A stretch of 64,000 bases of DNA, taken from assembly GCA_032622095.1 (NCBI GenBank), contig CP136061.1:193322369-193386368 (forward strand), given 5' to 3'. The notes beneath the pieces are model-generated. The model searched no databases. It had not been told where the DNA came from and saw only the letters and a list, made by a program, of their open reading frames with translations. This document shows positions 1 to 64,000 of the stretch, one piece after another; the first letter of the stretch is position 1, and every line of letters starts with the position of its first letter. Source of the DNA: Siphonodentalium dalli. Taxonomy: Eukaryota > Mollusca > Scaphopoda > Gadilida > Siphonodentaliidae. Both the position numbers and the translations under genes were made by a program.

Positions 1-118
1 AGGACACCTCGCAAAAATTCCTTGCTCTGGCGAAAATAGTGGGGGTGCGCGTCGGGGGCACCCCCCCCTCCCCCCCCCCCCCCCACCCCCCCCTGGATCC
101 GCCCTTGGTGACAGCTTT
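1..118. repeat. C-rich low-complexity stretch
   Basis: Positions 61-93 are almost pure C. The first 60 bases have no coding signal. Length in the source genome is uncertain because homopolymers are error-prone. Confidence -1.
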
Positions 119-120
119 TT

Positions 121-520
121 GATCAAGCCTGCGAACTGTGTGTCTGTCATTTGCAGAATGAGGTCGCCAGAGAGTGAATTTAGTGATATCCCTCACAGTG
201 GGCTAGCATTACCAAACTCACCATCTGGGGACCTCATTCTACTTAGGCCTCATCTTCTGGGAAGTATATATAGCCACAATTTAACATTGTTTTTAGTTAC
301 ATTTTCCCTTCTGGGAAGTTTCAATATCCCTTAATTCGCAGAAGACAAAATGCATAATCGAGGTGACTAATAGGTGAACATCACCAAATTCAACTGGGGA
401 ACTTCAATCTGATCCTAGGTTGAGGCATAAGCAGACTGAGGTTCCCAGAGGGTAAATTTGGTGATGCTAGCCCAACGTATTACTGCAACCATCAGTTCGC
501 TTTAGGTCAACTGGAGATGA
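121..520 (-). mobile_element. Double-hairpin element, degraded copy
   Basis: Begins with AAGCCTGCGAACTGTGTG and the hairpin arms GAGGTCGCCAGAGAGTG and CACCATCTGGGGACCTC. A core follows in inverted orientation (ACATTTTCCCTTCTGGGAAG) and then the start of a second hairpin (GGTTCCCAGAGGGTAAAT). The outer end is lost beyond about 480. Family described under 3439-3876. Confidence -1.
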
Positions 521-668
521 GCAACAGGAAGGGCAGTTTATACTTGTACATGTGCATTTCTTAGTGATATGTGAAATTGGATTCATCAACTGTGACTGAA
601 TTGTCTCGTCAGTGATTCATATTTTCCTCAGCTAGCAGTGTTTCTAAATGGATTCTCCCATACAGTTA

Positions 669-1764
669 TCTCATATATATTTTGAAGACCTCTGTTTGTT
701 TGTCTGTCTTCGCGCATGCGCAGACGAGATCTCGGAAACGGGTGGAGCTATCGACTTGAAATTTGCTATGTGAATGTATCTTGCCCCGGATACAAATTTT
801 ATCGGGTCGCCGAGCCCGTGCGACGCCAGCTTCGCGCATGCGCAGACGAGATCTCGGAAACGGGTGGAGCTATCGACTTGAAATTTGGTATGTGAACGTA
901 TCTTGCCCAGGATACAAATTTTATCGGGTCGCCGAGCCCGTGCGACGCCAGCTTCGCGCATGCGCAGACCAGATCTCGGAAACGGGTGGAGCTATCGACT
1001 TGAAATTTGGTATGTGAATGTATCTTGCTCCGGTACAAATTTTATCGGGTCGACGAGCCCGTGTGACGCCAGCTTCGCGCATGCGCAGACCAGATCTCGG
1101 AAACGGGTAGAGCTATCGACTTGAAATTTGGTTTTTGAATAGCCCGGACAACGATTCTCCACCGATCGGGACGAAACTTGGTACGTGTCTGTAGTTTGAC
1201 CAGGCGGTCGACGTTTTCGTATTGGCGAGCCCATGCGGCGCCCGATTCGCGCATGCGCAGACGAGATCTCGGAAACGGGTGGAGCTATCGACTTGAAATT
1301 TGCTATGTGAATGTATCTTGCCCCGGATACAAATTTTATCGGGTCGCCGAGCCCGTGCGACGCCAGCTTCGCGCATGCGCAGACGAGATCTCGGAAACGG
1401 GTGGAGCTATCGACTTGAAATTTGGTATGTGAATGTATCTTGCCCCGGATACGAATTTTATCGGGTTGCCGAGCCCGTGCGACGCCAGCTTCGTGCATGC
1501 GCAGACCAGATCTCGGAAACGGGTGGAGCTATCGACTTTATATTTGCTATGTGAATGTATCTTGCCCCGCATACGAATTTTATCGGGTCGCCGAGCCCGT
1601 GCGACGCCAGCTTCGCGCATGCGCAGACCAGATCTCGGAAACGGGTGGAGCTATCAACTTGAAATTTGGTTTTTGAATAGACCGGACAACGTCGGGCTGG
1701 GTAGAGCTATCGACTTGAAATTTGGTTTTTGAATAGCCCGGACAACGTCGGGCTCATCGGCTAG
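669..1764 (+). mobile_element. Helitron-like element 1, non-autonomous
   Basis: Starts TCTCATATATATTTTG after an A. Ends with a hairpin (AGCCCGGACAACGTCGGGCT), then CATCGGCTAG, followed by T. TC at the 5' end, a short hairpin about ten bases before CTRR, and insertion between A and T are Helitron hallmarks. There is no Rep/helicase. The body is eight ~122-bp units around a CGCGCATGCGCAG core at 711, 833, 955, 1076, 1248, 1370, 1492 and 1614, in two blocks of four. Open frames here are products of the repeats. Confidence -1.
711..1735 (+). repeat. 122-bp tandem repeat inside Helitron 1
   Basis: Successive units begin 122 bp apart (one step of 121), each with a palindromic CGCGCATGCGC core, then GAGATCTCGGAAACGGGTGG, ending in TTTTATCGGGTCGCCGAG. 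The fourth unit runs into a different 3' part (1130-1247) before the array restarts, so the array itself appears to have been duplicated as a block. Confidence -1.
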
Positions 1765-2217
1765 TCTCATATATATTTTGAAGACCTCTGTCTGTCTGTC
1801 TGTTTGTCATTAATACAAATCTACGATTCTCGACCGATCGGGACGAAACTTGGTACATGTGTGTAGTTTGACCAGGCGGTGGACGTTGTCGTATTGGCGA
1901 GCCTGTGCGGCGCCCGCTTCGCGCATGCGCAGACGAGATCTCAGAAACGGGTGGAGCTATCGACTTGAAATTTGCTATGTGAATGTATCCCGGACTTGGT
2001 ACATGTGTGTAGTTTGACCAGGCGGTGGACGTTGTCGTATTGGCGAGCCTGTGCGGCGCCCGCTTCGCGCATGCGCAGACGAGATCTCAGAAACGGGTGG
2101 AGCTATCGACTTGAAATTTGCTATGTGAATGTAGCCCGGACTTGAAATTTGGTTTTTGAATATCGACTTGAAATTTGGTTTTTGAATAGCCCGGACAACG
2201 TCGGGCTCATCGGCTAG
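1765..2217 (+). mobile_element. Helitron-like element 2
   Basis: Begins with the same TCTCATATATATTTTG directly after the CTAG of element 1 and ends with the same hairpin and CGGCTAG. It contains two single copies of the unit seen in element 1 (CGCGCATGCGC at 1919 and 2065) and a repeated CTTGGTACATGTGTGTAG segment. Confidence -1.
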
Positions 2218-2595
2218 TCTAATATATATTTTGGGACTTCTGTTTGTTTGTTTGTCTGTTAGCTATGGCCGGGAAAACTGCCAGACTGATTTTAATGAAA
2301 TTTGACACCTAGGGATAATTTTGTCCGGGGAGTGTTTTGGACGGGTCAAATCGTGACCCCAACCTGAGCTTGACCTTCAAAATGGTCAATTCAAGGTCAA
2401 ATCGGGTAAAATGGACGGATTTCTACAAAATTTGATACCTGTGGTTACTTTTGTCAGGGGAGTGTTTTCGACGGGTCAAATCGTGACCTCGACCTGACAT
2501 TGACAATCATAATGGTCAATTCAAGGTCAAATCGCCCCCTTCGACGGATTCGATGTTAGAGAGCAGAGGGGAAACAGCCCGGGCCCACCAGCTAG
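2218..2595 (+). mobile_element. Helitron-like element 3
   Basis: Begins TCTAATATATATTTTGG directly after the CTAG of element 2 and ends CCCGGGCCCACCAGCTAG followed by T. The interior (GTCAGGGGAGTGTTTTCGAC, repeated at 2327 and 2458) is shared with the Helitron at 62745-63355, not with elements 1 and 2. Confidence -1.
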
Positions 2596-3039
2596 TAAAT
2601 GTATACATCAGAAAAGTCTATTGTCCATTTTGAGGGATGTTCAGGAAATAAAAGCAGACGACAGATAATAGAAGTGAAGAAGGATTCCTATTCTTTGGGG
2701 GGGGATATTCAGATAATAAGTTCCACAAACAACCTATGTGATAACTACTCGTCAATGAGTATTTAGTATAGAAAGGGTTTATAATGGAATACCTGGTATG
2801 GGGAATTGGTGGGGAAGTCAATTAGTCTTGTCAGTATGCTTATCCTGATATGCGGACAAATTTGGTGCATCTGAAGTTGCTTCATTGTTAGAGAATGGGA
2901 ATGATAACGATGTCATATGCCCTATAACTGAATAGTTATCGATGTAAAGTGCCTTGAAACAGATTTACTGTATAATCTGCTATATAAATTGAAACTATTT
3001 ATTAGTATTCATCTTGGCTAAAGAAGCAAAACACAGTTA
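2596..3039. other. ATR intron or downstream region, no recognised feature
   Basis: Unique-looking AT-rich DNA with a G-run near 2697. No ORF with coding character and no further ATR exon was seen on the minus strand. Confidence -1.
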
Positions 3040-3263
3040 TTAACCCTTCCATGACTGGAGCTTCCTGAAATTTTGCAAAAACCCTGTGCCAAAGCATTCT
3101 CGAATATATGTGAGCCTCGCATATATAAAGATAATACATTGGTCTAACAATATTTATCTTGACCTTGTAAGCCAGTGCATTCCCTTATACATTTGAGGCT
3201 CTAATGCACTGGCACAGGATCTTTAATGCTGCTCCAGCACAGCTACCGACATGAAAGGATTAA
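3040..3263. mobile_element. TTAA-flanked piggyBac-type MITE (family C)
   Basis: TTAA at both ends; left CCCTTCCATGACTGGAGC, right end read inward ATCCTTTCATGTCGGTAGC. Subterminal stretches such as GAGCCTCGCATATATAA and GTGCATTCCCTTATAC form inverted pairs. CCC ends and TTAA duplication are typical of piggyBac-type elements. Other copies are at 4225, 23313, 34464 and 41333. Confidence -1.
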
Positions 3264-3271
3264 TAGCTAAC

Positions 3272-3404
3272 CTGAAATCAACTCGCAGTTGGTAATCTCG
3301 GTCGTCAATAAGAGTAAGGCATGTTTTCAGCATGTGGATTGAAGCTGTACTGTTCGATCTGAGCCCTATATGTCCAAACAATCTTCTCATGCTGCCAACT
3401 AATT
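3272..3404 (-). CDS. ATR: ATR exon l (last visible)
   Basis: 133 nt; two bases complete Lys from exon k, exit phase 2. The acceptor is ATCTTTTGCAG and the donor TTTCAG/GTTAGC, a weaker donor than elsewhere in the gene. The peptide [20 protein letters not shown] is followed by [20 protein letters not shown], matching the human LLNLMEDPDKDVRVAF segment. A TTAA element begins 8 nt beyond the donor and a double-hairpin element lies 34 nt before the acceptor. The next exon is not visible to the left. Confidence -1.
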
Positions 3405-6400
3405 CTGCAAAAGATATTATTAAAGAAGGTGAATCTCCAAGTCTGCAAACAGTGTGTCTGTCATTTGCAGAATGAGGTCCCCAGAGGGTGAATATAGTGA
3501 TGCTATCCTGCATGGCAGGCTAGCATCACTAAAGTCACCCTCTGGGAACCTCAAGCTTCTTAGGCCTCAACCGCTATGGGATATCTAGAATCAGATCAGA
3601 TCCCCAGTTGAAGTTAGTGACGTTCACCCATTAGTCACCTCAATTACGCATGTTATCTTCTGAAAATTAGGGTTATAGAAACTTACCAGAAGGGAAAAAG
3701 TAACTAAAAACAATGTTAATTTGAGACTATATATAGACTTTCCAGAAGATGAGGCCCAAGTATGAAGTCACCAGAGGGTGAATTTGATAATGCTAGCCCT
3801 TACCGGGATAGCGTTACTAAATTCACCCTCTGGGGACCTCATTCTGACAAATAACAGACACTAGGTTTGTAGGCTTGTGAATCTCCTTCCTGAACTTTTT
3901 GTATATGTTCACAGGTATGTCTCGAAGGTGGTCGGTGCGATCGGCCGCCTCATAATAACAGGCCTGGGTATGAAATAATGGTTTTGAACCAGAGAGCCGT
4001 CGATTAGGAGCTTCTGTCACTCAGAAATTTTTTTTTTTCCTAAAACTGGGTCAGATAATTTGGCTATTTTTAGAACAATAAAAATAGATCTTTGTAATTG
4101 AAATGTGTAACACAAAATGTTTCTCGTGTTTTATGCGATTCATAATTCCTATATGCCTCAAAATAAGATCCCCAGAAGTTGAATTGTTGTTGATAGAAGT
4201 GGTGCCGGGAAGAGATATGGCATCTTAACCCTTTCATGACAGGAACTGCACTGGCGCAAATTTAAAGACCCTGTGCCAATGCATTCTCTTATAGATGTTA
4301 GTCCACAATAGGAGGCCTCGCATATATAAGAGAATGCATTGGCCTAACAATTTTTTTATCAATATTTCTCATATATCTTTTTTATCATTTTTTCTTACAA
4401 TCTTTAACAATTTTATCATTTTTTATCATTTTTTCTTACATTCTATAGCAATTTTTCTTATATTCTATAATGATTTTATAATTTTTTCTTACATTCTTTA
4501 ACAATTTTATTATTTTTTATCATTTTTTCTTTCATTCTTTATCAATTTTTATCATTTTTTCTAACATTCTTTAACCCTTTGAACCCTGGCTCCCCACAAC
4601 GATCGACACCATGACCCTGTGCTCCCAGTGTTATTTTTTATTTATTGTAGACTTTGTTTAGGCGCAATGGGTGGGTTCTGTTTAAGTGGTGCCACAGATC
4701 TGAAACTTTACATGTATGTCCCCCATGGACCACTGAGTATTTAAAGACCGGGATACATTGCCACACGATCTCTCCCTGGCAACGGTTGCTATGCAGCTAC
4801 CCGAAATCGAATGTAAAATGCAATTATAGCTTTTATCGACGTATTTCAGCCCTAGGAAATGGCGTTTTCGATGCAGCCCATGCCCCACTGTGAAATTTGT
4901 TATATATCTGGTCGGATGAGTGACCCAAACTTTTGTTTAAGGGTATAGCAACGGTTGCTAACCCTAAATGATCCAATGACACCATTGCCCTGAGCATTCA
5001 ATTGTTTATGCCCCATTTTAGACATTTCCTAGGCGTTTTTTCGAAATCACGTAACGAGCGTTTCGGTTGGTCTCGTCGACAATCAAATGCCAGAGTGCAT
5101 CATCCCAGAATAAATTTAAGTACTCCACCTTGGGGTGTACTGTCCATACTTATTGAAGTTGGTACATTCTTTGGTCACGGCTTCTCGTTCGGTGTAAAGG
5201 TACGTATGACAAACGAATTTGCGTCCCTTTTCAACGTATGGACATTATGATCACTGTGACTAATTACAGGTATGAAGCCACGCCCCCTGCCACGCCCCTA
5301 CCTCGACATAAGCTCCGCCCACTTCCACAACACCTCAACTACCCATACATTGATCTCTTGTTGTATCTCTACTTGACACAACGCCACCCCACTCCTGCAG
5401 CGACTGACGTCTGAATATCTCCCAGTGTCACTGTGCTTTCGTTCTCCCATTCTAACTCACAAATGGCGTAGTCATCATCAGGCCAAAGTGAAAAATAGGT
5501 GTGTTTCCACTCCCATCCATAAAAAAAACAGGGGCGGGGGGGTGGCTTTTCACTTTATTTTTATTTTTTCACTTTATTTTTTCGCGGGGAAATTCAAATA
5601 TCATATTTGTGCTATCTTTCTAATAATTATGTCATTTATGAACTTATTGTGAAGGCTAACAATGTATGTACTGAATTTCAGTGCCTTGTGTATGCATTTA
5701 AAAAACTTAAGTGCCAACACGCTGCTGGCACTTGTTTGGGACGACAAAAGAGACTATGGACTTACATCAAGAGTAAAAGGAAAGATAGTTCTGGAGTGTC
5801 ACCACTGAAGAGAAGAGGAATTATATACAGCGACGCCAACACAAAGGCAGAGATACTTAATCAGCAATTTTCATCAGTATTCACCACAGAAGACACCACA
5901 AATATACCAGCTGAGCCCATCCCGGTGAATAAAGTGGACGAAATAGTCATCACCGAAAATGGAGTACTTAAATTGCTAAATAACATCAACATACATAAGG
6001 CCACTAGACCTGACGGTATTCCTGGACGACTACTAAAAACAGTCGCTTCAGAAATTACACCAATGCTGACAAAACTCTTTCAATCCTCAATCAACCAAGG
6101 GAAAATACCAGCTGACTGGAAAGAGGCATATATCACTCCATTGTACAAGAAAGGAGATAAAACATCTGCATCAAACTACCGTCCAGTATCTTTAACATCA
6201 ATCTGCAGCAAACTTCTAGAACATATAATTCACCACCATCTAATCAGTTATCTGGAATCAAACGACCAGTTAACAGACTTTCAACATGGTTTCAGAAAGA
6301 ACAGATCATGTGAAACTCAACTTCTCTTGACGGTGGATGACTTAGCAAGAGGACTATTTAAAGGCGAACAGATCGACGCTGCACTACTCGACTTCTCCAA

Positions 6401-9400
6401 GGCATTCGACAAGGTACCGCATCAGAGATTACTACAAAAGTGCATAGGACATGGCATAAATGACAACATCTTGGAATGGATAAAGGATTTTCTCTCAAAC
6501 AGAACCCAGAGAGTCATCTTAGAAGGTCATCTCTCCGAAGAAAAACCTGTAACATCAGGAGTACCACAAGGAACAGTTATGGGACCATTACTGTTCCTTA
6601 TCTACATCAACGACCTTCCCAAATGTGTGACAGCTACACCCCGCTTGTTTGCAGATGACTGCTTGTTGTACAGGACAGTAAAATAAAAAAAAGACGCTAA
6701 ACTGCTCCAGGAAGACCTTGACAACCTTCAACTTTGGGAAAAGAAGTGGCAGATGGAATTCAATGCGGACAAATGCGAGATCATACGTATAACAAACAAA
6801 AGGAAACAAAATGTCTTGGAAACCCAGTACACCATTCATGGGAAACCACTACGATGTGTGAACTCTGCAAGGTATCTCGGTGTCAACATCAAGGAGGATG
6901 TTAGTTGGAATGACCATGTTTCTAAGATCTGTAAAAAGGCAAATTCTACAACAGCCTTCATTGGAAGAAACCTAACCAACTGCAGCCCCAACATCAAGGA
7001 GCAGTGTTACAATGCCATGGTGCGTCCAATAGTAGAGTACTCATCGACTGTATGGAACCCACACACAGCGGAAAACATCGAGAAACTGGAGAAAGTTCAA
7101 CTGAGAGCAGCCAGAATGGTCCAGAACAACTACCAATGGAGGAGCAGCCCAAGAACGATGGTGAAAAACCTTGGATGGAAATCACTTGAAGAAAGACGAA
7201 AAGATGCCACCTTGTCTATGTTCTTCAAGTGTATCAAAGGACTGGTCGTCACAAATCAAGCTACTCCACTCGTGAAGAGCAAAACCAACGCCAGAGAATG
7301 GCAGCTAACTGGGACCTTGGCTAACTGGGACCTTGGGCTAACTGGGACCTTGGCTAACTGGGACCATGACCAACTGGGACCTTGGCTAACTGGGACTTTT
7401 GGCTAACTGGGACCTTGGTTATATTTATTACATATATTAGTAGAATAGAACATTGATAATAGAATATTGTTTGTTTTATTTGTGTTATTGCTTCAAAAAT
7501 GTTTTAGATTTGTTTCAACCTGACTTAATAAAAAAAATATATATATATATATATTGTCAATCTATAAAACTTACCACTGTATCTCCTCCTGACTCTGTTG
7601 TATCAAGAAGCCAAGGAGATTCCGACAACAATTAAGATGGTGAGTGAAGGAAAGTTGGCGTGTCGCCAGAAGAAGAACACCACGGTAATGCAGGGGAAAA
7701 TCTTCAGCCTATGGGACAAATAGGACGCCAAAGAGGTCTCAACCAGTCAACTTCTCAGAGAATGCGCTCAGTTATTCGCACCAGTTCCAGAACCAGACAG
7801 GCGTGACAGAGAATGCACTCAGGTATTCTCACCAGTTGAAGAACCAGACATGCGTGACATGCGTGACAGAGTAAATACAGCATACCAGTATGGGTATATA
7901 CATGCAGATACAGTGCTACAGCCTCCATCGTGCTACACAGAACTGCAAAACCAGCAGACTTATATAGTGTTTTTATTGTGTTTTTACTGTTTTGTTTAAT
8001 GTTATTTATCTAAAATGTTAACATTTCATTTGTTTTTATCTTTCTCATGACTTAATAAAAATTGATTTTAATGAAATGATTAATAATATATCTGAAGGTC
8101 CCAGTTAGCCAAGGTCCCAGTTAGCCAGAAGGTCCCAGTTAGCCAAGGTCCCAGTTAGCCTGACTTGAGGTCCCAGTTAGCCAAGGTCCCAGTTAGCCAA
8201 GGTCCCAGTTAGCTGGATACCACGCCAGATCACGAGGCCATAACCAGCGCTACACTCAGCATCATGTGCGAGTAGATGCGTATAAATACTCCTTCTTTCC
8301 GTCGGCCATACGGACGTGGAACGCCCTATTTGAAGAGGCAGTGGCTTGCACCTCCCTGGAAGACTTTCAGAAGGAGATGCTCAAAACAGGCTACTGAGGA
8401 TGACAGAACCGATTTTTTAACTCCACTCATGATGATTTTACTTGTATTATACACAATCCTTATTTTAATTTCACCAATATTAGCTTTTAACGACATCCTC
8501 ATCCGCCTGTGCGCACAAATGCGATAATATTCCTACAGAAGACTTCTGCAGGGAGTTGCATTTTATCGGAAGAAGAGAAGAAGAAGACATGTTGACACTA
8601 TTTCCCGGATATTGGCAAAATTGTTTTAGATCTTCCGGTAAATATACACTCCGGCTTCCGTTCGGTAAATTACCGTAGGCCTATATCATCCGGTTGTTAC
8701 AGTCCGTTCATTTCAGAAGTTTTGGGACAGATGTATTCTTTGCGATTGCGTTCGCGTAAATATTGTGTAGCATTATTTTGCCGGTATATTTGGGCATGTC
8801 GTTAGTTGACGTACATTAATAATGCGGTCATAAACTCACCACCCTAATGCCGCCATGGAGCTTCATTTTACAGTGTGTCTGAAAACCACGTGCGCGTTTG
8901 TTTTTGTTTACAATCTTTTGCTATATCGGTCACAACACGGAATTTTATTGTCAGTGGGTCGATTTAATAACCAAATAAGGAGACAATTTTAGTATGCTTG
9001 TTTATGTGAGAGGTCTATATATAACAATATAAATAGTGTAGTATTAATTCACGTGGAAATAGTAAATACATCGTATTTTATTTTTCGGGATTTGGAAAAT
9101 AAATAAAGTGAGTTTCGTCGGGGGGTTTTGAGGTGGGGCGGGCGGGGGAGTGGAAACATGCCTATTTTTCGCTTTGGCCTCATCGAAATGTTCCGCGTCC
9201 GATTCCAAAATTTGCCAGACCACCTCATCTACCGAAAATGCTTTAGGCTTCATAATTCATGATGTTGTGTGCTTAAACACAATAGCGACAAGACACAAAG
9301 AAAAACATAATTATTGGAGAAGCAGACGACCGCGACGATGTATGTAAACAACAATACGTGGCGGTCGATATATGGTATACTGGCCGCTGGGGTATTTGGA

Positions 9401-12400
9401 GGTTCATGCAGCGGCCGGTTTTCCGGCCGCTCGGGTTCAAAGGGTTAATAATTTTTTTTTTAAATATCATTATTTCTTACACACTTTACCAATTTTTTCT
9501 TACATTTTTTAACAATTGTCGACTCACATATATAAGAGAATGCATTGGCACAGGGTTTTTGCAAAAAAAAAGCTCCAGTCATGAAAGGTTTAAATAAAAA
9601 TATTCATTTCTCACACTTAAGTCCAAAACAAAATTATGTTTTGTTTTACGGGCCCCGTCGCATTAGACTTCAAACTGTGCATTGAATATTTTGTATTGAC
9701 ATCACAAAAACAAAAAAATCCACACTCACATTATAAGCATATAATGAAAATAGTCCACAAAATATCTAAATTAGAACATCTTGTTAAATTGTAATTTCGA
9801 ACATTGTTTTCTATAAGTCTTTGCTTATTTGTTGCAACTGCAGTTTGGTCATAGTTAGACCATAAATTAGGCTTGTTCAGTGTCAAACATTTAATAGTTT
9901 ACGTTGCATGATTGTTTGGTTATAAAAAATCATAATATGGACCCTTCTGCAAATGAACACATGCTAGAGTACAGTATGATTTCAATGCACGAACCAAGTT
10001 CGATTTGAACCCTTTCTATTTAAAGCTTGCTAGTTTCAAGAGTAACTTTTACCAACATTAATAAGGATCAACTGATTTTACATTCAATGAAATGTTCCAG
10101 TTCTAAGTATATGTCTGTTTAAATTAAATTTAAACAAATAGAACATTGAGACAATGGTTGGGCTTTTGAATGGTTTATTAAAGGAAATATCTGTGAAAAT
10201 AAGCTAAAATACTGCTAACATAATTTTGCCAACATGCACTGCAGGCATCAGATGGTATGTCTGTCGGGGAAATAATAATGAAACCAGCCCGGCCACACTG
10301 ATTTGATTTAAAAATTGCCCGTGAAAAAAAATGCAACATAAGGCCATAACTCTGGTGAAAGTTGGCAGGCGGAACCCAAATTCCAACTTGACCTGTATTT
10401 TGGGCTAGTAAACTCACATACCAATTTCATTCCATTCAGTTGAGACTGTCTAAAGTTATCATTTTGAAACAAAAAGCAAATGGACGGACAGAGGGACGGC
10501 TGGACGGAAGGACAACCAATAACATAACACATCCCGTTCTTTAAAAACTGACGCATAAAAACAAAAGGCAGGGAGTGATATTAATTTCACGTTCATGACT
10601 TAACAATAAGAAATTCTGACAATAAACTTACTTTGCTTCACCACCAAGTCATCTCTCATTGCCAGATTCACAAATGGTATAAACATGTTAGGGTCTACAA
10701 GCTTGGGTCGCTCTCTTGACACAGGACAACTGTCATCTTCTGAAAATGTGAAGTAGTTTAGTATTAAAATATTTTGTTGGTTCCATCAATAAAAAGGTTG
10801 CACGCATGGGGTTTTGGGATCATGCGCAAAAGCCTGATAAACGGGAAACTGACTTTGCATTGCCTAATGGTAATAGTAATGCGTTACTTTTCATTTAGAA
10901 AGTAGTTGTAAGGGTAATTGTAATGCAGAAAAAGGCAAGTAATGTTAATGCATTACTTTGCAAAGTAAAGGGACTACTTTGCAAAGTAATGGGACAAAAT
11001 GGGCTCATCCCAGAAGACAAGAATAATCTCTCACCTTCAATATTGTCACAAGATAAACATCTCAACTCCAGACAGTCAAACAGTTCCTTATCATTGAGGG
11101 GCTCAATTTTTCTGAAATGAAAATCAGATATATAAAACAGATATGAAAATAAAATTTAATATATTACAGACCATCAACTAAATTTTATTTATTACAGACC
11201 TTCAACTAAATTTTATTTATTACAGACCTTCAACTAAATTTTATTTATTACAGACCTTCAACTAAATTTAATTTATTACAGACCTTCAACTAAATTTGGA
11301 TTCATCAGACTATAGTCAACAGCTTAGTACCAAAACGAAAGATTGCATACCCCATGTCCCTCGATAGAGGTGGCAGTCTAACAATGGTCATAACTCTGTC
11401 CAAGATCAACGGACCGTGACTATAATCAAACTTGGCCTGCGTCTTCTCAAATGTTAACCATGTACCAAATATCAAGAAATTCAGTTGAATATTGCAAAAA
11501 TTATCATTCGGACAATGCAACAACTGAGGCAAAATATGCCGTTTCGCCATTTCGCATTGAACCACCGCAAAAATACAATAACAATTTGAGCTTGCAAAGA
11601 ACATGTGATATACCCCTACTGTTAATGCCAAAATACGGTCAAATCAAATTCTAAGTTGAAAAAAGGCCCCATAACTCATGTGAAAATAATTGGACAGAAC
11701 CCATATTCAAACTTGGCCTGTATTACACATAACAGCTTTGGTTGAGATCAAATAATCCAAAGTTATCGGTTGGAAACCCAAATAGGTAATTTGTTAGGGT
11801 TCATCTCAATGCTGTTACGTGGCTAGCCACTTGTTACATGGTTAGTACATGGCTAGCCACATAACGGAAATTAGACACAAAACTATCTATTTTTCTTATT
11901 AATAGCCACATAAGTATCCAAATGTAAGCATGGAAGGCTAAACAGACTGACATACAGACAGACTGATTACATAGTATGACCATTTTTTCAAAAGGGCGTA
12001 TAAAAACGGGCATAACTCAATCAAAAATCATCAGACCATGCCCAAAATCAAACTTGGCCTGCATCTCAAGTTAGAACCAAGTACCAAATAACAAGAATTT
12101 TTTTTGATTATATGAATACAGTGAAACCTGTTATGAGAGACAGGTGGTCATCGACGACAGGTTTGTTCCAATTTCGACTGAACTGACATCTATCATCAGT
12201 GTTAGATGTCTGAACAAGTGAATTATTTTTATACACAAACTGGTTGAAAATGATTGTGATTATAGGTTTAGTCTTTTTTTAGTAAAGTATACTTAAAACA
12301 TAAAAAACAAGACAGTCAATGACTGTGGAGACGCTCACCTACTGTAAAGACTGAGAAGAAAGGGACTTTGAAGACTAACACAGTCAGTACTTGTCAAAAT

Positions 12401-15400
12401 AAGTTAAGACAAGTAGTTCTAAACATGGACATATACATGTAGCTCGGGATTTGCTGATGAGCCGGGCTCTTCACCTTGAAATTTCAAAGTGCACACTACT
12501 GTCAAATCTCCAACCCCCTTTTAAACAAGATAATCTTAACCATTCCATAGTCCTAAGTTCACAAAATTAATTTTGCACACCCCTCTTATGTTGAAATTTT
12601 ATAACTGGAATGGGTGCTTCAAGCTCTCAAACTTTTGGGAATTTCCAGCCTGACATCTCCCATAAAGTCAAAATTTGTGCCCCATTACAACAGATTAACA
12701 TGAAGTCGGCAAATATGGACTGTTGGTTTAAAAACATACTAGTTGGAAATTAAAATCAAATTATGAGAACTATTCATATAGTGAGTCTAAGTGTGGTTTA
12801 AGGATGTCTTATTTTTGGTGTGAAAATCTAATCTACAACTAATGTTGTATCAGAAATGAAATTTTCAAGAGGAATCTATATATTATTATAACAGTAGCAT
12901 ACAACATAGATACAGGTAGTGTGGGTGGGGGAGCTATAACTTTTACCTCTGCCCCTAGTTGAACAAACATGAATCCCCATGTATGAGATCTATTCATCTA
13001 GTAATTTTAAACAGTGGCTTTTAAGAGTTGAAGTTAATTGATTTTCCAAAAAATGACCCCATTTGAACAGATCTGAACATGCCGCCCAAGGACCCTGCAT
13101 ACCAAATATAAGCTAAATAGACTTGAAGGTTCTTGAGAAGTAATAGTTGTTAGAATTACTATGGAGGGAGAAAGTTACGGCCCTGGCATCCCTCCCATTT
13201 GAACGGGAGTCGCCTACAGGTAAGGATTTCATTTGGATTGTTGACGGATTGGATGGACAGACCAATGGATGGAAGGACTCTCTGACAGACCGACAGTTTA
13301 AATCCAACAACAGCAATATACATGTACCTCGATTGTTTGTTCATAATTAGGTATAATGAGTTCACATAGATAAGTGGTTGTTAAGAAAATATTGGAACAG
13401 CCAAGCCTGAATTCAGTGTGTCTGAAGTCCCCAAAGAGTGAAACTAGTGATGCTATTCTGATAGGTGGGATAGCATCACCAAATTCACAATCTGGGAACC
13501 TAATTTTACTTAATCCCCAACTGCTATGGGAGACCTAGGGACAGATAGAAATTCTCCAGCTGAAGTTGGCAATGTATGCACACCCATTGGGCACCTCAAT
13601 TATGCATTTTATCTTCTGCAAATTAGGGGATATAGAATCTGATCAGAAGGAAAAAAAGCAGCTAAAAATGTTAATTTGAGACTCTAGATACTTCCCAGAA
13701 GATGAGGCCTAAGCAGAATGAGGTAATAAGAGGGTGTATTTGGTGATGCTAGCCTGCTGTGTGGAGCAACATAATTAAATTAACCCTCTGGGAACCTCAT
13801 TCTACAAATGCCCAGACACTCTTAATTCAAGCTTGGAGAAAATGAAATTAATCTGATTTTAATGACCACTGAGTGATAATGTAAACAACAAGGGTGCTTC
13901 ATTGATAACACCATTAATCTCATTTAAATTATGAATGACATGAATTACACTCTCTAGGGATAGAGAGCACTATGGCATACCAGTTGTTATCTTGTTTTAT
14001 AAACATGTGTCCATCAGAGCACATGGGTGGCTTGCTGTAGTGAGAATACAAGGATATTAAAGTAATTTACTGAACATTTCTGTACATCTGTCTGTTCCTG
14101 CTTTCTCCCAAACCCTGATTTCAACCAAATATAGTGGAGTGACTAGAGGTACCTCCCCTTCCCTCCCAAAGATGTAATGTCATAGGTTCTTCACCTTTTT
14201 AATGAGTTTTTTTTTATTTAATTTAAAATAAAATATTTTATCTAATAAAAAAAAAATATTTATTAAAAATAAAATATATATAATTTTTTTTGGGTTAAAT
14301 TGAGCAATAAGTTAAATCGAAAAAATAAAAAAAAAATTCAGATTTATGTCCATAGCCCCACCCACATTTGACCCAGTAACCTCATTTGAACAAATCTGAA
14401 CCACAGTCACCCAAGGTACCCTCATACCAAATATGAACCCAATCGGCCTGACAACTTCAGAAAAGAAGTCGTTTTAAGAATTACTATGTGGAAAAATAGT
14501 TATGGTCCTGACATCAAAACTATTTGACTCGGTGACCTCATTTGAACAAATCTGAATGAGAGTCACCTAGGGAACAACCACACCAAATATGAACCAATTT
14601 GGTATGATGGTTTCAGAGGAGAAGATGTTTTAAAAAAAAGTTGACGGACGGACAGACGGACAGACAGACGGACGGACGGACGGACGGACGGACGACGGAC
14701 GAGGAGTGATGACTATAGCTCCACCGGAGACTTCGTCTCAGGTGAGCTAAAAAGAGATTTATACAGGTAAATGCATGTTAAATAATGCAGTAGAACAGCC
14801 GATAAGAGAACACATCGGGCACGTGAGTCGTGACAGTAGGAAGAACAGATTGCCAGGGCGCAAATCAACTCCCAACATAACTTGATAAAAAGGGAAAAAT
14901 AAACGTACATCAGTCGTCACTGCATGTCTTTATTTCATTCCTGTCTCACATATTATATTATTTTGAATGTATTAGTATCTTCGAATAAAACTGCAAACAG
15001 CAGAAAATTCATAAACTGGGTGTCTTTGACCCAGTAATGATTCTGAACACGTGCATGATTGACCTCAATTTCGCGACTACGGAATATCTCTTTGATGTTT
15101 CTATTGTTGCGACACAGTTCATTGTATAGTGTCTGCAAACTTCTACTAGTATTTGATGATGTCACATGGAATGATTTTAATTTAATATGAAGCCCGGGAA
15201 TGAGCATTATAAAAACTTGGAAAGCATGCATTGTCAGCGTGTTGATGGTTCTTTCAATGAGGACGCGAACTCCTGTATTTATTAAACAAAGGTTCCTTTA
15301 TGCTTCGGGTGCAGACATTAAATCCTGGCGTTGAGTAAGTTTGACACTTTGCCCTAAGCGTTTTCATGCTTCGCCACAATGAGGCAGCGACTGGATTAAT

Positions 15401-18400
15401 GATAGGCCTATCGCTAAAAACAACAGTACAGCCAGGCAGAGTCTCAATTTTATGCTACTATGGAATATAGGATCTTTTTTGTATTTCATCATACATTAGT
15501 TATGTCAAACATTTCGACAACATTCAAGTCAAAAATAATAAGAGTGATGAAGTTTTTATAATCCACGTTCCCAAATACTACTTTTGGATTAAAATGAACC
15601 AATGTTATATCCCCCTGCTGGGAATTCCGCTTAGTCACATGTCCCGGTGGGGAATCCCCAAATCATAGTCTGTGATGAAGCAACTGATTGCAAATAATTT
15701 TAATCAAAGAAATGCATCCTGCTGAAGCATCTGGGGCTCACGTTGGAAAAGCACTGGTTAAAGACTTATTTTTCATGTCTGGTGGTCGTTCATAACGGGT
15801 AAATTTTGTCATTTTTGCCACAAATCACCGACCGCTGGTCGCATTTGACAGGTGGTCGCTCACGGCAGGTCATTTATATAGTAAAACCAGTCCGTACAAA
15901 GCCAATCCGTTTCACTGTATACAACAATAACTTGCTGATGACAAGACTCTATATTATTGAATGCGAACTTTACTCACAGATTAATTGATGCCTTTCTACT
16001 CACGACACAAGCAAGAGCACCGGATATCTTAGCACAGACCTCTAGTAGACTGCTGTCCGCAGATTTTAACAATGGACTGTAAGAAAAAACAAATATTTCA
16101 TAGCATGAGTTGAACCAAGCCATTCGCAAAGAGTCTGGTATCTAAATCTTAAATTGCATTGACATGTTAATTCTAACTTTGGTATGTGTATGAAATATTA
16201 AATGAAAATTCTATTAAATTATATCATTGACTTATAAGTTAGTGTAACTCTATCACTGAAATATTTGCCTGACTAAGGATTACTGTTAAGAACCTGTGCT
16301 GGTTGGAAACCCTATTGTTTATCTTATTTTATATATATAGCAGATATGGCACAGTTGCATGTTATATATACGTCTTCGAAACAGATTTTCCACTGTCTCA
16401 AAAATTAAATTTGCTTCTAAAAATAGGCACATTAAAATGTGTTGTATAGTCCCAGATATGTTCAAAGAGCAATGCTTGGCATGTTTCGGAGATGTATATA
16501 TAACATGCTACTGTGCCATATCTGCTATATATACATGATAGACCTTAAAATGTGCATATAGTACACTAAGTGCGACATCGGAATACAGCAGCCATTTGAG
16601 CTCCTTTTTTGCGGTCACTTCGGTGGCCGTGTGGTATTGATGTCAGACTTTGAGTCGCAAGGCGCACTCGCCGTCATGGGCCGGGGTTCGAATCCCACTG
16701 ACAATTTGCACTATCTTATTTTAATCTTATCTTATTTTAATCAGGTGCCAAATAGAAACATGGGCAGGAGGGAATCAAAATTTAAATTAAACAAAGGATA
16801 ACTCTAGAATGGAAAATTCAAACAGCTTAAATTAATTGAGCACTCTTTTGAAATCATTCATGAACCTCCATACCAAATTTCATTCAGATCAAATATAACC
16901 AATGTCTGACGTATCTGCGCAGTAGGACAAAATAAAAGGTCGCCAACCACATTGTCCCCCGAAACAGTGGCTAACTCCAAGATAACTAACTCCAATATGG
17001 CTAACTCCAAAATTGGCAGTGTTAGGAATAAAATTAATTAATCCACATAAAAAATTATTGAAATCGTTAATATTTGTTTGAGTTATTATCCGATGAAACT
17101 GGTTTTCGAACTCGTCCTAGATATTGTGGCAACCAATTCATAAACAAAAACTTTTTGAAACTGGTTAATATCTGTTCCGAGTTATTGCGCTTACGACCAA
17201 AAAATTGTGAGAAATCGTCAAACTAAGGGGCATAACTCAGGTAAAAAAAAAATCGGACAAAACTGGTTTTTGAACTAGTCCTAGATATTGTGGCAACCAA
17301 ATCATAATTTTTTTTTTATTGAAATCGGTTAATATTTGTTCGAGATATTGCGCTTACGACAAAAAATTGTCAAACTAAGGGGCATAACTCAGGTAAGTAA
17401 AATTGGACGAAACTGGTTTTCGAACTCGTCCAAGATATTGTGGCAACCAACTCATAAACAAACAAGAGCATCGCTAGGGCGTGGCAAAATACGCCCTTTA
17501 GCTATTTCGAATTGTACTACCGCAAAATAAAATAATACTTTGGGCTTACATTTGAAGAATATCTGATATACCCCTAATTTCAATGCCAAAATGCGGTCAA
17601 ATTCTAAGTCGAAAAATGGCTGTAACTCATGTGAAAATAATTAGACAGAACCTATATTCGAACTTTGCCTGTAGTTTTAGCCGGGAAATACACATACTAG
17701 CTTTGGTTCAGATCAAATAATCAAAACTGAGTTATCGGGCGGAAACCGAAATGTTATGAAATTGGTCAAATTCTAAGTCGAATAAACGTTCGGTAGACCT
17801 CATATCCGCCTCTAAGCGTCGGCTTGATACGACCGTTGTTTGCACATAAAAACCTGTCTTTAGTGCTAGTAAACCTACATACCAAATTTAATTTCATTCA
17901 GTACACATTTACTAAAGTAATCATCCGGAAACCTCAAATTGGCAAAAATTCTAAGTCAAAAACCAAAAAACAGATGAAAACTGAATTTTCTATGTCGCAA
18001 AAGGGGCATAACTCTGCCAAAAATGGTCGGGCAGAACCCAAGTTCGAACTTGACCTGTGTTTTGCTGGGAGAAAGTAATATACCAAATTTGGTTTGAATC
18101 CGATTAACTATACTAAAGTTATCATCCGGAAACCAACTTTCAGGGGTTTTCTAAGTCAAAAAAGGGGCATAACTCTGGTGAAAATTGGCGACGGAACCAG
18201 AATTCGAACTTGACCTGTCTTTTCTGCTAGTAAACCCACATACCAAATTTAATTTAATTTGGTTCACTCAAACTAAAGTTATCATCCGAAAACCTCGGAC
18301 GGACGCACAGACGGACGCATGCACGCACTGATTATAATAGTCCTCCGAACCCGTTGGGTCGGCGGACAAAAGGGGATCTCTGGTATAACAAATTGGATCT

Positions 18401-21400
18401 AACCCATATTCAAACTCGATCTGTATTTTGAGTTGAGAAACTCACATACCAAATTTGGTTCCTATCAGATGAAAAATGGTTGATTATCAAAGCATGTGTA
18501 AATTCTATGTCAAAGGGCCATAACTCCATTAAAAAAAATCAGATCAAACCCATATTCGATCTCGATCTGTATGTTCGGCTGAGAAACTCACATACCAAAT
18601 TTGGTTCCAATCAGATAAAAAATGTTTGAGTTGTGGCAGAATGCGTGAATTCTAAGTCGAATAAAAGGTCGGTAGACCTCATGTCCGGACGGAACCCATA
18701 TTCGAACTTGGCCTGTATCTTTAGCTGGGAAATACACATACCAACTTTGGTTCAGATCAAATAATCCAAACTGGAGTTATCGATCGGAAACCAAAAATGT
18801 TAACGGACGGACGGACAGACAGACAGACGGATGGACATACTGATTACATAATACGACCTTTTTTCAAAAAGGGCGTATAAAAATTGCATGTCTAACATGT
18901 TGAACTGGGCAGATCCTCAATGTCTAAAAAAAATACTTTGATAATCCTGTGTGGGATTTTGATTGTTCTATCTATAGTAGGTGTTGACTAGTCGACTAAG
19001 GGCTGCAGACTACGAAATACCCTAGTCGTTTCAACACTAATTTCCAGATAAACAAAGAAGAATAACTCTAGAATAGAAAATGTGAAAGTCATTTCCCCCT
19101 TTTTTGAAAGCAGTCATTATGGCGAACAACTATACCAAATTTCATTTAGATCAGATAACCCATGGCTACGATATATGCCTGAACGAAGGGACGAACGGAG
19201 GGATGGCAAAACAGACAGACAGACAAGTCAATCCAGTATATCCCTCCATTTTTTTTTCTCCAAAAGTGGGGGTATAATAATATATACGTTGGCCATGTTC
19301 ATATTTTTGTATGGCCCAGAAAGAGTATGAAATAGTAGAAATTTAGCACTTCATAACACAAGTGTGTTAATGGGATTGTCAATGAGAGGCAACACCTCAA
19401 GGTTTATCCTTCCGCGATGGTACAAGTGTGGAATCGACAAACCCGTTAACACACATGCCATTCTGTGTTTATTATACACCACCCGTCCTAGAATCCATTG
19501 ATTGAAAAATAAAAGACTTAGAACGTTTATTCAGAAAAAGACAGGGCTTGCTTTGTTATGTGTGATGATGCTTTTCTTTCAAGCAATTGGAACATTTATC
19601 GCTGAAAGTGGCATTCTAATTGGCTGACTTGTTGATGATAGTTGTTTCCGACTTATATCAAATTTATGTAATTTTACATGAACCACTTTGAAGGCCTTGC
19701 GTCCCTTTAAATTGAGACTTTTATAAATGTTCCCAAGATCTCTGTTAGAACTTAGATGTTACCAGAGGGCGCATTTAGTGATGCTATCGTGCACAGTCTC
19801 CATAGTCTCAAATTAACATTGTTTTCAGTTACATTTTCCATTCTGGGAAGTGTATATATCCCCTAATATGCAGAAGATAAAATGAATAATTGAGGTGACT
19901 AATGGGCGAACATCACCATCTTCAACTGGGGAACTTCAGTTTGATCCAAGGTCTGCCATAGCAGTTGAGACCAAAACAGAGGTTCCCAGAAGGTCAATTT
20001 GGTGACGCTTGCCCATCGTGCGGGATAAAGTTACTAAATTCGCCCTCTGGGGACCTCATTCTGCAAATGACAGACATTTGCAGGCTTGCTGTTAACACTT
20101 TAGAATTAAACTCACTGTAGAAGGTCATAAACAAGATGGTTTCCATTTGGTCCAATGTGATATAGTAAATCGGGAAAGGCTTCAGTGGCTGCTTTCTGCA
20201 TGGCCGAGTTCCTGTCAGTCTGAAAACAGGTAATTCAGAGTTATAAAAAAGATATTGCATTGGCGGAGCTAGCATACCCCCACGGTGACAAATTTGAACC
20301 GTCAAAGTATGGTTGAGATATCTGCATGGAAAAAAAAAACCAACATTTTTATATAAACAAAGATTAATAACTGTAGAATGGAAAACATGAACAAAACGAT
20401 TGAACGATCAATTGATTGCCATCATAGTAGTGAACATCAATACCAAATTTCATTGATATCCATCAACCGGTGGTGGAGATATCTGCTCAGACAGACCAAA
20501 AAAACACCAACATTCCAGATAAACAAAGATAAATAACTCTAGAATGGAAAATTCGTGAAGAAAAGATTGAATGCTCACTTGAATGCCCTCATAGTAGTGA
20601 ACATCATACCAAATTTCATTCAGATCTGTCAACCGGTGTTTGAGATATCTGTCCAGACAGACTTAATGGACAGACAGAAAAACCCGATGGATAAAAAATG
20701 CCTGGAAGGACGTGGGGTTAATCCAGTACACTCCCAATCTCTTCAAGAGGGGGGGGGGGGGGGGGTATAATTAAACATATATGACTTCGGCAGCTGCATT
20801 CTGCAGGTCCCTGTCAGTCTGAAAATAATCGACTTGCTGTTAGATTAAACACCTCTGCTTAATTTCAATGAAGTCCAGACTATCTATTTTACAACCCCTT
20901 TTCATCGCTTCTTTGCAGTCGTTCCCAGGAAATGGGAGCGATTGCTCTCGTATGCACTTGCAATTTTTAATTCACGGGTGCTAAAATTCGCACTCGTCCC
21001 TTGTCAAAATGTTCATTGTCATTTTGGCATATATGTATATTGGATTAACTGGACATAGATCTATCCCAAAATGACATTTTGTTTGAGAAAAACCCAACTT
21101 ACGATTATATTATGGGCGCAATTACAACCGTCTTCTGAATTGCAAGAGCAATTAAATGCTCTCACTGTGTTTTCCTTGTGGGAAGGACTGCTTCTTTGTG
21201 ATTGATGCTAAATTAGTATTGGATTGTATTTTAAAAACCACTAGTTCCAGATGAACAGAGGATAATGGAATGGAAATGGAAACACGAAACAAAATTTCCC
21301 CCTCTTTTGAAAGCAGTCATTATGGCAAACATGCACAACAAATTTCATTCAGATGCGATAACTCATGGATGACCGGATGGACAGACAGACAGATAAATGG

Positions 21401-22050
21401 ACAAAATCAATCCATTATACCCCTCATCTACTGTGTGGGGTAGTATCACCAAATTCACCCTCTGGGGACCTCATTCTGCTTATGTCTCATTTTTTGGGAA
21501 GTATCTACATTCTCAAACTAACATTGTTTTTAGTCACTTTTTCCATTCTGTTCAGTTTCTATATCCCCTAATTTGCAAAAGATAAAATGCATAATCGAGG
21601 TGAATAATGGGTGAACATCACCAACTTCAACTTGGGAACTTCAATTTTACCCAACTTCTCCCATAGCAGCTGAAGTCATCTGTGGAACCTCATTCTGCAA
21701 ATTTCCGGCATCATATTAATATTTCAGTAACTCACAAATGCTTGTTTGAATACATGGATCCTCCAATTGGATGCCACATCTTTAGGAACCAAAGCCAATA
21801 TCTTCAAACTCAAACAGATTGTTGATGTTTCTACAAATAAAAATGAAAGTGTCAATGACGCTGTTGCTCAATTTGAAGAGGGGGATAAGGTCATATATTT
21901 CAGTCAAAGGAGCGATAAGGAAAGGTTTCAAAATATTCTGGATGAGAATCCAATAAATTATTTTATTGTGGCTTAAGATAATTCTTTCTGGATATTTCAG
22001 GGTATTTTGGCTATTTGCAGTCCAGGAGCTGATTGATATGGGTACGCTTG

Positions 22051-22101
<51 letters not shown>

Positions 22102-25100
22102 TTGACTCCAGACAAGATAGCATCCATCATGACAGCCGTTTTTCATACCAGGCCCTAAGTCAATTTGTAGCAAATTATAGCAGGAAAATCTAGTCAAATG
22201 TATACAAATGTATATATTTTCATGAAGCTAAGACATAATGGGTAAGTTCCTCGACTCGAATCAAATATTTTGTACCCCGAAGCCAAAGAAATAGTAGTTT
22301 AGGGGTGTTTAATCAGATTGAGTACCTTTACAATATTAGATGAAGAGAATGAAATAATCCTCAAAGGCACGACATCTTCAAATTATATAAGGGTGTGCAC
22401 AGGACAAATTTGGAGGTGACAGGTATGTAATAATTTCAGAATATTTTGAGCCCTGGCTGCATGGTGTGCCAATGGATTTAGTCATACAAAGTGTAGAATC
22501 CAAGATGTATGTTGGCGGCCACATTTTTAAATTCGGAAAAAATTGATGGCTCCCATCTAGTGGTCACCCCAAAAATTCAACAGCTCCTATCCAGAGGCTG
22601 TTCAAAACAAGCCTGTAAATTTTCAAAACAATTTGATAAATGCGGGCTGCAGGGTGTTCCGATGGATTCAAATTTGAAATCCAAGATAGCTGCAAGCAGT
22701 CATGTTTTTCAACTTATTTCAGAAATATTTTATAGCTCTCATCTAGTGGGCACCCCGAAGATCAATATAAAGTTTGGTGACAATCAGATGAGAGATGTCA
22801 CCTGTAGGGTGTGCTAAATGAAATTGTAGACGGATGAACGGATGATGGATGCCAACAGATCCCAATGGCTAAAACTTGACTTTGTCCGATTGAGCTAAAA
22901 GTGAGCGGACCGAACCCATTTGAACTTAACCTGCATGGGTGGTAGTCCACATACAAAATTTGAAGAAAAAAATCAGTGATTTCTATAGTTCATGAAAAAA
23001 AGTATTCAGGGTACAAAAACAATAATTACACATCAGAGAAGGTCGTGGTTGAGTTACGGCATAAGGAAATGTGTGCGTTGTCAAAAATTTTGAATATTTG
23101 TTGGAGTGAATTGGGGCAGGATTTGTTTTCAAACTCATTCCAAGATATTCATGAAACAAATTTGGTCAAAATTGGATTATGTCTATTGGAGTTAAAACAT
23201 TTACATCGCGACATAGAAAGATGCCCATTCATAAAACTATAGTCAAATTTGATACACAACAGTTCACAACTTGACCAATGATGATAGAGAGTAAGAATGA
23301 CATGGATATAAGTTAATCCTTTCAAGATGGGAGCTGCACTGGCACAACATTAAAGACCCTGTGCCAATGCTTCCTCTTATAAATGCGAGTCGACCATAGG
23401 TCGCCTCGCATATATAAGAGAATGCATTGGCCTAACAATTTTTTATAAATTTTTCTTACATTCTTTAACAATTTTAATAATTTTTTCTTACATACTTTAA
23501 CCCTTTGGAGAGTATCTGTAACGTCATATACATGACGTCACAAGTAAATTTAACGTCAACGTCATAGCAATAATTATTAACAAGTTCGGGTCAAAAGTGT
23601 CCAATAATTCATTTTAATTTATGTGCATTTTTTTTTAACGTGTGTTATCATAATCGATTGCACTTATACATTCGGGACATTATATTAATCAAAATAAGTC
23701 CTATACAAATCATTTATAAATCATATGATTTATTGAAGTTATGTCTACATAAAAGAACACTTCCTGAAACGACATATATGTCGTTCTACTCCTCAACCGA
23801 TAGACGACATATATGTCGTTCTACTCGCCAAAGGGTTAACAATTTTTTGCATTTTTTATCATTTTTTCTTAAAAATTCAGAAAGCTCCAGTCATGAAAGG
23901 GTTAACCTCTTCACCACATTCTACAGTGGAAAATATAATGGGAAAGTCGTGAAAACCATTCAATTGATTTCATGCAAAGGCCACTATAATAACCAATCCT
24001 GAAACATCATACAATGTTTGAAACATCAAGATAAACTGGTTAAGTCGCACTAATTTCTTCATTCCTGTTATGAATGATGGCCGCCTGCTAGAGCACAGCA
24101 GTAGGTCTGTATTCAGTACAGACATATAGCACACAGCGTGACATTTTAGGTCCATACTCAGTACTGCCATATATCAGCCAAGAGGTTAACTAACCATTTC
24201 TGTACTTTGACTAAAATATATTCTGATGGTGCCTGAGCACCTGTGGTTTTTGTGAAGATCGAAATTCTAGTTTGTGTTTTCGAACTTGTTTCAATTTTTA
24301 CTCAAGTTAAAAGGTTGCAATAACCACCCATTTGGAGTTCATACCCACCTATTTTGTCGCTCAAAGAGTTACATATGTGTGCAACTGACTTAGGGTCAGC
24401 TAGTCGCATGTCCATCCAAGATGCGTCGTTCTGAAGAGAAAAAAATACATTATGAATACTGACAATCGAGAATTGAGGAAAAAGATAGTTGAATAATTGC
24501 ACCCAGTGACCAATCACCCTCTAGCAAGCAGAAATAAAGTCTTAAACATACCCTGTCCGATTTATTACCCCTAAATTACTTTTTCTATGGCTCAGGGGGG
24601 GGGGGGGGTGTAAAAATATATTTTATTTGTCGAGGAACCATAAATCTATTTATTATCTACACCTCAAATTGTTGTCAGACTAGCAAAAATTACACCAGAA
24701 ATATATATGGATATGCGTAGATGGCGTCATTACAGTTTGGGGAACACGCAAGGTTGCGTTTAGTGGTGGCTTTGTGATTGGAAATGATTCTCAGAATAAA
24801 CAACGAATATTATCACCAGAAACAAAATTAAGAGCAAAGAGGTCAATATTGACCCCAGCCAATCAGAAACAAGCACCACTCCGACATACTATACAAGGAG
24901 GACCATAATCAGTACAACAGAGTCCTGAAGAAGTTTCACATATATACGAAAGATAATCTACTTAGTGTTGAAACGATTAATCGACTAATCGAAATCGACA
25001 CGATTAGTCGATTCCAAAATCGGCTAGTCAAAACATACCCACCACCATTATGCCATCGCAAAAGCAGTGCTGTTGCTGCTGTTACCGAATTACTGGACAA

Positions 25101-28100
25101 TTTAAACAATCAGGCTATCGAAATACACAATCACAATTAGCTTGTTAAAGCCTTCTTTGTTGTCCCTTTGATGCGATAACTGCTTTCAGTACTTGGTGGT
25201 CATGCACGAGCATGAAACCCAAAGACCTCAACTCAATGTATTTGTCGGTGCCGCGGCAGCTTATTCTTTGAAGTTGAGACAGCAGGCTTTGATAATCAAC
25301 TTCAAAGAATCAGCGCCTATCGCAACCGTGTCTATTTCGGCGTGACGGAATTGATCTGAGTGATAACTGGTCAACGTGTTTGCAGGTGTGCAGGACTCAA
25401 CTTCAATCAAGTTAGTTGCGAGGTGACATTATTAAGTTTTAAGTTTAATAACAAGTCCAATATATTATAGTTTATTGAAGCACTATGTCAGTATACCTGT
25501 AAAGTTTATTTGTAAAATTGTGTGATATTTTTTACAACCACCACATGAATCAACTGACGCATGAGTGAGCGTATACGATCGCACGTTCTAGATATATTGT
25601 ATTATAGAAATAAATATAAAGCCAACCCGCGGTCGGCCATGCTATGCATCGAATAGCGTCGCGTATTTCGAACTAAACGGACGAGTCACTTCTGAAATCC
25701 CACGTCGTTTATGGGCTGTGTTTGTGAAAAATTACAATGTATTTTAGCACCTCAAACTTAAATCCTTCGCGGAATTGGGCGGTGACAAAGCTGTTCCCAG
25801 AAATGTAATCTGGATGACGCAAATTCCTGGAATCGGGCTAAATATAGAACTTACGACATCGCATTGAAATGTACTATTAACATCGCCGGTCTGTGCAGTT
25901 TTATTTCTGAAACTGACACGATCGATTGTGTATTCGGGGACTCGCGAGTAAAATTGTATATATTGTATATATATTTACAATGTACCATGCACGAGAGACA
26001 ATTATGAACGCGATCAAATCAAACAGTGAAAACACGTGCGTTTTGGCGGGAAAATGACTGTCCGTGATTAAGCTATGTCATATCGTGACCTTGCAATGAA
26101 TACAAGGAACAACATTATGTACGCAATGCATGGCCCATTTTTAATATATGCGGACTCTATATATACAGGGAACTTTACCACATTCCGTGTCCGATATATG
26201 TACATGACATCTGCGAGCATAAAAGGCTTGTACGCACTACAGCTGTTATAACATTTATTTTGTAACTTTTGTTTGACTCTGTCAGAGATGAAGTTCGTTT
26301 CTCAAAATATCTTGCATTTCTTCATGTACACCCGTTTGTGAAGTCAATCGGTGACAAGCACACTGGGCAAGTTCGAAAACAACGATGTTCGATTGTATGT
26401 AAGAACCGGTACGGCCCGGTAGACCATACCATATCAATTTTAAAGGAACATTTTTACACAAAACATATAGAATAAGAATAATGCACCGGTTTCTGATTGT
26501 TGCACGCGCTTCCACTCCGTAATCCGTAGCGTTTCCGCGATCGATCAGGTGTTTGTCACCACCGTTTAGATACATACATCAACTGGATGGTAATTTGATT
26601 GTAATAAAACATCATATACCTGGGACAAATTAATAACCTATTGACCTTCAGTGATATTAAGCCAAATAATCACGGCAAATAGTGTTAAATCACGTCTTGC
26701 TTTGCGTTCGAAAATGCAAAGTTGGTTACTGGTACTCAAAACAAACGGCAAATTATATACGTATATGAGCACAAAACGGTAAGTTTCGGAAGGGGTCCGA
26801 CTAGTAGTCGATTCCCTCTGGCGACTAGTCGATTCCTCAAAACCACTAATCGTTTCAACACTAAAACTACTAGACAAGTGCAGGATAGTCCATAGGTGGT
26901 CTTACCCTGGAGAAACTCTGTTTCTCATTTCCTTTTTTGCTAGAAAAAGGTGACCAAAGTCACTTATATCTTCTTAACTGTCATATTTATATGGGGACGG
27001 ATTCATAACAATCCAGAAAATAGCTCATTCGCTAAATTGCGGTTGAGTTATTTATATACTGTGAATGGCTTTAAACTGTCGCCTCCAAACACCCAATAAT
27101 AACAATCAGGTCCAACTAATAGAAGTGCAGACACCTCGGCAATCCGTCGGAAATTGCGCATCTGACCTGCATGCAAATAATTAATTGAGCATGTTGAGTG
27201 TCCAAGCTTTTGTTGACGACTATTGAGATTGTCAATAACGGGATTGTATTACATAAACCTACATAACATACGTGAGGGTCACTTTCTTCTCATAACATAA
27301 CTCCCTAGGCTTTGAATGTAACTCAATAGTTACATATACCTCCCGCATGACATTCTCAAAATGGCGACTGCGGTAGTTTCGAAGATAACATTTTTTCGTG
27401 GGGTTTTTAATTTCGTGGTTATCAACAACCATGAAACCACGAAAATAGGATCACCACAAATAAATGTACTTTTACAGTAGGTAAAGAAAATGATGAATAC
27501 TCACTTCAATGTGAATTCTTGCTGCTATTTTCGAGAAAATTATGACAGTTTCCCGACCTTGTAACTATCAGTGCCCATTTTCAAAAAATAAGAAATGAAA
27601 GGTCGATTAAATTAGAATCCACAGAAGTACAGAAAAGTTGATTCAATTATACTGCACCACAACTTTTTGGGTGGGATATAATTATCTGAACACATCATGT
27701 GTTCTTAAACTTACAGGAATCCAATACATGGTGAGGATAGCACAGCACTCTTGCAGTAACTCATTTGGTACATCTCCGATACCTGCAAGAAACAGTTAAT
27801 TAGATATATTAATAGAATATTAATATTATTAAACTTACAATGTATAAAATTTCACGCGATAACATACTGGTTACGCAAAACAAAAGTAGTAAATACCAAT
27901 ATCTTTATTTGACCAGTTAATGTTTATAACAACGACCATTATTTACAAAGGTCACATCGCCGGAATCAGGACTGAGAATAAGGTGCCCGTCATTTGCAGA
28001 ATGAGGTCCTCAAAGGGTGAATTTAGTGATGCTAGCCCACTATGCGGGATAGAGTAACTAAATTCACCATCTGGGGACCTCATTCTGCAAATGTCAGACA

Positions 28101-31100
28101 CATTAATTTCAGGCTTTGCCAGAATGTAAATTTGCATATCATTTCAAATAGCTAACTAAGTCATAACATAAATGTATCCATTATGGTGTTCTATTAGTAT
28201 TACTGTGACAGTATGACAATAGGTTCAATGCAAGGTTCTAATTTGAGCCAAAAAAAAAAAAAAATGAATACAAAAACAAATAATTTCAATAAATAATTAT
28301 AACCTTCCCATAAGAAATGTTATGCGATATGTATCCAAAAGTGGTGCCCATGTTCTTAAAGCAACAATAGCTTACCCACATCTTTCTGGGTAAACGAATA
28401 ATGGAATAACAAACTACAAACCATGTTAAGGAGAATCCCAAACTTTTATGCACATATTTAGTATACACCTTAAACTTTAGTGTACAGTACCCTTTATTGA
28501 CATTATTTCTTCAAAATATAACCAACAATAAAAATAACATTTCGTGCACATCTTGTTTTGGAATTGGAATATTGTCGCAAATGTTTGGAGTTTTATTTTG
28601 GTAAATAAAAACTTCCAGATTTGATGACATCATTAAAGTGGAATTCCCACTTTATTGATTCAAAATGCTGAATCTCAGATGGACCATTGCAGAATTATGC
28701 TATCACAAATGACCAACATGGACATTAGAAGTGTCACAGCAAGTCAAAACTGATATTATGGCAGCTGGACCTTGATTTTTATCTGTTGCATGTTTTTTGC
28801 GTATTAAGTTATTTTCTTTGTGGATTCCTGTGGTTTGGGGTATCCGTCTGAAGAATTCACTGGCTGACCCAGTGGCAGCTTTGGGGTATTTGAGAAATTT
28901 GGGTTGAACTAAGATGGCGGTAAAATTTTCTTTCCTTACCACTAGATGAATATTTCTATTGGGAAAGAGCCAGAAAAGTATAATGACATGCTTTTAGGGC
29001 CCCATTGTGTTATTTCATTTGAATTGGTGATGTTTTTTACTAAGAATGGCATCAATGTGACAGCTTGAAATCAAGAAACTCTTAGTTTTGACTTAATTCC
29101 AAACAAAACACCTCAGTAGCAGTATATGGAGCCCTAATTGCCAGAAATGGGTATTTGTCAAACTGGTGGTTCAGTCCAACAAAAATATAGCCATCAAATC
29201 TGAACCTTATATAAATATGTAAATATGACAAAGAACAGATGGTGACACCTAATATTAGAGTGAGTTTGATATCATATCAAGTATTGGGAATCCAACCCTA
29301 CAGTGGAAAGCAAGATATCTGTTAAACTATAGGTTCATTCCAATATAATTAAGCCATCAAATTGGAACCTTAGTCGGTGTACCTGCAATGCTGAATTAGC
29401 TGATGATCTGGAGTTTACATACTAATGATGCCGATCAGAATATTACTCGAACTCAGTTTAACTCAATTATAACGATGAGTCATTTGTAGGTTGTGTAAAT
29501 GACAGGTACTATTAGGGCAGGGCGATATTGGCCCCAAAAAATATCGCGATATTATGATGACAACATCGCGACGATATTATGGTATATAACAATTGGTAAG
29601 AACAATGTATAATATATGCAATATTTCACGAATAAAGTTTGCACAATAGATCCTACATTTTATTTACGATTTGTGGGTCAGGCGAGGTTGAGTAAATGTG
29701 TATTGAACAATTATCATTAACATCACAGTATAATGATGACTAATCATCTGCAACAATTGACAGTTTGCCGATGGCGAACACAATAACTTTCAACTCCTTT
29801 CTAATTTGGACAGGCATAATATAAACTGTAAGCAGTGTTCAAAGCACCGTTTCGATGAATCATTGTCAAAATTAGTGAACAGTGATAACTGATAATAAAT
29901 ACTAGTCTGTGAGTTGAACATTACACTCTCGTCAATCTCACATCCAGTAGTTGTCACTTCCCCCCCATCATGGTCCAAATGACCCAATTCCACAAAATAC
30001 TCCATTCACATCCAGGCACACGTCCTCCAATCACCCGATTACTCCCATTTGATTGGTCAACATCTCACTCGCCCACATTTCGTCACAACCACAAACAATC
30101 GACTCTGCAATTGCGTAACGCCCTTTATTGGCCACCACTCCAAAATACCTTCCGGTTTAAACAATTATGGTAACCACCGACTCCATGCTCACTCTGCACA
30201 AGACATATCGCGATCAACAACCACCTTGTATGCCACCTAGGAATGCAAGACGTACCCATCATACTGATATAGTATCATAACTGCGGGTACTACACGATAC
30301 ATACCCGCAGTTGGTAGACATTATAACGAATAAAACGACATACCCGCACCACTTCGGAGCATACCCGCAACCCCACATCTGGCGATCAAGGTTATAAATC
30401 ATATACCAGCGGCAACTCATGGACACACCACGTTATTGGTAGCACTGTATCCAACATACCCACTACAACTACCCACACTGAACTACAGTTACTGGGTAGC
30501 AACAATATACCCACACAAACTACCCGCATAGACTAACGGGAATCAAGGGAAAACATACCCGCACTCAACCCCGAGACCTCTTCTGTGTCCATATCCACCT
30601 GACTTCTACCCATTGACCAATCAAATCCATGCTCAACCAACCGAGAGTATAAAAGGACAGGCAAAATCCACATCTACCCATGCCATCATGGTCCTGATGA
30701 AGATACACTAGTTATCGAAAAGGAATAGACCATTTTTAGGATATTCAAGTGAATGAGTGCCTCCTTGAAGGATCATCGTCACCTAATTATATTATGATAA
30801 TAAATACTGTTCAAACAATCACGCATACTCATGCATGTGTTATTGTTGTCATGTGTGAGATGTCAGGCGAATGAGCTGCGTGTTTATAAACACCTGCCGG
30901 CTTATTTCATCCTTTAATAGGGGAATGCATAGTTCTCACCTACACCTACATATATATAGCAGGCACCTATTACTGACATGTAACATGAACCAGTGATTGA
31001 GTTAAGCATCCGCATATAGGTTGAAACAAAGGGATATAATCATGTAACAAGGCCCACATGCGTTTTCAGATCGCATAATTTTTTTAGAGTTATATCCCTT

Positions 31101-34100
31101 CGACCATAGAGCTTAACACTACACATTTTCAAATTCCCATTTTATTTATTAGTGAGGAATTGGTTGTTTGTGAGACTATTTATTAGTAGTAATTGGTAGC
31201 ACCATGAGACTTCAATGTACATATACAGCAGCCCTGTGAATTAGCGTCGACAATTGGCACTGCCGAGGCAAAAGCCGACGTGAATTGAATTTGCTTCGGC
31301 ATTTTATTAGCAGAGGAAAATAAATATAGACATGTTCAATTAGTTTGTGAATTTGACGTTTGTTGAAGCGATAGAAATGCCATGATCCGTACGGCAACAA
31401 AATCATTTTACTCGCAATTTGCACACATTAACATTATCAGCTAGTGAGGTCAATATAAAATCTGACATCGTAATCCGTCTCCAAGCAACCGGTTACGGTT
31501 GATAGAGCAAGCTGCACCAACTTGAAAGGAGGTCATTGTGCCAGTAACATGCGCATTTCAAAATGTAGCCAACTGATGCTAGCGCATTGATGTTTCTGAC
31601 GAAGTATATACAACTTGACAAGCACGTACTCCGATGTTTTAAAACTGCATATTTCCGGGAAGTTTGGGACTATTATACTTACTCTAACTTCCCTGTTTGT
31701 TGGGAGCATATGATGGGTTTCAACCTACATGGAGAATATTACAACTTGGGACGGTATTACGATATTTTTATTTCAGATGATATTATTGACAATATCAAAA
31801 TTAAAACCGGCTATACCCAATATATCGTCATATCGCCCAGCACTAAGTAATATATGGATTATATCCCAAATACAGGGAGGGAACACCATTTGACTACCAT
31901 GCCTGTTCAGCAATTCAAAATCCTGTTAAGCAGTTCACAGGCTCAGCAGATTCCCCAGAACAATTAACCTTAATCATAATGAAGATACTAGGTTATATGT
32001 TGGGCAAATGACTTGTAATTGACAGTGTATACCTAAATACAGTGAGGTAAGACCATTTGACCGACCTCCACCCTAGTTCAGCATTTCAAAATCCCGTTCA
32101 GCAGTCTAACAGCTGCAGTTCACCAGTTAAAATTCCCTTCCAGTAGTGCATCAGGTACAGTTCAGCAGATTTTCCCCGAATACAGTTTAACTCAATTGTA
32201 ATGGAGATAGTGTGCATGGGTTATGCAAATGACCTGCACCCAACAAAGCATATCCAAATATAGGGAGGGACCATAACTCAACTGATTTCTAGCTCAGTTC
32301 AAAATCCTGTTCAGCAGTTCATCGGCTGCAATTCAGCAGATTCGCCCGAACGCAGCTTAACTAAATTATAATGAAGATAGCTGGTCGTAGATTGTGCAAA
32401 TGCCATGTAATCTATGGGTCATTTCCCAATACAGGAAGAGAACACCATTTGATGACCCTCACCCCAGTTTGGCAGTCCATATGGTACAGTTCAGCAGATT
32501 CTCAAGAATGCAGTTTAACTCAATTATAACGAAAATAGTAGGGTGTATGTTGTTATGCAAATGACGTGTAATCGACTGAGTATACCGAAATACAGGAAGG
32601 GAACACAATATGACCGACATGCACACCAGTTCAGCAGTTCAAAATCCCTTTCAGCAGTGCATTGTGTACAATTAAGCAAATTACATTTAATTGACGGAGT
32701 GCACCGAAATACCACCATCACAAACTCAGTTGAAATAATACAAAGAGGTCCTAGGAACATAATCATTGTGCTACTGTGATGATATTCTGCTTCGTTTCCA
32801 GTAGAAACCATCTCTTTGTGACAAAGATGGCCATTTTGACCACCATCTTGATTTTACTCAAAGTTCTAAAATTCCCCAAGGCTGTCAACTAGTCAGCCGG
32901 TGGATTCTTCAGAACGGTTCTCTTGATGTGTTATGATATTGGTCCATCCTTCCATCCATCCGTCTGTTCGTTTTTTTTTTCCGGATGGCAACTTAGTAAG
33001 TTTGAATTGAATGGAATGATATTTGGTATGTGGGTTTAATAGCACAAAATAGAGGTCAAGTTCGAATTTCCGTTTCCACCAGACAAGTTTCACATTAGTT
33101 ACGACCCTTTTTGTTTGCATTTGCACTCAATTTTCATTTCCGGGTGATAACTTTAGGAAGTCTGAACAGAATGGAATGGGTTTACTAGCACAAAATACAG
33201 GTCAAGTTCGAATTTGGGTTTTGCCTCCTTTGTTGAAATTACCACAGACCTATTTTGCCATGCCCTAGCGATGCTCTTGTTTGACTTAGAAATCAGTTTT
33301 TGTGTTGTCGGATGATAACTTGAGCAATATTCAAAAATAATTCTTGATATTTTGTATGTGGTTCTCATTCGTTCACAGCGATTGTTTTGAAAATATTCAA
33401 AATTACTATTTGTTGTTTCAAAGTCAAATCTGATTCGAATCGAATATCAAGGTCAAATCAAATAACAAAACAAATATTTTCAGGGGCCTATATAACATTT
33501 AGTGGAAATGTAGAAATTTGTGTAAATTTGAATGCACATACTTTAATGTATATAGCCTTTGTCGACACTTAATGCACAATTTAGGTGCTTACCGTTAACG
33601 GAATAGGAACTTTGATGACTATGTTGGCCATTCACGTCTCATGACGTAATTCTACATTGGTGGAACTAATTAGTGTTACCTGATACTTCGATTTACGGCA
33701 TTTTGGTCTTACCTGGAACTTCGACTTCAGCATTTTTGGCACGGTGTTTACGCTACAGTGGCATTTATTGACTCACCACCTGTACAGCGGTGCATTTTAC
33801 TTACTTGGGAGTTAATCGAAAGTCATCCCTTTGCTAGCTGACATCTATTGGGATTCCCAACTTCGGAATTTAACCCATTTTAGGCCAGATTCTGGACTCT
33901 CCCTGTTATCATAGCTTTGGGCGGCTGTACTTATGCATGGGAATACAACCACTGAATCGGGCATTATAGATAGACTATATGCTTGCATGTTGAATATAAT
34001 GATATTCTTCAATTAAATAATTAATTTATACGTTATTCTTATTATTCAATGTATAATCCTGTGATGACTGTAGGAATTGACCACTCTACCACATATGCAT

Positions 34101-37100
34101 TTCGGGTTTGAAAACTAAACCCGACCCTACAACATTATAATATGTAAAATACAAAATAAAATCCCGCCATTCTCCCAAAATTATGATATAAAATCCTGCT
34201 ATTCTCTCACAATTATGTTTGGGGATTATTCATAGTTATTAGTGTCATGATGTGAACATAAAGACTCCATATGTTAGCCATTGTTACAGAAGTTTAATTG
34301 ACATATTACATCTCTATTTTCGTTGTATAGCGACTACATATCAATTTAAATTTTGCAGCACCCATTACGCCCTATAGAACGTCCACTTTGCCTATTTTTT
34401 GTGGCAGAGCGAAGTCACTTCGCCCTGAAATTATGTTCTTGGCTGGTCCGTAAACAGTACCCTTTAACCCTTCTATCACTGGAGCTTCCCGACATTTTGT
34501 GAAAACCCTGTGTTATTCTCCCATATGGAGCCTCACATATAAAAGAGAATACATTTGATATAATATTTACCTTGACCTTGTAAGCTAGTGCATTCTCTTA
34601 TATATGCGAGGCTCCCTGTGCAATACTCGCATATATAAGAGAATGCACTGGCACAGAATCTTTAATGCTGCACCAGGGCAGCTCCCATCATGATAGGGTT
34701 AATAATTGATCCAGTGCTTACAAAAACGGTGACAACATGTTTTATTTAATAATGAAAGTGTCAATGACACTGTTGCTCAACTTGGGAGTTTATTTTTTCA
34801 TGAGCAAGAGTAGAATGATAAAGAAGAAGGAGGGCCAAAAAGTTACAATAAAGGTCTTGTATTGTGTAGATGAAATTATTTTCTTTTCAAACATTTCACC
34901 AATAAATGTGGGTTTTGAAATCCATGGCAGCCATGTTTTATCACAAATTTCGGAAATAATTGATGGCTCCAATCTAGAATCACCCCGAATATCCCTATAA
35001 AGTTTGGTGACAATTGGATGAGGGATGTGGACTGTAGGGTGTGCCAAAGGATTTAGTAAGGCACGGAGTAAAATCCAAGATGGCCATGTTTTTTAACGAA
35101 TTTCGGAGATAATCGATGGCTCCCATCTAGAGGTCACCCCAAGGATCAATATGGAATTTGGTGATGATCGAATGAAGGATGTGGCCAGTAGGGTGTGCCA
35201 AAGGATTCAGTCATGCAAAGATTAAAATCCAAGATGGCCACTGGCAGCCATGTTTTTCTACGAATTTCAGAAAAATTGATGACTCCCATCTACAAGTCAC
35301 CATAAAGATCCATATAAAGTTTGGTAATGATCGAATGAGGGATGCGATCTGTAGGGTGTGCTAAAGGATTCAGTCATGCAAAGAGTAAAATCCAAGATGG
35401 CTGCCGACATCCTAAACATGCCTGTAAATTTTCAAACAATTCTCCAATAAATGCAGGCTGCAGGTTGTGCCGATGGATTAAAATTTGAAATCCAAGATGG
35501 CTGCTAGCCTCCATGTTTTTTTGATGAATTTCTGGAAAAATTTATAGCTCCCATCTAGAGGTCACCCCGAAAATCCATATGAAAAATTTTGTAATTATCG
35601 GATGAGAGATGTGCCCTGTAGGGTGCGCCGAAGCATTTAGTAATACAAAGAGTAAAATCCAAGATGGCTGCTGGCAGCCATGTTTTTTGACAAAATTTGA
35701 AAATAATTGATGGCTCCCATCTAGAGGTCACCCGAGATGAAGTTTGGTGGCGTTTAGATGAGAGATCTCATCTGTAGGGTGTGCCAAAGGATTTAGTCAT
35801 GCAAAGAGTAAAAAGATGGCTGCTGGTGGCCATGTTTTTTATTGAAAAATCGATAAAATTTGACAGCTCCCATCTAGAGATGATCCTAAACATGCCTGTA
35901 TATTTTCAAAACAATTCTCCGATAAATATGGGCTGCAGGGTGTGCCGCTGAATTAAAATTTGAAATCCAAAATGGCTACTGGCGGCCATGTTTTTTAACG
36001 AATTTCGGTAAAAGTTGATGGCTCCCATCTAGAGGTCACCCCGAAGATCCGTATGAACTTTGGTGATGATCGGATGAGGGATGCAGCCTGTAGGGTGAGC
36101 CAACGGAAATTGTTGATGGACAGACACAAGGATGGATGACAGACACCAACCCACGGCAATAGCTCAAAATTTACAAAGTAAAGTTGAGCTAAAAAATACA
36201 GTGGAAACAGTGAACAACTTATAATTTCGGCTACCAAGATTGTGAAATATTTTATCTGTTTTCAAATTTTTGAGATCTAGTTCATTTGAAATTTGATTTG
36301 AATTGATTTGATCTCATGCCAAATATTAAATGGCTCAAGTTGATATGATACCATGGACAACAATTGGCATCTAAGCAGGTCGCCAGGATAACTTTGGACA
36401 ATTCTACATACTTGGACAAGAAATGATGGCACCAATAGACTTGATGATACATGTCAGGCTTTCTGTAAAGGTAATATCAGTCATCTCATTCATAAAAAGC
36501 CTCAGATATTTCTTCCATAGATCAGGTAAATCAACGTTAGACATCTGCAGCCACTTCTGGAGCAAACTTGAATGACTGAAAACATGCAATATATCTTTTG
36601 TTTTCTCACGTATATAGAGGATCTTTAATGAGTTGAAATTCTATACAAAATTTATTGCATTTAGTAGATGAGGCTAATAAATTTTCAATAGAATTGTGAT
36701 AAATTTGAGATCCTTTTCATCACATAATTACATTTTAACAAGGAAAAACGATCTTGAAATGGCTGGGTTAAAAACAAATAGTGATTTCCTTATCACAACC
36801 AAAGATGAAGTAAAGACACTTTCAAGAAAAATTAAAGTCCCTTTTTAAATGTGTCTTTTCTTGTTGACAAAATTGGTCAAACTCACTTATCCCCCATATT
36901 TATCTCACAGTCAACACTAAACAACCCAACACAAATTGAATATCAGAATTATATTCTAATTAACATGATAACATTGATTGATACAGGGCTTCACGATATC
37001 CGGATTTTAATACTGACTAGGATACTGAAAATGATATTGAGGTATTACTAAATATCATCGCCAATAAACTTGAGTAGAACTGTTTGAGCATGATACCGTA

Positions 37101-40100
37101 CTTGTAACAAGCAGAACAAAATAACAAGTACAAGCAGATCAATTTATAGAATTATTGATTTGAAATACTTGGCAATATTTTACATTCATTTGATGATAAT
37201 AATTATGAACAATTGCTGTCCATTGTGTGAGGCATGCCTACTTGATTGGCTGCAGTGTGTTGACAAACACTTAGGGAGCAGTGAGAGTAAATTTTCACGC
37301 AACGCTAAACCGAATTCGTTAGCAAAGACCTTTGTCTCAGCATTAGAGGTGTTTATGATGATTAAATACTGGACACTGAGAGTGATATCGTCGAAATCAT
37401 TATCCACACCAACAGCTACAATATACTGACTATTTACATAAAGTGAAGCAGACTATACAGTGTCAAAAACAGTATCGTGAAATCCTAGATCGATAGTATT
37501 GTGCTATGCTCTTATGTCACTCTGCGTGCCAATAATACATGTGTGTCTTACTAAAAAAATATGAGGCTATAAATTATGTGATAAATACTACTTTGGTCTA
37601 CTTCATAAAAGATCAGTTTATCATTATTTGTGGTTAATATTTAACAGGACAAAGTCTACACTCCTGATCTATTAGGGATTCTTAGTGTCGCTTGAACCTA
37701 CAAATGAAAACATTTGAAATATATACTGTAAGCATGGAAATATCTGGGAAATTGGAATTGCTGAATTTTTCACCTCATGTACATGTGGGGTTAGGAGTTA
37801 TCATAGAAATAAATATAAATTGTATCATTGAATCGAGTCTTTTACAATACAAATGGCAGTCAACCAGCGGAAAAGTTACAATAATCTAGAATATTTTTTT
37901 TTGTAAAATCGATATTTCATAGGTTGCAACACTCACCGAAAAAGGGCAGCACACTGACACAGTATTGTTAGACACACATGAATTCCCTCCAAGTACTGTA
38001 AACAAGCCTCCTGGAAAAAGAAATAAACGGCGGCTATGTTGATAGATATGGCTTTTTTTAGGCTTTGATAGCCATGGCATATTTTCAAGAAATAATATCT
38101 AGCTACGACTTCAAAGCTAAGAGCAAATAACTAGTGTGAGCATTTGGTTGTTTTCAAAAGATACTGTTACCACAATCTTTCAGTTCTTTCAAAACAACAC
38201 TTCTTCCGGGTATTCAACAGAAAATCATATTTTTTCTAACTAACAAAGAACTATGAGAATTTGTAAACAACTGGAAAACTGGTAAAAATATTAGCTTTCA
38301 AAATCAGTGGTTTCCATAAAGATTCAAGTACAGTAATGCCCTAAATAATCAACTCCTTAACCACAGCAGAATTATGAGTAACTTTTCAGGATTTAGTCGA
38401 AAATATGACTTGTTGCCATTCGTCGGAAAGCTCTCATTGAGAGCTTTCCGATGAATGGCAACAAGCCATATTTGAAAATATTTTCAACAAGCCATGTTGA
38501 AAATATAGCTTGTTGCCATTCATCGGAAAGCTCTCAGTGAGAGCATTCTGATGAATGGCTAAAAGCCATATTTCCGACTATATCCTGAAAGTTACCCATA
38601 ATTATGTGGTTAAGCAGTCGATTATTTAGGGCATTACTGTATAATGATTTAGTTTTTTTCTCAATATTTTTTTATTGTGCTATTCACTGGCTCCTTCATG
38701 TCGGAAACTTTCTATGGTATATCATACTTACGAGGGTAGGCTCTTTATGGTATATCATACTTACGAGGGTAGGCTCTTTCATTCCAATCATTCTAAGTTG
38801 AGACACCACCAGGAACAAGGTATTGGATTTCTTCAGATAATCTGCTCGATCATCAGATATGCTGTACATAGGAATAAAACAGTCATAAAGATGATACAAA
38901 AATGAAAATACTGTTATCAAGTGCACGAGGGTGGTTATTTACACATTTTAAGAACAGTCAAAACAGCTTTGTAATATAACTATATGTATTGAGCTGTAAT
39001 GGCCCATGTTAATGCAATTATCGATGGGATGGTACACCATTAGAGGCCAATTATTAATGAAGTCTGGCCCTTTTTTGGATGGAATTTACATCCCTCATGA
39101 TGAAATCAGCCTTAAAACTCACTCCCGAATATTTTTTGAAAAAGTGAATTCTGGGTCTGACAAGTGTCAGGAGTCGACCTGTGCCCAACCTGTCACAATA
39201 TAAAATCCAATGTATAATAGTGTGGTGGTATAAAACAAGACCTACAGTAATGCTCTAAATAATCAACTCTTTAACCACAGGAGAATTATGGGTAATTTTT
39301 CAGGATTTAGTCGGAAATATGGCTTGTTGCCATTCATCGGAAAGCTCTCACCAATCAAGCCATATTTCCGACTAAATCCTGAAAAATTACCCATAATTCT
39401 CCTGTGGTTAAGGAGTCGATTATTTAGAGCATTACTGTACATGGGTAGAAAATGTCAATGCAGTGGTGACTGAGAATCAGGGTTCACTTGCTAAATTTGC
39501 CAATGGGAAAAATAATTCACATTATGGAAAAAATATTTTCATTTGCAAATGTTCTGGCAAGTCACCTTCAATTTCTCAAGACAGTTGACAAATATTGGTC
39601 AATCAATACCATTCATGTAGTTAATCTGATAGCTATTAGTATCGATGGATGGAGGGATTACCCATATTTAGTGTGGTGGTGTTTACATAGATAATCCTCT
39701 TGTGGTGTGCCTTCTGATGAAGCAACCCTGCTATCATTTTATTGTTTGGTGATTGGTTTATTGTTGTATGATAAACCACAATGAGATGCGAGTATAATTA
39801 TTAACTAACTGCTTTCCTATCGATATCAAAAGTCCTTCAAACTGCGAGCATCAAGACTTATTGTTGCAGAAAACGGTACTATCACGGATAGCATTTGGCA
39901 AATTCTAAAAGAATTTGGCAAAAAATATTTTCATTTGGCAAATTATTTGGTAAAAGTAAATTTTGGTCCATTGCGGACCCTGCTGATATATATATCAATT
40001 AACTTTAACAACTAATCTTAGATGGCCTGGTGTACATTTTGTCCACAATCAGCCCTCTCCATCCAAAATGTTCTGAAACGGCATCACATTGCTCTGGTCA

Positions 40101-40933
40101 GCTTGATTTTCAATAATAATTGTTACAGCAGTTCCTACCATAAAGACTTCTGGCTATATGATTATATCCTTCTGAGTATGGCAGCTGAGTATAATAGTGA
40201 TATTTGTTTACTTCAGAAGGTAGATATTTATCATTGTTTATAAAGGAAATGTAAAGCAGTTATTAACCACTGCGAACTAAGAAGCCTCCACAATTTTCTA
40301 TTGAGGATCAAGCCTGAGTTTAGTGTGCCAGTCATTTGCAGAATGAGGTCCCCAGAGGGTGAATTTAGTGACGCTATCCCGTATAGCGGGCTATCATCAC
40401 TAAATTCACCCTCTGGGAACCTCATTCTGCATCTGTTATGGGAGACACAGACTCAGATTGAAGTTCCAAAATGGTGAATATTGATGTTCACCCATTGGGA
40501 ACCTCGATTATGCAATGTGTCGTCTGCCAATTTGGGGATATAGAGAAACTAAACTAAAAAAGAAATAGAATCTAGGTGAAGAAGTTTCTATAGAAATTTG
40601 ATAATAAAGAAACTATCAAGAGAGGATGAGGCCTAAGCAGAATGAGGTACCCAGAGGGTGAATTTAGTAATGCTAGCCCACTATGTGGGATAGCATCACT
40701 AAATTCAACCTCTGGGGACCTCATTCTGTAAAAGACAGGCACACTAAACTCAGGCATGCTGAGGATGGAGAATTAGTAATCACAAGCCACCTTTTCAGCT
40801 TTCCACTCTGTGACAAAGACGGCCTCCTGATTCTTTTAACAGGTGGCTCTGCCTCCTGGTTTTCTCCTTTCAGCTCATCAATAGCCAAACTGATTTCCAT
40901 CTGAATGGCGTTAACTAAAGTCTGTATGAGGTA
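3272..40933 (-). CDS. ATR: ATR checkpoint kinase gene, N-terminal HEAT-repeat section (12 exons visible)
   Basis: ATR is the nuclear PI3K-like kinase that, bound to ATRIP, senses RPA-coated single-stranded DNA and phosphorylates CHK1 during replication stress. Twelve exons on the minus strand, at 40933-40791, 38861-38765, 38010-37937, 36575-36412, 27782-27715, 24430-24349, 21830-21736, 20219-20116, 16076-15978, 11111-11035, 10739-10632 and 3404-3272, have GT/AG borders and compatible phases at all eleven junctions. They give 414 codons with no stop. The peptide follows human ATR from memory in order: [13 protein letters not shown] against the YLLGPLYAALKME region, then [11 protein letters not shown] against LEWRTAVYNWA, and finally [13 protein letters not shown] against LMEDPDKDVRVAF. 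This is the alpha-solenoid that scaffolds ATRIP; no kinase motif is present here. The start of the gene was not found in the window, and the last exon ends in phase 2, so the gene continues beyond the left edge. Intact splice sites and frame argue for a functional gene. Naming is from remembered similarity, not a search. Confidence -1.
3439..3876. mobile_element. Double-hairpin element, complete copy with 10-bp target duplication
   Basis: Flanked by GTGAATCTCC at 3429-3438 and 3877-3886. Each end folds on itself: GAGGTCCCCAGAGGGTGAAT pairs with the CACCCTCTGGGAACCTC that follows, and a second such hairpin closes the right end. The termini (AAGTCTGCAAACAG and GTTTGTAGGCTT) are also inverted repeats. 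No ORF. A 9-11 bp duplication with long terminal repeats recalls Mutator-like elements, but I cannot assign a superfamily. Confidence -1.
3887..4224. other. Intron, no recognised feature
   Basis: A T-run at 4028-4038 and otherwise unique sequence; no exon signal. Confidence -1.
5745..8397 (+). pseudogene. Reverse transcriptase ORF, dead (in-frame stop and inserted element)
   Basis: Copies element RNA into DNA at the target in intact relatives. Visible blocks: [20 protein letters not shown], the palm motif [13 protein letters not shown] (about codon 262 counted from 5607), [20 protein letters not shown] and the catalytic [10 protein letters not shown] at 6645-6674, where FADD replaces the commoner YADD. 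A TAA at 6684-6686 stops the frame, and the same frame resumes at once and continues to 7295 with the X-domain motif SARYLGVNI. The last 56 codons, containing [16 protein letters not shown] and ending GY-stop, are at 8230-8397 beyond an inserted element. Not a functional protein. No endonuclease domain. Confidence -1.
7296..8221. mobile_element. TIR element with subterminal 16-bp repeats and 8-bp target duplication
   Basis: ACGCCAGA at 7288-7295 and 8222-8229 flanks 926 bp whose ends are inverted repeats: GAATGGCAGCTAACTGGGAC left and GGTATCCAGCTAACTGGGAC read inward from the right. Both ends consist of copies of CTAACTGGGACCTTGG, about five on the left and six on the right. An 8-bp duplication fits the hAT superfamily. 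No transposase; the interior has (AT)n near 7537. Removing it restores the reverse transcriptase frame. Confidence -1.
9594..10289. other. Intron, no recognised feature
   Basis: AT-rich unique sequence without coding signal or terminal repeats. Confidence -1.
10290..10560 (+). repeat. CATAACTC family, short copy
   Basis: Contains GGCCATAACTCTGGTGAAAG, then CCAACTTGACCTGTATTTTG and CTCACATACCAATTTC, the motif order shared with 11300-12110, 16746-18870 and, inverted, 32870-33400. Confidence -1.
10632..10739 (-). CDS. ATR: ATR exon k
   Basis: 108 nt; two bases complete Glu from exon j, exit phase 1. The acceptor is CACATTTTCAG and the donor GCAAA/GTAAGT. It encodes [20 protein letters not shown] plus [15 protein letters not shown], matching the human KPFLFLLKKKIPSPVKL region. 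The intron to exon j is only about 300 bp. Confidence -1.
10860..11005. repeat. Short AGTAATGC/ACTTTGCAAAGTA repeat
   Basis: GTAATGCGTTACTTTTC, TGCATTACTTTGC and two GCAAAGTAATGGGA-like palindromic pieces lie between ATR exons j and k. Looks like the end of a small TIR element; boundaries unclear. Confidence -1.
11035..11111 (-). CDS. ATR: ATR exon j
   Basis: 77 nt; one base completes Leu from exon i, exit phase 1. The acceptor is TTTTCATTTCAG and the donor TTGAAG/GTGAGA. The peptide is [20 protein letters not shown] plus CDNIE. Read in phase 0 it would begin with a stop at the third codon, which identifies the correct upstream donor in exon i. Confidence -1.
11163..11298 (+). repeat. 28-bp minisatellite, five units
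   Basis: Units start 28 bp apart (ACAGACC at 11166, 11194, 11222, 11250, 11278), each reading TTACAGACCTTCAACTAAAT and an AT tail, with very few differences. Lies in the ATR intron just upstream of exon j. Confidence -1.
11299..12110 (+). repeat. CATAACTC family, several degraded units
   Basis: Three blocks with GGTCATAACTC, CCCATAACTCATGTG and GGGCATAACTCAATC, each followed by TTGGCCTG and ACCAAATAT. A palindromic insert near 11817-11875 carries GTGGCTAGCCAC twice. Confidence -1.
12300..14750 (+). repeat. GTGAGCTAAAA family, long copy split by a double-hairpin element
   Basis: Opens with CAATGACTGTGGAGACGCTC, repeats ACCTCATTTGAACAAATCTG and CCAAATATGAACC blocks, and ends with ACGG microsatellite (14642-14703) and CTCAGGTGAGCTAAAAAG. 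The same order recurs at 42370-42890, 45430-46080 and, in pieces, 46430-46900. The element at 13405-13826 interrupts it. No protein recognised; class unknown. Confidence -1.
13405..13826. mobile_element. Double-hairpin element
   Basis: From AAGCCTGAATTCAGTGTG to CAGACACTCTTAATTCAAGCTT. Two self-complementary ends (AAAGAGTGAAACTAGTGATG with a diverged partner, and GGTGATGCTAGCC) around the same core as 3439-3876 (GATGAGGCCTAAGCAGAATG). No clean target duplication seen. Confidence -1.
14953..15231 (-). CDS. Unassigned 92-codon ORF
   Basis: Open frame with ordinary codon use (for example [20 protein letters not shown]) in the intron between ATR exons i and j. No family recognised, no convincing splice sites giving the ATR phase, and the flanking exons already join in frame without it. 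It may be a transposon relic or chance. Confidence -1.
   Translation of the reverse strand: MHAFQVFIMLIPGLHIKLKSFHVTSSNTSRSLQTLYNELCRNNRNIKEIFRSREIEVNHARVQNHYWVKDTQFMNFLLFAVLFEDTNTFKII
15232..15977. other. Intron, no recognised feature
   Basis: Unique sequence; short CAGGTGGTCGCTCACGGCAG-like repeat near 15779-15880 also seen at 12130-12170. No exon. Confidence -1.
15978..16076 (-). CDS. ATR: ATR exon i, with two competing donors
   Basis: 99 nt; one base completes His from exon h, exit phase 2 at donor CT/GTGAGTAAAG. The acceptor is TTTTTTCTTACAG. It encodes [20 protein letters not shown], then [12 protein letters not shown], with Leu completed by exon j. A second strong donor, GTC/GTGAGT, lies 26 nt earlier (exon end 16004). 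Only the distal donor keeps exon j in frame and gives the spacing seen in human ATR. Confidence -1.
16332..16533. mobile_element. TA-flanked MITE with 50-bp inverted ends
   Basis: Left TATATATAGCAGATATGGCA and, read inward from the right, the same bases; the pairing continues through GCATGTTATATATAC and CCGAAACA, about 50 bp each side with few mismatches. The interior is short. Probably Tc1/mariner type. Confidence -1.
16601..16745 (+). mobile_element. tRNA-derived SINE-like unit
   Basis: Carries a type-2 RNA polymerase III promoter: A-box-like GGTGGCCGTGTGGT and B box GGTTCGAATCCC about 50 bases later. The tail is an ATCTTATTTTA direct repeat (16713-16740), as in SINEs. The tRNA-like part does not fold into a clean cloverleaf by eye, so it is not called a tRNA gene. 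Confidence -1.
16746..18870 (+). repeat. CATAACTC family, long multi-unit stretch
   Basis: At least six units with AAGGGGCATAACTC or similar, followed by TTCGAACTTGACCTGT and ACATACCAAATTT. It ends in ACGGACGGACGGACAGACAG (about 18803) and TTTTTTCAAAAAGGGCGTAT. Two short gaps carry a GAATGGAAAATTC family. Short open frames in it are not genes. Confidence -1.
18985..19047. mobile_element. Tiny hAT-type remnant
   Basis: About 60 bp beginning TAGGTGTTGACTAGTCGACT and ending in CTAGTCGTTTCAACACTA, the termini of the hAT-like element at 24963-26863 with nearly no interior. Possible imperfect flanking duplication only. Confidence -1.
19048..19330 (+). repeat. GAATGGAAA family with CAGACAGAC tail
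   Basis: CTCTAGAATAGAAAATGTGA, then CAAATTTCATTTAGATCAG and a GGACGAACGG/ACAGACAG tract, ending in GGGGGTATAATAAT. Other copies: 20330-20770, 21220-21420. Confidence -1.
19745..20085 (-). mobile_element. Double-hairpin element, degraded
   Basis: Right half complete: GGTTCCCAGAAGGTCAATTT with the CGCCCTCTGGGGACCTC partner, ending ACAGACATTTGCAGGCTT. The left hairpin is reduced to CCAGAGGGCGCATTTAGTGA. It lies about 30 bp from the donor side of ATR exon h. Confidence -1.
20116..20219 (-). CDS. ATR: ATR exon h
   Basis: 104 nt, phase 0 in, phase 2 out. The acceptor is CCTGTTTTCAG and the donor CTACA/GTGAGT. It encodes [20 protein letters not shown] plus [14 protein letters not shown], matching the human region around EVIRASCVSGFFILLQQ. 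A truncated second copy of its 5' end lies about 560 bp upstream in the same intron. Confidence -1.
20330..20770 (+). repeat. GAATGGAAA family, two units, ending in a G-run
   Basis: Two units each with ATAACTCTAGAATGGAAAA and CCAAATTTCATTCAGATC, ending at a G-run (20750-20764) and TATAATTAAA. It abuts the truncated exon copy at 20771. Confidence -1.
20771..20818 (-). pseudogene. Truncated duplicate of the 5' end of ATR exon h
   Basis: After an acceptor-like ATTATTTTCAG, the bases ACTGACAGG are followed by a reading frame giving [15 protein letters not shown] and then a stop. This resembles the exon h start [15 protein letters not shown], with a small deletion. The similarity ends where a dispersed repeat with a G-run begins (20764). 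If spliced in, it would truncate ATR. I read it as a partial local duplication cut by a repeat insertion; a chance resemblance is less likely because both splice acceptor and frame agree. Confidence -1.
21220..21712 (+). repeat. GAATGGAAA family followed by a double-hairpin fragment
   Basis: 21220-21420 repeats the GAATGGAAA family with CAGACAGACAGATAAATGG. 21421-21712 is the right hairpin arm (CACCCTCTGGGGACCTC) and core of the double-hairpin family. It ends 24 bp before ATR exon g. Confidence -1.
21736..21830 (-). CDS. ATR: ATR exon g
   Basis: 95 nt; two bases complete Glu from exon f, exit phase 0. The acceptor is TTTTATTTGTAG and the donor ATTT/GTGAGT. The peptide [20 protein letters not shown] plus [11 protein letters not shown] matches the human FLLTLFPRRIFLEWRTAVYNWA stretch. 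A 76-codon open frame on the plus strand across this exon is its antisense shadow. Confidence -1.
22052..22101 (+). repeat. 50-base poly-C tract
   Basis: An uninterrupted run of about 50 C in the intron upstream of ATR exon g. It generates long glycine or proline open frames on both strands that are artefacts. Confidence -1.
22240..22340 (+). mobile_element. Fragment of Kolobok-type element J family
   Basis: GTTCCTCGACTCGAATCAAA through CCCCGAAGCCAAAGAAATAG to ATTGAGTACCTTTAC repeats the right arm of the element at 54924-55408. Confidence -1.
22430..23312 (+). repeat. AAGATGGC family and a CATAAC-type stretch
   Basis: 22430-22900 has units of the array at 34740-36190 (CCATCTAGTGGTCACCCC, GTAGGGTGTGC). 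22900-23312 has GACCGAACCCATTTGAACTT and related motifs. No coding signal. Confidence -1.
23313..23905. mobile_element. Family C TTAA MITE, split by a second TTAA element
   Basis: TTAA at 23313-23316 and 23902-23905. Left TCCTTTCAAGATGGGAGC, right read inward CCCTTTCATGACTGGAGC. Its AT-rich core contains another element at 23497-23839. Confidence -1.
23497..23839. mobile_element. Nested TTAA element
   Basis: TTAA at 23497-23500 and 23836-23839; ends CCCTTTGGAGAGTATC and, read inward, CCCTTTGGCGAGTAGAAC. It contains paired CGACATATATGTCG palindromes (23773, 23811) and ACGTCATATACATGACGT. It differs from element D at 4571-9448 beyond the CCCTTTG start. Confidence -1.
23906..24348. other. Intron, no recognised feature
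   Basis: Unique sequence with short repeats of CAGTACAGACATATAGC type near 24110-24175. No exon signal until exon f. Confidence -1.
24349..24430 (-). CDS. ATR: ATR exon f
   Basis: 82 nt, phase 0 in, phase 1 out. The acceptor is TTTTCTCTTCAG and the donor ATAG/GTGGGT. It encodes [20 protein letters not shown] and NSLSDKI, matching the human HSDDGCLKLTTFAANLLTLS segment. Confidence -1.
24963..26863. mobile_element. hAT-like element with BED-finger remnant
   Basis: Target duplication AATCTACT at 24955-24962 and AAACTACT at 26864-26871 (one mismatch). Ends TAGTGTTGAAACGATTAATC and, read inward, TAGTGTTGAAACGATTAGTG. hAT elements make 8-bp duplications and often have TAGTG/CAGTG ends. The length, 1.9 kb, is short for an autonomous element. 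Confidence -1.
26269..26475 (+). pseudogene. BED-type zinc-finger remnant in hAT-like element
   Basis: A 68-codon frame with the pattern RCSIVC, then 16-20 residues, then KEHFYTKH, that is C-x3-C and H-x4-H, like the BED fingers found at the N-terminus of hAT transposases and ZBED proteins. No RNase H-like transposase core follows before the right end, so the element is defective. Confidence -1.
26872..27714. other. Intron with one palindromic MITE
   Basis: 27378-27480 carries TTTTTCGTGGGGTTTTTAAT, TTTCGTGGTTATCAACAACC and the inverted ATGAAACCACGAAAATAGG, ending TTTTACAGTA: a small palindromic repeat. The rest is unique without coding signal. Confidence -1.
27715..27782 (-). CDS. ATR: ATR exon e
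   Basis: 68 nt; two bases complete Ser from exon d, exit phase 0. The acceptor is TTTCTTGCAG and the donor CCT/GTAAGT. The peptide [20 protein letters not shown] plus IP matches the human ILEDLCGMLSLPWI segment. The intron upstream of it (27783-36411) is 8.6 kb and holds a hAT-like element and two tandem arrays. Confidence -1.
27965..28115. mobile_element. Double-hairpin family, single hairpin only
   Basis: One hairpin: GAATGAGGTCCTCAAAGGGT, AATTTAGTGATGCTAGCC, then TCACCATCTGGGGACCTC and CAAATGTCAGACACATTAAT. It may be a solo product of recombination between the two hairpins of a full element. Confidence -1.
28116..29100. other. Intron, no recognised feature
   Basis: Mostly unique; a short palindrome AAAGTGGAATTCCCACTTT at 28635. 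A-run at 28249-28264. No exon. Confidence -1.
29101..29504 (+). repeat. ~170-bp tandem repeat, left part
   Basis: Shares CTCAGTTTAACTCAATTATA and TTGTGTAAATGACAGG with the array at 31854-32870, from which it is separated by a hAT-like element. Confidence -1.
29513..31845. mobile_element. hAT-like element inserted in the ~170-bp array
   Basis: Flanks GGTACTAT (29505-29512) and AGTAATAT (31846-31853), 6 of 8 identical. Ends TAGGGCAGGGCGATATTGGC and, read inward, TAGTGCTGGGCGATATGACG. Own length about 1.4 kb after removing the insert at 29904-30795; no transposase frame. Confidence -1.
29904..30795. mobile_element. 892-bp insertion with 13-bp target duplication
   Basis: GATAATAAATACT is at 29891-29903 and 30796-30808. 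A long, variable-type duplication suggests target-primed retrotransposition. The interior repeats TACCCGCA or TACCCAC about ten times between 30250 and 30560. It ends with GGTCCTGATGAAGATACAC, then an AT-rich TAATTATATTAT tail. No reverse transcriptase; the family was not recognised. Confidence -1.
31854..32870 (+). repeat. ~170-bp tandem array
   Basis: Five to six diverged units, each with AAATACAGGGAGGGAACACC, CAGTTCAGCAGTTCAAAATC and TTTAACTCAATTATAACG-type segments. Open frames are short and not conserved between units. Confidence -1.
32871..33400 (-). repeat. CATAACTC family, inverted
   Basis: Reverse-orientation motifs such as GAACTTGACCT read on the minus strand and ACTTAGAAAT, with a TCCATCCATCCGTCTG tract at 32952. 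Confidence -1.
33401..34463. other. Intron, no recognised feature
   Basis: Unique AT-rich sequence, no exon or terminal repeats seen. Confidence -1.
34464..34702. mobile_element. Family C TTAA MITE, uninterrupted
   Basis: TTAA at both ends, CCCTTCTATCACTGGAGC left and CCCTATCATGATGGGAGC read inward from the right. Contains CGCATATATAAGAGAATGCA. With 3040-3263 and 41333-41607 it shows the family without insertions. Confidence -1.
34735..36195 (+). repeat. ~160-bp tandem array with AAGATGGC motifs
   Basis: About eight diverged units built from AAATCCAAGATGGCTGCTGG, AGCCATGTTTTT, TGGCTCCCATCTAGAGGTCA and CTGTAGGGTGTGCCAAAGGA. It ends in GATGGACAGACACAAGGATG and a GTTGAGCTAAAAAAT tail, so the array is the body of a longer dispersed family. 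No coding capacity. Confidence -1.
36412..36575 (-). CDS. ATR: ATR exon d
   Basis: 164 nt; one base completes Arg from exon c, exit phase 1. The acceptor is CATGTTTTCAG and the donor CCAA/GTATGT. It encodes [20 protein letters not shown] followed by [20 protein letters not shown] and [14 protein letters not shown], two helical repeats. A methionine-initiated reading of this region continues past the donor only by chance. Confidence -1.
36984..37487. mobile_element. hAT-like MITE
   Basis: Flanks GATTGATA (36976-36983) and GATCGATA (37488-37495). Ends CAGGGCTTCACGATATCC and, read inward, TAGGATTTCACGATACTG. The interior has overlapping open frames on both strands (37160-37429) that match nothing I recognise. 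Confidence -1.
37937..38010 (-). CDS. ATR: ATR exon c
   Basis: 74 nt, phase 0 in, phase 2 out. The acceptor is TTTCTTTTTCCAG and the donor TTTTTCG/GTGAGT. The peptide is [20 protein letters not shown] plus AALF, a hydrophobic HEAT helix that follows directly on exon b and matches the human VIEMLEGIAVVLQLTALC region. Confidence -1.
38331..38639. mobile_element. Palindromic TA-flanked MITE
   Basis: TA/CAGTAATGCCCTAAATAATC to GATTATTTAGGGCATTACTG/TA. The arms pair over most of their length (AACCACAGCAGAATTATG, TTCAGGATTTAGTC). A second internal hairpin around GGAAAGCTCTCA is duplicated. Likely Tc1/mariner type. Confidence -1.
38714..38779 (-). repeat. Perfect 33-bp tandem duplication across a splice donor
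   Basis: Two identical units, 38714-38746 and 38747-38779, each with the end of ATR exon b (CCTACCCTC on the minus strand) and donor GTAAGTATG. See exon b. Confidence -1.
38765..38861 (-). CDS. ATR: ATR exon b, with a duplicated splice donor
   Basis: 97 nt; enters with one base (AG/C completes Ser) and exits in phase 0. It encodes [17 protein letters not shown] and then [15 protein letters not shown]. The acceptor is TATGTACAG. The last 15 exon bases plus 18 intron bases, including donor GTAAGT, are repeated perfectly in tandem, so a second identical donor lies 33 nt downstream at 38731. Use of the second donor would add 11 residues in frame. The boundary given uses the first donor, which best fits the human spacing. 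Confidence -1.
39245..39437. mobile_element. Palindromic TA-flanked MITE
   Basis: CAGTAATGCTCTAAATAATC at the left, its inverse at the right, flanked by TA. The arms are almost perfectly complementary over some 85 bp with a short central loop. Confidence -1.
39438..40310. other. Intron, no recognised feature
   Basis: Unique sequence. A 73-codon open frame at 40022-40243 has no recognisable domain or splice context. Confidence -1.
40311..40762. mobile_element. Double-hairpin element
   Basis: AAGCCTGAGTTTAGTGTGCC to GGCACACTAAACTCAGGC. Left hairpin GGTCCCCAGAGGGTGAATTT with its inverse, right hairpin GGTACCCAGAGGGTGAATTT with AAATTCAACCTCTGGGGACC; the core is shorter than in 3439-3876. Flanking TGAGGAT on both sides may be the target duplication. 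It ends 29 bp from the donor of ATR exon a. Confidence -1.
40791..40933 (-). CDS. ATR: ATR exon a (first visible)
   Basis: 143 nt, entry phase 0, exit phase 2. The acceptor is TTTCTTTTCAAG and the donor AAAAG/GTGGCT. It encodes [13 protein letters not shown] followed by an acidic stretch and the basic [13 protein letters not shown], aligned with the human segment that carries KRRRLSSS. An alternative acceptor nine bases inside (CATACAG) would remove the conserved YLI, so the outer AG is preferred. The preceding exon was not found. Confidence -1.
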
Positions 40934-41081
40934 CTTGAAAAGAAATGTTTGAATCTATTTAAAAAGAAAGGCCAAGGATTAAATATACCTATTCACCTGT
41001 ACATGTATATAAAGGTACCAAAAGGAAACAAAATCTTTTGTTAGGTAAATTATAAGGTATAAAATATTAATGGCAGTACTA

Positions 41082-41316
41082 CAGTAATGCTCTAAGTAAT
41101 CGACTCCTTAACCACAGCAGAATTATGGGTAACTTTTCAGGATTTAGTCGGAAATATGTCTTGTTGCCATTCATCGAAAAGCTCTCGGGAGAGCATCGAA
41201 AAGCTCTCGGGGAGAGCTTTCCGATGAAAGGCAACAAGCTATATTTCCGACTAAATCCTGAAAAGTTACCCATATTTCTGCTGTGGTTAAGGAGTCGATT
41301 ACTTAGAGCATTACTG
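41082..41316. mobile_element. Palindromic TA-flanked MITE
   Basis: TA/CAGTAATGCTCTAAGTAATC and its inverse, with arms running through GGATTTAGTCGGAAATATG. The centre repeats GAAAAGCTCTCGG twice. Confidence -1.
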
Positions 41317-41332
41317 TATATAAACTGCATGA

Positions 41333-41607
41333 TTAACCCTTCCATGAATGGAGCTTCTCGAAATTTTGCGAAAACTCTGCACCAATGCATAGGATCATAT
41401 AGGCGAGTCTCCCATAGGGAGCCTCGCACATATAAGAGAATCCATTGGCCTAACAATATGTATTTACCTTGACCTTGTGAGCCAGTGCATTCTCTTACAT
41501 ACACATGTATGCGAGGAATCCTATGGGAGACTCACCTATATAACAGAATGCACTGGCAAAGGATCTTTAACGCTGTACGAGCACAGCTCCCATCATGAAA
41601 TAGTTAA
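41333..41607. mobile_element. Family C TTAA MITE
   Basis: TTAACCCTTCCATGAATGGA left; TTAACTATTTCATGATGGGA read inward from the right. Begins 17 bp after the preceding palindromic MITE. Confidence -1.
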
Positions 41608-41619
41608 GCCGCCCTTGAT

Positions 41620-42150
41620 AAGTACAAATTTGGATATGTGGCAATAGAAGGAAAAGCAGTGAAGGATCCAGGGAATTTTTGGGGACACCTGTTTTCGGGC
41701 AATAATATGCCAAAGGCATATCCCAAAGGCCGGAGCAGGGGGAGATTCGGGAGGAGTGTCCCCCTGCTGATGGTGGGAGGTCTGGGGGTTCTCCCCCTGG
41801 AAAATTTTAGAAAATCCATTGCATTGACAGCTAATCTAGGGTTCTCTGAGTCAGTATTTTGAATTTTACTGAAATTGAGAGGTCAATTTGATCAAGTTTC
41901 TCAAGCGTAACTTTGGAAATTTTTATATATGTATAAGCATTGGAAATGCTTTGTAAGTTATTGTCAGATATCTTTCGGTTCAGTTGATTATGCTTATCTT
42001 GCTTGAAATGAGATTTACTGTCATCATTCTAAAACATATAATAGTCTATATTCTAAAATTCAACTGAGAGACACATTCATAATGTACTAGTAGGGGAGAA
42101 ACAATGTCTATTAAGTTAGTATTCACTATTAATCTCAAAGTTAACAAGAG
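41620..42150 (+). repeat. Dispersed repeat H, uninterrupted copy
   Basis: Contains GGAATTTTTGGGGACACCTG, GGGGGTTCTCCCCCTGGAAA and AACAATGTCTATTAAGTTAG. A second copy at about 59160-60600 has the same order but is split by a Harbinger-type element, so this copy is the empty-site reference. Confidence -1.
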
Positions 42151-43440
42151 GTGTGCACTCGAGTGCTAGCATACCCCCACCGTGGCAAATTCAACCCGCA
42201 TTATCCGAAAACCCAACAAAAAAGATTTTTAACTTTAAAGAAAAATTTGGATTAATAATTTTGATATTGGTTCATATTTGTTCAAATGATTGCAGAAACC
42301 CAAAAAAGGGTAGAAAATGAAACGCAACCTTAACATCTAAGATGGCTTTTGTCGAGTGTGATAGCATAAAAAACAAGACAGTCAATGACTGTGGGGTCGC
42401 TCACCAGACTGCAAAGACTGATAAGACTGGGACTCTGGAGACCACAACAGTCAGAACTTTTCATAATCACTTTAAAAGAAGTAGATATCTAAAGAGTTAA
42501 ATCTAAAAAAAAAAATTTTATGTTATGTCCCTGGCCCGCCCACATTTGACCCAGTGACCTGATTTGAACAAATCTGAACCCCAGTCACCCAAGGATCCTT
42601 CATACCAAATATGAACCCATATAGCCTGATGGTATTTGAGAAGAAGTCACTTTAAGAATACTATGGAGGGAAAGAGTTACGGCCCTGGCTTCGCAACTAT
42701 TTCAAGTGAACTCATTTGAACAAATCTGAATGTGAGTCACCTAGGGAACATCCACACCAAATATGAACCCATTTGGTCTTATGGTTCCAGAGGAGAAGAT
42801 GTTCAAATAATTGTTGTCGGACGGATGGACGGACAGACGATGGACGGACGAGGAGTGATGACTATAGCTCCACCGGAGCACGGGTAGGGTGGCTGGTTGG
42901 TAATTAAATCTCTTATCTCCGCCCCTATTTGAACAAACGTGAATCCCCATCTATGAGATCCATTCATTTGGTAATTTCAGACATTAGATTTTAAGAGTTG
43001 AACTGAACTGATTTTCCTAAAATGACCACAAATCTGAAAAAATCTAAACCCCAGTCACCGAAGGACCATCCATACCAAATATAATCTAAATAGTCCAGAT
43101 GGTTAGAAGAAATTGTTTTAATAATTACTATGGAAGGAAAGAGTTATGGCCCTGACTTCTCACCTATTTGACCTGATGAACTCATTTGAACAAATCTGAA
43201 TGTGAGTCACCTGGGGGACATCCACACCTAAATATATAAACCCATTTGGTCTTTAATATGTATCTGGAGAAGAAAACAATTGATGGACTGATAGAGACAT
43301 AATGACAGATGGATGGATGGGAGAACAGTCTGACATAGAGACTGACAAATTCAATCCAATATACCCCCCCCCCCCAAGTTTTCTTTGCAAAATCAGGGTA
43401 TAATGAGTTCAACTGGATACTGGTGGTTAAGAACAAAATA
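42151..43440 (+). repeat. GTGAGCTAAAA-family pieces
   Basis: 42151-42360 contains GTGTGCACTCGAGTGCTAGC. 42370-42890 contains AATGACTGTGGGGTCGCTC, CTCATTTGAACAAATCTG and an ACGGACAGACG tract. 42900-43340 repeats the block with GATGGATGG. A C-run lies at about 43365-43376. No gene. Confidence -1.
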
Positions 43441-43447
43441 TTCGAAC

Positions 43448-45076
43448 AGACAAGCCTGAACAAATTGACTGACATTTGCAGAATGAGGTCCCCAAAGGGT
43501 GAATTTAATGACACAATCCTGCAATGCAGGCTAGCATCACCAAATTCACCCTCTGGGGACCTCATTCTGTGTAGGCCTCAACTGCTATGGGAGACATAGC
43601 ATTAGGTTGAAGTTCTCCAGTTAAAGTTGGTGATGTGCACCCATTGGGCACCTCAATTATGCATTTATATTCACAAATTAGGGGATATAGAAACTAAACA
43701 GAAGGGCTAAAGTAAGTAAAAATGTCAATTTAAGTGCCTATATACTTCCCAGAAGATGAGGCCTAAGCAGAATGAGGACCCTGGCTAGTGTATTTGGTGA
43801 TGCTAGACTGCTGTGCAGGGTAGCATAACTAAATTCACCCTCTGGGGACTTCATTCGGCAAATGCCAGATAGAAGACAAATTTAATCCAATATATACCCC
43901 CCCCCCCCCCCCCATTTTTCTTTGAATATTAGTCGTATGATTTCATCTGGATAAGTGGTGATTAAAACAATAATATGAAATGGCCAAACATGAATTTAGT
44001 ATGTCTGACATTTGCAGAATTAGGTCCCAAAAATGTGGATTTAATGACAATATTCTGTAAGGCAGGCTAGCATCACCAAATTCATCCTCAATCTGATTAG
44101 GCCTCAATGGCCAATAAAACAAAGGAACAGATTGAAGTCCTACAGTTGAAGTTGGTGATACACACCCATTGAGCACCTCAATTATGCATTTTATCTTCTG
44201 CAAATTAGGGGGACATTGAAACTGAACAGGTGGAAAAAAGTGACTAAATCAATGAAGTCCTACAGTTGAAGTTGGTGATACACACCCATTGAGCACCTCA
44301 ATTATGCATTTTATCTTCTGCAAATTAGGGGGACATTGAAACTGAACAGGTGGAAAAAGTGACTAAATCAAACTGTCAATTTGATACTTAGGATACTTCC
44401 CAGAAGATGAGGACTAAGCAGAATTAGGTCCCTGGCGGGTGTATTTGGTGATGCTAGCATGCTGTATGGGGTAGCAACACTAAATTCACCATCTGGGGAC
44501 CTCACTATGTAAATGTCAGACACACTATTTCCAGACTTGAACTTCTTGAAGAAATCAAAGCCATTCACAGTATCAATGAATGTCAGTCATCACCTAACAT
44601 TGAATGGAAGCACCAGTTTGTTGTTAAATTGCTACAGATATGTTTAGATTAGAATAATACATGTCATCTGGCCAGTTTATATAATTAATGACCTGTACCT
44701 TTACAGATATATATGCCTCTGTGGTGAGAAGAGGTATTAAATTGAGAGGTGATATGGCTTGGAAGGGATGTTGGTTGATGGCAGGGTTGGGCCTGGGCCA
44801 TGTGGGAGGGGGTGGGTGGGGGAGGGTGGAATGTTTCCATAATTTCATTAAAGAGTAAAGTTTCATAACTCTGCAGATGTTATATATAATGGTGTCACTT
44901 TTTTTTCAAATTTAAAAACATGTTTAAAAAAAATTGTCTCAGAAGATGAGGCCTAAGCAGAATAAGGTAATTGAGGGTGTATTTGGTGATGCTAGCCTGC
45001 TGAATGGGGTAGCAACACTAAATTCACCATCTGGGGACTTCATTCTGCAAATGTCAGACACACTATGTCCAGGCTT
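43448..45076. mobile_element. Cluster of three double-hairpin elements
   Basis: Hairpins of the family occur at 43472-43570 and 43780-43865, at 44005-44095 and 44425-44520, and at 44960-45060 (right half only). Each has GGTGATGCTAG and CACCCTCTGGGGAC-type arms. A C-run at 43899-43914 separates the first two. An unrelated segment lies at 44540-44940. Confidence -1.
44133..44370 (+). repeat. 120-bp tandem duplication in a double-hairpin core
   Basis: TGAAGTCCTACAGTTGAAGT starts at 44133 and again at 44253; the units differ by one A in a run and little else, so this is a recent duplication of the core only. Confidence -1.
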
Positions 45077-45289
45077 GGAGAAATGAACAATGGACTATTC
45101 ATTGTAGACTCTGGTAGAATAGTTGTTTAGCTAATGTCATGTTGTGTAATGACAGATGGTAAACTGGTCTGAAGCAAGCAGTCTGAAGCAAGAGTATCGG
45201 TTGACCACACTATGATAAATTGGCTTTTTCAATAATACAGGCTTCAGTGTTCTCTTAAAAATTAATAGTGCATAGCAAAGAGGTCTGAA

Positions 45290-46900
45290 TTATAAAGGGC
45301 CATAACTCTGTTAAAATATATCGGATCAAACCCATATTTTAACTTGATCTGTATATAAGTGTCAAAAATTCATATACCAAATTTGGTGTTGATAAGATGA
45401 AAAATGTTTGAGTAATCCTGTCTTGGATGAATTCTATATCAAAACAAGAGTGGAAGGGGTTAAATAAACAATACCAAAATCCATACAGATGAAGAACATG
45501 CTAAGAAAAATCTAGGTAAGAAATATGAGGCTGTGATGTGTCCTAAACAAAAATTAAAGGTCAAAATGCAAAAATTAAATTTTTTTGTTTTTAAAGTTAT
45601 GTCCCTGGCTCTGCCCCTATTTGACCCAGTGACCCCATTTGAACAAATCTGAACCCCAGTCACCCAAGGTATCTCTGTACCAAATTTAAGCTAAATCGGC
45701 CAAATATTTTTTTAGAAGAAGTCATTGTAAGAATTACTATGAGTTATGGCCCTGGTTTCTCAACTAATTGACCAGGTGACCTCATTTGAACAAATCTGAA
45801 CACCAGTGACCCAAGGACCCTCCATACCAAATATTAGCTAAATCGGCCCAATTGTTCTGAACAAGAAGTCGTTGTAAGAATTACTATGGAGGAATAGAGT
45901 TATGGCCCTGGCTTCGCAACTATTTGACCCAGTGACCTCATTTGAACAAATCTGAATGAGAGTCACCTAGGGAACATCCACACCATATATGAACCAATAC
46001 GGTATGATGGTTTCAGAGGAGAAGATGTTTTTAAAAAAGTTTGACGGACGGACGGACGGACGTACCGACGACAGGGTACTTGTGTGAACATGTACTTGTG
46101 GGCTGCTGGACAAGTCATGCGAGGTGCAGTGCGTCCACCTTATACTTGTGATAGGCGCATTGGATGGCCGTATGTATGAGCTTCGTCGATCAACTCATGA
46201 GTCTCAGTGGGCTGCAGCCCACAGACAGAACAACGCAATCTAACTCGGTGGGTTGCAGCCCAGAGCAATGCAATCTAAACAAGAAAACCATAGTCAGAAA
46301 TGGTAACGCCACCAAGATTATAGTATTACATATAAATAGAAATTATAAAAAAATACATAAAATATTTTGATAACTATTGCGTTTAAACAAGTAATCCTTC
46401 AAATTATTACTAACAAAGCAAGAAAACGACTGTGGGGTCACTCAACAGATTATAAAGACTTGGACTTAGTATACTGTAAATACTAAAATTTAAATGAAAT
46501 AATTGAAAGATAAAATTTAGCAAGTAGTGAAAGTTAATTTTCTCATTTAATTTTTTTTTTGGGTTAAATAAAGCAATAATATAAATGTAAAATTTGGTTT
46601 AAAAAAAAATGATTGACAGGGGCTCTTCCAATAATTGCGCGACTGACCTGGTCAATTGTTCTTAAGAAGTTGTTTTGAGAATTACAATGGAGGGAAATAG
46701 TTATGGCTGTGGCTTCGCAAGTAATTAACTTGGTGACGTGATGTTAACAAATCTGAATTCCAGTAAACCAACGACGCTCCATACCAAATATAAGGTAAAT
46801 AACTTATTCTTTAGAAGTTGTTTTAAGATTTACTATGGAGGGAAAGAATTGTGTTGCTGGCTTCGCAACTATTTGACCTCATTGTAACAAATATAAATAT
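45290..46900 (+). repeat. CATAACTC and GTGAGCTAAAA-family pieces
   Basis: 45290-45430 has GGCCATAACTCTGTTAAAAT. 45430-46060 has repeated ACCTCATTTGAACAAATCTG and a GACGGACGGACGGACG tract. 46080-46300 repeats GTGGGCTGCAGCCCA-type palindromes. 46430-46900 is a diverged copy. Open frames here are not conserved. Confidence -1.
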
Positions 46901-46945
46901 TAGTCACTCGGGCAATAGTTGTATCTATTCTGTATATTAAGTTAT

Positions 46946-47055
46946 TGGGTCTTACGTGTCTTGAGATGTCTAAATAATTTTCGATGGGCAGATCGCGCAA
47001 GTGCAAGGGACCACCGCCAATCTTCTCTGTTGTGATTCCAATTGTTGGCTTATTA
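46946..47055 (-). CDS. Possible unassigned exon
   Basis: On the minus strand, after CTGTTTCTTAG, an open frame gives IFNKPTIGITTEKIGGGPLH and LRDLPIENYLDISRH, ending at donor CAC/GTAAGACC in phase 0, the phase ATR exon a needs. It does not resemble the expected ATR sequence. A longer frame (46869-47177) reads through both borders, so this may instead be a relic of another element. Confidence -1.
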
Positions 47056-47199
47056 AATATGCCTAAGAAACAGTCGCGCGCGAAGCGCGCTCCGTAGGTC
47101 GGGTTTTGGATCCCAGTTAATGAAAATATCATTGAAATAATCGGTTTCCCCCCAATAAACATCCATATGTTCAACATACATGTTTTTGGAGCAGAATTA

Positions 47200-47640
47200 G
47201 GAAGACCATATTGGACGCCATAATTCTGCTGTGGTTAAGTGGTCAATTACTTTGGACATTACTGTATGTAGATGGAGTTATCATTAGACCTCACATCCTT
47301 ATATGGGATACAGTAATGCCCAAAGTAATTGACCACTTAACCACAGCAGAATTATGGGTAATTTTTCAGGATTTAAAATCCTGAAAAAATACCCATAATT
47401 CTGCTGTGGTTAAGTGGTCAATTACTTTGGACATTACTGTATGTGGATGGAGTTATCATTAGACCTCGCATCCTTATATGGGCCTCAGTAATGCCAAAAG
47501 TAATTAACCTATTAACCACAGCAGAATTATATGTAATTTTTCAGGATTTAAAATCTTGAAAAATTACCCATAATTCTGCTGTGGTTAAGTGGTCAATTAC
47601 TTTGGACATTACTGTATGTTGATGGAGTTAAATCTCACAT
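47200..47640 (+). repeat. 175-bp array built from a palindromic MITE
   Basis: TTGGACATTACTGTATGT recurs with a 175-bp period (GACATT at 47255, 47430, 47605). Each unit is a TA-flanked palindrome (CAGTAATGCCCAAAGTAATT and its inverse; full copies 47311-47439 and 47486-47614) plus a GATGGAGTTATCATTAGACC spacer. The first unit has only its right arm. Confidence -1.
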
Positions 47641-49971
47641 CAGTGTGTTGGAGATTTTGGACCTTGACTTGGGACCTTTGTTTTTTAACGCAACAAATGC
47701 GAGTACACCTTATACACACATTTCTGATGTTGCCAGAGTTTTTCTTGGATAAGATGAGTTTGAAGCCTGCTTACATTTCAAAATGTTGTCAGTTTTGTAT
47801 TGTCTGCAGCAGAACTCGGCGCGTTGAAGCAAAAGTTACAAGAGATGAAATGTGTACGTAACGAGACTATAATACAAATGAAAGAAAAAAAAATTGAGGG
47901 AGGGATGGGCGATACAGGGAACTAAGAGTTGAACCCATATACATTTGTAGAGCGATAACGACCAATGTTGACATATTATGCATCTCAACTCTACTGCTGC
48001 AACAAGGCTATAAAATAGGGGGATGTCAGAATCTTAGTCATCTCTATATATTGCCAGAATAGTCGTTTATGGACTTCTATAGTGGTACAATACAAACTAG
48101 AATCAAAGGATAAAGATATGTACCGGTATGTAACACAACTATACTGATGAAAATAAAAATAACAATTTAGGCTGGGATAAGATGTTGGGTTGGTTATATG
48201 GACTCTGAGAAAAAAGGGTTCGTACCGATGAACTGTCATGAATTAGCAGCAATGATATAAAATTGGGGGGGGGGGGGGTCTGAAATTATCTCTATCTCTA
48301 TAGATGGCACCAGAATTATATAGAAAGGAATAGCAATTGATATACGTATACGGTATACTATAGTAATATCATAGACATACAAGTACAAGTATCACGTGAT
48401 AAAATATTACGTAACGTGACTATGGCGATGAAAAAAAAAAATAATTGGACCGGGATTAGAGGTTGGGTTGGTTATATGTGGATAATTGGATATGGAATTC
48501 ATACCGATGAAACGATACAAATTAGTGGAGCGATAAAGACCAATGTTGACACTTGTCAGGCTACGCGGGGGAAATAGGTGTTGATACGATAGACCGAAAT
48601 AATTTGTCGAGTGATAATGACCAATGTTAACGTATTAAGTAACGCGACTGTACTGTCGCACAATTATCAGGTAGAACCGGTCAAATATGGACTCTGGTGC
48701 CCAATATGGAACAGCTCAGAAAACCATTTGCAGGGCCCTAAAATTTATTTAACATGGGGATTTATTTAAAATCGATTTATGTTGATAAATCTCTTATTTT
48801 TCAAAATTTTAAGCTGAGACTTAAGTGTGTCTACGTTTTAGTCAAACTAAACCTTTTTTCGAACTGGACAGCAGATCCGAATAGTAGCTAAGATGTATTT
48901 AGATAGAATTATCAAAAGAATTTGACCGATTAGGGTGCATTTTAAAAGAATCGAGTGGAGAAATCTTGGCGACATTTCATAAAACACGCAGATAATTCCA
49001 GAAAATAAATATGGCGGTTATCACAATAGAACAGGCATAACATTACCCATAATGCACTTCACTACACCAGGGGCTCCCAATGGGTTATATATTATTTTCA
49101 GGCTATCAGATTATTTATATTTTCAACAACATATTATTACACCGGTGACTTAGTTTACAATTACAGCCTGTCCTGACTATCGATACGATTGAGTCATATT
49201 TTCAAAACCATATTATACTTTACAATTTCAGCATCTACATGATTCTATCGGTACAATTTGAGTAAGGTACAAAAAAAAATCTTCGCCCAGTCGACCACAG
49301 AATATGAAAAACTCTAATACAGCTTACACTACCTTGTGGCGTAATAAACTTTGACGTGCTAACTACATTGGGTCTTATATTGTGAGCTTTGACAATCGAA
49401 TCAGTGGGTTGCAAACCATGACACCATGTAATTTCATTTCTTGGTGTGTTGAACTTGCATTGTGATCATTGTTGCAAACAGAATATCAACACCTAAAATT
49501 GAGCCTCCTTACTAATATATTGGGTAATATTCTGAGAAGGGACTTTTATTTCACACTTTTCGAATGAATTTGTTAACCATCCACAGCGATATTTTCTTGT
49601 GGGGGAAACTGTGGCTCTTCACAGTAAGTTCACACCGTCCAAAGCCGCCATTTATAGAAGCGATCCGAAGTGCACAAATTCGCTCTTCCGAGAGAGTGAT
49701 GCGTGTGGGGTGAACATTTGGTGGTTTCGGGCGTCCCATGATTTGTGGGGGTGATTTGCGATTAGATGTTTAATTTCAAGTTGCATTACAGGTTGGTAGC
49801 AGGTGGTGAATTTCAGGGGATTATTGCCCACACCAGATATATTCTTTCTACATAAAGGTCATGCAATCATTGTAAGGGAATTTATCTGTGGGTAGGGCGC
49901 ACTGGTGTGGTGTACGCAATGACCATTTTTTAGCAGTCTAGCATTACATTGGTAAACTTCAGTTTTTCAAA
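47641..49971. other. Intergenic or intronic, no recognised gene
   Basis: 47641-47840 has a protein-like but interrupted plus-strand frame. 47940-48660 repeats GAGCGATAACGACCAATGTT-type segments three times. A G-run lies at about 48266-48278. Around 49550-49740 GC rises, with a minus-strand ATG-led frame (MGRPKPPNVHPTRITLSEER) that I cannot assign. Confidence -1.
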
Positions 49972-50165
49972 TCTGAGACATAGGGGCCTGTGATGCGCTC
50001 AGTTCCCGCTTTTGCGCTGCCCATACACACGCCTGCTTCATGTTAATGGTAGTATAATAAGGACATTTTATACTACCATTAACGTGAAGCAGGCGCATAT
50101 ATGGGCAGCACAAAATGTGACAAAAGGGGGTGGGTAGCGGGTAACAGACCCCTGTGTCTGAGAGT
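49972..50165. mobile_element. Long hairpin element
   Basis: CTGAGACATAGGGGCCTGTG at the left and the inverse (ACAGACCCCTGTGTCTGAG) at the right. The inner arms GCCTGCTTCATGTTAATGGT and ACCATTAACGTGAAGCAGGC surround a loop of under 20 bases. About 190 bp, no ORF. Confidence -1.
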
Positions 50166-51399
50166 ACAGGAGGCATTTATTTGATTTTCCTATCGGGTTG
50201 TAAATTAAATTCAGATAACCCTTTCAACGCCTGAAAGTCCACAAAGCATAATAAATTAGGGTTCATAATCACAGCAATTATTCACAAAACATATTTGAAT
50301 TATATACTGTGAGACTGGAGAAGACTATTTTCAAAAGTTTAAAAGGATTTTTAAAAGGAAAAATTGACTCTGTAGATTTGTGGGAAAATGAACACATTAA
50401 CAGACAAGAATTGACTATAGCTCACTTTTATGTTCCACATCAGGTGAGCTAAAAAGTGTACTAAGGAACACAAGATAAGAATAATGCTTGAAACCCTCAG
50501 TATATTTACAAATATAAAAAAATATATACCCCGTACAGAATGATACCAGGTAAAATTTGCCCTTAGTAGTAGTACCTTATCACCAGCAAGTAGATAAAAT
50601 TCATAGATAGTCCATAGGACTCAGTGCTTATCTAAGAGTCCCGTGCGCCAGCTAAATATCATTTAACCTGAAGAAATCTTAATTTAAGGTTCATCTCCAT
50701 GACTTTTATTAGCAACAAAATACAACTTGAACAGTTTTATTGAACAAAACATTAATTAGCTTATAAACAAAATTCGAATAATATTGTAAAAACTTCAGCA
50801 TTGGTCCAAATTCAACGTTTAATTTCTGTAAGATTAAAATGTACTACATGTAGAACACACCATTTTGACACTTTTTATCAGCAAGGGGAAAAACCAGATT
50901 ATCTGCGAATTTCAACTCCCAACACAACTGAATATATTCAACACATTCTAGGACCGTAGCACCAACTCTGGGCATTTGGTAACAAATTATATCCCTGGCA
51001 TTATAGAATGGAAAAAGACCCGGCACTGAGTATTGTAACAAAGCATGTACATGGTCATTACGCATGATCATGGACCGGTTTTTCTATTGAGTGATGATGT
51101 TCAGTAAAGTGAGGTGCGCTCTGAGGTTTGAATAATCTTTCCTTGAAAATTAACACTGAATTTCCATTCAAATGCTGCCACTTTACCTTCTGTCATGATA
51201 ACACCACCCCGCCCCCTACCACACTTTCATCCGAGATCACACATATGTTTAATAACAGACAACCACAAAGTCTTATCAATTTGGACTAACTATATATTTG
51301 AAAAAAATGAGCTGCTGTTATACCTTAAAAATTTAAATCACATAATTTCAATAACTTCTCATGGCATATGTGGCCCAACTATGAAATTTTAGCTTAACT
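50166..51399. repeat. Dispersed-repeat tails and unique DNA
   Basis: 50405-50455 has TGACTATAGCTC and CAGGTGAGCTAAAAAG. 50830-51075 resembles 14750-14900 (CAACTCCCAACACAACTGA). No gene recognised. Confidence -1.
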
Positions 51400-51415
51400 T
51401 ACAATATCTATCTGG

Positions 51416-51478
51416 CAGTCTGTTCACAATTCGTTTAGCATGAGCTACGAGCGTATTCACACTGTCCTATCGGCTCGC
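51416..51478 (-). CDS. Possible small exon, unassigned
   Basis: A strong minus-strand donor (ATATT/GTAAGTTAAG) closes a frame reading DSVNTLVAHAKRIVNRLPDRY after CGATAG. The acceptor lacks an adjacent pyrimidine tract. A faint likeness to the start of ATR (NTVVQKPRQIL in human) is not enough to assign it. Confidence -1.
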
Positions 51479-51539
51479 GGAATACCATAACATAACCAGA
51501 AGAAAATGAAAATAGTTCGGACGTGACCCATTTTCTACA

Positions 51540-51705
51540 GGCAGTAAATACCGGTAGTCATTGGGAGCAACTCACATACCAAATTTTTTTTTAATCCGTT
51601 TACAAATGTCAAAGTTATAAGGCATTCTTTTGGTCCACCCGCCCGCCCGCCAACCGTCCCTCGTCAAACCATAAGTCGAGTTTTTGAAAAACTCGACTAA
51701 AAAAT
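51540..51705 (+). repeat. CATAACTC-type repeat ending in a perfect hairpin
   Basis: Contains CTCACATACCAAATTTT, a CCCGCCCGCCCGCC tract and GTCGAGTTTTTGAAAAACTCGAC at its end (hairpin). Confidence -1.
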
Positions 51706-52621
51706 GTAAGCCGATTTAAATAAATACAAAATGACATGCCATCAGTTATTGATTTAAGAATCTTGACCATCCACTCACTCTAAATAAAATAAAGTTATGG
51801 AAAGTGCTACATGTTTTTGTTAGCGTATATATTCCTTTACCATACACAAATATGTGTTTGTCTTTTCAGCTCAACTTGCGATTTTGTGCTCTCGATAATG
51901 TTGGGAACAAAATATTCAAACATATGTGGCTTTAAATTTTGGTCAGGTTACATCTTCTTCGAACATCATTATTCTGGAGGTTGATCTGATGTGGATGTGC
52001 AAAATTTGAAATGGCCCAAGTGCATATGATTAAATTAAACCTAGTAATTGCTCGTTTACATACCAGTAATATTATATATATAGGGAACTTCATGCATGGT
52101 GATAGAAAATATCATATCAGAAAGAATATCGCGTTTTTGCATGCCGTTTTCTAATTATTCCATGATACTGTTCTGAGTATATAAATTCGTTACAGCAATT
52201 AATTTTATCTGTTGATATTATTATGAAATGAGCAATCACTAAGCTTATTTGTATCTATGCACATATGTACGACGCTTATTGCATATGTTGGGATGATTTA
52301 TCTGGGAGAAATTAAACTCGTATATCCATAAAGATTAATTTATGTGTACGAAACCCAACATATTATATCAAATATAATATTTCATGTTGTGTAATGAACT
52401 GGATCCAGTGTTCTCATGGCTCATGCATATATGTATGCAGGAACTTGGCTTGTATGAAGCAACTGTTTTGTAGGACATTGATTGACAATTCTTGAGAGAA
52501 ACGATTTTATATTCACCTCCTTGAATATCTGAAATTTACCATTTGCATGGGTTACCATTATGATTAATTACTGATGTATCAGATGTAACTGCAATAAGAA
52601 GAAGAACACACATCCTTTCAG

Positions 52622-52688
52622 TACCGATTATTGATACACCGATGAATGCCGAGTTTTGGCATCTGATTGAATGCACAACACAGGACAC
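52622..52688 (+). CDS. Possible plus-strand exon, unassigned
   Basis: Acceptor CACATCCTTTCAG and donor GGACAC/GTAAGA enclose 67 nt reading PIIDTPMNAEFWHLIECTTQ plus D (entry phase 1, exit phase 2). A similar small candidate is at 49587-49623 (RYFLVGETVALH, exit phase 1), compatible in phase. No family recognised. Confidence -1.
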
Positions 52689-52849
52689 GTAAGAATTTCC
52701 ATCCAAGTGAATAACCATAAACTGATGAATTCATGTCATACGTGGTGTTCTGTCGGTCGCGTTGATGTCAGACGTGCAATATAATATTCACAATATAACG
52801 ATGTGCAACACAATATAGACCATGCTGGAATACTGGTACATGCAAGTTC

Positions 52850-52975
52850 CTATCCCAAAGATGTGTATGGTTTCGACAGACGAGTAGACTTTGATCGAAT
52901 CTGCTTGTAGTACCGTAGCTTATTAACAAAATTTCCAGATCCAGAAATAGGATAGTATGTAGATTTTACGAAGTC
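52850..52975 (-). CDS. Possible terminal exon of an unknown minus-strand gene
   Basis: After the excellent acceptor TTCTGTTTCTTTCAG, an open frame of 41 codons reads DFVKSTYYPISGSGNFVNKL and RYYKQIRSKSTRLSKPYTSL plus G, then TAG. Basic, tyrosine-rich C-terminal tail; no family recognised and no certain upstream exon. Confidence -1.
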   Translation of the reverse strand, partial: DFVKSTYYPISGSGNFVNKLRYYKQIRSKSTRLSKPYTSLG

Positions 52976-54923
52976 CTGAAAGAAACAGAATAAGGTTACC
53001 CCAATGCATTTTCTGTGTGCATCTTGACAATGTCACATATACTGTACACCTCTTGATAAGAACCAGACAAATCCGGGAAATTCCTACTTGTATCAACCAG
53101 TTAATAATCTAATAAAATTGCACAGATCCCACAAGAGCCAGCGCATGGTAAGTTTTGTTCATTGGAAATTTTCCCAGCAAATATGAGACCGAACATATTA
53201 GTAGCTTTGCAAGATATTGAGTAAAATTTTATTTTTAGCAGGTTTTGAATTGTTGTCGGCAGGATCATCAAATATAAAGAGCGTTTGTGTTTCAATGCCC
53301 ATTTACTAATACGATGAATATTAAACAGCGGTTTGAAAACATGCTTTATTATTGAACTCAGAATTTGTCAGTGGAGCTGTCAAATCGGATTGGATATGCA
53401 GAACGGGGGTTTGAGAACGGTGGGGGGGTATTATATCAGATATTGGGACATACAGCCTTCGTTGGTTAAGGGGATGCATTGCAACCACCCGTGAACCAAT
53501 CAGTTTACCAAACTTGACTAAGTTTCATTTGCTCTCCCTTCGATACTGAGTTTGAAATCCAGCACACGACCATTTAAATAGCTATAATATGTCTGTAGAA
53601 AATAATACAATGTACTCAAAATATCACATATCTGTTGAGAACCTAAACTATCCAGACGATCTCAATAAGATTTTGCCTGAAATATATTCAACTTATGTTA
53701 TTGTAAATTCGAAATCTTGAAATTAGCTCACCCCATAATAATGACAAAAAGTTCAACAGTTAGGCATTCCATGGCTGCCACTATATTCATTAGATATTTG
53801 AAAATGTAAACTATCGAAATCATCTCAAAACAGTTTTTGCCGTACTGGTTAAACAAACTATTTTAATTGATAGCTTGGTGAGCCCCAAGCCAAGTAATTA
53901 ATTGATAGGAATACCTCAGACAAAGTATGGGATGGGTAATATATGTATATTGGTTAAAAATGCCAAAAGTTGTGCATGTCGCCAAAGAGTTAATTACCCC
54001 CACCCAATAATTAATAATCATGTCTATTATTGGAGGCATGTTAAATTTTATATTTTAGGAACATGTGGCATTTAATACAGTGGCAACGTCCCTGTAGTCA
54101 TTTGATGGGGAGGCATCAATACAAAAATTTACCCCAACCAAATACACAAATCCTAATATTGCTCAACAGTATTTGACTACATTCCAGCTGAAATAATTAT
54201 TGTGACAACGTAATAACTTCCTTCCAACAGCTCCAGTCATTTGAACATTGACACAACATATCAATGTGACGTGCTTCTTAGGCCTAAACAATGCAAAATG
54301 ATACGCACGTAATTTTGTAAAATGAAATTATTTTTTGCAACTATGGGTGCATGCCCAATGCAGCGGAGCCCGTTACAAACTCCCATGTGACGGGACTCCA
54401 GAGATTGTCAGTGTATAAAAGGAGGAACTTGGCGATTGGTTCTCAACTCGCCAAATTTGGTCAAAAACAGTTGCAAATGTCATGCCTGACACATCATTAC
54501 TTGGTAACTTTATGTACGTATAGGTTGAATATGTTTTCATTGTCTGATATTCCAACAATCAGTAGGAATATATTAACATATTTTTTCAACTTTTAGACTT
54601 TAGTAAAAATTGTTGTCTGAAATGAACACACATTTGGAAATGTTCCAGTTTTATTCAATTTGGAAATTGCCAACAGTTGGAAAGCCTGGGTGCCGGTGGT
54701 AAATTTCAATCCAAAAAGCGGAGGTGCAAATGGAAACTCGCGAAGCAAGGAGTTTGGTGTCTGGTTCAAGAGGATGCAGTTGGGAAATTCAAGGTTGACA
54801 CCCCCCACAACAAAATATCCTGTAGCTATGTCACTGATTCTGAGACCATAAATAGGTAGGCCTACATGTACATATTTCAGAACTAAAAGACCCTTTCCTT
54901 CACCCCTCAATATACCCCTGCTA
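52976..54923. other. No recognised gene or repeat
   Basis: Mostly unique AT-rich DNA; a G-run at about 53422. Short open frames only. Confidence -1.
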
Positions 54924-55408
54924 TTAAAGGTACTCAATCCGATAAAACTCCTCTCAATTACAATTTCAATGGCTTCGGGGGTCAAAAATATTTGATTCGA
55001 GTCGAGGAAGTCACCCATCAAAGCTCAGATTTGTTAGATATCGATTTTAGAAATCTATTATTTTTCATTATCGGGAATACTTTCTGGCCCAGAAAACAGT
55101 CAAAATTGCGTTATTATTACCACTTGATTTTAGAGTTATCCATCCGTGTCCGTTTGAATAGTGTTTTGGTGTACACATCTCGAGCAGGTTACGAAATTGA
55201 TGGCAATTATTAGTACTCATCTCGAGCAAATAACAAATTTCAAAAATCAATATATAATAACTCTGAGCTTTGTTTGATGGGTTCCTCGACTCGAATCAAA
55301 TATTTTTTACCCCCAAAGCCAAAGAAGTAATATAGGACCCTCTGATCGGATTGTTGTTGTTGGAATCTGTTGAGATGGGGATCCTCTGTTCGGATTGAGT
55401 ACCTTTAA
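54924..55408. mobile_element. Kolobok-type TTAA element J
   Basis: TTAA/AGGTACTCAATCCGATAAAA left and CGGATTGAGTACCT/TTAA right. The arms also pair internally (CGGGGGTCAAAAATATTTGA with its inverse near 55285-55310). TTAA duplication with AGG termini fits Kolobok better than piggyBac (CCC). A longer minus-strand frame across 54593-55021 is a by-product. Confidence -1.
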
Positions 55409-56480
55409 GTATGTGCTGGTAAACATACACGAATTGCCTGGATGACAAATACACGAAATATTGATACATTAGCGTCAAACTCTGGTAAATAATTTACATG
55501 GCCATTTTCCAGCTGTTTTAAATTTTTCGCACAGAAGTGAAAGGAACGCTCTTTGTTTATGACATTTCAGGAATATATAGACTAACACGGAACGCTCTGT
55601 GTACATAGCTGCTTTTTGGTTGGAAACCAAACATCTTGTTCAATGTTGTTTTTTGCTATGACTTCAATGCATCTTTTTGTGACATGTATTTATCGACCTA
55701 TATCGATATGGGGAAAAAATCACAAATTGCCCGACCAGGAGAGGAACGGAATACACTGAGAACAGTTTGAGATCCGAACCTGAAAATTGCAAACTCCTAA
55801 CATCTAGACTGACCTCAAGATTTCCAATTATTGAAAATTTCCAACCGAGACCCCCCCCCACCATAAGGTCGGAAAATGTCCTTCTGATGTCATTTCAGTC
55901 AAAAATGTTACCTAAAGTAGGACTATATGCAAATGTTGTTCTAAAAACAATTAAAAATTGTTGGAAAATCAAACTACGATAACAATCTCAACCTATAATA
56001 TTGTTGGTATAACCGTGTGAAATACTAATGTTGTGTCATGTATGAAATATCCAACTGTTGACAATTTTGATCAAAGTTTGGCCGGGTGGGGATGTGAGAT
56101 ACCCGTGCAACACCCTGCCGCCATATCCCTAAATCCATGAATTATCACACATGGATTGTGAAATTTAGGTAGTAATTAGGATGCCATCACACGAAACAGA
56201 CATGATTTTGGTTTCATTTCTAAGAATTAAAGAGTTAAACTTCAAATTCAAACTTTAAGTTGTTTGTGGAGGAAATCAATCCGACGACGCGTGCTTATCA
56301 TTGAAATTCCAAGTTATTCGGCATGATATTCTCAACTAAAGTATTACGATTGTTATCAATAGTACGGTTATCTGGTTGTGGGCTTCTCCAACCGATTGAC
56401 ACTCTTAACCGAATCATAACCGGACAACCTTCCCAGCACTAGTTACAGCTTAATACCATTGATTCACTCACTTGAATTGC
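55409..56480. other. No recognised gene
   Basis: Unique sequence with a C-run at about 55851-55859. No coding or repeat structure identified. Confidence -1.
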
Positions 56481-56519
56481 CCCATGCTAAACATGTCTTT
56501 CACTACCACTGAGCGGTGT

Positions 56520-57810
56520 TCCCATTGATATGTGGTTCTGTCCAAACTGCTCATCCAGCCAGTCAGAACAGGAAAATGCTGAAGAATTGCCCACGAGGCC
56601 AAGAAGCATTCAGGATCAGGATAGCCGAGTGGAGAGAGACTGGCTGTGTCCGAGCCAGCAACAGAGGGAAGAAGAAGGCCGGCAAAAAGAAGGTCAGCAA
56701 ACAAACTCTTCAAAGAAAAAGGTCTGAAAAAGAAAGAAGGACTCGTAAGTTATTGTTGACAAGTTCATGCACGTGTGGTGGGCATATATGGTGCGCCTGA
56801 AATTGGAGTATTTACAGATAATGGTCGAGAGTTCAACTTTCAAAATTTGGGAGTTGAACTCTCCACCATTATCTGTAAATACTCCATGCTATTTTCAGAG
56901 TTATGTCTGAAAATCTTAACATGTCTGTAAAAACGTCAGCGGCCTACAATCCGTGGTTGAATGATGTGGTTGAAAGACATAATGCAACATTAACTGCAAC
57001 CATTTTCAAAGTTAAGCAAAAAGTTGATCTTGGGAAACAGCTTTAAAGGGGTACTGTACACAGAGATGGGCAATTTTTTTATTTACTCCCATTGACATAA
57101 CTTTCAAGTTAGATTGTGTTCGTGTTATATGAGTTTCGTATAAACCTAATTTAGCGACGAAAATATTGATCTTGGAAATAAAAATATTACGATTTCAAAC
57201 TACACGCCATGTTTTTGACCTTCACCGGAGAAGACGCAGGTTGCAGGATGAACCGGAAGTTCAATTGATGCGTGCAATCTCTTCCATCGAACAATCTAAC
57301 CCCTATAAAAATACTTGACGCTTTATAATGAATCTTGTTTCTTCTCTTTTTTTTCCAAATTGGTTATAGCGGGACTTCCTTTTGCATGTAACATGTTTTG
57401 TTCGCAACTCAATAATGTTCGTCGTAAACGGCCGTCAATAAAAGACACCCAACATATGCGATTTCAAGAACGGTAACTCGTAATGGCATAATTTGCCATT
57501 TTATGACTCCAGCCATAAATTAATTTATATTAAATAATTCAATTTGACTTTTATGATAGCCTGTTAACCGGAACGTTTTCAGTAGACAGCGTTGACTCAA
57601 ATACGTTATTTTAAAATATAACATTGATATTAGATCGCAATTGTTACCGGGAATTTATTGAAATTGGCGTACAGTACCCCTTTAAGCTGGGCGGTCAGTG
57701 CCAAAAACTCTTTGCTTAATGTGTACATTGTATGGGGGTCATTTCACAATCAGGTTGAGCATTTAAGTTTTCTCACTCCAATGAAAGTTGTTGCCATGCC
57801 TGTAGATTTA
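56520..57810 (+). pseudogene. Broken LTR-retrotransposon integrase fragment
   Basis: Integrase joins element DNA to the host. Seen here are YGAPEIGVFTDNGREFN (from about 56785), the core block around the second catalytic Asp, then TSAAYNPWLNDVVERHNATL with the third-acid block at 56935-57000, and WAVSAKNSLLNVY at 57687-57725 after an inserted element. The spacing is disturbed by an inverted copy of part of the core at 56850-56886. 56520-56780 is a charged frame of unknown origin. The motif set is gypsy/Ty3-like; no LTRs or reverse transcriptase were found. Not functional. Confidence -1.
57043..57685. mobile_element. Kolobok-type TTAA element K inside the integrase relic
   Basis: TTAA/AGGGGTACTGTACACAGA left and GCGTACAGTACCCCT/TTAA right. 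The integrase reading continues on both sides, so the element inserted after the retrotransposon. About 640 bp, no transposase. Confidence -1.
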
Positions 57811-57859
57811 TAGGACAGCTACTGTCTTACCGATGTGTACATTTAGCTTAATATTTTAA

Positions 57860-58779
57860 ATGGTCATGTTATAGATAATAAATAGAACATGGCCATATAA
57901 ATGTGGGCTGCACATTGGCCATATATCAATGGGCTTCGATGACTGTTATTTGTGGGGTGTGAGGTTATGTGTAAAATTGGATATTTAGATAGATAAGTTC
58001 CCTGGCCCATTGGTCATGCATCACTAAGTGGGGTGCGATGGCTGTTATATGTGGGCTGCACATTGGCCATATATCAATTGGCTTTGATGACTGTTATTTG
58101 TGGGGTGTGAGTTTATGTGTAAAATCGGATATTCAGTTAGATAAGTTCCCCGTACCACTAGCCATCGAGGCTGCAAATAAGGGGCCTGACAAGGATATTG
58201 TCAGGCTAAAAATTATTTCATGTCAGACACCAGTATATGTCAGACACAAATAAAATTTCACTCGTCCTCGACATGATGAAAATCATTCATGTTAATTTGA
58301 TATTCTACAGCACAAGATACTATTGAATAATATGAATCAATATCTTTTAAAGTTTTGGTGAGTAAACAAATTTATTGATACCAGTATCAGTGAGAAATGT
58401 CAGGCTCAATGCACATAAATTGCAATGGGTTGAAACCTTCAATCAATTCATCAGCAAAATCGCTCTCCAAGACATTTAAGTAGAGTGAATTTTAGCGCTC
58501 CATGATTTTTCAGAATGCCAGGCTGAGGTGCGATGGCTGTTATATGTGGGCTGCATAGGGCGTCGATGACTGTTTTTTGTGGGGTGTGAGATTCTGTGTA
58601 AAATACTAAAATTGGATATTTAAATAGATAAGTTCCCTGGCCCATTGGCCATGCATCAGTGAGGTGATATGGCTGTTATATGTGAGCTGCACATTGGCCA
58701 TACCGGTATGTCAATGGGCTTCGATGACTTAATTGTGGGGTGTGAGTTAATGTGTACAAGCAGTTTTTTAGATAGATAA
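57860..58779 (+). repeat. ~145-bp tandem array, left part
   Basis: Units contain GTGGGCTGCACATTGGCCAT, ATCAATGGGCTTCGATGACT, TTTGTGGGGTGTGAG and AGATAGATAAGTTCCCTG. The array continues at 60682-61130, beyond a Harbinger-type element. Confidence -1.
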
Positions 58780-59159
58780 GGCCTAAAAAAATATATACAT
58801 TTGTTTCCGCTAACGAGCTGAAAAAAATTAGGGTAGATAGGTAGGCTTAACTTCTTTTTTTTTGTTACTTTTTTTTTTCAGTATCTTTAAAAATAATTGT
58901 ATAATACTTGTCAATAACCCAACTATGCACTTCTTAGCCCCAATCAGGTTATCCCAGATGACAGAGGAACTAGAAACTCCAATTCAATCTTACATATGCT
59001 TTAATATTTACATATATACCAGTCTATATACTAATATAGTCTTTGATAATCCTAATATTTCCCATATGGTCTGGCGACAACTGGAGTCAGTCCAGCACCA
59101 CTGCACTGTTCACATATTGGAGTGACCATCTTGTACCGATCTTTTAATGATGGCGTCAC

Positions 59160-60600
59160 AACACTACCTTCTCCTCCGCATTCAGTGAAGGATCTAGGTA
59201 TTTTTTGGGGACACCTGATTTTGGGCAATGATATGCCGAAGGCATAACCTGAAGGCCTGAGCGGAGGAAGGTTTGTGAGGGATGACCCCCCTGCTGATGA
59301 TGGGGGTTCTCCCCTGGAAATTTTTTGAAAATCCATTGCATTTAGAGCTAATCTAGGACACTTTGAGTCAGTATTTTGAATTTTACTGAGAGGTCAATTT
59401 GAGCAAGTTTCTCAAGCATAACTTTGGAAATTTTTTATATATGTATGGATTGGAAATGCTTATAAGTCATTGTCAGATATCTTTTGGTTCAATGGATTAT
59501 GCTTATCCTGCTTGAAATGAGACTTAGGCCAAAAAAAAATATTGTATGTTTCCGATAACAGAGTGAAAAAATTAGGGTAGGTAGGTAGGGAAATATTTTG
59601 TTTTTATTTTATTTTGATATTTTCTATCCAGCTTCAGAAATATTGAACTACCTCGACCGAAATGACATAAAATGCCAACTCGGGTTGAGGGGAAAGTATT
59701 ACTTGATCAACACGGTGGAAATATACATTAAGATTGATAAAAGATCAAACTTACTTCATGCTTATAAAGTATGTTTTTTATTATTCACATTCCATATTTT
59801 CATAAATTTGGCTATAAACTTGGTACGAAATTCATGTCGCTCACTTTTTATAAGAATTTTACACATAATACCGCCATTATACCGTACTTGTATTGTGACG
59901 ACTACATCCCATTGTCTGGAGGTAGTCATGAGTACACCCAACCTAGCATGCCTGGTTTTTGGAAACAGTAGCTATACATGTACACCTAACATGTGGTGAT
60001 AACCTCTATAAATGTACATGTATATATACAGATAAACACCCACCATGTCTGTTGATAGTGTTCCTATGTTCCATAAGACCCAAACAAGGCATAAAGCAGG
60101 CATGAGATTGAGATCCACTCTCAGGAAATTAAAATTGAAAAATGCATGCCCATTAGTCAACAACCCATCACACACCTGGGGGCATTTGAGACAGCAGTCA
60201 CTTCATGGTCACTTTTCACAGGGATATGTTAGAAACCATGTGTTTTGAACACTAATGACCATCAATATTTATGTGCATTATTGGTAAAAACAATAAAAAA
60301 AAAAAACCCAAATTTTTTTTTTTTAAAAGAAAATTTTGACTTTTTCTCAAAATATCAATAAAAAGATTAGGGTCGGCGGGTTATTGTTAAGAGTCGGTCG
60401 ATGTACGGAAACATAGCATCTTCTTTTTTTTGGCCTTACCATTATCACTCTAATTCATATAATTGGCTATTTTATAAATTCAAGTAAGACACATACATAA
60501 TATACTACATGTAGTACAGAAACAATGTCTATTAAGTTAGTAATTACTATTTATAGTACTAATCTCTATATTAATTATTCACTTGGTATTATGAGATCCC
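59160..60600 (+). repeat. Dispersed repeat H, copy split by a transposon
   Basis: 59160-59526 and 60436-60600 together match 41620-42150, including GGGACACCTGATTTTGGGC and ACAATGTCTATTAAGTTAG. The gap is the element at 59527-60435. Confidence -1.
59527..60435. mobile_element. Harbinger-type element, inner
   Basis: TTA at 59524-59526 and 60436-60438. Ends GGCCAAAAAAAAATATTG and, read inward, GGCCAAAAAAAAGAAGATGC, then a TATGTTTCCG block in both and a TAGGTAGGTAGG tract on the left. The 133-codon open frame at 59598-59999 matches no transposase I know. Confidence -1.
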
Positions 60601-60681
60601 ATCTGATAACCAGGTTGATTCGATCAAATTGTTAAAATAGGGTCGGTCGGGTTAGCGGAAACAAACGTCTTTTTTTAGGCT

Positions 60682-61130
60682 TAAGTTCCCTGTTCCATTG
60701 GCCATGCATCAGTGAGGTGATATGGCTGTTATATTTGAGCTGCACATTGGCCATATATCAATGGGCTTTAATGACTGTTATTTGTGGGGTGTGAGTTAAT
60801 GTGTACATACAAGCAGCTTTTTAGATAGATAAGTTCCCTGTTCCATTGGCCATGCATCAGTGAGGTGATATGGCTGTTATATGTGAGCTGCACATTGGTC
60901 ATATATCAATGGGCTTTAATGACTGTTATTTGTGGGGTGTGAGTTAATGTGTACAAGCAGCTTTTTAGATAGATAAGTTCCCTGTTCCATTGGCCATGCA
61001 TCAGTGAGGTGATATGGCTGTTATATGTGGGCTGCACATTGGCCATATATCAATGAGCTTCGATGGCTGTTATTTGTGGGGTGTGAGTTAATGTGTACAA
61101 GCAGCTTTTAGATAGATAAGTTCCCTGTTC
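60682..61130 (+). repeat. ~145-bp tandem array, right part
   Basis: Three units with CATGCATCAG at 60703, 60851 and 60995 (periods 148 and 144), more alike than those left of the insertion. Confidence -1.
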
Positions 61131-61951
61131 CATTATAGTCACGCATCCTCAGGGATATTCCGGAATGTAAATACCGATACCAATACTAAACTTTTAAAAT
61201 GACTCAATCAGCCAATGGAAGTTTTACAAAATCATGTGACGATTGGTCAAAAGAGTACAAATGAAGTCGACCACCTGTGAAGTCGACCCCCTATAAGATG
61301 ACCCAATACGAAGACGACCCAACGCGAAATTGAACTGAAAGATGTCGGCCCCGATGATTAGATAGGCATTGAATATTGTTAATATTAATTTAAATGAGCG
61401 CGGCGGACAATTACACTTTAAACGAGCTCATTATTATTACAATGTGTGTATATAAGGAGGGACTTTCCTCAGTCATGTTGCACAATCAAACAATTTGAAC
61501 ATATTGTTGGTGTGAAATTTCCAACCAATCTAGTGTAAGGTATGCAATTTGTAACTATTGAACAATTTGACCAAGCCCCCCTCCCCCACCATCCAGCAAG
61601 GCCATCACCTATCAATGATTCAGTTGAACTTGATTTCATAAGATATGTTCATGTCTGGGCGACAAACATGCGTAAATGTCCCTTAGGCGGGACTTTCGAG
61701 GAGGAAATATGTTGGTGCTGGCATCGAAACATTGTCCCACCTGGATCTTTCAACGATGGCCCTGTATTTGTAATTAAATGAATATAACATCTCATACATG
61801 TAATCCCCTGAAAGTAGATTTCTATTAGCATTGGTGATTTATATAGGCGGGCATTATTATGATATTATTCCCCTCGGAACTTTCAATATTTTGTTTCTGC
61901 CAATTTCCCTTAATTTCCCTTGATCTCCTGTTTTAGGTATATATTGCATTA
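61131..61951. other. No recognised gene
   Basis: Around 61270-61330 is a short run of GAAGTCGACC/AAGACGACCC repeats. A 79-codon plus-strand frame at 61542-61781 has no recognisable domain. Confidence -1.
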
Positions 61952-62297
61952 GGCCAAAACGAAGAATACCTGTGTTTAGGGTAACCCGCCCGCCCCTACT
62001 CAAAACCTGCCGCCAAATTCCATTTTATCGTTTTTCAAAAATTTCCTCCGACTTCATTTTATTTTTTTGTAATTAGGAATTCGCGACTACGGAATTAGCT
62101 TAAACAAGTAAACCATTTCCTTGCAAATATCGTCAATTCACGAAAAACGGAAGTGCTGCCATTGTTGTTGTAGTATATTCGTATTCCCTCGTCATTGTTC
62201 GGCAAACCTCGCCAATTTCTCGAAAGCGGAAACCAGAAAACACGCGATATGTATTAACTAGCAAATCGAAAGTAACCGGATATTTTGCCGATTGAAT

Positions 62298-62737
62298 ATG
62301 GCGGAAATACTTCCGTGTGCGGATAGATCCTGCGTTTTAGCTATTAAACTTCACAAATGCGTTCATATAAATCAGAATAGAAACATCATGGCGCCTGTCA
62401 ACTATAGCACAGACATGTTGTCGTGCGTGAACCGGTACCACACGGATTCTGAACTGACAGAAAAGGACATAGTAATAAACTGTCAGATTAAAAATAATTC
62501 TGTAAGTCACGTTCGCGTTGCCGCATGTATGTGCCATTTACAATGGAGGAACTCTTGTTAAATTCACCTTCTGAGTTGAATATTTCGCAAAATTTCTTAG
62601 TATTCGAGTCGGTGGATAAACAAAATATCATAAGTGTCTTGTGTGGGAAATTGAACAGTAATATGTCCACTCGTAGGATTTGGCCTGTAATATCCGAGCT
62701 TCAGCGTGAACATAAACCGTTTAATTTCCAACACTAG
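62298..62737 (+). CDS. Two overlapping unassigned ORFs, possible first exon
   Basis: An ATG at 62298 in GC-richer sequence (upstream CGGAAGTGCTGCCATTGTTG) opens 68 codons, beginning MAEILPCADRSCVLAIKLHK, up to a strong donor AATTCT/GTAAGTCACG at 62501. If not spliced, it stops at 62561. A second frame, 62543-62737, reads MEELLLNSPSELNISQNFLV and on for 64 residues. Neither matches a family I recognise. It could be an accessory ORF of the Harbinger-type element, or a captured host 5' exon. Confidence -1.
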
Positions 62738-62744
62738 ACACTTA

Positions 62745-63355
62745 TCTATTATATATTTAGGAAGATCTGTGTGTGTGTGTGATTGCGATGAACTCGAAAA
62801 CTGCCGGACGGATTGAGCCCAAACTTCCTATCTAAGGGTTAAATACCAGATGAAGTGGCATCGCATCGCTTCTGAGAACGTCAGAGTACCCATTCTCCAC
62901 CCACAGTCACAAAAATTACCGCCATTGGCACGGTGGGGTTAATCGCGTTGATAGTTAAAGAGCGCTCGTATCCGCAGTGTCGTCGATAAAGAGCGTATGT
63001 GTGTAATGTGATTATTACGTCTGGGCCTGGGCGTGTGCGTGTAAGACTATATCCAGACATGAGCGTGTTGTGTGACGTACTTAGGGTTTTCCGCCCGAGG
63101 TGATCTTCACCTTGAAACGGGTACCCACAAACGTACCTCTTTTAGGGATGGGTACCATCACGGGACGGCTACCATCATGTCTCTTGATTAAAAAAGCAGA
63201 ATTAACTCAAATTAAATTAAACAATTAACTGATTTCAACGAAATTTTATACCTACGGATACTTTTATCGGGGGAGTGTTTTCGACGGGTCTGACCTTGAC
63301 CTTCAAAATGGTCAATTCAAGGTCAAAGCCCGGACGAAGTCGGGTCACCTTCTAG
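62745..63355 (+). mobile_element. Helitron-like element 4
   Basis: A/TCTATTATATATTTAGGAAG at the start and a hairpin CCCGGACGAAGTCGGG, then TCACCTTCTAG/T at the end. TG dinucleotide run at 62769-62782. The 3' half (GGGGGAGTGTTTTCGACGGG) matches element 3 at 2218-2595. Confidence -1.
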
Positions 63356-63634
63356 TTCTATATATAATATCATTTAATATCATGCTGTATACATGTCATT
63401 GAACTTCTGTAACACCATTAAACTGATTAAAGCTACCATGACATTGATTAGTGTGACAATGACTTGCCCAAGCTTTATACGAGTGACACTGGCAGACGAT
63501 TAGAAGGCACGAATACTTAAATACTATCCCCCGTGAAAAATAAAATGAAAAAATAAAATAAAATGAAGTACCACCCGCCCCTGTTTTTTTCCTTCATGTT
63601 ACCCTAAACTCAGGTATTCTTCCTTTTGGCCTTA

Positions 63635-64000
63635 TTTCTTGATATACCTGTTGTATTATGTAAATGACATAAGCTACAGTCATTATCTGCTTTAAAATGT
63701 CAGATACACAAGACGATATTCCACCCAAAGTGCAGAAATCGTTTGAATAAATCTCATGTATAGAACCATCACAGCTATGATTGACTTTAAATAGAACCGT
63801 AATAAGCACATGTGTTAATTACGAGGCTACTCTTCCAAATTATCAACCCCTACCGGGATATTTTCTCAGCTATTTTACAGAAGAATAACACGAGTATACT
63901 TTATACTCAGTGTTCGTCTTCGGACTGCATTTCATGTTTTATACGTTACCAAAAACAAAGGAATTGCGTTCACGTGGCTTGATTTTCAGTGATAACATAA
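63635..64000. other. No recognised feature
   Basis: Unique sequence to the window end; a short frame on the minus strand only. Confidence -1.

Follow-up and report, generated by a model that had tools for sequence, protein, structure and literature searches.

A five-deep nest of transposable elements in repeat-rich DNA of Siphonodentalium dalli

Introduction

The nesting of transposable elements has been reported across eukaryotes and serves to order their insertions, and programs such as REANNOTATE and TEnest resolve clusters of this kind (PMC2672092). TTAA elements lying within other TTAA elements have already been described (PMC2872659). The inverted ends of piggyBac elements terminate in the motif CC[C/T]T, as described in PMC2872659, with CCCTT given as the most conserved sequence of these ends (PMC10813416). 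PIF/Harbinger elements make a 3-bp target duplication (PMC2213677). In Galileo the inverted ends contain internal tandem repeats, the copies are bounded by 7-bp sequences, and the family is defined by a P-type transposase (PMC3573991). A survey of bivalve transposons contributes nothing specific to the nest described here (PMC10294476).

Overall architecture of the nest

The nest lies in a 64-kb stretch of S. dalli DNA, the whole of which is referred to as the window. At 4225-9593, in repeat-rich DNA, five elements are contained one within the other. From the outside inwards these are C, D, H, a LINE and P:

4225..9593, no strand assigned: C, layer 1; TTAA-flanked with CCCTTTCATGAC-type ends, putative piggyBac-like non-autonomous element
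4571..9448, no strand assigned: D, layer 2; TTAA-flanked with ends CCCTTTGAACCC on both sides, putative piggyBac-like non-autonomous element with about 1.18 kb of sequence of its own
5478..9182, no strand assigned: H, layer 3, with its TCA duplications; GGCC-ended with a 3-bp duplication, putative PIF/Harbinger-like element
about 5740..8588, + strand: LINE (non-LTR), 5'-truncated, layer 4; reverse transcriptase and AAG-rich 3' end, boundaries approximate
7288..7295, + strand: left target duplication of P, ACGCCAGA, 8 bp
7296..8221, no strand assigned: P, layer 5; 926 bp, tandem-repeat inverted ends, foldback-like layout
8222..8229, + strand: right target duplication of P, ACGCCAGA, 8 bp

The five-level containment had been claimed in the original prediction and is borne out by the ends, the flanking duplications, the repeats and the reverse transcriptase homology; the coordinates proposed for C, D, H and P are exact to the single base. 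It had also been claimed that each layer is bounded by its own target duplication. Such duplications are observed directly for four of the five layers (C, D, H and P), but none that is convincing accompanies the LINE.

Family evidence for all layers is drawn from the 64-kb window alone. When the own sequence of each layer was searched against it, D, the LINE and P were each found only once, and the recognition of these three therefore relies on structure, joined in the case of the LINE by protein homology. No transposase domain was found in six frames of 1-30002, where RVT_1 is the sole Pfam family above the cut-off.

The outer TTAA-flanked elements

The own sequence of C amounts to about 0.49 kb, split into 4225-4570 and 9449-9593, and the flanking TTAA lies at 4225-4228 and 9590-9593. 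Over 23 bases, its two ends agree as inverted repeats at 20 positions, and the terminal motif is CCCTT on the left and, one base off, ACCTT on the right. Four further copies of this family, each with TTAA at both ends, lie elsewhere in the window (3040-3263, 23313-23905, 34464-34702 and 41333-41607). The closest of the ten pairs of copies is that of 4225 and 23313, with a K2P distance of 0.162 over 117 columns; the distances between the copy at 4225 and the remaining three are 0.256-0.287 over 91-117 columns. Both members of the closest pair contain a T-rich array, which in C is as follows:

4374..4560, no strand assigned: T-rich tandem array inside C, found by Tandem Repeats Finder, with TTAA positions

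Some units of this array contain TTTAACAA, which provides a TTAA target. Those at 4404 and 4498 remain, and that at 4571 has been used by D. The bases around the D insertion, ACATTCT-TTAA-TAATTTT, equal the repeat unit of C but for one base. D is flanked by TTAA at 4571-4574 and 9445-9448 and has the inverted ends TTAACCCTTTGAACCC on both sides, matching at 16 of 16 positions including the TTAA.

A TTAA target duplication of the piggyBac type is seen in C, in D and in the four other C copies. The CC[C/T]T motif of piggyBac inverted ends is likewise present, D having CCCTT at both ends and C having ACCTT at its right end. No DDD transposase was found in either by six-frame Pfam comparison of 1-30002. 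Judged by their ends, C and D are thus probably piggyBac-like and at most non-autonomous.

In 40 order-3 Markov simulations, TTAA-flush inverted 12-mers matching at no fewer than 11 of 12 positions average 0.05 per 64 kb, with a maximum of one; C has 11 matches and D has 12. In the real window 17 pairs reach this level, and a single repeat group at 38-48 kb accounts for 11 of them. This control is lenient and understates the repeat-rich background, as most of the 17 real pairs are inverted copies of other repeats. At a threshold of at least 10 of 12 the window holds 23 pairs, where the simulations average 1.5 with a maximum of four. Of these, C and four others were accepted as elements (D, 23497-23839, 54924-55408 and 57043-57685) and 18 were set aside by judgement, namely 281-3719 (inverted copies of another repeat), six weak pairs at 10/12 and the 11 of the 38-48 kb group. 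The elements at 54924-55408 and 57043-57685 have the ends AGGTACTCAATC and AGGGGTACTGTA, which match at 12 of 12 positions each and are unlike those of C and D.

A second nest is present in the window. The C copy at 23313-23905 holds a different TTAA element of 343 bp at 23497-23839, with CCCTTTGG-type ends (TTAACCCTTTGGAGAG and TTAACCCTTTGGCGAG), which sits at the TTTAA of a T-rich repeat in its host. A foreign TTAA element is therefore found in two of the five C copies, which are exactly the two with an array, and both D and 23497-23839 lie at the TTAA of a TTTAACAA-type unit. The C copies hold 12 of the 459 TTAA sites of the window, or 14 if the two used sites are counted, and by our own arithmetic the chance that at least two of four accepted elements fall in C copies is about 0.5%, a post hoc figure for four elements from hand-chosen pairs. 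The long C-family members with TTTAACAA arrays might on this basis act as landing pads that draw in other TTAA-specific transposons. This reading is considered unlikely. Taken together, the C copies have 12 to 14 TTAA sites in their 1495 bp, and the resulting density of 8.0 to 9.4 per kb is near the window value of 7.2; one nest-bearing C copy, with its own TTAA ends counted, has a density of 16.

The GGCC-ended element

H proper spans 5481-9179, of which about 0.85 kb is its own sequence. Its inverted ends match at 26 of 29 positions, and TCA is found on either side at 5478-5480 and 9180-9182. An arrangement of this type was seen in none of 200 simulated 6-kb regions; in the real sequence the same scan also gave a pair within the arms of P, at 7337-8213. 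A distant relative, H2, lies at 61952-63631 with GGCC at both ends and TTA on both flanks. The ends of H and H2 are 74% identical over 109 nt and 71% identical over 90 nt, and their interiors show chance-level matches only. The likeness is confined to about 100 bp at either end and so does not define the inner part of H independently.

PIF/Harbinger elements make duplications of TNA form and have GG-type ends, and other superfamilies also make 3-bp duplications. H and H2 both carry a 3-bp duplication, TCA and TTA respectively, and Pfam detects no DDE transposase of the Harbinger kind in H. Its ends suggest that H is PIF/Harbinger-like, with other superfamilies that make 3-bp duplications as further candidates.

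The truncated LINE

The coding pieces of the LINE lie at about 5745-7295 and 8230-8394, or about 1.7 kb in all, with an in-frame stop at 6684-6686. RVT_1 is detected within 5523-6683 (4.9e-26), and the stretch 6687-7295 gives a weak match (0.046) below the Pfam cut-off. When X is substituted for the stop, the domain is matched at 1.4e-31 over profile positions 5 to 205 of 205. The reverse transcriptase is of the LINE type, its best solved relatives being an RNA-directed DNA polymerase chain and LINE-1 ORF2p, followed by R2. The last 14 residues may resemble the ends of CR1/Jockey-type LINE proteins, and the AAG-rich run at the 3' end is taken to be the tail. No relatives, including uninterrupted ones, were confirmed in viral_contigs or genome_contigs, which are viral and prokaryotic collections and hence little informative here.

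The 517 codons on the left side of P contain one stop, and the 55 on its right side are free of stops. The original prediction held that removal of P restores the reverse transcriptase frame. In support, the frame goes on for 55 codons past the duplication and is the sole stop-free forward frame there, although codon usage does not distinguish it: the mean log-odds is -0.012 for the continuing frame and 0.007 and -0.097 for the other two, and 19 of 295 control stretches reach the value of the continuing frame. The LINE frame is likely to be continuous across P.

A comparison of 5481-5790 with 8395-8760 yielded no convincing target duplication. Eleven exact matches of at least 7 bp join the two regions, but near the predicted junctions no exact match exceeds 6 bp. 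The longest of the eleven, TTTGGGAC (8 bp, 5735-5742 and 8721-8728), is a possible duplication; its left copy directly abuts the predicted left junction, but it was not accepted because the right copy is found 133 bp outside the apparent AAG tail. By estimate, about 1.5 8-bp matches are expected in the area compared, and about 0.06 at a distance of up to 10 bp from the left junction.

The innermost element

The arms of P are built from 16-bp tandem units (GCTAACTGGGACCTTG), about seven to a side, in inverted orientation to each other. The arms match at 35 of 35 positions between 7302-7336 and 8181-8215. The outermost 6 bp are not an inverted repeat (GAATGG against, reversed, GGTATC). The flanking ACGCCAGA is the sole 8-mer common to the two 40-base stretches around P. 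No Pfam domain besides the neighbouring RVT_1 was found over 7296-8221 in any frame, and no relatives were confirmed in outside viral and prokaryotic collections. Since 8-bp duplications are made by several superfamilies, P is not assigned to any one of them.

Genomic context

The nest had been proposed to lie in an intron of ATR, which the present analysis does not support. Five pieces of vertebrate ATR gave no tblastn match at E 0.01 (best E = 1.4); one of the five is confirmed as ATR by PDB search, and the pieces cover part of the protein, such that short exons may be missed. As no exon was found with them, an intronic location of the locus is not shown.

The wider Pfam scan covered all six frames of 1-45002 and four of the six frames of 49001-64000, or 22 of 24 frame-chunks. 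In these read-through translations, RVT_1 is the only family above the cut-off. Matches to DUF7563 (0.08) and CR_prot_dom_plant (0.07) fell below it and were dropped, as were RPA43_OB (0.21) and DUF6366 (0.14) in the scan that located RVT_1 at 5523-6683. Rfam gave nothing at gathering scores.

Several other repeats occur in the window. One family recurs many times in either orientation and in part forms inverted pairs, such as the ends of 281-3719; its copies lie at about 124-472, 3431-3889, 13423-13839, 19747-20088, 40322-40745 and 43451-45081, one of which lies just to the left of C. A 122-bp unit is tandemly repeated in two arrays of about 3.6 copies each at 708-1668, and 22052-22101 is an unbroken run of 50 C.

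Order and age of the insertions

The nest is best explained, with a probability of roughly 0.88, by ordinary successive insertions of non-autonomous and dead transposons of common kinds. The piggyBac-like D would have entered a TTAA site within the piggyBac-like C, and the PIF/Harbinger-like H would then have inserted into D. A 5'-truncated LINE copy may next have landed in H by target-primed reverse transcription, and finally P, a small DNA element that makes 8-bp duplications, would have inserted into the LINE. As no transposase is recognisable in any of them, the DNA layers were presumably moved by enzymes supplied from elsewhere.

The order of insertions had been regarded as fixed. This is so for the containment, that is for which element joined which, but not for the separate arrival of each layer, since a loaded element can move as a unit, as has been suggested for CMITE-IN of corals (PMC2872659). 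Fewer arrivals than layers would result if an element came already loaded, for example if H entered D carrying the LINE and P, or if D entered C with its load. In favour of this, every outer DNA layer has kept both ends and its duplication, and for CMITE-IN, a TTAA element that carries another, both occupied and empty alleles have been reported (PMC2872659). The window contains no second copy of any composite, however, and the loaded lengths of 3.7-4.9 kb would probably need to be moved in trans. A composite arrival appears unlikely.

It is less probable still that one or more layers have been misread and that the LINE belongs to H as a captured or old segment, with no insertion of its own. 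The lack of a convincing target duplication at its ends would fit with this, as would the likeness of H and H2 being limited to their ends, which leaves the interior of H without an independent definition. Against it stand the AAG-rich terminal run and about 1.7 kb of coding sequence with one stop, and LINE copies that are 5'-truncated and lack a clear duplication are not unusual.

The expectation that age falls inwards can be put to a weak test here, between C and the LINE only, whose ages are gauged in different ways. Over its 572 codons the LINE shows a single stop and no apparent frameshift; if neutral, this would correspond to about 1.2% substitution (95% 0.03-6.4%), a rough figure from the stop count. 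The K2P distance of 0.162 over 117 columns between the two array-bearing C copies sets an upper bound on the age of C, as family copies may have differed before inserting. With the difference in measures borne in mind, these values are consistent with the outer layer C being older than the LINE.

A nest that can be resolved this cleanly provides a useful worked example of how the element families of this genome may be dated relative to one another. It also cautions repeat annotation, in that a single LINE or DNA element may be split into several fragments.

Comparison with known systems

The nest resembles the clusters resolved by REANNOTATE and TEnest in that containment gives the relative order of insertion; that it is built of small DNA elements and a LINE is a difference of detail (PMC2672092). 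Four superfamilies had been counted in it, and four kinds of element is a reasonable figure, but C and D are of one kind and P is foldback-like by layout only.

C and D share the TTAA duplication, the CC[C/T]T ends and the lack of a transposase with piggyBac/TTAA MITEs such as the coral CMITEs and CMITE-IN (PMC2872659). The insertion of D into C is also similar to CMITE-IN, each being a TTAA element in a TTAA site of another (PMC2872659). The comparison is by description rather than by sequence, and in contrast to CMITE-IN this nest gives no sign of a loaded element moving as a unit (PMC2872659).

P has the inverted ends with internal direct tandem repeats that typify Galileo and Foldback-like elements (PMC3573991). 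It differs from Galileo, which has 7-bp flanks and a P-type transposase, in its 8-bp duplication and in the lack of a transposase domain or other recognisable coding sequence (PMC3573991). Nests of this sort are common in genomes; the present one shows no new mechanism, and nothing found in it goes beyond the kinds already described.
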